This document shows, piece by piece, positions 1 to 64,000 of a stretch of DNA of 64,000 nucleotides; position 1 is the stretch's first letter, and every line of letters begins with the position of its first letter. Under the pieces are notes generated by a model that was not told where the DNA came from, ran no database searches, and worked only from the letters and a program-made list of their open reading frames with translations. The translations under genes and the position numbers were made by a program. The DNA comes from Siphonodentalium dalli (lineage: Eukaryota > Mollusca > Scaphopoda > Gadilida > Siphonodentaliidae), in assembly GCA_032622095.1 (NCBI GenBank), contig CP136062.1, forward strand, positions 136,190,960 through 136,254,959. The letters are read 5' to 3'.

Positions 1-2400
1 ACATTTTATTAAAATGTTTACACAGCCCAAGTCAAGTATTACGCTATAATTTGTTAATTAGAATTAGAATTAATGCAAATAATCACAAAACCAAATAAAT
101 TATTTCCTAATTTCTTCTGCATAGAACCCGACATTACTATTTGACCAATCAGAACGCAGAGATGACCGTTAGAAAAATATACGTCCAATCAAAACACGAT
201 GACTTAATTAGCCAGATAATAATTATTCAACTAATGCTTCAGAATCATTTTTTATTCAGAAACAAAATGCGATGGATAAAGACTTTTCCGTTAAAATTGA
301 TCTTAACATAACTTAATTAACTGGATGGTAATTCTTATTTTTTTTTCATCTAAGCTAAACAAAATATATAATTAGATATTTTATTTTTAAAAAACAACGC
401 AATATCATATAATATGTTCACTTATTGATAATATATTAGGCATTACTTATTCTATAAAGCATGCACCCTTCCATTACTACGGGGACCTAAATCAATGCAA
501 AAATATATTCAGTAATCCTCTAATTAATATCTTGTCCCGAAGCCAGTAAGATAATCCTCTTACTTTCCGGATAAGAAATCACGTAATTTTAGTTAGGCTT
601 CATCCTCTAAGTATCACTAAGCAAACAAACCCATCAGATTTCGGAAATTAATTATAAAAAATATATGCAAAGTAACATCTAACATGATCATTTAGTGGTC
701 TCAATCCATTTTATCAGTCAATAAATCATGTAGACCTACTATATATTGCATTACTGCGGGGACCTACGCGAATTGAGTGACCTACGGAGACCTACGCAAA
801 TCTAGGGACCTACTGCATAACGCAGTACCCCAAAAAGACAACCAGGATCTCAAACTCAATGGGAATTTACATTAGTGGTCTGATATTTATTAATACTGAA
901 CTGCGCTGCCTGGCAGTCAGACTCAAAGTGGATGGTATATATGTCCATTTAAATTCCGTTGATATTTCACAAACAAATAATTACAATAATATTAATAAAT
1001 ATATAGCAGACGACTAATCTATAAATTCCCGTTGTTTGGCGAGACTTTGAGATCCTGGGTGTCTTTTTGCCAGTTTGGAACATCCTGGGTACCTTTTTGC
1101 ATGTTTGAGAGATCCTGTGTGTCTTTTAATTTGCTTGAAACCATATGACAATGAGTTAATTATGACCTATTCAGCGTAATTTAGCAGTTTGGCTAAAGTT
1201 CAGTATACAGTACTTTAGTAGCCTGGTACGGTACTCTAGACATGGAATTTTTGTTTGTTCTATAACTGTATAAGAAAATGAGTGCACACTTTGATATGGT
1301 ATTTTTGTATAGTTGATCAGTTGATGGTAATTAAAATTTCGGCTATCACTGATTTAGTGATTTATATCAATGTCATAATTTACATAATTACTCTGATTCT
1401 TACCGAATGAACTGATTATTGCCTGCTCGTTAGCCCACATCGCCCACTCTATCCTCGCCATGTTTCATTTCTGCTGCAAGGACAAAAACTACATGTGTTC
1501 ACAAATAAAGTAAACAAACACGGAAGTGAAAACAATAAATCGGCGTAACATGTTTTCTGGTTTCAACGAAGATCGACATTAAAAGGACGGTACGCACAAA
1601 CGAAGTCTGGTCGCGGAATAGGTCACATATTCTAATATGATATATAATATACCATATATGGCAGATTTTGGTACAGAAAAAATATACGACGCATTTGTAA
1701 CCAGTGGATTAATGGTCAACAACTGTGCTGATAATTTGGAACACATCTACACCGAATTTTCATATCTGACAATGAATGGACCTCTGTTTTTGTTGGAATG
1801 TGTGTAAATCGTTATCTGAAATGGCAGAGAACTTATATCAAATAGTTTTGAGGAACTTGTTGTGACTTTCACTGTTTTTCCAGATTCATTTGCATCGATT
1901 ATGTTTACATTAGTTGGATACGTTTTTGTTCCGTTTGTATTAATGTACATGAATTCATTTGCGTGTGATGTGGTAAATTGTGTGCATTCAGTGTGTACAG
2001 CCATTTGCATGCGAGGTGTTGATTAATATGTCGCGCGCATATGGTCATGTGCGATCGTTTTAATGGTGAGGTGGTATGCCTACTGGCTGCACACGTGTGG
2101 ACGTATTGAGCCACACCGATGTGAGGTGGTAATATTCATTAAGATTAATTGGCACACATATGTTCGGTATTTTTTTCTTCTTGACTGACTTGTGTCCTTT
2201 ATATTCTCAGGTTGAAACATTAAACTGTTAAACAACCATGGCGTTGAGCATCTGGTCTCTGGTAGACACCCGAAACAATATAGTTATCGAATGATGACCG
2301 GTTGCCGACCATTATTTACTGTAAATATTTTAGTCGTAGCCTGCACTGAAATACTGCATGTTTGTCGTGCCTATGACTATATTAGCGTATTGTGGGGGGG
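1..2400. other. No gene found; short local repeats
   Basis: AT-rich sequence with stops in all frames. A 'gacctac' rich patch lies at 748-820. A 28-29 bp unit (TTTGAGATCCTGGGTGTC and variants) is repeated about three times at 1045-1130, and an inverted copy of it lies at 829-862. I see no gene. Confidence 0.6.
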
Positions 2401-2420
2401 GGGGCGGCAACTAAAACATG

Positions 2421-3433
2421 TAGGGTAATGTGGGGCATAATGCGACGCGGGGCATAATGCGACAGACGGTCGTCATCAGGCCATATGATTTTTCCATGAC
2501 TGAAGTTGAATCGCACATTTATTATTTTAGTAAGACCAATCATAGAAGTTGACATCCCAATTGGACCGACATCATTATGACTGTTTAATCTCACATGCGA
2601 AACGCCGGAGTAGGGGTACCCACATTTGGTGACTCCCTTTTTGAATGGTTTATAATTTCCGGTAGGTCTTGTAAATGTTAAAAAGAGAACATCTTACCAC
2701 TACCACCAAAGCGACATGCCTATTTTGGTAAAGTAAAACGAGTTATATAGTAAGTTGATCAGTTCTATGTACATCGGTTATTCACAATCACTCATATTTG
2801 GGGGAGAGACAGGTTGTCTGGTTGTGGGGCATAATGCGACACTCGGGTACAACCAGTACGAGAAAAAAATATGATTAGGCATATCGCAAATCAAACCTGG
2901 GAAAATAAATCTTATCGTAACCTTAGTTCAAAAGAAAATAAATAAAAAAAAACATATTCGATCATTCCCAAACATTAAAACATGATATAGATAAATAATT
3001 ATTGTTAACCCTACCCGGCCATTTTCCTGAAATCAAAACTTTATGGTGCTATTTTACCCGCCATAAAATCAATAAAATGTCTCATTGGTCTGCTGCTATG
3101 ACTTTAACTAACGCTTATACATTCTTTCAATCCACAAAAGAAAAGAAACTGCAGACCGTCTTGCATTTATTAGGTTCGGTATATGCTGATGTTGTAATGT
3201 CAAATGTGTCGCATTGTACCCCGTGTATGGGGCATAATGCGACGGATTGGGTACGTCGACGGGGAGTAATGCTGTTCAGAAATTGGTGCTTCCCAGGCAA
3301 GTGCGAGTATTAAATTATATAGTGGAAATATTTATCTAACTTTTAGTTTAATAATGTGTGCCCTTCCATCGTTTTTAGTGGTATGATGGGGTCTAATGTG
3401 CTTATGTGTCGCATTATGCCCCACATTACCCTA
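2421..3433. mobile_element. TIR element A, about 1.0 kb, TA target, non-autonomous
   Basis: The left end TAGGGTAATGTGGGGCATAA continues to TGCGAC and is matched at the right end by its exact 26 bp reverse complement, ending in TA. The termini are consistent with a TA target duplication, as in the Tc1/mariner/IS630 group. The motif GGGGCATAATGCGAC is repeated inside the left end (2452), at about 2825 and at about 3228. No transposase ORF is present; the 103-codon open frame at 3002-3313 spans one such motif and looks like chance. Confidence 0.82.
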
Positions 3434-5530
3434 GGCCTAACATGGTTCAAGAAAGTAGCTGCAGGATATCGCAGGATATAGGCATATTAATACACATACC
3501 ATTTTAGTTAAGTTTCGGCGGACCAATAATAATGGCACAATAACAAAATGGTATATGTGAATCAATATGCCGGCCTATAAAGTTAATTTTAAATGGAATA
3601 AGATCCCAACATTTCTTAACAATTCGAGCTGTGTGTAGTTTTCATGTCACGGTTTCTTGAAAAAAGGCCAATATTTTTGCGAAACACATTCGTGTTTTGG
3701 ATACGGCATCACCAGGTGTTTAAAATAAATTACAATGACTTTTTTTAAAATTCTGTATAATCAATGTGAGCAAAATGTCTAATCTCCCAAAATTGTAATA
3801 AAATAGTTTTTCACGGGGTTGCGACAATCGTATGTTATTATTCGTCCACCAGTATGATATGTACCGTGCCAGGTGCGTACCGGCCTAATTCACGGGAGGG
3901 GGGGGGGGGGGGGGGGTATCAGCATAATTCGGCCTTGTTTTTAAAATCCGGTCTTATCAATGCAAATCCGGCCTTTTAAATATAATGTTACGAGTTAGGA
4001 TGTGACTGATAAAACGGTATCCGAGACAACAGAATATGTGAGCAAACATGATGAACGATGAGGTAAGTCTACATAGGTTACATGTCCACATGTATCATGT
4101 TCGTGATATTCCTCTATATCATTGATATTTTATAAGCTTTAACTCGATTTTAGCTACTAATGCAATATTAAAATATATTTTAATCTTATTTTAATATAGG
4201 CCTGAAATTTCTTAAGTGGAAAATCAAGGAAAATGTTGTCTTACCTTCCTTGTTAGAATATACCATCCCATGTAATAAGTACTAAGCGAGTCATGAGTTA
4301 TATTAACACACGATATCTATTTAAATAGAATATAAGTTATAACACTTATGTGGAGAGCCTTTGGTGGTAACAAGTCGAGGTAAATGCTAATTATTTGCCA
4401 ATTTTCCGATGTCCGTGCATGCGACCATCGGATTCCTGTAATAATTTCCTTTAATTTAATATATATGGATGAACCATGTACAGCTCGCGCTTGTGGCGAT
4501 ATTTCCCACGAAACCATCGGAGACTGGTGAAACAAAGTTGTCGAACAAAACTCGATCCGGTATAACGCAATGAAACCGGACATAGTCTTGTTCGACCAAT
4601 TGTTTTCGCCGGTCTCGATGGTTTCAGGGAAGATATATCCGCTGTCACCGGTCACTAACCGGGTATGGTTGATCCATCTATCAACATGTAGGGAGTTTGT
4701 ATAGGAATACGAATATTCTACCATCATATTTTATTTTATCTCTATGCAGGGACCACATTGTAGGGACATATGGCTATTCTCAATTCGAAGAGGTAGGACC
4801 ATTGTCTTATATATATAGGTACTTTTAGTGCTATGATGCTTGGGTTCCAAGCAAAAAAAACCCAGCAATTTGGATGGAATGGAATATTAAAGAGCGTTTC
4901 GTGTTAGTTTTTTAATGATATGGTAGAACTAAAGAGCGTTTATTTCACTTCAATATTTCGTGTATTTGTCACCCTAACTTACACCTCGTACCATATTAGG
5001 TAGACATAATTTTGAAGCTCGAATGAGCAATATCATTTTAAGCCTCTTGGTAGTATTGCGTGAATGTTACTATTTAGTTACAAAACTAAACATTAAATGA
5101 TTCAATCATTTACTAATATTTTCTGAAACTATCGCCACCCCTGCAAAATATCGCATCCTATTGTGAGAATTTCTATTAGAAATGTGTAGGGGGAGATAAC
5201 ATACTTGCAAAAAACAAATCTGTTCAACAAATGAATGAGCTTCACCTGAACATAGTTTATATATACCTTCTGAGCTTGCTCTATATCGGGAGCGGATGTT
5301 TCACCAGATTGCTACCCAGGCACCTTGACTTACATCCGAATTCATAGTTCTCAGAATGCATATGCACTCGACTGAATTGGAAAATCGCGACATGTTGCAT
5401 CAATAGTTCAAGGTATCGAAACAGTAGCCTAACTCGAAATATCAGTAAATCCACTGAGATCTATAGACATCTTTATTAACATCTGACACCCCAAATGTCC
5501 AGAATTCTATAGGCATCTTTATTACCATCT
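3434..5530. other. No gene found; poly-G run
   Basis: A run of about 20 G lies at 3897-3917. AT-rich sequence surrounds it. The open frame of 136 codons on the minus strand at 4317-4727 overlaps the foldback described separately, has no recognisable domain and is not called as a gene. Confidence 0.55.
4505..4630. repeat. Foldback with about 44 bp imperfect arms
   Basis: CGAAACCATCGGAGACTGG at 4509 is matched in reverse complement by CCGGTCTCGATGGTTTC near 4612-4628, and the arms continue inward through the GTTCGAC motif. The loop is about 25 bp. Confidence 0.72.
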
Positions 5531-5567
5531 TTAGATATGAGCCCAACTGACACTCCAAATGTCCAGA
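5459..5567 (+). repeat. Imperfect direct duplication leading into the minisatellite
   Basis: CATCTTTATTAACATCT followed by CACCCCAAATGTCCAGA is repeated as CATCTTTATTACCATCT and CACTCCAAATGTCCAGA, with an 18 bp insertion in the second copy that brings in the ATG at 5537. Confidence 0.7.
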
Positions 5568-8500
5568 GCAAGAAGGGCCCCAGACATGATGACCACCACG
5601 AAAAACACAGCTACTTGGAACGTGATGTTCCAAGCAAGAAGGGATCCGGTCATGATGACCACCACAGAAAACACAGCGACTTGGAACGCGATGTCCGAAG
5701 CAAGAATGGATCCGGTCATGATGACCACCACGGAAACACAGCGAATTGGAACGTGACGTCCGAAGCAAGAAGGGTTCCGACCATGATGACCACCACGGAC
5801 AACACAGCGACTTGGAACGCGATGTCCGAAGCAAGAATGGATCCGGTCATGATGACCACCACGGAAACACAGCGACTTGGAACGTGACCTCCGAAGCAAG
5901 AAGGGTTCCGGCCATGATGACCACCACGGAAAACATAGCGACTTGGTACGTGACGTCCGAAGCAAGAAGGGTTCCGGTCATGATGACCACCACGGAAAAC
6001 ACAGCGACTTGGAACGTGAGGTCCGAAGTAAGAAGGGATCAGTCCATGATGACCACCAAGGAAAACACAGTGACTTGGAACGTGAGATCCGAAGCAAGAA
6101 GGGTTCTGGTCACCATGACCACCACGGACAACACAGTGACTTGGAACGTGAGGTCCGAAGCCAGAAAGGATCCGGTCATGATGATCACCACGGAAAACAC
6201 AGTGATTTAGAACGTGAAGTCCGAAGTAAGAAGGGTTCCGGTCATGATGACCACCACGGAAAACACAGCGATTTGGAACGCGATGTCCGAAGCAAGAAGG
6301 GATCGGGTCATGATGACCACCACAGAAAATACAACGACTTGGAACGTGACGTCCGAATCAAGAATGGTTCCGGTCATGATGACCACCACGGAAAACACAG
6401 TGACTTGGAACGTGACGTCCGAAGCAAGAAGGGATCCGGCCATGATAACCACCACGGAAAACACAGTGACTTGGAACGTGAAGTCCGAAGTAAAAAGGGT
6501 TCCGGACATGATGACCACCACGGAAAACACAGCGACTTGGAACGTGATGTCCGAAGAAAGAAGGGATCCGGCCATGATGACCACCACGAAGGACACAGTG
6601 ACTTGGAATGTGACGTCCGAAGCAAGAAGGGTTCCGGACATAATGACCACCACGGAAAACACAGTGACTTTGAACGTGAGATCCGAAGCAAGAAGGGATC
6701 CGGTCATGATGATCACCATGGAAAACACATTGATTTGGAACGTGAAGTCCGAAAGTAATGATGACTACCACGAAAAACACAGCAACTTGGAACGCGATGT
6801 CCGAAGCAAGAAGGGATCCGCTCATGATGACCACCACAGAAAACACAGCGACTTGGAACGTGACGTCCGACGCAAGAAGGGTTCCGGCCATGATGACCAC
6901 CACGGAAAACACAGTGACTTGGAACGTGACGTCCGAAACAAGAAGGGATCCGTCCTTGATAACAACCACGGAAAAGAAACTGACTTGGAACGTGAAGTCC
7001 GAAGTAAAAAGGGTTCGGGGCATGGTGACCACAACGGAAAACACAGTGACTTGGAACGTGATGTCCGAAGCAAGAAGGGTTCCGGACATGACGACCACCA
7101 CGGAAAACACAGCCACTTGGAACGTGACGTCCGAAGCAAGAAGGGGTCCGGTCATGATGACCACCACGGAAAACACAGCGACTTGGAACGTGATGTCCGA
7201 AGCAAGAAGGGTTCCGGTCAGATGACCACCACGGAAAACACAGTGACTTGGAACGTGCGATCCGAAGCAAGAAGGGGTTCGTCATGATGATCACCACGGA
7301 AAACACAGCTACTTGGAACGTGAGGTCCGACGCAAGAAGGGATCATGTCTTGATGACCACCACGGAAAACACAGTGACTTGGAACGTGATGTCCGAAGCA
7401 AGAAGGGTTCGGGTCACGATGACCACCAGTGAAAACACAGTGACTTGGAACGTGACGTCCGGAACAAGAAGGGTTCCGGCCACGATAACCACCACGGAAA
7501 ACACAGTGACTTGGAACGTGAATTCCGAAGTAAAAAGGGTTCGGGGCATGATGACCACAACGGAAAACACAGTGACTTGGAACGTGATGTCCGAAGCAAG
7601 AAGGGTGCCGGACATGATGATCACCACGGAAAACACAGCGACTTGGAACGTGACGTCCGAAGCAAGAAGGGGTCCGGTCATGATGACCACCACGGAAAAC
7701 ACAGCGACTTGGAGCTTTATGCCCGAAGCAAGAAGGGATCCGGTCATGATGACCACCACGGAAAACACAGCGACTTGGAATGTGATGTCCGAAGCAAGAA
7801 GGGTTCGGGTCACGATGACCACCAGTGAAAACACAGTGACTTGGAACGTGACGTCCGAAGCAAGAAGGGTTCCGGCCATGATGACCACCACGGAAAACAC
7901 AGTGACTTGGAACGTGACGTCCGAAGCAAGAAGGGTTCGGGGCATGATGACCACAACGGAAAACACAGTGACTTGGAACGTGATGTCCGAAGCAAGAAGG
8001 GTGCCGGACATGATGACCACCACGGAAAACACAGCGACTTGGAACGTGACGTCCGAAGCAAGAAGGGGTCCGGTCATGATGACCACCACGGAAAACACAG
8101 CGACTTGGAGCTTTATGCCCGAAGCAAGAAGGGATCCGGTCATGATGACCACCACGGAAAACACAGCGACTTGGAACGTGATGTCCAAAGCAAGAAGGGT
8201 TCCGGACATGATGACCACCATGGAAAACACAGGGACTTGGAACGTGATGTCCAAAGCATGAAGGGTTCCGGCCATGATGACCACCATGGAAAACACAGCT
8301 ACTTGGAACTTGATGTCCGAAGCAAGAAGGGATCCGGCCATGATGACCACCACGGAAAACACAGCGACCTTGAACGTTATGTCCGAAGCAAGAATGGATC
8401 CGGTCATAATGACCACCACGGAAAATACAGCGACTTGGAACGTGACGTCCGAAGTAAGAAGGGTTCCGGACATGGTGATCACCACGGAAAACACAATGAG

Positions 8501-8950
8501 AACGTGATGTCCGAAGCAAGAAGGGTTCCGGTCATGATGACCACCACGGAAAACACAGTGACTTGGAACGTGATATCCGAAGCAAGAAGGGGTTCGTCAT
8601 GATGGCCACCACGGAAAACACAGCTACTTGCATGGAACGTGAGGTCCGAAGCAAGAAGGGATCAGGTCATGATGACCCCCACGGAAAACACAGTGACCTG
8701 GAACGTGAGGTCCGAAGCAAGAAGGGTTCGGGTCACGATGACCACCACTGAAAACACAGTGACTTGGAACGTGAGGTCCGAATCAAGAAGGGATCCGGTC
8801 ATGATGATCACTACGGAAAACACAGTGATTTGGCACGTGAAGTCCGAAGTAAGAAAGGTTCCGGTCATGATGACCACCACGGAAAACACAGCGACTTGGA
8901 ACGTTAAGTCCGAAGCAAGAATTAAGGGATCCGGTCATGAATACCACCAC
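5562..8950. repeat. Minisatellite, about 51 units of 66 bp, open in several frames
   Basis: The unit is 66 bp, for example from the GTGACGTCC at 7848 to that at 7914. Because 66 is divisible by three, a frame without stops stays open for many units. One + frame reads as a 22-residue His/Asp/Lys-rich unit containing SKKGSGHDDHHGKHSDLE; another + frame and two minus frames are also open, the longest being 433 codons at 7218-8519 minus. Units with 65 bp (the GGAAACAC variants near 5730 and 5865) and a shortened one near 6755 shift the frame repeatedly, so no single frame spans the array. I do not call a gene. Much variation is CpG to TpG (CAGCGAC/CAGTGAC, GACGTCC/GATGTCC). Confidence 0.95.
7404..8200. 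repeat. Higher-order duplication inside the minisatellite, 396 bp period
   Basis: The rare variant GGGTCACGAT at 7411 recurs at 7807, and GAGCTTTATGCCCG at 7712 recurs at 8108. Both offsets are exactly 396 bp, six units, so a block of six units has been copied as one. Confidence 0.88.
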
Positions 8951-10425
8951 TAACCACTATGCATGCTTGCAAATTGCAAGACTTAAATGAATGGTATTCT
9001 GTGTATTTCATTAAAATGTATCCATTAATAAAATATTTTTACCCCCTAAACCAACAAAATAGTAATTTAGGAGTGTTAATTAGGATTGTGTATCTGGACA
9101 GGTTGTGATTGAAAACTTTTAAATTCCTACTCTATGTGTTGTTATAAATATACTCTCAGCGCGAAATTACCTCTGATATATCCGATATAAAAATCAGGTG
9201 CAATTGGAGGCCTATGGTGTAAGCTGGGTGCAATTGAATAAATAATTTCTCAATGGCATAATCTTGAACGAAATACTAGAATTTATAATACCAAAATATT
9301 GGCTTCTGTTCATACACATCTATATGGAACCAAAAGTCCGGAAGGACTTGTTGTGAATAAATATTGGCTGATAAATATATAAACATGGTGATGAGGGCAG
9401 CGTGTGCGACAGTTAGAGAACACTGTCTAATATTAAAGTGGACCCTCCTTACACTATCTAATATTAAAGTGGACCCTCCTTACACTATATAATATTAAAG
9501 TGCACCCTTCTTAAGTAAAGCTGGCGATGCACATGCTATAACAAATCTTGTCAGCAGGTTCCCATCATGCATGCAGGGCGGGGTTTCAGGACAGTTGCCA
9601 CTCTCGGCAGGGGTGGGGTTGTTTCTGAACTATTTACTCGGGAGTTGAATATGTCAGTTAATTATTAGCTTTTGGGAGGAGAACATTCTCTGTAAGATTG
9701 GTTTTACATTTAAAGTTGGCGCCGAAAGCGTTGGGAATATTGGCCTTTATTTGATCTTTAATGTTTTGTCGGCTTTCAATGGATTTACATATCTACATGT
9801 TCGTGATATTAACATGGATATTCAAAACTCCATATAGCGAATGCTATACTCCCGAACGTTGACATGTAACACTTAATTAAACCGCGGAATGGGGGTTGGA
9901 TGGATCCAATATGGTATATAACGACTCGGTGATCTCGCTTAATTATTATCGACGATTATACCGGTATTTGCGGGGAAAAAACGTGATATTGGGCAAACAT
10001 AAATATCCTGCCAGGAATGCATATTGTGGTCTCAATGTGTGCACAAATGACTCTTCTATATAGTAGATGTTCACATTTATTTCGGCCGCCATCTTGGCCG
10101 CCATATTGGATTTCGGTGTAGGACTTTTGACTGCTTTGTATGCGTGGTATATTAGTAAAACGAATTGAGTTAAAAAATAAAATCGCATGTGATATTATAA
10201 TTACTATAATGGGCCTAATGGCGACGAAAGAGACCTGGTGCATATCAAGAAAAATGATCGCCATGATGATGGACACCACGTCTATGCTGCCATAGACATC
10301 AAGAAAGATAAGTTGAGTCGCGGGGGGGGGGGGGGGTGCAAAGCTCGACATATATCTCCTGGACTAATAGTTGTGAGATATGGGAGACTAACTATAATTG
10401 GTGTCTCAGATTGATCAACCCGACA
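8951..10425. other. No gene found; small tandem repeat and poly-G
   Basis: A 36 bp unit (CTAATATTAAAGTGGACCCT...) is present about three times at 9427-9510. A run of about 16 G lies at 10321-10336. A GC-rich patch with two 'GCCGCCAT' words lies at 10085-10106. No gene is visible. Confidence 0.6.
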
Positions 10426-11516
10426 TAGGGGAGAGCGGGGCATGTTGGAACGTTTTTTATTCAATCACACATACATGGAAATGTGAGCATGGCACCCCCT
10501 TCTTTTTTCAACTTTTATTATAAAGTAATATCAAAGACTTTAAAAATGGCATATCATTATGTATGACCTATTTCGTTTTTACATGGAAAAAGTCGAAAAT
10601 AAAATCGTTCCAACATGCCCCGAGTTGTTTGAAACCAGGGGCAAATAGGAACATCGACCGGGGTAAGTTAGAACACTGACCGTATAAAGAACACATATAT
10701 GAAATCAATGTATATTAGAGTTAAACCACTAATATATTCCAAGAACTATATTCAGTAAATTGCTAGTATGAAACATAATAGCTGAGTCCGGTAAATAAAG
10801 TATGTTCGAGAAATCGTCATATTGGAAAACGCAGCACATCCAATGAAAACGTCGTTTCACATGAACAGGAGGGACGTATCAAGGCAAAATTTGGAAGGAT
10901 TTTAGTGCTATCGATACAAACCTCCCCATTTGCCACACAAATATTTATTCATCAACGAAAACGAATTGAAATCATATATTTAGGACACGGTTGCAAGCAA
11001 CTGAGATGCATTCATCCATAATTCCATCTGATTTTTTCCATAATGGTTAGTTATAGTAGCTCAATGCACAATATTGATGGGGTTTTCGGGACTTTTCCCG
11101 TAAGTCGCACTATGGCGACACAATGGGGTGTTCCAACATGCCCCAAACATGGAAAAAGGGTCTAATGGTACACGATTTTGGAAAGACACTAATTAATCGG
11201 TAATTTTTTTTATTTATGACTGAAATGAAATGAAACTGGATCAACTGATATAAATTACACCCTTTACGCCGCGAAATTTTATCTTGAACATTGATGAAAC
11301 CTGAAAATCTAAAAAATTAATTCATACCCCTCAAAAACGATTTTTGTGCATATCTCTTACACCATTCCGAGAATAGTCCGAATTTGTGTGTGTTATTTGT
11401 GCATACAAGAGTGTTTTCCACAAAAAGTGGCAATTGTAGATGCTGTTTAATTTTTTAACAAGAGAGGTGGGGTGTTTCAATATACCCCACGTTCCAACAT
11501 GCCCCGGTCTCCCCTA
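10426..11516. mobile_element. TIR element B, about 1.1 kb, related to element A
   Basis: The left end TAGGGGAGAGCGGGGCATGT continues to TGGAACG. The right end is its reverse complement with one difference over about 27 bp, ending in TA. The internal copies near 10609 (CCAACATGCCCC) and 11133 (CCAACATGCCCC) repeat the subterminal motif. The layout, spacing and GGGGCAT core match element A at 2421-3433, so the two are sister families. No transposase frame. Confidence 0.83.
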
Positions 11517-13142
11517 TATGGGCCACCGTGTTGCCTACATAGCCTATACACGTTGTCAGGAATCTTATTATAGTGACTTGCGCCAATGGCTCATGCGGCA
11601 TCAATGCGTCAAAGTTTACTTTCTAATATGAATTAATTACCATGTGTTTATTATATAACGTACCAGAACATGCAATTACCATTCCGATCCTGAAGTTAAT
11701 CAACGTACCTCATCATTAAAATGACGATTCGCGGTACGATATTCCATTGGTACGAAAGTTATTGTACTTCAGAGGGTAACTTTTTGTATAATGATTAGTC
11801 GAGAAATTTGAAGATTCAGAGGTTTGAACTGGCAAATAATATTTTCCATGTTAAACAAGAGCATACTGTACTTTATGTAATCACTTTTTAGGTGCGCATT
11901 TAAGTTCTTGCACGAAGAAACGTTCGTTTGGAAAACGATACCTCGAAGATGGGAGACATCTGTTAGATCGATCTCGTCAGCAAAATGCCCAACCTTCTCT
12001 TTTGACTTTTTAATTTAGCTTTACTTCCATATTTCAAATTTCATCGACTATTTCCTTTTACTCTATGTAATTATTAATCATTGACCCATCTCCTGGGCTA
12101 GATCCATTTGATCTTTGTGTCATGGCTTACGCCATCAAAGACAAAGATCGATTCCATGGCATGCTGTCAACAACATAGGCGACTATGAATATGATTCCTA
12201 TAAAAGTAACAATTAGGACAACGCACATGTATTTATCAACTAAATACAAATACAAGTGTGAAACCATCCACTCACCTACGTGTCATTTATCCTTAAAATC
12301 CGACAAATAACAGAACGTAAAAACTGACATGTCGTGTGTTCGTCGACCATTGTATGTGACCAGTAATTTCAGGAATCCCCCTGTGAGTTCCCCGTGCGCA
12401 CAGCAAGGTAATCACATGCGTTCACATTGAGTGTACAATTCAGGTTGCCCTGATACAATTCAAGTTGAGGGGAACTACAATCTGCGCATGCGTGTAGTTT
12501 TTACAAATTACCAACTCCAATTTGTTACACATGCGTACTGTTAACATCCTGGTACAGTAATGCGAGTTGCAGAATCATGTTTGCCATGCACGAACTGCAC
12601 GTAGTCATGTGATATGTTAGCTCCTCCTGCTTCGGCCATTTAACCACGTTTTGTCAACATGTTTTCCGACTGGATTTTTGGATTAAATTATTACGGAATT
12701 ATACACACGTTCTGGTAGGTGTCAGAGCTCATATATATTGCAATATTGTTAATATTAATGACTATGTTAGTTGATTCTTAAAAATAAGTGTATTTAAAAA
12801 AATTAGCTACTCGTCCAAGCTGAAGCGCCAGAGCGGTCAGACGTGGATGGCCTTAGCCATATTACCACATCTGGTCAGACTACTCCTGGGCCAGCCCGTT
12901 CAGTCCTTGAATTGAATGCCACCGTGTGCCTGGAATTTAATTTTTAAAAGCAAAATGTTGCGCGTCGCACGATCTTGGTTAAGTTTATTAAATAATTAAC
13001 CGATCAAATGCAGCACAGCAAGGGTTTGGATAACAACAATTGTTGGAGAAGTCATAGACATAGATTCAAAGCTTAAAACAATGGGGTGTTTTTTTAACGC
13101 ATTGTGTGTATAATGTTCAATAGAGCGATTCACACGGCTTCT
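11517..13142. other. No gene found
   Basis: Unique-looking AT-rich sequence. A short hairpin lies at 12111-12152 (GATCTTTGTGTC against GACAAAGATC). No coding potential is seen. Confidence 0.55.
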
Positions 13143-13303
13143 AGACGATTGGTACCTTGGACGTTTGGTACCTGGACGTTTCGTACCCACGGGTCGATTA
13201 GTACCTGGTACCATGTGGACGATTGGTACCATTTCAGTGTGGATGATTGGTAACATATACTAGTAAAATTGTTTGGGTTATATTTAAAGTTAATTGTGAT
13301 AGT

Positions 13304-14418
13304 TAGGGCTGGACGATATTAACGAAAATAAAAACCGCGATTTTTGGAAATTAAAACCGCTGGTTAACGATATAATCGCGGTTTTTTAAAACATCAGATA
13401 CTAGTAACTTAAACAGTTTCTCACTGTTCGCTAGAATCACATCATTGTCATTAATTTTGACAAGTTGACGTCAATAATAACATACACAACCTTTCAACCA
13501 GTGACAATCTCATGCTCGATCGATATTCGGAATGAAAAGTAAATTCACCGGTTAAATTCCGCTATTCGGACAATTTCTTTCCGGTGACTTGACAAATTCT
13601 GGTACCGTATATACCGATAATTAATAAAACCATTATCTAGTCTATGCCAAAACTAAAAGTGTTCTATACTATATAGTATCCTTTTCTAACTCGGTATATT
13701 CAACTATGTTGAGCAAATTCATATGTTGTTCCCGATGACACTTGCGTCGCTTGACAAATGGAATATGGTTTACCGTCAAGACAAATTTTAGCGAAGTCCA
13801 CACACACGTAGTACATAACTTTTGGAATTCGGCCAAGCAAGGACACCATGTATTTTGGGCGGGTTTGAAGCCCTAATTCTATAATATTGGTTTTAACCAA
13901 TCGCCGTGAGTGGTTTCTTCTAGACGAGAAGGGGGCGGTATCTTCGCTCATTTACTATTTTGATTGACGGTGCATGTGCATCATTGTACTGAAGGAAGAG
14001 GCATGGCAAAACTGACATTCATATTGATCTATCACCCGATCAGTCGTCAATTCATTTGGTGAATTCTCTTGTAATAAAAAGTACGCAGGGAAGTCGGAAG
14101 GGTTTGTGTAATATTGTGAGCGAAAGGGGGACGTATTCAGGGTTTTCATATCCCCCTAATTTTGTTAGTCGTCCTAAACGTTGTTTATTATGATTATTGA
14201 ATATTGAAAAAGTCAGGACACAGGGATTTAGTTGGAATTTAAAACTTAAATAACTCGATTTAGGCTTGAGTTAAACTATTTGTTTGTATACGCTTATGAT
14301 GGTCTGGCACCCTCTAATTGCCGACGATATTACGATTATTTTAGTTTAGACGATATTACTGACGATATTGAAATATTAACCTGGTATTGACGATTAATCG
14401 GGAAACCGCCCAGCACTA
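13304..14418. mobile_element. hAT-like MITE 1, 1115 bp, with 8 bp target duplication
   Basis: The element starts TAGGGCTGGACGATAT and ends CCGCCCAGCACTA. It is flanked on both sides by GTGATAGT (13296-13303 and 14419-14426), an exact 8 bp target duplication as made by hAT transposases. The interior has small open frames on the minus strand at 13700-13951 and 13955-14149 with no intact domain, so it is non-autonomous or decayed. Confidence 0.9.
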
Positions 14419-14606
14419 GTGATAGTGTTTTACAGTTTTATTGGAATATATCATATATATCATATACACTGATGACAAATAACAACAATTCAAGTAAAAA
14501 CAAAAGAAAACAATATATATAGTAGCACACTATCAAAGAGAGTTGTCGATATACATGTAGTACAGCACTATGAGTCTATGATACACACCTTCTCAAAAGT
14601 AATGGC

Positions 14607-14812
14607 CCTCCCAACCGCGTTACGACCGCGTTGGAGTAACGCTACGACCGCGTTACTCCAACGCGGTCGTAACGTTACTCCAACGCGGTCGTAACGTTAC
14701 TCCAACGCGGTCGAGGTAACCGTCAACGCAACATAACGCGGTCAGCATGACCGTCAACGCAACAAACGCGGTCGCGATAACCGTCAACGCAACAAACGAG
14801 GTCGAGAGAATA
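14607..14812. repeat. GC-rich repeat of 'ACGCGGTCG' words with palindromes
   Basis: AACGCGGTCG or its complement CGACCGCGTT occurs repeatedly, first as an inverted pair around 14625-14690, then as direct units alternating with 'ACCGTCAACGCAAC'. The CpG density is far above the surrounding sequence. Confidence 0.85.
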
Positions 14813-15888
14813 GCTTATCAACTGTAATAATAATTATTGAATAACATTACAAACAAGAATATTCACCACAAGGAATTCAAACTTTCAGACATGAGCTCAT
14901 TTTATTAAAAAAAATTAAAGAGAGAAAATGAACGACGGCCACCAATGTTAGTTTCATACAATTTTCTGATCGGAAACGGAACGATTGTAATCAATCGAGA
15001 CGATAACATTTGGTTCACAAAGGAACGTTGCCAATATAATACAATGTTTTTGGCTTGGGTAATGCATGATTTATTGGTGATAATGTTTTACATTTTACAT
15101 TTAGAATTTTTCCCCCAAAAAAAACAACATGTAATAAATAAATGCAGATCACATTGATCGCGCTGCGCGAATTAATAGAAATGCAATTGACATTTCTAAC
15201 AAACAAAACATTTGAGTTCACGTCGCAATGTACATGTATTCTTTGAATATTTAATATTCAGCGTCACCTAATACAGGTCGGTAACCTGTACGCCAAGGGT
15301 CCGATGTCATTTGAAATCTTCGTGATGGTACACTAAAACACACATGTACATGCACGTGGGTAATCGATGCAAATAATTTAAAATATTAATTATCCATGTG
15401 TTGTGCAATTCCTGTGAAACAAACAGCGCTCTGATTTGGTAACCAATGATTTGTCACTTTCACTGACAGACAACGGATCAAACGCCTGCCGCGAATGATT
15501 GACAGCGGTGTCAATGAACTCAAACACAATAGGGGTCGTGTCTTCGGTAAATCGCCCGTGTCGATTTTTACAAACAGGAAATGACTTGGGCCTAAAGTTG
15601 AAATTGATACCCCGTGATTCAAACAGAATTCTCGATTGAACACACTGTGCTGTAATAACTTCGTCGGTTTTGGTTGGCTAGTGGGCAGCGTGCATCACAA
15701 TTACCACTCGATGAGGTCGTGTTATTTCCATGATGACAAAATAATGAAATCGTATTCAAACGGCTTCGAAGAGTTCTTCATGTACGTTTCAGTAATTGTC
15801 CGCTATTGTATATAAAGACAATCATATGATAAATATTAACTTTCTTTTTACCGTAGTATACTACATGTAGTATATAAGTTTAATAATT

Positions 15889-16300
15889 GTCCCCCGAAAA
15901 ATTTATTTTCGGGGGACTATAGAAACGGGGTTCGTCCGTCCGTCCGTCCGTCACACTTTTGAGTACCGTCATGGTGTAATCATCTCCTCCTACAGATTTC
16001 ATCCCAGAGATTTGATACTCCCACAGTTTTCATCCTAGAGATTTGAAACTTCAGAATATTGTTGCCCATATATTGAAGATGTGCAACATGTATATAGATG
16101 ACGGAAAAAATATTTTTTGACAGAGTTATTAACCCTTTTCGACTTAGAAAATTTCAACATTTTTTATAATTTTCAGTATGAGGGTACCTTCATGGTGTAA
16201 TCAACTCCTCCCACAGTTTTCATCCTAGAGATTTGAAACTTCAGAATATTGTTGCCCATATATTGAAGATGTGCTACATGTATATAGAGGACGGAATTTT
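15889..16300. repeat. Dispersed GTCC-rich repeat with internal 188 bp duplication
   Basis: It begins with a CCCCCGAAAAATTTATTTTCG hairpin-like start, then GTCCGTCCGTCCGTC. The block CATCCTAGAGATTTGAAACT with its following 80 bp occurs twice, at about 16030 and 16218. Confidence 0.75.
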
Positions 16301-16630
16301 TTTTTTTTTTACGGCGCTTCAACTTCAAATAGGCAGAATGGGAACATATTTTGAGTCCAATTTATATTATAATCATAATTATCTAAGGCTATTTTTCACT
16401 TAAATCTGCTGCAAAAAATGACCTTATAAGGTCCAAATGTCTACAGTAAGTCAAACTACTGATACAACATCATAATATATACATATATATTTGTAAAACA
16501 TTAAATAAATTATCTGGTAGGTACCAATCGTCTTCCCTGACTTGGTACAAACCGTCCAAACCAGACTGGTACCAATTGTCCCGTGGGTACGAAACGTCCA
16601 GGTACCAATCGTCCAAGGTACCAATCGTCT

Positions 16631-19341
16631 TGTTTCCATTCACACATCCCAGTTTGCATTGTGCGGTGCCATGTTGCATGTAGCAATGAGTATAGACAAA
16701 GCCACTGTTGTAGGAGTTATAGTTATAATCCATCGTTTGTGTCATGCCTATCAATGAATGTGTTGTTTACAGTTTTGTGCACACAATGTTATTTAAAGTC
16801 GAAAGTTAAGATACAAAATTACAAACTAAAAAGTTGAAATAGTATTGTCCCGATCGATGATATGTTTTTAATATTAATTGCGCCATGAGTATTTTTTATG
16901 TGAAGTGATTTTTCGATATATATGTACATCACACACACGTGAAGTTGTTACATGTATATAAACACTGTGGTAATGTTGACTTCCAATGTCTGCTATTCAC
17001 ACTTTCAACATGCAGATTTAGAATACAAGTAGTTCAGTATATTAAAAGTAGGGCCTACATAGATCTATACTTGTCACAGAAATAGGATAGATACCATGAT
17101 AACCTGTAAGATCTTTTGCGAACGTTTTACTTAATCCGTTTGAGAATCTAAAGCTTCCTCCACATTGTTGCAACATTGTACATGCACATAATGATAATGA
17201 ATAAATATCTTCCAAGAGAATGACACACAAAAACCTCCTTTGATTTCTGTACACGCAACCTTCATTGAACAAGTTCACTTTTTGCTAGGGTGTAACGATA
17301 CATCGATGTACATGTATCCATGCGACCGCGATACAGCTCTGACGATACGGTCATCGATACGGGTGTTCAAACAATACTTATCTTGATACACAAATTGCAT
17401 GTTAATAATTGTTATTACCTACTCTAGTGTCCCGAATTAACGTACAAGTATGTTTATTTTTTTTCATGAAAATTGCCGCACTGTATGAGCTTATTCCGGT
17501 CTATATGTTTATTATGTTTTTCAATTTCAATCTGACATAATCGTATAAAAAATTGCAGCTGTGACAAGCTGTAGCTTTTTACTGACAAATTTATAAGCCA
17601 CAGCTGGCAACAGCCAATTACGCATCCATGTCATGACACTCAACCCCATCTAAAGTTACCACTAGTAGTACATGTACCAGTAGTAATACATGTACCGGTA
17701 TTGGTACTGGTAGATATCGAAAACTGGATGTCATTGACTTTGAATTCAATTACAGTTATTGGACACTCAGGTACCAGCAAATACCAAGGGAGGGTTGACA
17801 GATTGATAGCCAATGATTGGCTTGTTCGAATATTGAGACATCTAAGAATTTGTCCGCCCTGTATGGTACTTCTATTCCGGTCTGTTCTATTATTGAAATT
17901 TGCCCAATTGTCCACCCTGTACTACTATTCCGGTCTGTTATTCTATTCGGGACACTAGAGTATTCATGTAAGTAAGCAGCAGTCGCCACGAACGAGAAAG
18001 GTCAACGTTGAATCAGTATCTAGCAAAAAATTAAGATAATCCCCCACAATATAGGTAATAAAAATGATAACCATTCCCTATTTATCACGTAGTAACAGTG
18101 AGGCCAACAGACTGTATTGTATCAATTTGCATGTGTAGACAAAACCAATGCCATCTTCTTGAAACACATTGTTTTAATAGAACAATCAGTCACAAGTGAT
18201 CCACTGATCAAAGCACAGACCCGACCTGAGTGACCTCAATTTTAATGACGTATTTCAATAGTACACGTCATGCAGCATGTGCGCGACTTTGTCAATAACA
18301 TATCATTTACAGCCGGTGGCAAACCTTTGATGTCTGTCTTACTGCTACAATTTTACTTCACTGCTAACCAGAGTGATGCAGCTGCTGTAGTTTCAACCTA
18401 TATCATATCAATCTACATGTATGTCTTCCCCATGTCACATCAACACTGAACACTGCATTCTGTACACTGGCCCATGTGGATCGCTGAGCAATCGTTGAAC
18501 TCCCGGGATTAAACTTGTCAACAGACAATGAACTCCCCCCAGTTCCCGTTATAAAGTCCACAACTTGACATGAATTATTAGTATGAAGTCCCTCCCATTT
18601 AACTGTCTATCTTGTGACATTGACTGAGAGATTTTCAGAGACGACGTTCCTCATTGGTCAACAGGTGGTGTTTGTATGCTCTAATTAATTTTGTTCAGAC
18701 AATGCAGTGCAACAAATAATGGGCTCAATGTCGGCATCTTTATGCTTCCCAGTCAGATGGGATAATCACTGATAGTCGATACATCGACAATGTTTAAATT
18801 AGTTTTCTTCTTCTTGGACAATACAATCAATACAAGTTGCAACAAACATTTTAGATGGACATCTAATACACACATTATAGCAAGTTCATGTATATGTAGC
18901 CATGTAAGCACATACCCACCTTTGTTATCGCTATATATCAGTGTATATACATCTTGAAAAGCTATATTATCACACACATAAATGCTCCATCAGGAAGCTC
19001 ATTTCTTTCAGTAATACATGGACTCCATTATCATTCATTGAAAACAAATTAGGTTAGCCTGTGATAATTTTATTTCAAAACTATGATTAATAACATGAAG
19101 TTCTCGCATATGCAGAATGTAATGGAGGATGTCCAATAGTTTTGAGTCTACACTCTATTCTTTTTTCATTTGTTAAAACATATGGATCGATGTTGTCAAC
19201 AAGTGATCTTTTTGATAAAAATTGCTCCCAAGTTGGTGTATCTAACATTTCAATGTATTTCTTGTTAGAACTGTCGTTCATGATTTTTAATTGTGTTGGG
19301 AAATATTGCAATTAAATTCATCGAAGCCATAACGAGAGGTT
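16631..19341. other. No gene found; one inverted-repeat element inside
   Basis: AT-rich sequence without coding potential. The stretch at 17286-17420 begins TAGGGTGTAACGATACATCG, which looks like one end of a hAT-like element; I did not find its partner. Confidence 0.5.
17420..17962. mobile_element. Inverted-repeat element, 543 bp
   Basis: TACTCTAGTGTCCCGAAT at the left is matched by ATTCGGGACACTAGAGTA at the right, an 18 bp perfect inverted repeat. Variants of 'TATTCCGGTCTGTT' recur near the right end. No transposase. Confidence 0.75.
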
Positions 19342-19667
19342 TTAACCTCTTCGCTGCTATGACATCCGTAACTTTTATGGCTGTGTGCTACATGTATATG
19401 GTCCATAGGTACTATGGACCTACTTCAGCACATTAGTAGCAGTAGGCCGTTATACATAACTGGAACTCAGAGATTGGTGCATCGGAATAACTGTATCTCG
19501 AAGTTTCAAACAGTGTATGATGTTCCATGATTGTGAACGATAATAGCCTTTCAACTGAGTCAGTTTTATGGTTCTTGTGATATTCCCGTTATATGTTCCC
19601 ACTGGCAAAGGCAATAACGTCAACATCCCAGATGTCATAACGTCATTTAGCGGTGAAGTGAAGTTAA
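19342..19667. mobile_element. TTAA-flanked MITE, family 'CCTCTTCGCTGC', copy 1
   Basis: TTAACCTCTTCGCTGCTATG at the left is balanced by TTTAGCGGTGAAGTGAAGTTAA at the right, an imperfect inverted repeat with TTAA at both edges, the target preference of piggyBac-type transposases. A second copy is at 30875-31157. Confidence 0.72.
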
Positions 19668-20920
19668 AAGTATTAACTCAGCACTTGTTTATGCATGTTT
19701 ATACATCCATTATGGTGGCGCATCTCGTATCCAATCACGTGATTAAGAACGCTCTATTAGGGATGTTCAATGTCACCATGTAATTTTTAAGATTTTGGTA
19801 AAACAGGACAAAAGTAAACACTTTTTGATTAATCATATCTTACAAATTCAAATAAAATGGCAAACTACAAACTTGTAGAACTTTATCTGGCCATTCTGAC
19901 AAATGTTATAAATATCATCTTGGTCTTGGTTTATAACCATTTTTTTTTGCGACGTCAAAGTTGCGATTTTCGTCGTTTTTTGTACGTACAAAATCTGCAA
20001 TTGATTTGGATACTTCTGGTGACTTATATGTAACTCTATGTCTACCCGCGGTGCATCCAAGGAAACTGGAGCCTACAGGATTATAACTCTGAATAGATGC
20101 ATTAACCAGCATTAATCTTTATTACTCTCTGATCCAGTAAAATTTTTTCTTACCATATAAACTTTTCCTCATCCATTTTGGATGTATGGTCTCCAAGTTG
20201 TGATATTTTTTGCTCTGACTTTGTCATGAAATGGCTGTTCGGCATTTTGGATCCTTATTAGCTTAAAATTGCATAAAAAATAAAAATCAATGTGCAAAAA
20301 TGTTTTAAATGTGCTTTATACTCACAGGTTGCAGTTCACAGATGCAGTTGGGGTGTTCCCGTGGCTCCGTATCATTAGTATCAAATATTGCCCGAATAAA
20401 ATCTTTCCGGTTAGCCAGCCTAGCTTGCCTGGCTGCCAATTTTTGCTCCAATGGCAGTCATTGGATGTAAAATAATAAAAATCTGATAGGACTAACATAA
20501 CCCAATTTAAACAACTATCGTAATATGTAATCCACAACAAAGTGTTACTCTTGTCACCAATCAAACATATAATGGACACAGCAATCATCATCGGTGTAGC
20601 TTCACGTGTATGGCAAGCACTTTGATATTACTGACGATGTACATGTAGAAAACGTTATATAAACAACTCACATTGCAAACATTAAATATTATAGCACTTC
20701 TGATGAGTAGACCTTACTCTTGTGACCCAAATAAATAAAGGGGACGGAATAATAGTAGGAGGGGGGGACAACTTTCCCAAAATAGATTATAATAATAATA
20801 AATAGATATGTCTTGGAGACACAGCAGTCTTGTTATCTGGCAGTCGGGAGACGGAACAACAGTGCGTTACCATATTCAATTCGGCTGGTGATAAATGATA
20901 TGGCCAGTTTCTTTGCTGCA

Positions 20921-21170
20921 TCAAGCATAATGTAGCAAAGAATTTGACCACGGCACCTCAATTCTTTTATATTTTAAATCTAAATCCGTTGGCACAACCC
21001 AGCAGCCCACATTTATCTGAGAAATATTTTGAAAAATTATAGGCATGTTTAGGATCACCCATAGATGGTAGCTATCAAAATTGAACCATTTTTGATTAAA
21101 AACATGGCTCCTGGCAGCCATCTTTAATTTTAATCTTTACATGACAAACTCCTTAGTCACACCCTATAAC
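20921..21170. repeat. Dispersed repeat 'GGCATGTTTAGGATCACC', copy in PIGN upstream
   Basis: It shares long stretches with the arrays in PIGN introns at 24.5-25.5 kb and 49.0-51.6 kb: GGCATGTTTAGGATCACC, then 'GGCAGCCATCTT' and a 'TTGGCACACCCTAC'-like end. Confidence 0.8.
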
Positions 21171-21840
21171 CTATAACCTATAACCTATTTATACTTTCTT
21201 ATTTTTGGGGAAATGATAATGACACAAATCCCAAAGTTCGCAAAAATATGGAAACATCCTTTTTATTTGAACTCAGAATGCTATTTCCTTATGGCTTGAA
21301 TAGGAATGACTTTTTAGTCACATCTCTTTTTAATTAATTATAGTTGTGAACATAAATAAAAAATACTTACAACAAATACAGTAATACACTTTTGTGTTAG
21401 TTATGTTGCAAATTTCAGCCATCTGCATAATGAAGTGAATGAAAGTCTTTGATGTAAAGAAAATTTTCGTTACCGGTACTATTAGCCTATTAGGTCCTGG
21501 AAACTACTTGTGGAATTCATGAAAAGTGATGGAATTTTATCATGATCAAGTTGTATGAACCCTGTGTATACTACATCAGCCCATAGCTGATGTAGACTAG
21601 TCCATGGCAAAGGGTTGCCGTAGCAGATTGCCGAAGCCAAACAATCTGAACTAAGAGGGCTGCTACATGGTGAATACAAGATGGAACTACTTCGTGTTGA
21701 TGAGTGAATAAGTACATTTATGTCAACGATTGGCTTTCAGGTGACACCCCACACTTAAATCACTATTATGGTACATGTAGTTATAGATCTCGGCCACATT
21801 CTAGGATTGAAGTTACCTGACACAAAGGTGTGGAATAAAC

Positions 21841-22000
21841 CAAAACACAACTTGCATCATAATCTCCAATCTTTCATCAAACTCATTGTGGATGGCACAT
21901 AATTACATTTCACTTGAGCCCTGTTTGTGAAATATATCCTTGCGGCACCCTCAACTTATTCGATAAAAGATTCCTGATTAAGATGCACGTTGTGTTCTGT
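21841..22000. mobile_element. Short inverted-repeat MITE next to PIGN exon 1
   Basis: CACAACTTGCATCATAATCT at the left pairs with GATTAAGATGCACGTTGTG at the right. A second copy with the same ends lies at 41473-41636 in a PIGN intron. This copy ends about 100 bp before the exon acceptor. Confidence 0.75.
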
Positions 22001-22099
22001 CTATATACAAAATTTAGCATGTGAACATACAGAAAGAGTATCCAACTAATAATTACTGGAGTATTGTTTGTTGATTTTGCTTTTTCTTTCTCTCGATAG

Positions 22100-22329
22100 G
22101 TTATGGAGACTAAGTGGCTAGTCCTCGGCGGAATCTGTGTCCATCTTATATTGTTCTATTCAATATTCGATGTTTATTTTACATCGCCTTTGGTTCATGG
22201 CATGACTCCGATTTCACCACGATTGCCACCCCCTGCTAAAAGACTCGTACTTTTTGTTGCTGACGGGCTCAGGGCAGATAAGCTGTTTGAATTGGATGAG
22301 AAAAAAGAAAGTCATGCGCCATATATTCG
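22100..22329 (+). CDS. PIGN: PIGN exon with start codon, residues 1-76
   Basis: The exon is preceded by a pyrimidine tract ending in CGATAG, a good 3' splice site only three bases upstream of the ATG at 22103, so at least one 5' UTR exon must lie further upstream; I could not locate it. The exon encodes the signal-anchor helix (residues 5-26), the [11 protein letters not shown] segment typical of PIGN and the first metal-binding motif, [11 protein letters not shown]. The donor is GTAGGT, splitting Arg76 after two bases. Reading through the donor meets TAG at once. Confidence 0.94.
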
Positions 22330-25300
22330 GTAGGTATTTTTGTATCAACTTCAATTACCTTCAAACACATGGAAAATTTCAACTAATAGATATTTTTATC
22401 TGAAACTTTTAATGTATCATAATCGAGTTTACGGCTCATAAACTCTATTTAATGTAATTTTCATGTATATACCATCTTTTGAGCGTGTATGCGAGTGTAT
22501 TCAGCATGCATCCTCGACTAAAATTAATCAATTTGTGGCATATTTTCCGTTGAATGAAGTGGAAGGCATCTTATAAATGGTTGGATTTGCGTACAGCATC
22601 CCTTTAAACTGATGATAAAAAAAAATTCCGACCTACCTACCTGAAAGTTTTTGGCCACCAAATTGAAAACACATACCAGTACATTTGTTTTGCCTTATAT
22701 ACTCTGAAAAAATACTCACCCAAATAATCTCCACACAGAAGTGAGTCAAACACTCTTTAGTTTTACTGTAGCAATTAAAAAAAAATTGAACAAATATTCG
22801 TCTCCACCCTGAAAATTGACAAACAGTACAACTGTACATGAATTTATGTACGGTATTATATTCAGAACAATAAATAATTTTTGTTTGTTTTTTTTTGTTG
22901 CAATATTTAAACAAATTTGTTAACCAGGCTATTAAATTGCCGTTGCTTAAAATGTGAACTGTATTTCTTTTTTAGAAACATTGCAGAGACAAAAGGATCT
23001 TGGGGGATTTCACACACTCGTGTTCCAACAGAGTCACGGCCAGGTCATGTCGCTCTTATTGCTGGCTTCTATGAGGATGTCAGTGCGGTAGCTAAAGGTA
23101 CGTCTACCTTGTAACATTCACCTGAGTGCAAATAAAAAAAAATTGCATTAAGGATTTTCTTTCAAATCCTATTCAAAATCACCCTCTGTCTGTGAATACT
23201 TTTTTATGGTTCTATTAGGACATAGAACTGTTTTGTGAAAGCACTGTCATATCTAAGACATATTTACATAGCCTGTTTCATTTACGCTAATTCCTATTCA
23301 TCTATTGGTCAGTAACCATCAGTTGCCAATTGGGTCATGCAATTTATTGTGAACTGAAATGAAATAAAATGACCTTGTTTACCTAATATTTACCACAAGG
23401 TGTTGGTAGAACAATTGGGCTTGCTTTTTAAGCGCTCAGCCACATTCTAATTTGGTTGATCATTCACAGGTAGAACATGGGCTAACTTGCAGTGCTGCAT
23501 AGAATAATCTCTATACTAGATAAATATTTCAGAAAAAAACAAGAATTATTTCAGCTGATGTTATGGAAAAAAAAGAAAAGTAAGAAAAAGCTGTATAAAT
23601 ATTAGAAATAAATGTAGTTAGTGCATCTTTAATTGAGGGATACAGCGTTGTCGTCGGAGCGCATTTAGCACAATGTGCCCAACAACCACAGTGGTATATC
23701 AAACCAAGTCTGAGTTTAGTGTGCCTGTCATTTGCAGAATTAGGTCCCCAGAAGGTGAATTTAGTGATGCTATCCCGCATAGCAGGCTATCATCACTAAA
23801 TTCATCCTCTGGGGACCTAATTCTGCTTAGGCCTCATCTTCTGAAAGATTCTTGATATCAAATTTCTATAGAAACTTCTTCACATAGATTCTATTTCTTT
23901 GTTAGTTTAGTTTCTCTATAACCCCAAATTGACAGACGACACATTGCATAATCGAGGTTTCCAATGGGTGTACATCACAATATTCACCATTTGGAAACTT
24001 TATATCTGAGTCTATTCTCCCATAGCAGATGAGGCCTAAGCAGAATGAGGTCCCCAGGGGAGAATTTGGTGATGCTAGCTCGCTATGTGGGATAGCATCA
24101 CTAAATTCACCCTCTGGGGACCTCATTCTGCAAATGACAGGCACACTAAACTCAGGCTTGTATCCCACAATAAAAAAACTATATTCATATCTTAAATAAA
24201 GTGATTTCTTAGTTTAATTTAATTTAATTTCAGGCTGGAAAGAGAATCCAGTAGAATTTGACTCTGTCTTTAATCAGAGTATGTACACCTGGTCATGGGG
24301 AAGTCCGGACATCCTACCAATGTTTGCTACAGGTAACATTATTGATGGGTAGCCACTTGGTTCCCATTGATAGGGATGTTCAAGCTTTTCAACTTTTTAT
24401 AGCATATTACTTACTTGAAAATAAGTAATAATAATTAGATGTTCGATGTCTTATTCTTCAGATGATGCTGATTCCAAACAATTTGTCTGGAATTTGAATT
24501 AATAAGGGTCTGAAAATTTGAGGTGATGAGCATTTGCTTTCATTACTCCACTTTTTAGCTCAACATGACAAAGTCAAACTTCATATGGATCATATAGGAG
24601 GATGACTTCTAGATGGGAGCCATCAATTTTTTCTGAAATTCATTTAAAAAGATGGCCGCCAGCAGCCATCTTCCATTTCAAGTTTGAATCCATTGGCACA
24701 ACCTGCAGCCCACAATTATTGGAGAAATGTTTTGAATATTTACAGGCATGTTTAGGATCACCTCTAGATGCCAGGAAGCTATCAAATTTAACTGATTTTC
24801 GATGAAAAAAACCTGGCCACCGGCAGACATCTTGTATTTTACTGTTTCCATGACTAAATCATTAGGCACACACAGACCACATCCCTTTTCTGATCCCCAC
24901 CAAATTTTATATGGATCTTCAGGGTGACTTCTAGAAGGGAGCCATTGATTTGTTCTGAAATTCATTGAAAAACATGCCAACAGTCATCTTGGATTTCAAT
25001 TTGAACCCATTGGCACACCCTGCAACCGCATTTATCAGAAAAATATTTCTAAAATTTACAGGCATGTTTAGGATCATTTCTATACAGGAGCTATCAAATT
25101 TTGCTGCCGGCAGCCATTTTGGATTTTACTCTTTGCATGACAAAATTCTTTGGCACACCCTACAGACAAATCTTTCATCTAATTGTCATCAAACTTGATA
25201 TAGTTCCTCAGGGTGACTTCTAGATGGGAGCCATATAAATTTTCTGAATTTCATTGAAAAATATTGCTGCCAGCAGCCTTCTTGGATTTTACTTTTTTCG

Positions 25301-28300
25301 TGACTAAATCCTTTGGCACACCCTACATGCCTCATCCTTTATCCGATCGTCACCAAACTTCGGGGTGACCTCTTGATGGGAGCTAGAGTGTATAAAATTG
25401 TTCCGAAATTCATTAAAAACATGGCTGCCAGCTGCCATCTTGGATTATCCATTTGATTCCATCAGCACACCATGCAACCCACACATATCGGAGAAAAGTT
25501 TGAGATGAAAATAATTTCATCTACACAATACAATCCCTTAACTGAAAACAATTGTACTCTATCATTTTATTGACTGCTCAGCATAAAATTGATGCCTCCC
25601 CAAGTTGGGCTACAGTGTCAATGACACACTCCTCGATATTGGCCACAGCAATAAGCAATGCCATCGGAAAAGCCATGGCAACATGTGGCATCTAACATGC
25701 CACAGCATTAAATTTTCCATGGGACATTTTTCCTAATTTCAAGGGCTTTCGACACTTTCATTTGTAGATTATTTTTAAATTGTAAAAAAAATTCATCGAT
25801 GTATGATTTTCATGGCAGCACAGCTATTTACCAATCAAAACAAGCCTTGCCTCCAGCTCTAGGTAAAGTTAAGAAATTTATTTCTTAATTTCTAGGTGCA
25901 AGTGGTACTCATGTATTTATCAATTGTTACTCTGCCAATGAGGAGGATTTTGCTGGATCAGAGTCATACAAACTTGATACCTGGGTATTTGATCAGGTCA
26001 AGGTAAGATTTTAGACCATACTTTGACATTTGACATAAAAAGTTTCAGGAAGTGTAGGCAATTATTGTTTTCATGTAGGTGCTCGCACCAAACAGGCCTT
26101 GTTCTTTTAGTTTTTTTGTACGCCTTTTAAAAAAAACTGGATGTATTAATTTCCGTCCATTGGTCCATATGACTGTCCGTCAGTTTGTTTTTGGTCTCCA
26201 GATGGTAACTTTAGATAGTCTGAACTGAATGAAATGTGGTATGTGTTTACTAACACAATATACAGGTCAAGTTCAAATTTGGGTTCCGTCATCCAATTTT
26301 TACCAGAGTTATGGCCCTTTGTTGGAATTACCACAAGCTTATTATGCCATGCCCTAGCAATGCTCTTGTGGGTACTATTTCAGAATATTTTACTCTATTC
26401 TTTCAGACACCAGTACATATACATGTTCAAGTTTTTCATTTATGGACTCCTCAACCAGTGGATACTAACCACATTGAACCCCCAACTAATTAATGAGGCG
26501 CAAGGCGGAATTTTATTTGTGCCTTTTCTTTAATTAAACTCTTACCACATGTTTTATTTTTCATGTAGAATTTTCTAGAGGAAGCAAAGACTAACAGAAC
26601 CTTATATGATATGATGCACAAGGATAAGATTGTCTTATTCCTTCATCTACTTGGATTAGATACCAATGGGCACTCTCACAGACCATACTCTGAGTAAGTA
26701 ACCATGCTCGTCATTAATTGACGATGTATACCAGCTCTATGGACAATTTTTATGAAACCTGTTTGGCATCTTATTCAGATTTTAGTGTATAAAATGATTT
26801 TGTGAAACAGCAACCCATTCAAAAAAATCTGTGTTCTCAGTTTTACTCAAAAAATCAGACGATAGAGGGAGGCTTTTTTTCCTCGGAATCTCCTATGATA
26901 AATTGAAATATCACTAAATTCTTATTTCTTAATGCTATATGCTGAAGACATCAAACAATTATTATATTAACCCCAGTTTCCTTTTGTATGCCACAGACGG
27001 CTCTTGTTCCACTGTTTACAATTGACCATGTCTCATGTCTGAATGTATACCCATGTCGAACAACTTGGACCATTAGAAAATATTATGAAGTATATAATTA
27101 ATGAAAATGTATGGTTTTTCATGTTATTCCCCATTTTTCTGACATTTTATGTACTAGTATTGAATGCTGAAGTTATACTACGTCTGCGCTTACTCAGCTG
27201 ATCAACTTCTTTGAGACATGGCGAATACATGTACTAGGCATTCATTCAAGTTTCATACTGGTACTCGCCCCAGATGTTGGTTGCTGATGGGACAGCTTAT
27301 GCTACATAGGAAAACCCTGGGAGAATGATGACAGTCGTGTGAACCAAAGTTTTATTTAAAAACAAAACTAAATTCAGTTCAAGAATATCTCCCATGGATA
27401 TGAGTCAACAATTTCCCTTTTTTTTCAAATCAGGAGAAACTTTTTTGAAATTTTGAGTCCATAGCATGCCTCATGTAATAACCAAGAACAGGATTGTCGG
27501 TTGTTCAGTCCTGAATGTAGAGCATGGTATCTTGCTTGAACTTTGAAGCAGCAATCTCTGAATCTGAGAAGCATTCTTATTGACATAGAGTAATGCCCTA
27601 AGTAATCGACCCCTTAACCACAGCAGAATTATGGGTAACTTTTCAGGATTTAGTCAGAAATATGGCTTGTTGCCATTCATCGGAAAGCTCTCAGAAATAT
27701 GGCTTGTTGACATTCATCAGAAAGCTCTCAGGGAGAGCTTTCCGATGATTGGCAAAAAGCCATATTTCCGACTAAATCCTGAAAAGTTACCCATAATTCT
27801 GCTGTGGTTAAGGAGTTGATTACTTAGGGCATTACTGTAGGACTAGTTTGTTTCTTATGTGCGATCATGATAAATAAAGGATGTCTGCAGTTATGGAGTG
27901 AATTGCAGGTACCAGTGGAAATATGCTGCAAATTATTATTATGTGACCTCATATATTTATAGTTATGGTTCAAAGTTGGTTTTTATCACTCTTGGGGTTA
28001 TGACTTACCTATGCTAACATAACGAGAGTTGTAAGGCTCACTATTACTCGAACATGGCTTTTTTGAGCCCCTAAAAATTATGTTTATGTAATTTGAAAGC
28101 AGGCATAAGAAAGGTCAATAAATACTTGATAGATATATCTACAGGCTTAATAAACTCTGAAACTTAATGGCAATGTTTTAGCTGTTTTAAAGTTTACACA
28201 TTGAAAATAGCTCTTTATTTTAACCATATCAGGAATAGACTCTTCCTGAACCACTCTTTACTGTTCCATGAAATAAAATTCGGGACCCAATTGGTCTAAA

Positions 28301-31300
28301 TATGTGTTCTATGAGTTGAATGAGTCTTTCTGCAGTATATAAAGTCTGTATAAATAGAGGATCTCACATGAGTTCCTATTTTATACGGAATTTATCAACC
28401 GAGTTCACTAAATTCGATTTGAGCCGAGGTTTACCGAGGCTCAAATAGAATTTAGAGGACGAGGTTGATAAATTACGTATAAAATAGGACGAGTGTGAGA
28501 TACCTTTTATCACATGATCAAATAAACCCGAAGAAACGTGAAATATTCATCGAAAACAACAATCATAATCTACAGCGATCGCAAGTTATCTGAAGAACGC
28601 CGTGACGTCATCGCACGCGCTGATATTAAATGTGTCTATTACCGATAATTATGAAACTGCTTTTATGGCCAAATTATGTGATAAAGGTATTTAATGTATT
28701 TATCATCCTACCTAACCATAGGGAGCCACGCATACATAAGAGAATCTACTGGCTTACAAGGTCAAAGTAAATATTATTATGCCAATGCCTTCTCTAATAT
28801 ATGTGATGCTCGCATATATAAGAGAAGGCATTGGCATAAGGTTTTCACAAAATTTCAGGAAGCTCCAGTCATGGAAGGGTTGGATCAGATTGCCTGACAT
28901 TAATTGTTACCCGTTTATGTTTAAGGCTTCTCTAGCTCCACTGATTTATTAACCCTTGACAAAATTTCATAAAGCTTCAGTCATGGAAGGGTTAAAGTCC
29001 ATATAAATGTGTTTAATGTATTTATCAATCTACTTTGGTACCCAGAAACTGGCTTCAAACTGCTACAGGATTTAAATCCACAATACCACATGTGAGCATT
29101 TTGTCCCCTCAGTTGCTACTGATATATTCTTGTGGTTGTGTTAACCCTTTCATGATGGGAGCCATTCTGGAGGAGCAATAAAGATCTTGTGCCAGTGCAT
29201 TCTATAAGAGAATGCATTGGCACAGGTGTTTCGCTAAATTTCAGGAAGCTCAAGTCATGGAATGGTTATAGATCTAAGCAAAATAATTTATGAAACATAT
29301 TTACTACGTTTGTTGTATTTCAGGGAATATCTTCAAAATATCAAGATTGTTGATAAAGGAATAAAAGAGATGGAGGATCTTTTAGACAATTTCTACTACA
29401 ATGATGGTAAAACATCGTACATCATGACATCAGACCATGGGATGACAAATTGGGGTAAGCTTACTACTGTAATACACAAGCTCTGAAACACAGTGCTTGC
29501 TTTGTCTTACTAGTACTGTTCCATGCTTTCGTTGTTTTAGCCCTGGCATGGGTTATAATAAAATACTTTATCTATTAATAAAATTAATGTTCTGTTTCTC
29601 AGACAACTCCTCATAAAAATATGGCCAACTGGGTGCTTTTTATAGTCCACCGAAAAAAATAAAAATTAGAAATCATCCTGCCACTCTGCTTCTCAAAACT
29701 ATTTCCACAATCTCTGTACACTACTGACCATAACTCTGGCTGGACATATTGTTGCCTCATGCTAAAATGTTCTATATCAATTTTGGAATGCAAATGAGAT
29801 AACATTAACTTTTGATTCGGCGTGGTACTTTCTGTCCGAAAATCACAAGATATTGAGCATAGCATTTACCAGATATGAATGAGAGGCTATGCAAATATGT
29901 TCCATAACCAGAATTAGTTTTTATGTCAGTGCTGTATTGTTCTATCTCCACTGTGGACCAATGAATTTATTTATTTTGTAACACATGATCGCATAAATTT
30001 TAGTGCTATATAATGTTCTAACTCGAACCGACAATAGTAAGCAATTGGAACTAATGGCCATTAATATGCCTGACTGGAAATAGTGAGCACTTTCGTACTC
30101 TTATATATGAAATCTTAATTCTAACTGACTTCGTTGGTTAAAATAGTACTGAAAATGAAATAATGTGCGAGATTGTACTTTGGAATGATTTAAAAACCAC
30201 TTTAGCACTTACGAAAAAAGCCATATTGTTCAGCAAAGTGTTCTATCTCCAAACACATGTCAACTGATTACATGAAAAATACTGACATTAAAGAAAGACA
30301 ATTTAAACATATCAGTTTTTCGTTTCCAAGGATAAAATGAAAACAACAAAGGTGAAAATAAAGCAGACATATACGAAAACCAGATGGTAATTTTCAAATC
30401 GAGTTTCCCACAAATAATGAAAAATGGATATAGAACATTGTAGCACGATGCGACGATATTTCAACTTGTATTTGATATTTCTCTTTGTTATTTCTGATAA
30501 AAAATAAAGTTTTCTTTTTGGTTTGTTTAACTGTATATACTTTGGTTGTAAAACAGACTGTTAAATTGAAATTATATTAACTCTAATTATGAAAATTCAT
30601 TTTTTACAACAATAATTTTTATAATATGTGAGTAAAGACATAAAAACATGCCTGGTGGGAAATTTGGGTTGTAAACAGTGGGAATAAAAACCTGCCAGCT
30701 GGGTCATTTTGTAGGTAAAAAAATAAATATAAAAACCTTCCTGCCTGCCGATTTTGAAAAAATAATTGTCCAAGAAACAGACAATAAACTTTGTGTGGCC
30801 TACAGTAGTTAGTGCCCAAAGAAATGACTCCTCTCCAAAGGAACTGAAGGAAGTATGTCTTTTTGAAACTAATATTAACCTCTTGGCTGCTATATGTCCA
30901 TACTGTTTAAGTACATAAAATGTCACAATGTGGGCTAGATGTCCGTATTGAGTATGGGAACTCAGAAATTAGTGCCTCGGATCCCGTGTATTTCAACATT
31001 TGGACTTTTTATGATATTCGAGGATTGTGTTTCACAATATCATTTGCGTGGAGTCCGTTTTAAAGTTTTTATAACATTCCTGTGTAATTTTCTGCTGCAA
31101 AATTGCCATAACATCAACAGACCAGAACTCAACATCATTCAGCAGTGGAGAAGTTAAGACATGTGGCTAATTTCAAATGTAATGTGCCAATTCATAACTC
31201 ATCAGATTCATGGTCAGTTTGTACTCAATATGTTCACAAACTAAAGCAGTTTTTCATAAAACTGTTCAGTTTTATTATTTATCTATGACAGGTTCCCATG

Positions 31301-34300
31301 GTGCTGGTGATCCAGAGGAAACACTTACACCTTTAGTTGCCTGGGGAGCAGGAATAAGAGGACCGATCAAAATCCAGGAAAAGCAGTCTCACAAAGATGA
31401 CTTCTCCACAAGTAAGTTTGGTTTAAACAGCATTTATGTTACCCCTAGATAATTTCAATCCGATAGTCATATAAAGCCACTGGGCGGTTTGTGCTCCAAA
31501 ATACAACTAATAATATTTGCTTTTTAATTGTTTTCTGTATCGAAATAGGTTGAAAAAAGTATTTAAGACTTCATTTACTGCTTTCTCTTCATTTTAATCA
31601 TCAAATTTTGTAGTGCCATCTACATTTCAAAGAGACAACAGCTCTAGATTTTCTTCCCATGGTCTACAGTTCAAATTTTTACGCACCCGCTGATTTAAAA
31701 AAATTAACTGCACCAGCTGACCGCACAAATGAATCAATCTGAAATTTATAAAAATAATATGAACAAAACACGTATTTTCAGCGCTATATCGACAAATTTG
31801 TTCGGAAATCTTCCATGTTGGTATTTTTTGAGATACATGTACACCTTACTAAATAATGTTTAGATAATTTTGGGGTTCGAATGAGCCATATCTGTTTTAA
31901 GTTCTTGCTGGGGTTGAATTGGAGCCTTCTAATGTTGTTTAAAATTAACCTTTATATTATCCACTTAAAATGCTTATGTGATTGCCACTTGGCAATAAGA
32001 CAATCCATTATAATATTGTTAAAGGAATATTTGAAATTTGACATGACATGACCAAATCAATGTTTTCTGATATTAATATTTGAGGGTACATCTCACATTG
32101 AAAGCATCTATCAAGTATCAGACATGCTCGCGACTATATGTAGCAAGTTCATGAAGTCATTTTTCTGTGCAGAAACTAAATAGCACAAATATATTGACTG
32201 TTATTAATCTCATTTGTTAGTTGATTAATGAAATCTCGTACACAAAGAATTTTCAGGTAAATTATTGCTCAAACCCGTACACCAAACCACAAATTGTTTA
32301 TCAATGGACTTGTCAATGCCTAGTTAAATGACAACTCCATCATAGTCACCATTGTTCCACTTGAGTTGAACTGGCCCATTCTATAATTCTTTACAACTTA
32401 TATCATATATACCAAAAACTCGAATGAATTACGTTATTTCCATTAATATAGATTGAAATAGAGTTAAAGGTGCACATATCTCATAGAGCTGTCAGTTGAT
32501 GGGGTCAAGAACAATAACAATAACACAGGCTAGTGTTGAAACAATTAGTCGACTAGTCGATGTCGACTATAGAATTTAGGCGATAATCGATTAGCAATCT
32601 CCAAGTCGACTAATCACCATATTTCCCAGAAAGGTATAGATAAACGTTTCATTGGTAGCAATCATTGATGCATGTAGTATACTACCATATTTATCGTCGC
32701 TCGTGTATATAAAGCAAAAATGATTGGGATGGAATCTAAAATACGACCGCCTTTTCGCGGTTAAGGTATTATAAAAACATGTTTCCAATCTAGATATTCA
32801 GTCATCGCATAAGCCATACCAACCTGTTATAGTATGCTATTCGCCGTAAAAACGGGGCCCTTTTGATGTCTCTTCGATTGGAAATCATTGTTCGCCTAAG
32901 TACCCATTCCTGTATTCAAAGTGCGGCATCTTTGATCTACGATATTCTATGTCCGACGTTGCAACAGATATATTGTTTGACGATGCGGTGACTGATACAA
33001 GATCAAACCGATTTCGACGTGTTCACTTTACTCTTGACTGGGCGCTTGTATAATTATGATTATATTGTGCTGGATTATGCCAATATATCATTCAGATTGC
33101 TAATCAAGTCATTGACTCATTGTCATACAACCACACACCCCTAAAAGTTAGGAAACTTGTTGCATCCAGCTGTTTCAAAGTCTCTCTATAGTAAATTATG
33201 ACCGTCACTTCGTTGGGATGCTCACGAACATAACTTCAACACTTACCCCAATATTATATGATAGGAGTGATATGAGTGATAATTACCTGTCACTTTTGGC
33301 TCAGTGTCAACACCAATATATATAATGATAAATATGCATGTTTTAATAAATTTATGATGACAAACAGCTGTGAATTGGGCAGATCATCGATGTCTAAGAA
33401 AATAATTTGATAATCCCAAATGGGTTTTTGATCGTTCTATATATATATAGTAGGTGTCGACTAGTAGTCGGCTTATGGCTGTCAACTACGAAATACCCTA
33501 GTCGTTTCAACTCTAAAACAGGCGGCATGTTGACAGAAGTAAAGTGTTGTTCATGCGACACACATGCTTCACATGGTCCATAAGCCAATGAGATCAGCCG
33601 TGATTTTGATTGGCTAATTCACTTTACTTATATGCCCTTTTTGAAAAAAGGTTGTATTATGTTATCAGTCTGTCCGTCTGTCCGTTCGTCCGTCCGTCTG
33701 TCTGTCCGTCCGTTAACATTTTTGGTTTCCGATCGATAACTCCAGTTTGGAGTATTTGATCTGAACCAAAGTTGGTATGTGTATTTCTCAGCTAAAGATA
33801 CAGGCCAAGTTCGAATATGGGTTCCGTCCAGTTATTTTTACATGAGTTACGGCCCTTTTTCAACTTAGAATTTTACCAATTTCATAACATTTTGGTTTCC
33901 GACCGATAACTCCAGTTTTGATTATTTGAGCTGAACCAAAGCTGGTATGTGTATTTCCCAGCTAAAACTACAGGCCAAGTTTGAATATAGGTTCTGTCTA
34001 ATTATTTTTACATGAATTATGGCCATTTTTCGACTTAGAATTTGACCACATTTTGGCATTGAAATTATAGGGGTACATGTATATCAGGTTTTCTTCAAAT
34101 GTAAGCTCAAAGTATTATCTTATTTTGCGATAGTACAATTCAAAATTGCTAAAGGGTGTATTTTGCCATGCCCTAGCGATGCTCTTGTTGTAAACCTGAA
34201 TAGCTCTACTCACCGACTGCATTTGACATAGGCACCATTTTATTGCACAAAACAGTTCTCATTTCTAATTAAGCATTCCAATACAGACCCCATAACCATC

Positions 34301-37300
34301 CCCGTGGTGGACATTGGACACTGACTGTACCATAGGAGGTGGCAATTTCACTAACTCAACGCCATACCCCATGCTTACTTATCAGTAAATTCACCACTGC
34401 CCTTTTAAAAATGGCTATTTTCAGAACCAAAAATCTGTAAAATTTTGTTACAAATCATGAAAATAAACTAGACAATCGAGTGCAAGCAATATTCTGGCCC
34501 GAGACTTGTGATTTATCATCAATATGCGGCATGAGAATGAGAATCCCGTGTTCCTTTTACTAATTTCAATTCAATATCATATTTTTTTCACAGTATCATA
34601 TGTATACATACCTGTATCTAACGTTCTGAGTACTTTTGTGTCTTGCCTTCTGATAAGTTTGCTTCCTTTAAATATCAATGTTTTTAATATCATATTATTT
34701 TGAAAATATTAAAGATGCATTATTCGAATTAACGCTCACAAATTACTATTTCTTTGGCTTCAGCTTTGGGGTAAAAAATATTTGATTCGAGTCGAGGAAC
34801 CCACCCATCAAAGCTCAAGAGTGATCAGATAACAATTTTTTATATCTATTATTTTTCACAACCGGTACTTTTTAGTGGCCAGGTAAAAAGTCCACAAGAA
34901 GACGGTCTCGGACCAAATTGCAGATGAAGATGGATAACTCTAAAATCAAGTGGCTTTGTGTGTCAGATATTTGACACACCAGCTAAATTTCATTGAACAA
35001 AATATAAAATAACAGGTTTTGGGAAATTTTATATAGTTGACTGTGGTTAGCATTATTTTTGGGCAATTAATCGATTCTGATAACTGAAGCATTCAAAAAA
35101 TGTTGTTGGAATCTGATGTTATGGGGACCATCAAATCAGATTGAGTACTTTTAAATTCACATTGAAGCAGGAAGTAATGGACCTGTATACTGATCATGTT
35201 ATTGTCTGCAGTGATTTTGTGTTCTTATTTCATACTTCATCTGGTTATCATTTCCTGAATACATCTTTGAATTCTTCTTTTCTTTTATAAGAATGGGGAT
35301 TAGGACATGTTGCTAGACAAGATGTTGAACAGGTATGTTTTCAGTTCATTTTATAAATTATTTCTTCGATTAGCCATATTGTGGTATTATATTCATACAG
35401 AGAATAGTAGTATTGCGACAAATAAAATACTTGTGGCATCTAACGGCAAAAATTAACCTCATGGCATGATAGTTTTTGACTTGGAAAGATTAAAACAAGC
35501 TATCAAGATTGTCAATGTTATTTATATGCTTTCTCAGTAAGTTTCTTTAGAATTTTAATCAGTCGGAAAAGTGTTACAAGCTGCTTATCAATTTGGCCCA
35601 TGGGTGAAAAAAAAAATTGTGCTGGTTGAATTTCCTGTCCTTATTTAACAATCAGCACATGAAAGTTTATTGTTCTACATGAAATTGTTTATAAGCTTAT
35701 TTTGTGAGTTATTAACCCCTTAATTATGGGAGCTGAGCTGGTGCAGCAGTACAGATCATGTGCCAATGCATTCTCTTGTATATGCAAGTCTCCCATAAGG
35801 AGCCTCACATGTTTAAGAGAATGCACTGGCTTACAAGGTCATGGTAAATATTGTTAGGCCAATGCATTCTCTGATATATGCGAGGCTACCTATGGGAGAC
35901 TCACGTGTATAAGAGAATACACTGACACAGGATATTTAACCCTTTCATGATGGGAGCTGCGCTCGTGCAGCATTCAAAATCCTGTGCCATTGTAATCTCT
36001 TATATATGCGAGTCTCCCACATTTATATTATACGAGAATGCACTGGCTTACAAGGTCTTGGTAAATATTGTTATTCCAATGCATTCTCTTATATATGTGA
36101 GGCTCCCTATGCATTGGCACAGAGTTTTCGCAAATTTTCAGGAAGCTACAGTCATGTAAGAGTTAAATGAGATTATCTGACTTTGATTATTACCCATTTA
36201 TGTTTGAGACTGATCTATCTCCACTGATTTATTAACCCTTCCATGTCTGAAGATTCCTGAAATTTTGACAAAAACCCTGTGCCAATGCATTCTCTTATAT
36301 ATTATTATGTGAGCCTCGCATATATAAGAGACCACATTGACCTAACAATATTTACCTTGTAAGCCAGTGGATTCTCTTATATATGTGAGGCTCCCTATAG
36401 GAGACTTGCATATATAATAGAATGCACTTGCACAGGATCTTTAATGCTGAAATGGTTAATACAGATTGCTTCACTTTGTTTAAGATATTTTTTTAGGCTG
36501 ATATATTTTTCAGGCTGATATAGCTGCTCTGATGGCTGCTCTTCTCGGAATCCCTTATCCTGTGAACTCTGTGGTATGTGTACCCAATAGTTAACCATTT
36601 GAGTGCCAATAAGTACACAATAAGTCTGTTATAGAATATAATAAAATATATTAAAATTGTAAAAAATTGTAAAAAAAAACAAATTGTAAAAAAAACATTG
36701 TTAGGCCAATGCATTCTCTTATATATGCGAGGCGACCTATGGTCGACTCGCATATATAAGAGAATGCATTGGCACAGGGTATATGGGTTGATACAAAAAT
36801 CGACCTGGCACTCAAAGGGTTAAATAACAACTCCAATGTCACTTATGTCTGCATGGCCTGGAGTTGAATTGCCGCCTTCTATAAACATTCACAATTAACA
36901 TTTGAGTCTATTGCACATAATGCTTCTGGTTACCCTCAGTTAACGCTTTCTATGCTAAATTCTCATTGACGAGTAGTTCCCTTAGATAGGGTTGCCATGA
37001 CTGAGTTTTCCGAATCACCTAATCGACCGTTATAGTCAACGGTTAGTCGATTAATCATTCATACATGCGGCCTATATTACACCCAGGTAAACAAGTGATA
37101 AATGTGAAATTACGATTAATACTTTAATCCATTCTGAACTCGATTATAAACTGTCAGTGTTCCGTGTTTTATTTCATATACAACAAGGAATACTCATGCT
37201 CTTCGTCCCGATGTAGTTATAAACATGCCCTTACTATACTGCCCAGAATTGCCGATGTTATGAGGTGTCTCGTAATGGTGGGTGGTGGGTGGGTGGCTAT

Positions 37301-40300
37301 AAATTTATTGACACTTGTGAATTTATTTTTACGATGAGTCAAATAAATATGTTGACAATTGTGAATTTACAGCAAAAATATTTCTATAACGAGTCAAGTG
37401 AGTACCTGTCATTGAATAAATCAAGTTGACAACATGTTAACGCTGTTCAACTATAATCTGTCAAACTTCTTTCATATTCCAGGGTAGAACTCCCATAGAG
37501 TACTTCAATTTACCTGTCGACTGGAAAGCTGACACACTATTTGTTAATGCACAGCAGATGCTGGAACAATACAAGGTAATTCATCATATGGAATCATAAA
37601 CACTTGATGTCTCATGATGTATAATTCATAAATTTAAATATTCACTGATATCTCTACTGTACAAATTTCCGATGATGAATCATACATCCATATATTCTAT
37701 TAATATTTCTTCCGATAGTAGGAATCAGCCAATCATGATTCCTTACTCACTCGCTAGTCATTTGTTTATGACTTGCATTATATACAGTGTAACCATACAA
37801 GGAAATTAACATTTTTGCTGTATTTGGTTGCGTTACTCAGATAGACTTGCAGCAATTTCTGTAATGTCGAATTGAATCTCAAATCGAATTGGGGAAAAAG
37901 ATATTGAATCACATCGAATCTTGAATCAAATTGTTGCATAATCAAATTGTTGCGTCGAGTGTATCAAGAGTGAATATACAGAAAAGATTGGTGGTACAAA
38001 AGTTTGACACATATTGGAAATTCTATTTATACATCATTTTGCGACAGATTTACCTGTATGTATGATCGTCCATTGGTATCATGACGTCTCTTCTCACAAA
38101 TACATAGAAAACATAGGAATTTGATGAAATTCTTATCAGGACAGCAAATTTCAAAACTAATTTCAATTGCAGGGCCCTATTGTAGTGGATATAATTACGA
38201 ATAGCTTCGAATTTTTCTCTCTTGTTATTTATTCCAGGTCAAGATGAAGGAAAAACTAGATACTACTCTTTCTGCAGTTTTCAAGCCTTTCAAGTAAGAA
38301 TATGAAAATTCATTAGATTAGTGGATTATTAGCATAGACCAAGGTTTCTCTTTTTTCTACCAAGATTTTATGAGAGACATTGTCATTATGATGAGAAGCA
38401 ATTCTCGATTACATCTGCTCGCATTGAACATAAATTTTGGCAAGGAAGGAGCCCTAATTTTAGAGTTTAAAATCATGACTTGCATTAATGATGTATAATT
38501 ATATTCCAGAATGTTTTCATTTTCCAAAACTTTTTACCCGAAAATTAACCCTAGATTATTATGTGACAAACTATTACAACATGTGAACATGATCATATTC
38601 TGCTGTTTAGGTGAGTTTCCAGCCACAGGGGTCGTTAAGAAAATGGATATAAAATATAAATTAAAAAAGTACCCGATTTGTAAAATAGTTAGATTTTTTA
38701 AATTTATATATCTTTATTTGTTTTCTTATAATGACAAGCCCCTGTGTTCCCAACCACAAATATGGTGAAATGTTGTTCAGAGAGCTGGATTCCGGTTCTC
38801 ACTGTGGGTCTTCTGAAAAAACCTCAGCTATCACATATTTTCGTTTAGTTTCTAACTCAGTTTTCATATTCCTCATATCCAAGCAAACAGTTTGATGTAT
38901 ACATGTAATGTCTTGGTGGTCAACGACTTGAATCACCCATTTTTCTGGTATTTGCTACTTGCTTATTGAACGGTTCACCTGTCTGTTATCTTATATCTGT
39001 CACCTGTTCGTCCATTTGTCACAGACATATTTTTTTCATTTTTCAGGAATCTTACTCTGTCAGATCAGGTATGTAAAAAAATTCTTTAAAATTCTGGTGT
39101 AATGTTCCATAATAGTCTCTAGAACTACAATGAAAATGCCATTTCTATAAAAGTAAAGGACTTTTACCTGATGACATCACATTACTAAATTAAAAAAAGA
39201 ATTGCTACATGTATTTGAAAAAAAATAGTAATGTTTACTTGTTTGAGTGAGAGGAAAAGACTTCTGTTCTGATACCCCTCCCCGGGAAATTCCTCTGCAA
39301 CGCCAAAACATTGTTAATATAATATGTGTCAGGTTTGTTGTTTTTCAGTTATTTAGCAGAGTTGTGTCAAATCGTAATTGTCACAAAAGTGATATGAATT
39401 TTGATGACATTTTATAATTTATCTCTTTAATGAAGGGATTTCAAAATACAATCTATGGCTGCATCTCTGTGGTAGTCCATTTATCTAAGTTAGGACTGCC
39501 ACACAGTAAACTTGAAGTACTACTTCTGTATTGCCATGATTCCCAATTGCTGGTAGCAAGAAAAAGATCTCAGTTGCTTGTATATTCATTACAAACAAAC
39601 CGTCTTCACTCACAGGAGGTTATATGCATTACAAAGCAACTCTCTAACGAATACAGCCTGCACATAAGGTTAATTTTTTTTGCATAAAAATAGCATGCAC
39701 AGCATAGGTGATATACTATTATAATTAGCTATAGCGAGTATGGATATCATGCGAGCTCAGTATATACTGGCAAATTCTTATCCATGTGTTCGTTGACAGG
39801 AAGTCACTTATCTATTTCACAGGTTGACTACATCAGGAAGATTCGCACTCTCATTGTCGATCAGAATTATGAAGAAGCTGTGAGTATTTAACATATTTAT
39901 AAAATATTGTATGTTACGGCCATATTGTTTTTTACTTTTTACATATTTCATAGACTATATCAGATAGATTCACACTCTCATGGCTAATCAGCAGTTTGAG
40001 TCCTCAGCTGATGCTGTGGTGGCTCATGGTTGTTTGTACAGAGACACAGTGACAAGAGGGTGGGTGCTACCACCCACTTTCTCAAGTGCGACACAATGTT
40101 TCGAAATTTATAAATTTGAGGGTCTAATGATGAATTTTAGAAATAACAATTTTTAGTAAAATGTTCAACCTGGGATATATTATATGGGATTTTGCATAAT
40201 AAATTGACATCATTTAAGTTACTGCAGATATTCAGTAAAGTGCCAGTGTTGTTAGAAATTTAAAAAGTGGACTTACATCCCAGTTGGATATATCGAACAT

Positions 40301-43300
40301 GTTTGTGTGCATCCATATGTTGACCTCAAGATCTGGTACATGTATCAAGTTATCAACACAATTTTGCTTGCTTGCATATTATTGGAAAAGTTGGAGTTAG
40401 GTGCACAATTTTATAGCTTTATGTCTAGGGTATAGTTAATTACCCAATTCAAATGTAGAGAAAATTCCAATCATGAATTTGTTCACTGAGAACTACAACT
40501 TCATTGCGCCCAATTTTAGGCTCTCAAGTCAATATTTGTGTTGATAGCTAAATAATTGTTATTGATTGGAACTGGAATTTCCCCCTAGCATCCACTACTT
40601 CTATTTCAACAACTCATTGCAGAAACATTGCTGTTTGAATAATATTACTTTAAAAGTGTAAGATTTACAATAGTCGAGAATTAAAGGACATTTATACAGC
40701 TTCATTTTTGTTTTCAGATTGAGGCTAGCAGACACCTAGTGAAGCTGTCATTGGAAGGAATCCACTATTATCATTCATATGATAGGTTCTTCCTTGGGTA
40801 AGTACAATCGAACGTGTTTTGACATATTAACGGCTTCTACAAGTATAATTATGTTTGTAATTATTTGAAGAAAGGACAGTTGATTTAATGTGGCTGCAAA
40901 CTGCATGATAATTGATGTTTGCTAAATTTTTCACAGGGTTGAACCTATAATCAGGATCCGTGATGGACCACAATTCACTTTTACCTATGTGTTTTGCCAG
41001 ATGAAAATATGTTTTGCCAAATTCTTTCAGAAGTTGACAAAAGATATCAGGGCCAAAATTAAGGGGCTCCTCTTGAGAGAGGACAATAGTTGTATAAACA
41101 TCATTATCAGACACAGTGACTCGCCCTACCTGTCTCATATGCCATCAGATTATTTAAATTAGCCCTCTAACTGGAGTAGTTGAAAACGACTTTTTATTCC
41201 ACACCCATTGGCGTGGGGCACATGTATTCAACGGAATCCCAGCCATTGAATACATATTAGTGTATACCTCTAGTGGAATACAAGCCGGAACTATTCTTGT
41301 TGACTTTGTCGCCCAGAAAGATGACGTACATTACGTCGATCATCCGCTTCCGGTGATCCTCCCATAATGACTGGTTAATTTGTCAGACTTAAATCACAAA
41401 AAAGGTAGATATAGAAACAATGGAGGTGACATTCATGGATTGAACTTATCTGACTGAATGGTGTAGAATAAATACAGAATACAACTTGCATCATAATCTC
41501 GAATATTTTATAGAACTCGTTGCGGACGGCGCATTGTTACATTCCGCTCGAGCTACGCTCTCGCGAAATATATCCTTGCGCCATCCGCAACTCATTCGAT
41601 AAAAGATTCTCGATTAAGATGCGCGTTGTGTTCTGTCTATATAACATATATTTCTGAATTGACAATTTCTCATCAAGCCTGAATTCAAGGTTTAATTACC
41701 TTGCGTTATATTTGTATGAAAGATGTAGTCAATTGTTTGGTTTCAATCGAGTAAAAAAAGTCTAATTACCCAAACAATGCTGATAATTACTCGAGTCAAA
41801 GTCGGGTACCTGATGGCAGCAGGATGGGAACAAGGGGAGTATATATGACCGTCCAGTTAATGTGACCTATATGAGTCCCCAAGAAAATATGTGAGATACA
41901 TCATTCAGATAACGGACAGTGTCTGTAGATATTCCCGTATAACGTGAACTTCTACATAAGGGCGCTTGTTGATGTCATGGTCATGAGATCGCTTAGTACA
42001 TGTAGGTCATGTGTGTGTCTCTGTGCATCATATGTTAACCATTGATATAAAGTGAAACTCAAATACTGAACAAACTACCCAGTGGGATATTTTCATCAGA
42101 AGCTTATAGTATAATAAAGTCGAAAAATACCCCAAAAATGTTATACAGGTGCAACTTTGCAAGATCCGAGATGGCCACCAAGGTCGCATGGCCAATGTGG
42201 CTCCACTTGGACAACATGTCCACAGTTATAAGTCCATCAACATAAGACAAAGACATTTACGATATATTCAAATTTTAAGGCTTTTCCCATAAATATATGT
42301 AGGCTACATGGGATGTGACCACATACAATAGTGCATGGTAATAACCATGGTCACGTGACCTCTAAAAATATGGGTGTATATATAGCATGGTATGGCTCCC
42401 TCCCTGAAAGATGTCGTCAACTTTTGAAGGTAAAGTGATCAGCATCTATATATACCCATATATGCAGGAATATGCATAAAACATAGCCATTCATATGTAA
42501 ACCAAGATGGCTGCCAATGTCACATCACCTGTGGTGGTGGTAGGAATGGCTATGAATGTCCCATGCCTATGTCTATTCACATACAAAGTTTAAACAAATT
42601 ATTTAAAGCCATACTTGAGATACACAATATTGCACATATACATTAAAACCTCTCCAAACCGGACCCTCTATAAACCGAATCCCTCTCCATACCAAACAAA
42701 TTGTCTGGTTCCGAATTCACCCAAGTTCGTTATCACTAAAAATTACCTCTGTAAACCCAAACATCTCTATTCCGAATATCAGTCGGATTTTCTAGTCCAT
42801 AAGTGAACGAAGACTGAAGGGTGTTCTGTTTGGAAAAGTTTTGCTGTACACCCGAAATACTTGTGTACATGTATGGGCCGCTTGGCAGTGGAGAACCAGT
42901 ATATGGTGCCGAGTGGCAGTGAAAGAGTTAAACATCTATATAAAATTCTTGACTATGTATAGTATAAATATAATAGTTTGATTTCTTATGGTTTGAAGAT
43001 TATCTCTTGGATTTATTGTCTTTGCAGCATTAGTATATCTTTTGGATTTATCGGTTGGATATGCTATGTGTCGACATTAATTCTTGAAGATCACACCAAT
43101 ATTGTGAGACTGCGGAATAATCTGGACAGATGCCGCTATCCACTGTGGAAAACAGCCAAGGGCATACAATATGCCTTCTCCATTGTCGCTCTTATTATCT
43201 GCATCATCCTGTTCAGTAAGTAGATTTAACTATTATCGTTTATTATGCCCTTCTCCCACACAGCAAAGATGCGGTGTGTGTATACTGGAATCAGCTTAAT

Positions 43301-46300
43301 CATGATCTGTCTGTCTGCATGAAATTCCGCTATAAAATTTGATATTTTTTTCCTCTTTCAGAACACAGGCATAAACTGAAAGTTCGAACAGCATGGTTAT
43401 TTACCACATTTTAGTTGACATTTTAATATCTTACCTATTTTTATGGACATGGATAACGAAGGAGAAATCATTCAAATTTCAAACACTGCACCCCCACCCT
43501 ATCCCAAACCAGTCCAAATTACCAACTCTTTATAAATATCTATTTTATTTCCCCAACCCGTTGCCCTAGAACTTTCCAACTAATGGCTCAATGCTTTCCA
43601 ACTGGAGAAAATTTCCAACCAGATACTACCTCTTATTGTTGAAAATTTGCCAACTGAATGAGATTTTTGTTAAAAGTTTGACTGAGACAAGTGAAATATG
43701 ACTGAGACAAGTGAAATATGATTGATACATGTGAAATATGACTTGAGACAAGTGAAATATGAATGAGACCAGGGAAATATGACGGAGACCAGGGATATAT
43801 TTGACTATTGGTCTAAAAACAACATATTGATTCGAAATACCAATTATCAGGTCAGCACATTCTGGATTCAACTATTATAGTTAAATTTGACAGTGCCAAA
43901 TCCACAAATTATGGGTTTGCGCATCCCACTGCACCGCCACATTGTACTCGACATTAACATCGATACGCAATGGCTCTTTCATAACAATATTAATACCAAT
44001 TGAATATTAATTGACTACCTTATCATGTGCCATCATGATTAATCCTTCGCATGTATAAACATGTTATTTCTCCACAAAAACAAACATGGTACTGATTAAG
44101 CTTGCCACTGTTTTGAATCATTTTTGTGAAATACACGTATGATATTGGGTTATGTCTCTTTTATTGAATTCACAAAACAATGATATCCATTCCATATTAA
44201 CCTATTAGAGTCGATTATAATTATAATAGGTAAATTCAGGATGTGCATGACCTGATTATCAGAGCAAATATCCCATTGTAATTTCCAGTCTGAAATTTCC
44301 ACCTGCTGTTGTTCCAGGCATAACATTTCCAACAGTTAAAAATGTTGACCAATATTATGAGGAGGTGAGACAATCCCCCTCACCAAACCTCCTGTCTCCA
44401 CATCATCCCTCAATGCATATGCCATTTACATTACTCTAATAATATATTTATCTCCCTTGCAGTAATGCACGTGCCCTGGACATATTTTATTTACTGTCTA
44501 TTGCCTGTACCACTGTGGATGTCTGTGTTTCAAAGGTAATTAATCAATTCTAATAACTAAAGCATAGTTTTAAGAAATGTTGTTGTTGGAACTTGATGAT
44601 ATGGGGACCGTCTTATGATATCAGATTGAGTACCTTTAACACTTTCTATACTAGATACTCATTGCCAAGTAGTTCCCTTAGGAATTGTTAAAATAATAAG
44701 TTCAACAAACGACCATAAGCAATAAATCAGTTTACTTGATAAAACGCTCGGTAATTCCAATTATTTGTCACAGTTTTGCATCTTCTAAGACATGCGCACA
44801 TAGACGGATATCTTGCCAACTCGCACTGAGAATTTCAGCTCTTTGCTTGTTGGCATAACCGATATAATGTAGCTGAAATGAGGCGTTGTATAAACACAAA
44901 TGTCAACGCGGATGTTCGCTATGCAGATATTGCAAAAATATATCACTCGCGGAGTGCACTTTGGTCCAATTAAGTCTCGTGATGTGTGCTGGAGCTCACT
45001 GCAAGTTTTTAAACATTGATCATAACTCATTGGAAGAGGTTGAATATCATAGGCTTAATATTAACACGTCTTCGCATGTGCTAACTAAATATTTCTCCTA
45101 GTGCCTTTTAACAGAATCAATGTGATTTCCTTTGCTATGACCATGTTTTATAATTAGAAAGATCAAACTCACATTGACATTTGTGTTGACACCCTGCCCC
45201 ACTTCTGCTACATTAAATTGGTTATTCCAACGAGTCAACAGTGCGAGTTGGTAGGATAGCTGCCAATATGCACATGTCTTAGACAATGCAAAACTATAAT
45301 AATTTAGTTGGAATTGCCAAGTGATTTATCAATTGTTTCATTGACAGTACCAGGCTAGTGAACAGTATATCTATATACTCTGCATCATCTACACCTATTC
45401 GAGTACCTTTTGATATGTGAGAAGGATCTCCCACTGAGCAAACAACCACATGTTAGCATTTACCTGTCCACTATCAAGATGGGACCCTCTTAGTATCAGT
45501 TACCACATTTTAATAAAAAATAATGCACAAAAATGCTTGAATCCTCATTGGCAGCCCAACAAATTCTCAATGGCCCCCAACGAATCCTCTGATCGCTTAC
45601 ACTTTGTGAGTTATGTTGCACTCCTAAAGGTGCTTACTCTGCTTAGCTTGAAATATCATACTATTATAATTTACAACTATGTTCATCCAAAAATATGCCT
45701 CTTATATTTTTCCATATGAGAATATGGTTATTGTCTCGATTAACACATTTAAAGGGACGGGCGGCCGTCGTTATAGGTTATAATTTAGAAATAACATGAT
45801 CAAATTATGGTTATTTCCTCAAGAATATACTAATAGTATAGCATAATGATGATATGAATGCGATATTATTCACAAAACATGCCTTGTGTCTGAGAAAATA
45901 CAGGTCGACTGTTGTTTAGTTTCTTGCAAAAATCGCAGTAGATTGTTTATAAGCAGAATCACGATATTGTGCCATTTCCTTATTTAGATTCGCGCGCTTT
46001 ATGTTGGTTGTAAAATCCCTAATTTGGTGCGCCTACAACTCACAATACAACTCATCGTAATATTCCTTATTTGGTATGTATGACCATATATAGGTTAGGA
46101 GAAAATACTAACTGGATTGAAAAATATTCATCTCTTTGCAAGAACAATTATATTCTGTCATCATTTCCCAATCATGAAGTAACATGGATTAGCTTGATTT
46201 TAAACTGACAGCAGGTAGAATGGGTCGATTAAAATAAAATTTGGTGTGATTTGAATGCGATTGTGGCAATAATTTTATCTGCGCATTCCACGTCGCAACG

Positions 46301-49300
46301 GAGCATTTTCATTGGACGATATGGTAGTTCCAAGCGTTTGTCTATAAACAATCGTAGGGTTACGTTTTTGATGTTTGTTTACATAACCAAGGGTGCTAAG
46401 GTGACAATAACATGCAATGTACGCGATAATTATGATTTGTATAAGAACAACATCTGTCTATTATATAGTATTCTTTCTATTTATGGCAGTTTTAGTGGAT
46501 AACTATCTTAAAACCTATATCCACAGGGAAGGCCGCCCTTATCTTTAATAGTTGTATTTATACGTTAGTATTGATGTATCACAAGCATCTGTTATTTAAA
46601 GTTTCTGAATTACTTTCAGATGGGAAGTTGTTGTTGATTTGGTTCGCAAGATCATTCAAGACCAAATAGTCGGTGACACAGTATCATCCATTCTGTGGAC
46701 ACTTGGAGCTCTCGAAATGCTTGTCAGTATTATAGCATTAAATGTATTTCCTGTTTTTGTTCAAAATTGGGTATAGTTTGTTAGTCCGAGCCCGAGGGTT
46801 CTATAGTTCAAGGGTTCAATAGTCCGAGGGTTCAATAGTCTGAGGGTTCGATACTAGGCCATATGCCTATAGGCTCCAACGTTCAATTATTTGAGGTTGC
46901 CTGTTAAATGTCGCCATGATTTTCCAATTATTCAGGACAAGGGAGCGAAATGGTGTTGACTAGTAATCTGTGAGATGCCTTTTTGCTTTCGCAAAAGTTA
47001 ATTTCATTTAGCGCGAAATTGAACAAGAATCAGGCACCAGAAACGCAAATATAACAATAGGACAAGAATGCTGGTGATATATTGGAACGCATTACATCGC
47101 CCATTACTGTTAGACTCGGACTAACGCACTGTCCCCTTCAAAAAGGGATAAGAAATTTTCAGAACTGTAATTCCAAGAACCAGGAATATCCTGTTCTTCA
47201 GAATTCACTTGCAACTAGAGTTGTAACGGTGTCGGTTTTAACACCACGGTGTCGGTGTTGAGACAACACCGAGAAACCGCGCCGAGCAAAATACAAAAAA
47301 ACGAGTTCTCTGTGATCGGTAAAGTCCGTTTCACGATCCGAATTTTGCATCTGTAGGCCAAAGAAAAGAAGAAATTAGTCTAGAATTTTACAGTGATTGT
47401 GTTTGCGTTGCCAAACGAAACTGAAATGTCGTTGCAAAAATAAGAATGCGAACCGAAAAGAAATGTTATACCACATGGGAAATGGTCCGGAAACTTTTTG
47501 TTCTGGAACCTACGGATCGATGAGTGGCCACACAGTCAACACAAACTACATGCAGTAGGTCGTTGACTTTTGTCACCTTTATTGTCAACTGTCTTAGAAT
47601 AAGTGTGCACTTTATTTGATATGATGACGTGTGCATGACGAAACATTTCGTTCCGTGCGGAAATAAAGTATGTAGTTAGAACTGCAATTTCTGAAACTTC
47701 ATTCTGCCTGCTAATCAGTCAATAAAATTGAACTTTTATCTACCGGTATAACGTTCAACGAACAATTACGAATTTGAGCCAGCCAATTGCCGTGTACACG
47801 TACGTGCACTTATTTGCATCTTGTTGATCGCGGCAGTTATTTTTGTGCGTATCGGTATCTCTCACCCACAAACTGAGCGGGAACATCAAACGCGTAATTA
47901 CGTCATCATTGTCCAGGAACTGGGCACATGCTACATCGTAACTGATTGATTACCACGGCCTTATCTTTAAAAAATTCAACGCAGTATTGATTGTAAATGA
48001 TATCGGTATCAATATAAGTTTCACAGGACTTCATCTTATATGCATGAAACGTCGCTGTATTTGCGTTTCACTTTTATGTTTTGATTTTGGTATGGGGGAA
48101 ATATTTGTGTATAGTCGGAAAAAAAGTTTAGGGTCAGCTTCAAGAAATATGGTCAGTCGGGCACAACTATTTTGTGTGTGCTTAAACTTGATGGTTCAAT
48201 ATGACTTTTATCTCACATTCTCATTAAAGTTCATGATTTAGCAACACAGCAAGCTGTTCCCCAACTTATCCTAACCCTCTGTAACTGGTAGTGCCTGTTT
48301 TGTCCAGTTGTGTTGGACTAATTGCTATATGTTAAGTGATTGCATACTAAAACCGAGACCGAGACCGAGGTTTTTCACCCCAAAAAAAACGAAACGTAAA
48401 TTCCACAACCTTCCAACACTACTTGCAACAAAAGCAAGTTGTTGATTTCAGTAATTTCGCTGAAATTTTGATTATGGTCGTTGAATTTGAGGTTCGATTT
48501 GGTGTTGAAATCGTGTCCCCTGATTTGATTCTTGGTTCGATTCAATGAAAACTATGAGATACGTAGGAGCCTATTCTTGGAAAATCTTTTATTTCCGAAT
48601 TGTTACATACTAAGCTTTTTATCCATAATGTTTTACTAAATGTGGCATATTTTTTTGTAGGTGGCTGGATTCTTTGTACGTGGCATGTTATCAATTGGGC
48701 TCGCCATTATGGCTGCCTGGGCTACACGCATGGATATACTACAGACTAATAAGGTACGTTTCCATGTCGGATATAACACTTAGTATTCTATGCTTGTTTG
48801 TCACAATATGAGTATTATATATGAAGTCCATCTGAAACTGGCAATGCTTAGACTAAAGCTCAAAGTAATTTTGCTATACATATTTTCTCGGTAAAATGCA
48901 GTTAAAAAACCTGTCAGTATATTTGCTGAAAATCATCCTATTTCTTATAATTTGCTGTGCGAACTCTACGCTATAGGGACTTAAGGGGAAAATTACCCCT
49001 TTTTAGCTCACTTGACTAAGTCAAGTTGAGCTATTGCCATGGGTTGGCATCCATTGTCCATGTTTAGGAGCGTCTGTCCATAAACAATTTCCTTCAGCAC
49101 ACCCTACAGGCCACGTCCCTCATCCGATCATCACCAAATATCATCTGGATATTCGAGGTGACCGCTAGTTGGGAGCTTACCATTTTTTCCGATTTCCATT
49201 AACCCTTTACCCAACAGTAATATGACTAACGTCGTTACCTCCAGCCAACATAACTTTCTGGTGACGTCAAAGTTATTGGGAAAAAAATGTATTATTACTA

Positions 49301-52300
49301 AATTGTATGGTGGCTCTTGTTTTATAAAATTATGTTCATCTGCATGGATGTGACTGGGAGTAATTTTTTTCAGAGTTGTTAATCCCCCTCCCCAAGCATG
49401 ATAGTATGGTGAATATTTGTTAGGTTTTATATTTATATTTTATAACAATAAATGTAATAAACAAACAAAAGGTAAGTTTTGTTTTATCAACAGATCAATG
49501 TGACTTTCAGTTTCAATTTCTCTGTCGGAAAAGCACATCACGAAATTGGGTGATTTATTAATATTTTAAGCAATGGCTACGTGGTGAAATGAAACATAAA
49601 ATAAATCATCAAGTGACATATTAATTCTTGGATAGTTACGTGTAAATTCAGTTACAATTGTCTGCATTATTAGTCCACACCTGTCCACATTGTACCATCG
49701 ATTACATCCCAGTTCGCACGTGTGTTTTGTTTACTTTTGTTTCTCTGGTTTTTGACCTTGACATTGCAGTCAATACATTTGCACAGCACAGATCTTGTGC
49801 AATTAATAAATTAAACAATTTTTTCGTGCCTACATTGTATCTTACGATTATCTTAGTTAAATTTTGAGCAATCATATTCAATATAAAAGGACAAGACAGT
49901 GCCGATAAGTAATTCACGGTAAATGCCTCGCGCACTATTCCGAATTGATGTGCGCACTTTCAATTTAAAAATAGCCGCGTATGCTCGTGAACTCAGTGTT
50001 CAAATAAAAGTAACTAATGTAATACAATGTCATTTCTTTGATTTTTCACATCATGATATGGCCAATTTACTGAAGTATTTCGCAGTGTTAAAGTGCGCAG
50101 AATAATAATTTTATTAATCAAACGAGAGAACAAAACGGCAGATGCACATAAATTTGTGCTACAGTATTTTATCATTGCTGCTATGACGTCGACAAGATTC
50201 CTAGGTTTTTTCATCGTCATCAGCTGATCAATAAGTTCAATGACAATATTCGATAAATGGTCAATTGATACTAACACTAAATCTAAAATATATTCTGTTT
50301 GAATTTGCAATGAATGTCATTTATGTATTACCGAATGGGTAATAGTTATAGCCATGATAAATGACAGTCCCCATTGTGCGCCACAATTTCCAACGACGTG
50401 TTTACAGGTACATATTTTTTGCGCACGTTATCAGTGGGCGTTTCTTGGCGGGAGTGTTTTTTAAATAAACCATTTGGATTGAATCATGTGTCCATTCCTT
50501 TGTATTTTTCGATTATAGTGTGAAGAATATACTCAAGATTATGTATTTGTCAATGCGCTTTAACAACATAACTTATTTGGGTACTAATCCAGGCAATCCC
50601 CGTGCCCACAATATTGGGCTGAATTGGCGTGACGTTGGGACATGTAACTGAAGAGAAAATCGAAAATGTTTTCGAACTTTCTGATCAAAACTTTATTGAA
50701 TTCTCAAAATTGCTCACTCAGTGTATTAAAATAAAATATTATTCATATGATCTTGTGATGAATGAGGGGAAACATCAAATCAAATGACAGTTTTATTTGA
50801 GAACATATCTAGGGCCAAAAGAGTTAGAACAACACGGCGTCCTTAGTAACATCAACACTGCAACAGCGCAGGTGTCTTGGAGTTGACTCGGAACTATATT
50901 TGCTTCGCTGGTCAAATCATGATATTGGTCTTTTTAATTCAGGTGCATATTATTAATAGCTCAAAAACATAAACAAGTCAAATAAATATTTTATTAGAAA
51001 TAAAAAGAAAGTTTGTAAATAAAAATCTGTAGAATAAAACTATATTAGATGGCTGTGCACAGATCACAATTGCGGAGTACATTGATTTAGTCGAAAAAGT
51101 CGAAAAATAGCACCGCGACAAAGCAGTTTTCGTTTAATTACGATTTTATTATGAAATGTTGATTAAATTGTACAAAATCTACCCCAAAACCCAACAAAAA
51201 CATAAATATTATTAATGTAACATCCATTTTATTGTTTACATAAAAAATAAGATCAATTTGTTGTCTTATAATGCAATATTTTTGTTGTAAACTATGACCG
51301 AAAAAAATCCAAAAACTCTGGGCACTCTGGACGCTACGCGGCCGGGCGCTCTGGGGCTTTCTGAACGCTAAAGGGTTAAAACACATGGCCGCAGCGACCA
51401 TCTTGGATGTCTAATTTGAATCTGTCGGCACACCGTACAGCCTGCATTTAATGGATAAATATTTTGAAAATTTTCTGGCATGTTTGGGATCACCTCCAGA
51501 TGGGAGCTTTTGTAATTGAACAATTTTCAATGAAATATATGGCTGTCGGCAGCTATTTTGGATTTTACATTTTGTATGACTAAATCCTTTGGCACACCCT
51601 ACGGGCCACGAAAACATTATTTGTTTCATATTTTAGTATTTTGGCAGCCATTTACAGGACTTTTTTTTTTGTCGGGTAAAGGAACAAAACAACATAAAAC
51701 AACATAAATATTATTCAACCATATTTTCAATAATCTGGCAGACATAAATACTCAATAGTGATTCATCTTTTCAGACATTACGTAGTTTTATGGTGATTTT
51801 TCCTAAAAAATTAGCTCTGAAAATTGCTGCCAAAAAACTAAATTATGTCATGACAAATGTTTGATTTATTTTCCCGCAGACAATCATGATGCAGCATTAA
51901 AGATCCTGTGCCAGTGCATTCTCTTATAAATGCAAGTGTCCAATAGGGAACCTTGCATATATAAAAGAATGCATTGGCTTACAAAGTCTGGGTAAATATT
52001 GTTAGGCCAATGAATTCTCTTATATATGCGAGGCTCCCTATGGGAGACTCGCATATATAAGAGAATGCATTGGCACATGGTTTTTGCAAAATTTCAGAAA
52101 GCTCCAGTCATTGAAGGGTTAACATGTTTTCGTTGGTGATTTTATATTAGATTTTTGTATGTTGTTGTTACTGGATCTGGAACCCTGAATACATCTATAT
52201 TAAAGTAATTTATGCTCTTGTTATTGATTTCAGATGGGAGCATTTGGATGGATTATATCATGTTTGATGGTATCAGTATTTCCCATAATGCCAGTTATAG

Positions 52301-55300
52301 GTCGAGAAATCAGCTACAATATGGTGTAAGTTTATTTTATTGTCACTTCACTTTTACCCTTTCTATACTAAATGTACTCTCCCAGTCAATATGGTGTAAG
52401 TTTATTTTATTGTCACTTCACTTTTACCGTTTCTATACTAAATGCACTCTCCCAGTCAGTTAAAAGATAATATACAGATAAATAAAAGTGCAGGAGTCGT
52501 ATTTTATTGAGGGAAATGTTTAGATAATAATATATTTATACACAACCGATAGACATACAATATAAAGACAATATATCTGATGATATAGGGAGCGGAACAC
52601 AAGTTACCAAACTAATCGTTCCTCTCCCTGTCGTAATGGGTAAGATGTTGTTGAAATGGGTGAGATGTTGTTATGCTATAAATTTGGGAAAAGAAAAAAA
52701 GTTGATTGCTTCCAATGTGATTGGCTATGGCTTCGGTCTCGTGTATGGTGACTGATTAATAATTTAATTAATTATCTTTGAGTTCTGCAAATATTAGGCC
52801 AGATAAACAATTATTCGATTCTCAGGGAATCTCATGTTTTAGTATAATCGAGGTGAACATCACCAACTTCAACTGGGGAACATCAATTTGATCCTAGGTC
52901 TCCCATAGCCGTGCAGGTAGCATCACTAAATTCACTCTCGGGGGACCTCATTCTGCAATGACAGATACACTATTTGAAGGCTGCACATGAGCCTACTAGT
53001 ACTAGAAACTATTACTGCTTTGAACGGGTGATTTCAAATAAAGTACCCCAATAAAATATATCTTCCTGCGTTGCCGAAAACGCAGATTTTATCGAAAATT
53101 GTAAAAAAAAATCTAATTTGGCAAACGTTTGGTGAAAATGTTTCAAGCCTGCAGTCATCAATCACCTCTCCGAATATTGCCAGATTTAACTGAAACACTT
53201 AAGTTCATCAACAATTATGCTTACTTATCAAAACAATGATGATTAGCTGCTGGCACCATATTTTTCTTAATATTTTACCGTTTTATGGTTTCAATATAGG
53301 CAAATCTGTGTTCATTTATATTGATATACGTAATCAAGTAGACTAATTGTTAAGTTTTGTGGCTTTCATCAGTGTACACTTGCAATTTCTATTTTAGCCA
53401 TATAAGTCCAACTGAAAATTATCAGTTGTTTTTTATACGCCCTTTTGAAAAAAAGGCCGTATTATAGTATTGGTCTGTCCGTCCGTCCGTCCGGGCGTCC
53501 GTCCGTCCGGGCGTCCGGGCGTCCGTTAACCTGTTGTCCGGATGATAACTTTAGTTAGAGTGAACCAAAATTAGTAAAATTTGGTATGTGGGTTTATTAG
53601 CCGAAAAGTAAGTTCAAGTTCGAATTTGGGTTCCGCCCGCCAATTTTCACCGGAGTTATGCCCCTTATTTAACGTTTTTTGACTTAGAAAATCCTTGAAA
53701 TTTGTTGTCCGGATGATAACTTTAGTATAGTTTATCGGAATGAATCCAAATTTGGTATATTACTTTCTCCCACCAAAACACAGGTCAAGTTCGAACTTGG
53801 GTTCTGTCCGACCATTTTTGGCTGAGTTATGCCCCTTTTTCGACTCAGAAAATTCAGTTTTTCTTATGTTTTTTGGTTTCCGGATGATAACTCGATTTTG
53901 GAATTTTTATACGCAAAACCCGTTTTTTTGTGGATTACATATATCGAAATACAGCTCAAGTCCGAATTTAGTTTTAATCCGATAATATTTGCGAGAGTTA
54001 TGGCCCCTTTTTTGACGTAATTTGACTTAGAAAATCCCTGAAATTTGTTGTCCGGATGATAACTTTAGTTAGAGTGAACCGATTTTAATCAAATTTGGTG
54101 TGTGGGTTTATTAGCAGAAAAGACAGCTCAAGTTCGAATTTGGGTTCCGTCCGCCAATTTTCACCGGAGTTATGCCCCTTATTTGACGTAATTTGACTTA
54201 GAAAATCCCTGAAATTTGTTGTCCGCATGATAACTTTACTAGAGCTTATCGGATTCAATGATAATTTGGTATATTACTTTCTCCCACCAAAACACAGATC
54301 AAGTTCAAATTTGAGTTCCGTCCGCCAATTTTTACCAGAGTTATGCCCCTTTTTGATCAGTTTCCGCCGACCCAAGAGAGGGCGTATATTGCACGCCCAG
54401 CGTAGCTCTTGTTTTAGTATGTTTTAGTCTCCTTTGATTAACTTGTTTTATTTTTGCTTTTCACAATGATCCCGTATTTTTGGTTTTTAAATTTGGCCAA
54501 AGTTAAAAAAAAAATTGCCAAACAAATTCAGAATTGGCCTTTATAATTTTCTGGCCAGTGTGAACCCTGCTTGTTGGGGCATAGATGGTAGAATTTAATT
54601 AATGGCCAGTGTGAACCCTGCTTGTTGGGGCATAAATGGTAGAATTTAATTAATGGCCAGGTGAACCCGGCTTGTTTGGGGCATAAATGGTAGAATTTAA
54701 TTAATGGCCAGTGTGAACCTGGCTTGTTGGGATATAAATGGTAGAATTTAATTAATGGCCAGTGTGAACCCTGCTTGTTGGGGCATAAATGGTAGAATTT
54801 AATTAATGGCCAATGTGAACCCGGCTTGTTGGGACATAAATGGTAGAATTTAATTAATGGCCAGTGTGAACCCTGCTTGTTGGGGCATAAATGGTTGAAT
54901 TTAATTAATGGCCAGTGTGAACCCTGCTTGTTGGGGGCATAAATGGTAGAATTTAATTAATGGCCAGTGTGAACCCTGCTTGTTGGGGCATAAATGGTAG
55001 AATTTAATTAATGGCCAGTGTGAACCCTGCTTGTTGGGCATAAATGGTAGAATTTAATGGAAGGTTCATATCCGTGCACATGCAGTTCTTTGCATTAGTT
55101 AGGTTAGTTCAGGGTTGAATTACTGTCTATAGCTAATCTTTCATGTCTTATGATCAGAGTAGTCACTTTGTCATGATTTCTTTCAGGGTAACAAGTGGCA
55201 TCATAGGATTCTTGCTGGAATTCCTCTATAGTTATTGGTGAGTATGAGTCATATATCAGCTATGGTTTTTTGGATCGGAATCAAATTTGGTATGGAGGTT

Positions 55301-58300
55301 AGCCATAAGAAGCCCTTTCAAATAAGTGGTCAATAACATTGTTAGTTTTTTCCGTTCTACTGTTATCCTTCTTTCTTTATTTGGAAATGGTTTACCGTAT
55401 CTCAGTGTAAATTTGGTATGGAGGATCGCCATCAAAAGCGCTTTCAAAATAGGTTCAATTGACATTGCTCACATGTTCTGTTCCAGTGTTATCCTTCTTT
55501 GTTTATCTGGAAATAATGGTTTTCTAACTGTCTGCGCATTGTAATACCTCTGGGCCCATACATGAGGGCATGTTCTCCTTGAGGTGCTATTCAGGAACTC
55601 CAGGACGATTGACGGATCAATATTCATTGCACGCTTGTTCCGACAAGTACAGTGTTATTGCCGTTCCATATTTACAAATATGTATGGAACATACGTTCGT
55701 TGACGTCAAATGGCAGACATGACATTTGCCTCAACCATGAAACCGGAACTATAAAATAAGAGCATCATCATGTGATAAAACAACCCCTGTTTGTTCCTAA
55801 AGAAACATTGTAAGTCTGTATTTTTAATGCACAGATTCTAGGATGGGTGACATGTAATAAACACAGATCGTCACATGTGTTAATGGGTTTGTTGATACGG
55901 CACTTGTACCATCGAGGAAGAATAGAACTCGAGGATAGAACTCGAAGGATAGACCTCTCATTCTATCCTTCCGCGCTAGTACTCATGCCATATCAACCAA
56001 CCCATTAACACACATGATGTTCTGTGTTTATTACACATCACCCGTGTGACTAGTGTCGGTCTGTGTACTAAACAGATATAAAGTGACATTGTATATACAC
56101 AAGCCGGTGCACTATAACAACAACCAGTGACAAAACCACATACCGCAAAACCTTTTAAAATATGGAAATCTATATTGATTTACCCCACATCACTGCATGC
56201 CATGTTCAAGACAATAGTTTTACAGCAGCCATGTGGTATATGAAATATGAAATTTGGTATGGATGTTCACCATCAACATAAGGGGTTTCAATGAAATGTT
56301 AAATGGTAAAGTTTGCATTTTTCTTAAATTTGGGTTCTGTTCTATCCATCTTTCAATTTGGACCCGTGAGAGGTATGCCAGCATCTGTGGTACAACCTAT
56401 CGTTTTACTATGATTGGGTAGACATAAAGCCACTCATATCATTCAGCATCTGTGGTAAAACCTATCGTTTTACTATGATTGGGTAGACATAAAGCCACTC
56501 ATATCATTCAGCATCTCTGGTACAACCTATCATTTTACTATGATTGGGTAGACATAAAGCCACTAATATTATTCAAGGTCCTCATTATCTTAAAGTCACA
56601 TGGCCATTTATGCTCCAAAATACACCTAATAATATTCACTTTGGAATTTTTCTAGTGCTGGGCGGTATGACGATATATCGGGTATACCCGGTTTTAATTT
56701 TGATATCGTCAATAATATCGTCTGAAATAAAAATATCGTAATACCGTCCCAAGTTGTAATATTCTCCATGTAGGTTGAAACCCATCATATGGTCCCAACA
56801 AACAGCGAAGTTAGAGTAAGTATAATAGTCCCAAACTTGAAGTTTGAAACTTCCCGGAAATACGTAGTCGAAAACGTTTTAAAACATCGGAGCACGTGCT
56901 TGTCAAGTTGGATATGCTTCGTCGAATACATCAAAGAGATACTAGTAGCATCAGTTGGCTACACTGTGAGATTGGTATGTCGCGCGCATGCGACTGGCAC
57001 AATGACCTCCTTTCAAGTTGGTGCAGCTTGCTCTATCAACCGTAACCGGTTGCTTGGAGACGGATTACGATGTCAGATTTTATATTGACCACACTTAGTC
57101 TAGCTGATCGTCTCAATGTGTGCAAATTGCGAGTAAAATGATTTTGTGGACATGTACCGTACAGATCATGGCATTGCTATCGCTTCAACAAATGTCAAAT
57201 TCACAAACTAATTGAACATGATTGTCTCTATTTATTTTCCTCAGCTAAAAAAATGCCGCTGCAAATTCATTTCAAATGTTCACGTCGGCTTTTGCCTCGG
57301 CACTGCCCATTGTGGCATTGTCGACGCTAATTCCCAGGGCTGCCGTATATGGACATTGTCACATTGAAGTCCCACGGTGCTACCAACTACCAATTACCAC
57401 TGATAAATATAGTCTCACAAACAACCAATTCCTCACGAATTAATAAAATGGCAATTTGAAACCGAATGCGGTGCTTAATGTGTGCATGGTGTTGAGCGCT
57501 ATGGTCAAAGGGATATAACTCTAAAAAATGTATGCAAAAACGCACGTGGGCCGTGTTATATGATTATATCCCTTTGTTTCAAAGTTATTATTTCTCCGTC
57601 GGCAAACTGTCAATTGTTGCTGACGAGTGGTCATTATATACATGTATACTGTGATGTTACTGATAATTGATCAATACACATTTACTCGACCTCTCATGAC
57701 CCACAAATCGTAAATAAAACGTAGGGATGTACAGGTATTGTGCAAACTTTATTTATGAAATATTGCATATATTGTACATTGTACTTACCAATTGTAATAT
57801 ACCAAAATAATATCGCGATAATATCGTGTATCGCGATGTTGTCGCCATAATATCGCGATATTTTTTGGGGCCAATATCGCCCAGCCCTAAATTTTTCCCA
57901 GTATCAAAATAGGTTGATAAATACCTGAACTACCTTTCTACACGCATTATATCAGTGTTTCCGCTACTATGGCAGGCTGGCCATCCAGCGGACTCATTCC
58001 CCTCCCCAACCTTGACTTAATATTGGCCACAAAATAGCCACAGATCAAGCTCAGCCCTCTTTTTATACATGACGAGTGATCACCGACACTGATGATTAAC
58101 AGATTGCAAGGAATCATGCACTCGTGCCTGAATAAGCAATAATCATTAGCATGGACCACATGGACTGTAATGTTGTCTACACTATCCTGGGTAACGCTTT
58201 GTCGGCAAATGTTTAGTAGTAATGATCCTCTCGCATTTTAATTTACTGTAGATTTTTGTATACAAGTCCCAACTTTCTGACTCACTATTTTCCCTCAAAA

Positions 58301-61300
58301 TGCACATTATACATCGGTAAGTCATTAGGTGGCTGAATTCTGAGCAACAACCATGAACACAGGTGAGTTTTGGCAGTTGCTGTGATGAACAGTGCAGACA
58401 TTTTACCTCAGAACAAGGTCTGTATCAATGAAATGTTTAATTAAAAATAAAACAATTAAAATTTAATAATTATTATCAGTGTATTTATTCCCTATCAAAT
58501 TAACACAACATTATCCATTATACGAATCCATCATGAGGTGATCTCCGTCTAAGGAATGGCTTTTGATTCTGCACCAACTTGTTTTGATTGGTACTGTGAA
58601 CAAAATACAAAGAAAGCATGCAGAACGTGCCTATAGCACCTGACATGAGCTCTGCTCATGATGCAACACTTATTACTGCGCGAGTACACAAGTTTGACAC
58701 TGAGTGACAATGTGTCTTTTGCCACCCACGGTACTAGTACCTAGTTCCTTTGATGTAGTTCCTTTGATGTCGGCTTTCAATATTGCTATTACTGTTATAA
58801 AAGTCATTGTGTCCACTGTATGTTGTGATGCTTACATGCTTTAGTTCATTAACTTGAGATTAAAGAAAGACGATCTGTTTAATTTGGTTTCTATAGGTTT
58901 CTTGTTGTCTCAAGTGCAAGGAAATGGCTACTTTTCAGTGATAAACATTCCAATTTTCTCCCGACAGGGCACCGGGTATGTGCTTCCCAAAATACGGCCA
59001 CCTTCCCCCATCCTCTAGCGGAAACCCTGTATATGTCCCAGAAAAACAAATTTCAGTCATAAAAAATACAGCTTTGAACACTATGTACAGGCCACTTACA
59101 AAAACGGTGCCATTTCTATTCATCGGAATCGGAAATGGAATTTCCGGAAAAGGTATATCTTTTTATCTTAACATGAAAGTATTAAATAACTTCACACACT
59201 GATTTCTCTTTTGTGTTAACCCTTTCAGTGCCAAGTCTGATTTTTGTATCAACCCATATTTCCTTGATCATTTTTCAAATTTATTGATTATAACGGTTAA
59301 AACGGTGCCATTTCTATTCATCGGAATCGGAAATGGAATTTCCGGAAAAGGTATATCTTTTTATCTTAACATGAAAGTATTAAATAACTTCACACACTGA
59401 TTTCTCTTTTGTGTTAACCCTTTCAGTGCCAAGTCTGATTTTTGTATCAACCCATATTTCCTTGATCATTTTTCAAATTTATTGATTATAATAATGTAAT
59501 CAATAAATTAATAATGTGATATTGTAATCAATTAATAATAATGTGATACATTAATGTATCACATTATTGTAATCAATAAATTTGAAAAATGATCAAGGAA
59601 ATATGGGTTGATACAAAAATCAGACTTGGCACTGGAAGGGTTAATTAATCATGAAAATTATACCATAAGGAACAAAACACGTATTTTCAGTGCTATATTG
59701 ATGAATTTGTTTGGAAATATTCTTAGTAAATGTTTTGAGATACCTGCTACTAAATTATATATACATAATTTTGGGGTTCTAGTATAATAATGTAAGTAAA
59801 ACTGTGTTGTCTACTATATATTTTGAGAACTACGGAATATATGTATATCCTTTATAGACTCAAAAACGACTCGACCGATTGAGCCCAAACTTGCTATCTA
59901 AGGGTAAAAAAGCCACGGGCAGTGTCATCGGACCATTCGTGAGCCTGTGCGACCACTCCTTCACCCTTCAACTGCCACCGCAATGGGGATTGATGGGTTA
60001 ATCGCGTGATAATTAATGAGCGTTTGTATATGACGCGTCGCTACAGCGTTTATCTACTTTAGTGAAAATATACGTAATTTGACCGTCTCGGAAACTGGGG
60101 ATATCGAGAAGAAAACTGCTGGGCCGATTGAACCCAAACTTGCTGTGTAAGGGTAAAAAGCCACAGGCAGTGCACTCGGACCATTCGCGAACCCGTGCGA
60201 CCACTCTTTCACCCTTCAACTGCCACCGTAATGGGGATTGATGGGTTAATCACGTGATAATTAATGAGCGTTTGTATATATGAGGCTTCGCTATTAAAGA
60301 GCGTTTATCTACTTTAGTGAAAATATACAGCAGGTCAAAACTGGGGATATCGAGACGAAATTTCGTACTGAGGGGTTCCAAGGGACGGTGGAGATTTTCG
60401 TCGGGTCAGTTTGTCCGCCCAGGGGTGACCTTGAAACAGGTACCCACAAATGACCTTGGGCGATATCTCGGTAGTCAGCGGTGACATCGATGTGAAATTT
60501 TTTATGTATGGTCAACTCGGGACCGGAAATATTTTTGTCCGGTTATTTTGTCCACCCAACATGACCTTGACACGGGTACCCGCAAATGACCTTGGCCGAT
60601 ATTTCGGGCATCAGCGGTGGCAGCGACGTACGGGGTTACCTTGAAAAACAAAAATTAATGGATCGACCAAAGCCATGGGACCAATCCCGCCAGTGCTAGT
60701 ACAATATATAAGGTCTTCTAAAGTTGCTTTATTGGGTTTCCATAATATTGTCTCCAAAATGAAGATCAGTTAAACATTATGTATATTGATTCTCAGTTTA
60801 TTGTATGATTGTTTAATATCAGACAGTATCTATATCTATTTTAGGTTGTCCAATCACAGAGGTAATAGTCAATATGGCAAGTCTATAGTTCGGAATATAC
60901 AGGTAAGCAGGTCCAACCGACATATATTAGGTGAAATAAGATCCCATTTATTTTAAATATTTTTTATACCCCACTTTCGAAGAAAATGGGGGGATATACT
61001 GGATTGACTGCGTCGCTCCGTCCATCACGCTTTCTCCCTCCGTGTGTCCGGCGTCCATCCGTCCGTCCGACCTCATAACTCGAACAACTATGAACCGATT
61101 TAAATAATTTTTTGTATGCAATCTCCTTAGGATTGCCACTCCGCATGATGCTAATTGCGGTTCGGTCCGACTTTTTTTTTAAAGTTACGCCTCGACTTAT
61201 TTTGACTTAGAAAATTTTGTCTGACTTCATAACTTTAACAAATATGAACCAATTTCAATAATTTTTTCTGTACAAGCTTCTTGTGACACCATATCGATAT

Positions 61301-62590
61301 TATTAGTCCGAATTTTTCTTTAAAGTTAAAAATCTTTTTTGTTGGGTTTACGGATAATGCGGGTTGAATTTGCCACGGTGGGGGTATGCTAACACTCGAG
61401 TGCACACCTCTTGTTTATTTTATAGTTGGACACTAGCTAACAATTACAGCATAATTTTTCGATACTAAAATATAAGCCTAGTGTATAAGACACATGTTAA
61501 AATATAAGCCTAGTTTATAATAAACATGCTAAAATGTATGCCTAGTTTATAAGAAACATGCTAAAATGTAAGCCTGGTTAATAAGAAACATGCTAAGCTA
61601 ATATGTAAGCCAAGTAAGACATAAGCTAAAATATAAGCCTAGTTTATAAGACACATGTATGCTAAAAGTAAGCCTAGTTTATAATAAACATGCTAAAATG
61701 TAAGTATAGATTATAAGACACATGCTCTTTTAACATGTTTAATATGAGTTTGACAGAGCCATTAAATTTAGCTGTTTCATTGCCCTGATGAGTTTGGTGA
61801 ACTTTTAAAATATATGTTGGTGCATTATATATTTTCATGACTGATCGATGTGGATTTTTTTTTCTTAGACTGACAGGACCAAATTATTTTGGTCAGAAAT
61901 TTTTTGGCCATCTGCAAAAGGCAAATCAAGAGAATAAATTACAGACTAATCTGATATATGTTTATTTCAGTGCTTCATTTTCGTAATCGCAGTATGCTCT
62001 GTACACCAAGTTGGACACTTTGTGTCGGCCAAATCAGTTATTCCTGTGGGAAATCATATAGTCAGTTGGCTTATACTAGGTAAGTTCTCTGATGAATATT
62101 CTCCATTATATTCCTCATATGTTGATCCCAAATCATGCCTTTTTATTCCTCATATGGTGATGCTAACTATAGCATTTCATAACTCTTTCATTAATTATAA
62201 ACACATATTCAATGGAATCACAATAATTGAATAAATACTTTTTAAAAAGTTATTTGAAATACAATGTATTCGGCTGGAAGCTTCATATTCTGAAAACAAA
62301 TACAATTGCTGAACATAGTTATTTTTACGCATGTTATAAATAGATAGGGAAACATACATCATACTAATATCGTATGCTAAATGTCTGTTAACCAGCACAG
62401 CACTGTTGCACCATACAAATGCCTGAGAAAATACAAAAAAAGGTATTTATTTGTAATAAGCTTACACTTGCTTTTTTTTATCTTCAGTGTCCGGCTTTGT
62501 GATACCTCTGTTAACCAGTACGGTAGTGATACACAGACTCAACAGTATTTCTATGGCACTGTTCTCGGTGTTCCTTCTGCTCAGCATATC
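22100..62590 (+). CDS. PIGN: GPI ethanolamine phosphate transferase 1, 23 exons, 3' end outside window
   Basis: This ER-membrane enzyme adds phosphoethanolamine to the first mannose of the growing GPI anchor. Coding starts at the ATG at 22103 and runs through 23 exons whose phases all agree, giving 743 codons plus two bases. Residues 5-26 form an N-terminal membrane anchor. The lumenal alkaline-phosphatase-superfamily domain follows, with VADGLRAD (Asp54), [10 protein letters not shown] (Thr94, candidate nucleophile), DTNGHSH (Asp216, His220), TSDHGM (Asp264, His265) and GSHGAG (His273), the expected two-metal centre. Hydrophobic multi-pass segments begin near residue 450. Long runs match animal PIGN closely, such as the [20 protein letters not shown] region and the [13 protein letters not shown] region. 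The usual protein is about 930 residues, so roughly the last fifth is missing beyond the window. Introns are rich in MITEs. I found no in-frame stop or frameshift in the exon chain. Confidence 0.96.
22976..23097 (+). CDS. PIGN: PIGN exon, residues 76-117
   Basis: Acceptor TTTTTTAG, donor GTACGT. It encodes the most conserved stretch of the family, including [18 protein letters not shown] and [13 protein letters not shown]. Thr94 is the likely nucleophile by family analogy. Gly117 is split after its first base. Confidence 0.97.
23704..24161. mobile_element. Long inverted-repeat foldback element
   Basis: 'GAGTTTAGTGTGCCTGTCAT' through 'GCAGAATTAGGTCCCCAG' at the left is mirrored by 'GACCTCATTCTGC' and 'AATGACAGGCACACTAAACT' at the right. 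Each arm itself contains a smaller inverted pair around 'GTGATGCTA'. A fragment of the same family is at 52895-52970. Confidence 0.83.
24234..24332 (+). CDS. PIGN: PIGN exon, residues 117-150
   Basis: Acceptor TTTAATTTCAG, donor GTAACA. It encodes [16 protein letters not shown] followed by [14 protein letters not shown], both close to other animal PIGN proteins. Asn130 lies in an N-glycosylation sequon (NQS) on the lumenal side. Confidence 0.96.
24548..25500. repeat. Array of the 'GGCATGTTTAGGATCA' repeat in PIGN
   Basis: About five diverged units of roughly 180-200 bp, each with a 'GACTTCTAGATGGGAGCCAT' motif, a 'GGCAGCCATCTTGGATTT' motif and 'TTTGGCACACCCTAC'. Units differ by point changes and small deletions. 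Confidence 0.82.
25896..26002 (+). CDS. PIGN: PIGN exon, residues 150-185
   Basis: Acceptor TTAATTTCTAG, donor GTAAGA. It encodes GASGTHVF, a variable acidic stretch, then [11 protein letters not shown], which aligns with the family. It ends on a codon boundary. Confidence 0.95.
26110..26372. repeat. GTCC-type dispersed repeat, short copy
   Basis: It opens with TACGCCTTTTAAAAAAAACT, contains TCCGTCCATTGGTCC and ends GCCCTAGCAATGCTCTTGTG. Longer copies are at 33633-34190 and 53434-54416, each ending 'GCNCTTGTT'. Confidence 0.72.
26569..26693 (+). CDS. PIGN: PIGN exon, residues 186-227
   Basis: Acceptor TTTTTCATGTAG, donor GTAAGT. It contains [18 protein letters not shown], whose Asp216 and His220 are expected metal ligands. 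Asn194 is in an NRT sequon. The last codon is split after two bases (Glu227). Confidence 0.96.
27591..27834. mobile_element. Foldback MITE with about 110 bp arms
   Basis: TAATGCCCTAAGTAATCGA at the left and its reverse complement at the right bound arms that pair over most of their length, including 'GGATTTAGTCAGAAATATGG' against 'CCATATTTCCGACTAAATCC'. The left arm has an internal duplication (ATATGGCTTGTTG twice). Confidence 0.87.
28360..28502. repeat. 143 bp hairpin in PIGN
   Basis: ATCTCACATGAGTTCCTATT pairs with AATAGGACGAGTGTGAGAT, and the arms continue to a 'GAGCC'/'GGCTC' tip. Confidence 0.83.
28715..29270. mobile_element. Cluster of TTAA-type MITEs with 'GCATTCTCTTATATA' hairpin
   Basis: Three members: a degraded one at 28715-28900, a deletion derivative at 28951-29000 that runs straight from one end to the other (TTAACCCTTGACAAAATTTC), and one at 29141-29270 starting TTAACCCTTTCATGATGGGA and containing the palindrome 'CAGTGCATTCTATAAGAGAATGCATTG'-like core in short form. 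Confidence 0.75.
29324..29454 (+). CDS. PIGN: PIGN exon, residues 227-271
   Basis: Acceptor TTGTATTTCAG, donor GTAAGC. It encodes [12 protein letters not shown] and [19 protein letters not shown]. Asp264 and His265 belong to the second metal site. The preceding intron of 2.6 kb carries two long foldback elements and several TTAA-type MITEs. Confidence 0.96.
30875..31157. mobile_element. TTAA-flanked MITE, family 'CCTCTTCGCTGC', copy 2
   Basis: TTAACCTCTTGGCTGCTATA at the left and CAGCAGTGGAGAAGTTAA at the right, TTAA at both edges, interior matching the copy at 19342-19667 ('GAACTCAGAAATTAGTGCCTCGG'). Confidence 0.75.
31292..31411 (+). CDS. PIGN: PIGN exon, residues 271-311
   Basis: Acceptor TCTATGACAG, donor GTAAGT after CACAA. 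It encodes [20 protein letters not shown]; His273 is the last metal ligand of the alkaline-phosphatase-like fold. The exon ends one base into Lys311. Confidence 0.96.
32531..33515. mobile_element. hAT-like MITE 2, 985 bp, 8 bp target duplication (7/8)
   Basis: It starts TAGTGTTGAAACAATTAGTC and ends GTCGTTTCAACTCTA. The flanks are ACACAGGC (32523-32530) and AAACAGGC (33516-33523), differing at one base. 'GTCGACTAGTCG' words lie in both ends. No transposase frame. Confidence 0.82.
33633..34190. repeat. GTCC-type dispersed repeat, medium copy
   Basis: It opens 'TATGCCCTTTTTGAAAAAAGG', has GTCCGTCTGTCCG words at 33670-33712 and two repeats of 'GATAACTCCAGTTT...CAAAG', and ends GCCCTAGCGATGCTCTTGTT. 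Confidence 0.8.
35292..35332 (+). CDS. PIGN: PIGN exon, residues 311-324
   Basis: This 41 bp exon has acceptor TTTTATAAG and donor GTATGT. It encodes [14 protein letters not shown], matching the position of the KEWRLENWKRLDVNQ segment in vertebrate proteins. Both neighbouring junctions keep the frame. Confidence 0.9.
35711..36168. mobile_element. TTAA-type MITE pair with 'GCATTCTCTTATATA' hairpins
   Basis: Two copies abut: 35711 (TTAACCCCTTAATTATGGGA) to 35943, and 35939 (TTAACCCTTTCATGATGGGA) to 36168 ending GTCATGTAAGAGTTAA. Both carry paired 'AATGCATTCTCT' and 'AGAGAATGCA' arms around a 'GGCTCCCTATGGGAG' core. Confidence 0.8.
36232..36460. mobile_element. TTAA-type MITE, same family, opposite orientation
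   Basis: It begins TTAACCCTTCCATGTCTGAA, which is the reverse complement of the usual right end, and finishes 'GGATCTTTAATGCTGAAATGGTTAA', the reverse of the usual left end. It lies about 50 bp before the exon at 36514. Confidence 0.78.
36514..36573 (+). CDS. PIGN: PIGN exon, residues 325-344
   Basis: The 60 bp exon encodes [20 protein letters not shown], close to the family ADIAPLM and PLNSV signature. Acceptor TATTTTTCAG, donor GTATGT. A partial copy of the exon start (TTTTTTAGGCTGATAT) sits directly upstream, making a decoy acceptor 17 bases before the true one. A TTAA-type MITE begins 17 bp after the donor. Confidence 0.94.
36591..36823. mobile_element. Chimeric TTAA-type MITE 17 bp after a PIGN donor
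   Basis: The ends TTAACCATTTGAGTGCCAAT and GACCTGGCACTCAAAGGGTTAA belong to the family seen at 59414-59644. The core at 36703-36779 is the 'AGGCCAATGCATTCTCTTAT' hairpin of the other TTAA family. The core hairpin is nearly perfect. Confidence 0.8.
37483..37575 (+). CDS. PIGN: PIGN exon, residues 345-375
   Basis: Acceptor CATATTCCAG, donor GTAATT. It encodes [11 protein letters not shown] and [13 protein letters not shown], corresponding to the ILPVDYL and NAVQILEQFK segments of vertebrate PIGN. It is 31 whole codons. Confidence 0.95.
38238..38293 (+). CDS. PIGN: PIGN exon, residues 376-394
   Basis: Acceptor TTATTCCAG, donor GTAAGA. It encodes [18 protein letters not shown], aligned with VKMTQKK and FTPFK in vertebrates. 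It ends two bases into Lys394. Confidence 0.94.
39047..39068 (+). CDS. PIGN: PIGN 22 bp microexon, residues 394-401
   Basis: The exon is only 22 bp, flanked by TTTTTCAG and GTATGT, and encodes the end of Lys394 then NLTLSDQ. Without it the frames of the flanking exons do not join. The NLT at 395-397 is a possible glycosylation sequon. Vertebrate proteins have LLSDSKQ here. Confidence 0.85.
39823..39879 (+). CDS. PIGN: PIGN exon, residues 402-420
   Basis: Acceptor CTATTTCACAG, donor GTGAGT. It encodes [19 protein letters not shown], a helical segment before the first polytopic membrane span. It is 19 whole codons. Confidence 0.9.
40718..40797 (+). CDS. PIGN: PIGN exon, residues 421-447
   Basis: Acceptor TTGTTTTCAG, donor GTAAGT. 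It encodes [18 protein letters not shown], nearly identical to the family signature LSYYHTYDRFFLG just before the membrane domain. It ends two bases into Gly447. Confidence 0.96.
41473..41636. mobile_element. Short inverted-repeat MITE, second copy
   Basis: ACAGAATACAACTTGCATCA at the left pairs with GATGCGCGTTGTGTTCTGT at the right. The middle is itself palindromic (GTTGCGGACGGCGCA against TGCGCCATCCGCAAC). Confidence 0.83.
42640..42830. mobile_element. Possible pogo/Tigger-like MITE remnant
   Basis: The stretch 'AAAACCTCTCCAAACCGGAC' with repeated 'CTCT...CCGAAT' words resembles ends of Tigger-like MITEs known from many animals. I matched it by resemblance only, without finding a clean partner end. 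Confidence 0.4.
43028..43215 (+). CDS. PIGN: PIGN exon, residues 447-510
   Basis: Acceptor TTGTCTTTGCAG, donor GTAAGT. It encodes a membrane span ([16 protein letters not shown]), a charged loop, and the start of a second span ([15 protein letters not shown]). The pattern of FIGWICY matches FVGWISY in vertebrates. Confidence 0.95.
43678..43802. repeat. Tandem repeat, about 22 bp period, six units
   Basis: The unit is a variant of TGAGACAAGTGAAATATGAC, repeated six times with increasing divergence towards the right ('GAGACCAGGGAAATATGA'). Confidence 0.88.
44463..44535 (+). CDS. PIGN: PIGN exon, residues 510-534
   Basis: Acceptor CCCTTGCAG, donor GTAATT. It encodes [20 protein letters not shown], matching the CPWTYYVYGLLPLPIW segment of vertebrate PIGN. 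The intron before it carries a short-period tandem repeat at 43.7 kb. Confidence 0.95.
44736..45333. mobile_element. Inverted-repeat element, about 600 bp
   Basis: TTGATAAAACGCTCGGTAAT and following 'TCCAA' pair imperfectly with 'TTGGAATTGCCAAGTGATTT' at the right. Inner arms 'TCTAAGACATGCGCAC' and 'TGCACATGTCTTAGA', then 'GCCAACTCGCACTG' and 'CAGTGCGAGTTGG', also pair. Confidence 0.78.
45752..46548. mobile_element. Possible MITE with 'GGGACGGGCGGCC' ends
   Basis: AAAGGGACGGGCGGCCGTCG at the left and AGGGAAGGCCGCCCTTATCTTT at the right are imperfect inverse copies. An 83-codon open frame at 46251-46502 has no recognisable domain. Confidence 0.55.
46620..46722 (+). CDS. PIGN: PIGN exon, residues 534-568
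   Basis: Acceptor TTACTTTCAG, donor GTCAGT, which is weaker than the other donors. It encodes [15 protein letters not shown] and [11 protein letters not shown], a loop and membrane helix. Frame joins both sides. Confidence 0.92.
46780..47125. mobile_element. Small MITE with 'GTTAGTCCGAG' ends and subterminal repeats
   Basis: GTTAGTCCGAG at 46780 is matched by CTCGGACTAAC at 47115. Directly inside the left end a 16 bp unit (CGAGGGTTCAATAGTC) is repeated about four to five times. Confidence 0.75.
47216..48421. mobile_element. hAT-like MITE 3, 1206 bp, exact 8 bp target duplication
   Basis: It starts TAGAGTTGTAACGGTGTCGG and ends 'AACCTTCCAACACTA'. CTTGCAAC flanks it on both sides (47208-47215 and 48422-48429). 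'CCGAGACCGAGACCGAGG' near the right end and 'GGTGTCGGTGTTG' near the left are subterminal repeats. The 84-codon frame at 47987-48241 has no domain I recognise. Confidence 0.88.
48661..48753 (+). CDS. PIGN: PIGN exon, residues 569-599
   Basis: Acceptor TTTTTTTGTAG, donor GTACGT. It encodes [20 protein letters not shown] and ends NK, a membrane helix that aligns with the RYMLTAGLTAFAAW region. It is 31 whole codons. Confidence 0.93.
49005..51640. repeat. 'GGCATGTTTAGGATCA' repeat split by a 2.2 kb insertion
   Basis: The left part (49005-49202, 'CACCCTACAGGCCACGTCC') and the right part (51376-51640, 'GGCACACCGTACAGCC', 'GGCATGTTTGGGATCACC') are pieces of the same dispersed repeat as at 24.5-25.5 kb. 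Joining them at the TTAA restores the usual 'ATTCATTAAAAACATGG'-like context. Confidence 0.8.
49203..51375. mobile_element. 2.17 kb TTAA-flanked non-autonomous element
   Basis: It starts CCCTTTACCCAACAG and ends CTGAACGCTAAAGGG, with TTAA duplicated at 49199-49202 and 51376-51379. This is the signature of piggyBac-type insertion: TTAA target and CCC-initial ends. No frame over 100 codons is present, so it is non-autonomous. Its interior (49.4-51.3 kb) is AT-rich. Confidence 0.83.
51880..52125. mobile_element. TTAA-type MITE with near-perfect hairpin core
   Basis: It contains 'GCATTAAAGATCCTGTGCCA', two hairpin modules and ends GTCATTGAAGGGTTAA. The module at 52007-52077 pairs 'GCCAATGAATTCTCTTATAT' with 'ATATAAGAGAATGCATTGGC' around 'GGCTCCCTATGGGAG'. 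It lies about 110 bp before the exon at 52234. Confidence 0.82.
52234..52325 (+). CDS. PIGN: PIGN exon, residues 600-630
   Basis: Acceptor TTGATTTCAG, donor GTAAGT. It encodes [20 protein letters not shown], close to the VFPLMPVVGRK signature. The donor region is duplicated in tandem 70 bp downstream; reading on to the second donor would pass a TAA, so the first donor is the functional one. Confidence 0.95.
52318..52455 (+). repeat. PIGN: 70 bp tandem duplication of a PIGN splice donor
   Basis: AATATGGTGTAAGTTTATTT at 52319 recurs at 52389, exactly 70 bp on, followed by the same 'CACTTCACTTTTACC' and 'CTATACTAAATG' sequence with only a few differences. The duplicated copy includes a second perfect GTAAGT donor. 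Confidence 0.9.
53434..54416. repeat. GTCC-type dispersed repeat, full-length copy
   Basis: It opens TTTATACGCCCTTTTGAAAA and has GTCCGTCCGTCCGGGCGTCC words at 53477-53525. Four or five diverged units of about 160-180 bp follow ('GATGATAACTTTAG', 'GGGTTCCGTCCGCCAATTTT', 'GAGTTATGCCCCTT'). It ends GGGCGTATATTGCACGCCCA and 'GCTCTTGTTTT', the reverse of its beginning. Confidence 0.82.
54553..55058. repeat. 51 bp minisatellite, about ten units
   Basis: The unit GGCCAGTGTGAACCCTGCTT plus 'GTTGGGGCATAAATGGTAGA' and 'ATTTAATTAAT' repeats every 51 bp with few changes, ending about 130 bp before the exon at 55187. The units are much more alike than those of the 66 bp array, suggesting a younger expansion. 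Confidence 0.95.
55187..55237 (+). CDS. PIGN: PIGN exon, residues 630-647
   Basis: This 51 bp exon has acceptor ATTTCTTTCAG and donor GTGAGT. It encodes [16 protein letters not shown], a hydrophobic segment in the place of the VMGAGLLVLLL helix. Identity is low, but the phase fits on both sides. Confidence 0.78.
55846..56045. repeat. 200 bp hairpin
   Basis: 'GGTGACATGTAATAAACACA' pairs with 'TGTGTTTATTACACATCACC', and 'ACATGTGTTAATGGGTT' pairs with 'AACCCATTAACACACATG'. The tip carries 'TAGAACTCGAGGA' repeats. Confidence 0.85.
56379..56573. repeat. 65 bp tandem triplication
   Basis: CAGCATCTGTGGTACAACCT begins copies at 56379, 56444 and 56509, each exactly 65 bp apart with one to a few differences. 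Confidence 0.93.
56653..57889. mobile_element. hAT-like MITE 4, 1237 bp, exact 8 bp target duplication
   Basis: It starts TAGTGCTGGGCGGTATGACG and ends AATATCGCCCAGCCCTA. AATTTTTC flanks both sides (56645-56652 and 57890-57897). The ends and the 'ATATCG' repeats just inside them match the element at 13304-14418, though the interiors differ. A 99-codon frame at 56789-57088 has no recognisable domain. Confidence 0.92.
58897..58975 (+). CDS. PIGN: PIGN exon, residues 647-673 (less certain)
   Basis: Acceptor GTTTCTATAG, donor GTATGT. It encodes [20 protein letters not shown]. It is chosen because the exon before ends two bases into a codon and the exon after starts in phase 0, so a piece of 1 + 3n bases is required; this one is 79 bp. 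FLVVSSARK resembles SLCVVTSLMKRK in vertebrates. A pyrimidine-rich decoy acceptor (TCTCCCGACAG) lies inside it, so its 3' portion could be wrong. Confidence 0.65.
59101..59491 (+). repeat. 198 bp tandem duplication
   Basis: AAAACGGTGCCATTTCTATT begins at 59101 and again at 59299; the copies are nearly identical over at least 193 bp. Each includes the left half of the MITE that is complete at 59414-59644. Confidence 0.93.
59414..59644. mobile_element. Palindromic TTAA-type MITE
   Basis: TTAACCCTTTCAGTGCCAAG at the left and CTTGGCACTGGAAGGGTTAA at the right, with arms that pair through 'GATTTTTGTATCAACCCATA' and on to a 'TGTGATACATTAATGTATCACA' tip. Each arm is about 100 bp apart from an AT-rich expansion on the left. 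Confidence 0.9.
59872..60335 (+). repeat. About 249 bp tandem duplication
   Basis: 'CCGATTGAGCCCAAACTTGC' at 59875 recurs as 'CCGATTGAACCCAAACTTGC' at 60124. The copies share 'CCTTCAACTGCCACCG' and 'TAATTAATGAGCGTTTGTAT' at the same offset with scattered changes. Confidence 0.87.
60390..60640 (+). repeat. Diverged duplication of 'TGACCTTG...GATAT' block
   Basis: 'AATGACCTTGGGCGATATCT' near 60447 recurs as 'AATGACCTTGGCCGATATTT' near 60585, with the upstream 'GGTACCC' and 'TTTGTCC' words also repeated. Confidence 0.7.
60964..61416. repeat. Dispersed repeat 'TATACCCCACTTTCG', second GTCC-type family
   Basis: It opens TATACCCCACTTTCGAAGAA then an inverse 'TGGGGGGATATA', has CCGTCCGTCCG at 61057-61067, and ends 'GGGGGTATGCTAACACTCGA' and 'CACCTCTTGTTT'. 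Two copies of 'AACTATGAACCGATTTAAAT'-like text lie inside. Confidence 0.72.
61464..61725. repeat. Tandem repeat, about 31 bp period, eight units
   Basis: The unit is AAAATATAAGCCTAGTTTAT plus AAGACACATGCT, with indels between copies. It ends about 245 bp before the PIGN exon at 61971. Confidence 0.88.
61971..62079 (+). CDS. PIGN: PIGN exon, residues 674-710
   Basis: Acceptor TTTATTTCAG, donor GTAAGT. It encodes a membrane helix ([15 protein letters not shown]) and the loop to [11 protein letters not shown], aligned with the MNQIISWATL region of vertebrate PIGN. It ends one base into Val710. Confidence 0.9.
62488..62590 (+). CDS. PIGN: PIGN exon ending at a U12-type donor, residues 710-744
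   Basis: Acceptor TTTATCTTCAG. It encodes [20 protein letters not shown] and then [11 protein letters not shown], aligned with the SLVVPLLSSP and YLLLSTGYEALF segments of vertebrate PIGN. No GT donor fits before an in-frame TGA about 20 bases on. Instead the exon ends at 62590, followed by ATATCCTTT at 62591, the consensus of a minor-spliceosome AT-AC intron. The split codon (TC plus one base) gives Ser744, and the next residues expected from the family are YEALF. Confidence 0.9.
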
Positions 62591-64000
62591 ATATCCTTTA
62601 TTTCTCTGAATTTTATTGTAATTGTTCTTGAGATTTAACCCTATGATTACTACCGGTAATGGATTCTCCCATTCAGTTCAGAATGTATACACTGGAGTGG
62701 TCCATTCTTCAATTGTAGGAATGGTCAGGTTATGATCAGGTTAGGCTCTTCAGGTGACAATTCACCTGAAGAGCTTAACCCAAGCCAAATCATTTATACT
62801 ATATTTCAATACAAAAAGTATTTGTACACCAAATACCTAATTACCTAAGTCATCATACTTAACAAGGAATTTATACCGACCAGGCCTCAGCTCACAAGGC
62901 GACTCGGGCGAGATTGTCGCCTTACTGTCGCTGACTTCGCCCTATCGTCGCTCTAAGGCGAAATCGAAGTCGCCTTCAATTTTAGGGGGATTTTTTTGTT
63001 TGTTTTTTTCTTAATTTTTTTTCTAGTTTTTTTTCCGGACATGTCTGGACATGTCCGTATATAGATGAATTGTGGCGGCCATCCCAAAAAGAAACAGACG
63101 ATGCAGAGCCAAAGACCCAAGTGTTTAAAATAAAAAATAAAAATATGACCTATTGTTTTGTGTTGTTATTCCGTCGCCTTTGTTCCCTTTGCGGTAATGA
63201 ATGTTAATCACGAATGTTTTGACATGCTGAAAACACGATGAGATGTTCGCATCTGTGTTGTTACTGACCATCGTGAGTGTCACAAATAAATGTTTTAATT
63301 AACTTAAAAGACCGCCGCCCCGCTTTTCAGATATAAAACAATTACGACATTATCAGAGTATGTACCCGGCGCTTCGGAAGTTCGTTTCGGTAACGCGTCG
63401 GACTTTTTGAAGAGACCGCGTCGGACTTTTTGAAGAGACCGACTTCCGTAAATAAAATAATGTCAAGTTTATTGCTTTAATCGGATTATACCAGTGATGT
63501 TGGCATTAATTAAGGGAGGCCATTATTTAATAAAAGCTTTTGCAACTCCTTTGTTAGTCCTTCTTGTTTATTTTAGCGGACACCCACATTACAGCCGTGA
63601 CCAAATTAAACTTAAAAAGTTACATGCATCATGATTCAAACTGTACAAACGTATCTTCCAAGCTGCAGTCTAGGAAATAATACTACTTTCATAAATTAGT
63701 TAAAAAAGTAACTATTGTAACTTGATAATTGTCTTGCTTAAATGATAGCTACACAAAACATTTCCAAAAAATTTAAATGTATAATAACAATTAATTAAGC
63801 TAATTTCAGATAAAGTCAAATTTTTTTTAGTTTTATTTGTTATTTTATCTTTTTAAATTTTGTATTGTCAGATGTTATAAAATAAAGCGATATTTGAAAA
63901 TTGTCAATTTTTGGTAGTCTCTCCCCACCCTGAAGTCTCCCTAAATTTCCTGAAGTCTCCCTAAATTTCCTGGAGGGAGACTTCAAGTCTCCCTGTTCTG
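62591..64000 (+). other. PIGN: Start of U12-type AT-AC intron of PIGN, runs off window
   Basis: The intron opens with ATATCCTTT, matching the U12 5' splice-site consensus at all nine positions. A strong hairpin lies at 62739-62780. A palindromic stretch built of 'ggcgac' words lies at 62880-62980. A 26 bp direct duplication lies at about 63395-63445, and a duplicated, partly inverted 'gaagtctccc' motif at 63938-63995. I found no convincing U12 branch point followed by AC and a codon series for YEALF, so the next exon is probably outside the window. Confidence 0.8.
62739..62780. repeat. Near-perfect hairpin in the last intron
   Basis: GGTTAGGCTCTTCAGGTGA is followed almost directly by its near-complete reverse complement TTCACCTGAAGAGCTTAACC. 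It resembles the two joined ends of a foldback element with the middle lost. Confidence 0.8.

Follow-up and report, generated by a model that had tools for sequence, protein, structure and literature searches.

The reading frame of exon B of PIGN, in the 64,000-nucleotide stretch analysed here (the window), runs into an in-frame TGA at 62607-62609, and this raises the question of how the transcript could be carried into the rest of the gene, and by which spliceosome. U12-type introns are a rare class, excised by a second splicing machinery. The exon B junction region (62581-62606) reads tcagcatatc/atatcctttatttctc, so that ATATCCTTT abuts the exon end; read-through past 62590 gives SYPLFL-stop, the TGA lying 16 nt inside the intron. 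The initial annotation had proposed a minor-spliceosome AT-AC donor at 62591, no usable GT donor before the TGA and an exon start at 62488. All three held: the donor matches in full (Table 1), a script scan found no GT or GC in 62591-62607, and ...TATCTTCAG precedes the exon start. The scan began at 62509, leaving out the first 20 bases of exon B, and up to the TGA returned 11 GT/GC dinucleotides, the last at 62584 and the best, CCAGTACGG, scoring 5/9 against the U2 consensus CAG/GTRAGT. The minor-class AT-AC reading of the exon's end is confirmed as an observation.

Table 1. Positions of PIGN features. Coordinates are those of the window except where prefixed L002, the DNA 3' of it.
Feature	Position	Strand	Remarks
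Putative first coding exon (...VADGLRADK...)	22103..22329	+	U2-type donor
Six more putative N-terminal exons	22976-23097, 24234-24332, 25896-26002, 26569-26693, 29324-29454, 31292-31411	+	within 22976..31411
Exon A	61971..62079	+	U2-type sites TTTATTTCAG/ ... TAG/GTAAGT; PF04987 on open frame E 9.5e-4
Exon B	62488..62590	+	ends with codon fragment TC (phase 2); PF04987 E 8.8e-5 alone
U12-type AT-AC 5' splice site ATATCCTTTA	62591..62600	+	+2..+9 against TATCCTTT, 8/8
U12-type AT-AC intron, portion in window	62591..64000	+	whole intron G000:C2:136253550-136255873
Branch site TCCTTAAC of AT-AC intron	L002:896-903	+	perfect 8/8
3' end of AT-AC intron	L002:914 (window-scale 64914)	+	terminal AC L002:913-914
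Exon C	L002:915-1002	+	directly after terminal AC

The DNA 3' of the window carries the other half of the intron: TTTCCTTAAC, CAATATCTCAC, and then G/TAT GAA GGA ATG TTT. The acceptor junction, TTTCCTTAACCAATATCTCAC/G TAT GAA GGA ATG, fits the phase of the exon B donor and gives a phase 2 intron of 2,324 nt. A branch motif 10-16 bases before the AC had been predicted beyond the window, and it is there, its branch A lying 12 nt upstream of the final AC base. The prediction of S-YEALF across the junction was right in its phase (G/TATGAAGGAATGTTT) and needs a small change in its residues: the junction codon TC/G encodes Ser and the product reads S-YEGMF. Together these sequence features support the U12-type AT-AC interpretation.

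It is very unlikely that exon B is handled by the ordinary spliceosome, whether from a GT donor within the exon or with its AT-AC intron being U2-type, and that the resemblance to U12 signals is chance. GTs are present within exon B, and by chance the U12 donor 9-mer by itself should turn up roughly once on a 74 kb strand. The listed GT/GC sites, however, all lie inside the exon, and use of any of them would remove some of the PigN-matching residues. Window-scale 64860-64914, ahead of exon C, contains no AG, and the perfect U12 branch site stands 12 nt from the AC. U2-type examples do exist among AT-AC introns, as an excerpt of PMC2831892 describes, but the sodium-channel cases given there carry G at +5, whereas the PIGN intron has C.

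Exon B alone scored 21.9 bits against Pfam PF04987 (PigN), under the 25.4 cut-off. Exons A and B, read on to the stop, reached 47.5 bits (residues 3-72 on positions 234-303), and addition of exon C raised this to 72.9 bits (residues 3-94 on positions 234-325); residue and profile lengths are equal, so no residue was gained or lost overall. Two exons downstream, outside the window, PIGN has another U12-type intron, this one of GT-AG subtype (GTATCCTTTT … TTTCCTTAACTTGGTGACAG, 968 nt, phase 0), with donor GTATCCTTT and a branch-to-3' splice site distance of 11 nt. Exons E, F and D joined across it gave 90.4 bits (residues 7-71 on positions 342-406), again of equal lengths and hence with no overall gain or loss. 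Exon E read through to its own stop (38 aa) showed no PigN match, although such a short piece is a weak control. The eight 3' exons joined matched positions 234-456 of 456 (232.6 bits, E 1.1e-68).

Minor introns are generally reported to be spliced slowly and retained, and with the early TGA this would suit PIGN transcripts that at least sometimes stop there, retaining the intron and encoding a truncated protein, the junction being a minor or failed event. PigN positions 304-456 are nevertheless intact downstream, open across six further exons to the stop codon. Such a domain would hardly survive unused. Truncation at the TGA is very unlikely, slightly more so than major-spliceosome splicing.

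Least credible of all, to the point of being negligible, is a decayed PIGN copy with U12 features as remnants. No evidence favouring it was found at the locus; the gene as modelled is long, about 49 kb from 22103 to window-scale 71137. The frame is open through the eight 3' exons to the stop, and the seven putative N-terminal exons, of which we take the first to be the PIGN start from family motifs, join into a single open frame. In the genome search with PF04987 the five listed matches all fall at the PIGN locus, in a 26 kb span of C2, though the search could have overlooked weakly matching exons elsewhere.

Two of the 14 defined PIGN donors, a set that leaves out exons between 31.4 and 61.97 kb, score 8/8 against the U12 motif, and the remaining 12 score 2-5/8, among them the donors of the six further N-terminal exons, all of which start GTAA or GTAC. 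The acceptors paired with the two U12-type donors have 8/8 branch sites at 12 and 11 nt, against 5-7/8 for the other 12; an excerpt of PMC3584512 places the optimum distance at 11-13 nt. On the + strand of 74 kb the count of RTATCCTTT was 4, where 60 Markov-1 sequences give an expectation of 1.2; for the looser 8-mer donor it was 7, with 3.3 expected. The donor motif alone is therefore weak. A looser branch-plus-acceptor motif showed no excess there (3 observed, 4.05 expected). The strict form (TTCCTTAAC, then AC/AG in range) occurred twice against 0.23 expected, both times at PIGN exon starts. Position, phase and protein fit, combined with the strict motifs, make a convincing case for the predicted U12 assignment.

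Genome matches above the Rfam cut-offs numbered at least 4 for U11, 2 for U12, 4 for U6atac and 3 for U4atac, lower bounds because only the best candidates were scored. With G-U allowed, U11 and U6atac candidates form 6-7 bp with the U12-type donors, and U12 candidates form 8 bp with the branch site; the expected U12 snRNA site (TAAGGAAA) equals a G-U-rich alternative (TGGGGAAA) in pairing length. CCDC84/CENATAC had 2 exon matches. The 3 zf-U11-48K matches are weak support, since this short zinc finger turned up in one archaeal control genome as well.

The order of snRNA contacts is well established. Donors ATATCCTTT and GTATCCTTT would be recognised by U11 and then U6atac snRNA, and TTTCCTTAAC would be paired by U12 snRNA with the branch adenosine bulged out, placing the 3' site at the AC (or AG) 12 (or 11) nt past it. 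Exact excision of both introns would restore two stretches of the conserved PigN domain, S-YEGMF and YFY-IFMT, and the minor spliceosome would need to remove both for functional PIGN (GPI ethanolamine-phosphate transferase 1). PIGN transcripts are probably spliced in the cell at the predicted junctions, and PIGN expression may depend on the minor spliceosome, whose activity could limit its output.

Judged from its sequence, this is almost certainly a real U12-type AT-AC intron in an animal PIGN, with a GT-AG U12-type intron two exons later. U12 introns, AT-AC ends and clustering of two per gene have all been published already; such introns are well known, and PIGN is therefore a good example of them and no new kind of thing.

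The genome searched comprised 2.2 Gb in 9 contigs, with the window at G000:C2:136190960-136254959. In a profile search, the open frame of the exon at 62488-62590 (exon B) matched Pfam PF04987, PigN (E 8.8e-5, 21.9 bits). A genome-wide search with the same profile gave at least 5 matches among the 10 candidates scored, all at this locus, which together with the exon B match identifies the host gene, by Pfam profile, as PIGN (GPI ethanolamine-phosphate transferase 1). Eight 3' exons (A, B, C, E, F, D, G and H) joined into a single open frame of 268 aa followed by a stop codon, and scored 232.6 bits against PF04987 (E 1.1e-68, cut-off 25.4) over profile positions 234-456 of 456. A decayed copy was rejected, since the frame is open through the 3' exons to the stop codon. 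Putative N-terminal exons, also in a single open frame, carry candidate phosphodiesterase-domain motifs by a reading of the sequence. Candidate exons that a crude splice-site filter gave in the stretch from 31.4 to 61.97 kb were left out of the model. A PDB sequence search with the exon returned 0 matches, and one with the 268-aa joined protein returned no PIGN relative, the hits to Symplekin (E 1.1) and Titin (E 1.5) both being chance-level. Searches for PIGN relatives in two collections not meant for animal genomes gave 52 pattern matches among genome contigs and 5 among viral contigs, 0 confirmed in either.

Exon B reads ...SVFLLLSIS and leaves TC at 62589-62590, followed by ATATCCTTTATTTCTC and an in-frame TGA at 62607. 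The initial annotation had placed a U12-type AT-AC donor at 62591 and had seen no usable GT donor before the TGA; both points held. The 5' splice site at 62591, ATATCCTTT, agreed with RTATCCTTT at 8/8 positions from +2 to +9. A scripted scan from 62509, beyond the first 20 bases of exon B, to the TGA found 11 GT or GC dinucleotides, of which the best reached 5/9 against CAG/GTRAGT (slash, splice junction) and none lay past 62590. Splicing at an internal GT donor was rejected on these counts.

The YEALF-like codons expected beyond the window were found where the annotation would have them. The pattern [YF]E[AGS][LIMV][FL] occurred once in the 10 kb downstream, at window-scale 64916, in the matching phase, with TTTCCTTAACCAATATCTCAC/G upstream of it. 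The codon fragment TC that had been noted at the break is completed by the G of exon C to give Ser, then YEGMFGISLIVFLYFWI; the acceptor end is CTCAC/G TAT GAA, and the spliced sequence of exons B and C is predicted to read ...CATATC/GTATGAAGG.... The branch motif predicted 10-16 bases before AC was likewise present: TCCTTAAC matched TCCTTRAY at 8/8 positions. Its branch A precedes the final base of the intron by 12 nt, inside the 11-13 nt range given in the available part of PMC3584512. No AG dinucleotide was read in the sequence of window-scale 64860-64914. A U2-type AT-AC intron was rejected, as +5 is C and a perfect U12 branch site lies near the AC. Exons A and B read through to the TGA scored 47.5 bits against PigN, and the match ended at profile position 303; joining exon C brought the score to 72.9 bits, and the alignment then spanned 92 residues and as many profile positions (234-325). 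The frame is kept at the AC terminus, and the profile crosses the junction with equal lengths. By donor, branch site, AC end, frame and snRNA genes, the predicted first intron fits the U12-type AT-AC class.

Features around the two predicted U12-type introns of PIGN (window-scale positions continue the window's numbering; L002 is the 10 kb fetched downstream of it)
Feature	Window-scale position	L002 position	Length, phase	Remarks
Exon A	61971-62079			+ strand
Exon B	62488-62590			+ strand
AT-AC intron	62591-64914		2,324 nt, phase 2	
Exon C		915-1002	88 nt	+ strand
Exon E	66134-66214	2134-2214	81 nt	ends ...RRAYFY/GTATCCTTTTTG
GT-AG U12-type intron	66215-67182	2215-3182	968 nt, phase 0	outside the window
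Exon F	67183-67238	3183-3238		begins after TTTCCTTAACTTGGTGACAG, reads IFMTLGSFFGTGNIASVN

A second candidate intron was found during PIGN model building, two exons downstream of the AT-AC intron. It has the donor GTATCCTTT and the same branch site, with the branch A 11 nt from the AG end, and the frame is kept. Joined, exons E, F and D scored 90.4 bits against PigN, with 65 residues aligned to the 65 profile positions 342-406. When exon E was continued to its stop, no Pfam match resulted; at 38 aa this reading is short and hence a weak control. By donor, branch site and frame, the predicted second intron fits the U12-type GT-AG class. Between exons C and E, the intron's donor is of the U2 type (GTAAGT).

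Both signals were compared across the introns of the modelled exons, a set that leaves out PIGN between 31.4 and 61.97 kb. The U12 donor was matched at 8/8 positions in 2 of the 14 defined donors and at 2-5 of 8 in the other 12. At the 14 acceptors, the branch site reached 8/8 at the same two introns and only 5-7 of 8 at the other 12, where the sole 7/8 motif lay 7 nt from its 3' end. Chance expectation was estimated over 74 kb of the + strand as the mean of 60 Markov-1 sequences. The loose donor RTATCCTT occurred 7 times (3.3 expected) and the strict donor RTATCCTTT 4 times (1.2 expected); branch-plus-acceptor occurred 3 times in its loose form (4.05 expected) and twice in its strict form (0.23 expected), both at PIGN exon starts. 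Neither of the remaining strict donors (13676 and 59845) coincided with a modelled exon end. The - strand of the 74 kb held 0 donors, loose or strict, and 2 loose and 0 strict branch-plus-acceptor matches. Single motifs, the loose acceptor above all, prove nothing.

Genes for the minor-spliceosome snRNAs were present genome-wide, all scoring above the Rfam cut-off. The counts are lower bounds from the best candidates scored: at least 4 for U11 (best 98 bits), 2 for U12 (best 113.5), 4 for U6atac (best 98.5, weakest 45.3) and 3 for U4atac (best 91.8). The same four models gave 0 matches in 14 control genomes. The snRNAs that they would encode are complementary to the PIGN intron signals. The species' own U11 5' end (TAAAAGGG) could pair with TCCTTT over 6 bp and with the second donor over 7 bp, and its U6atac (AAAAGGA) gave the same pairing lengths with the donors (G-U allowed in all of these pairings, U12 included). 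Its U12 (TAAGGAAA) could pair with the branch site TTTCCTTA over 8 bp, tied with a G-U-rich alternative (TGGGGAAA). Profile zf-U11-48K had 3 matches, and one archaeal control also matched, so its support is weaker. CENATAC acts on AT-AC introns in particular. Its Pfam family, CCDC84, had 2 exon matches, and an extract of PMC8280824 describes CENATAC as a minor-spliceosome component.

Four U11 matches with near-equal scores lie within ~8 kb, all on the + strand, on contig C5 (G000:C5:33341765-33350092, loci L003 and L004); two copies read from this small cluster look identical over 128 nt. On C4, one strand carries two U4atac matches with equal scores, separated by ~15 kb (G000:C4:84693783-84708746, loci L009 and L010), and a third is on C9.

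Repeats were also seen by eye near the introns. An imperfect tandem array with a ~30-base unit (AAAATRTAAGCCTAGTTTATAAGAAACATGCT-like) occupies 61470-61730 of the window, in the intron preceding exon A, and an inverted repeat (GGTTAGGCTCTTCAGGTGA...TTCACCTGAAGAGCTTAACC) lies at 62739-62780 within the AT-AC intron. The adjoining 62627-62700 has many partial copies genome-wide; the inverted repeat is perhaps a short transposable element.

The sequence features suggest that the PIGN junctions are used in cells and that the minor spliceosome would be needed for PIGN output. PMC3584512 describes pairings of AT with AG and of GT with AC as apparently disfavoured, and on this ground we propose a subtype guard, an idea we consider improbable. 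The opposite subtypes (AT-AC, GT-AG) might guard against skipping of the two enclosed exons, for this would require the AT of the first U12 donor to be paired with the AG of the second U12 acceptor. In that case the minor spliceosome, and perhaps CENATAC in particular, might control PIGN output, and with it GPI anchoring, at two points. The enclosed exons total 88 + 81 = 169 nt, a length not divisible by three, and their skipping would shift the frame. With this two-subtype layout one can ask directly whether a mismatch of subtype keeps exons that lie between U12-type introns from being skipped.

PIGN, a housekeeping gene, offers a clean, checkable minor-intron pair, one per subtype. A predictor that accepts only GT donors would break the gene model, truncating or dropping exon B. 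The GPI-anchor pathway of S. dalli would depend on the minor spliceosome, in contrast to the reported scarcity of minor introns in biosynthetic-pathway genes.

Among the papers inspected in a literature text search, with supplementary gene tables outside its scope, none linked PIGN to minor introns; a published table may well list PIGN. A term search of the accessible text of PMC9501576 gave 0 whole-word occurrences of PIGN, and in that of PMC5481333 PIGN and a U12-type reference occur in separate, unrelated places. The human PIGN variant c.2283G>C (in part of PMC6688107), followed up in the hope of locating the exon ends of the human gene, could not be placed here and went unused.

With known U12-type AT-AC introns, the first PIGN intron shares the donor, a branch site of the same type near the 3' end, the AC terminus and the +5 C. 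The family consensus was taken in part from PMC3584512 and PMC2831892. AT-AC introns of PHB2, STX6, KCMF1 and SLC9A7 are tabulated for fly and human in the available part of PMC2831892, whereas the host here is PIGN. According to an excerpt of PMC10639083, about 26% of the minor introns in human are of the AT-AC subtype, and minor introns are comparatively numerous in some molluscs, arachnids and a brachiopod. Two U12-type introns in one gene are reported for about 50 human genes (PMC3584512, in part), and clustering was significant in 21/21 genomes tested (PMC7367187, in part). Like such genes, PIGN has two U12-type among many U2-type introns. Unlike the ion-channel hosts of two U12-type introns, PIGN is a GPI-anchor biosynthesis enzyme, a less usual host. 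The predicted pair is notable in that its members, two exons apart and separated by a U2-type intron, are of opposite subtype. U12-type introns are already known, and those of PIGN would be further examples of published kinds.
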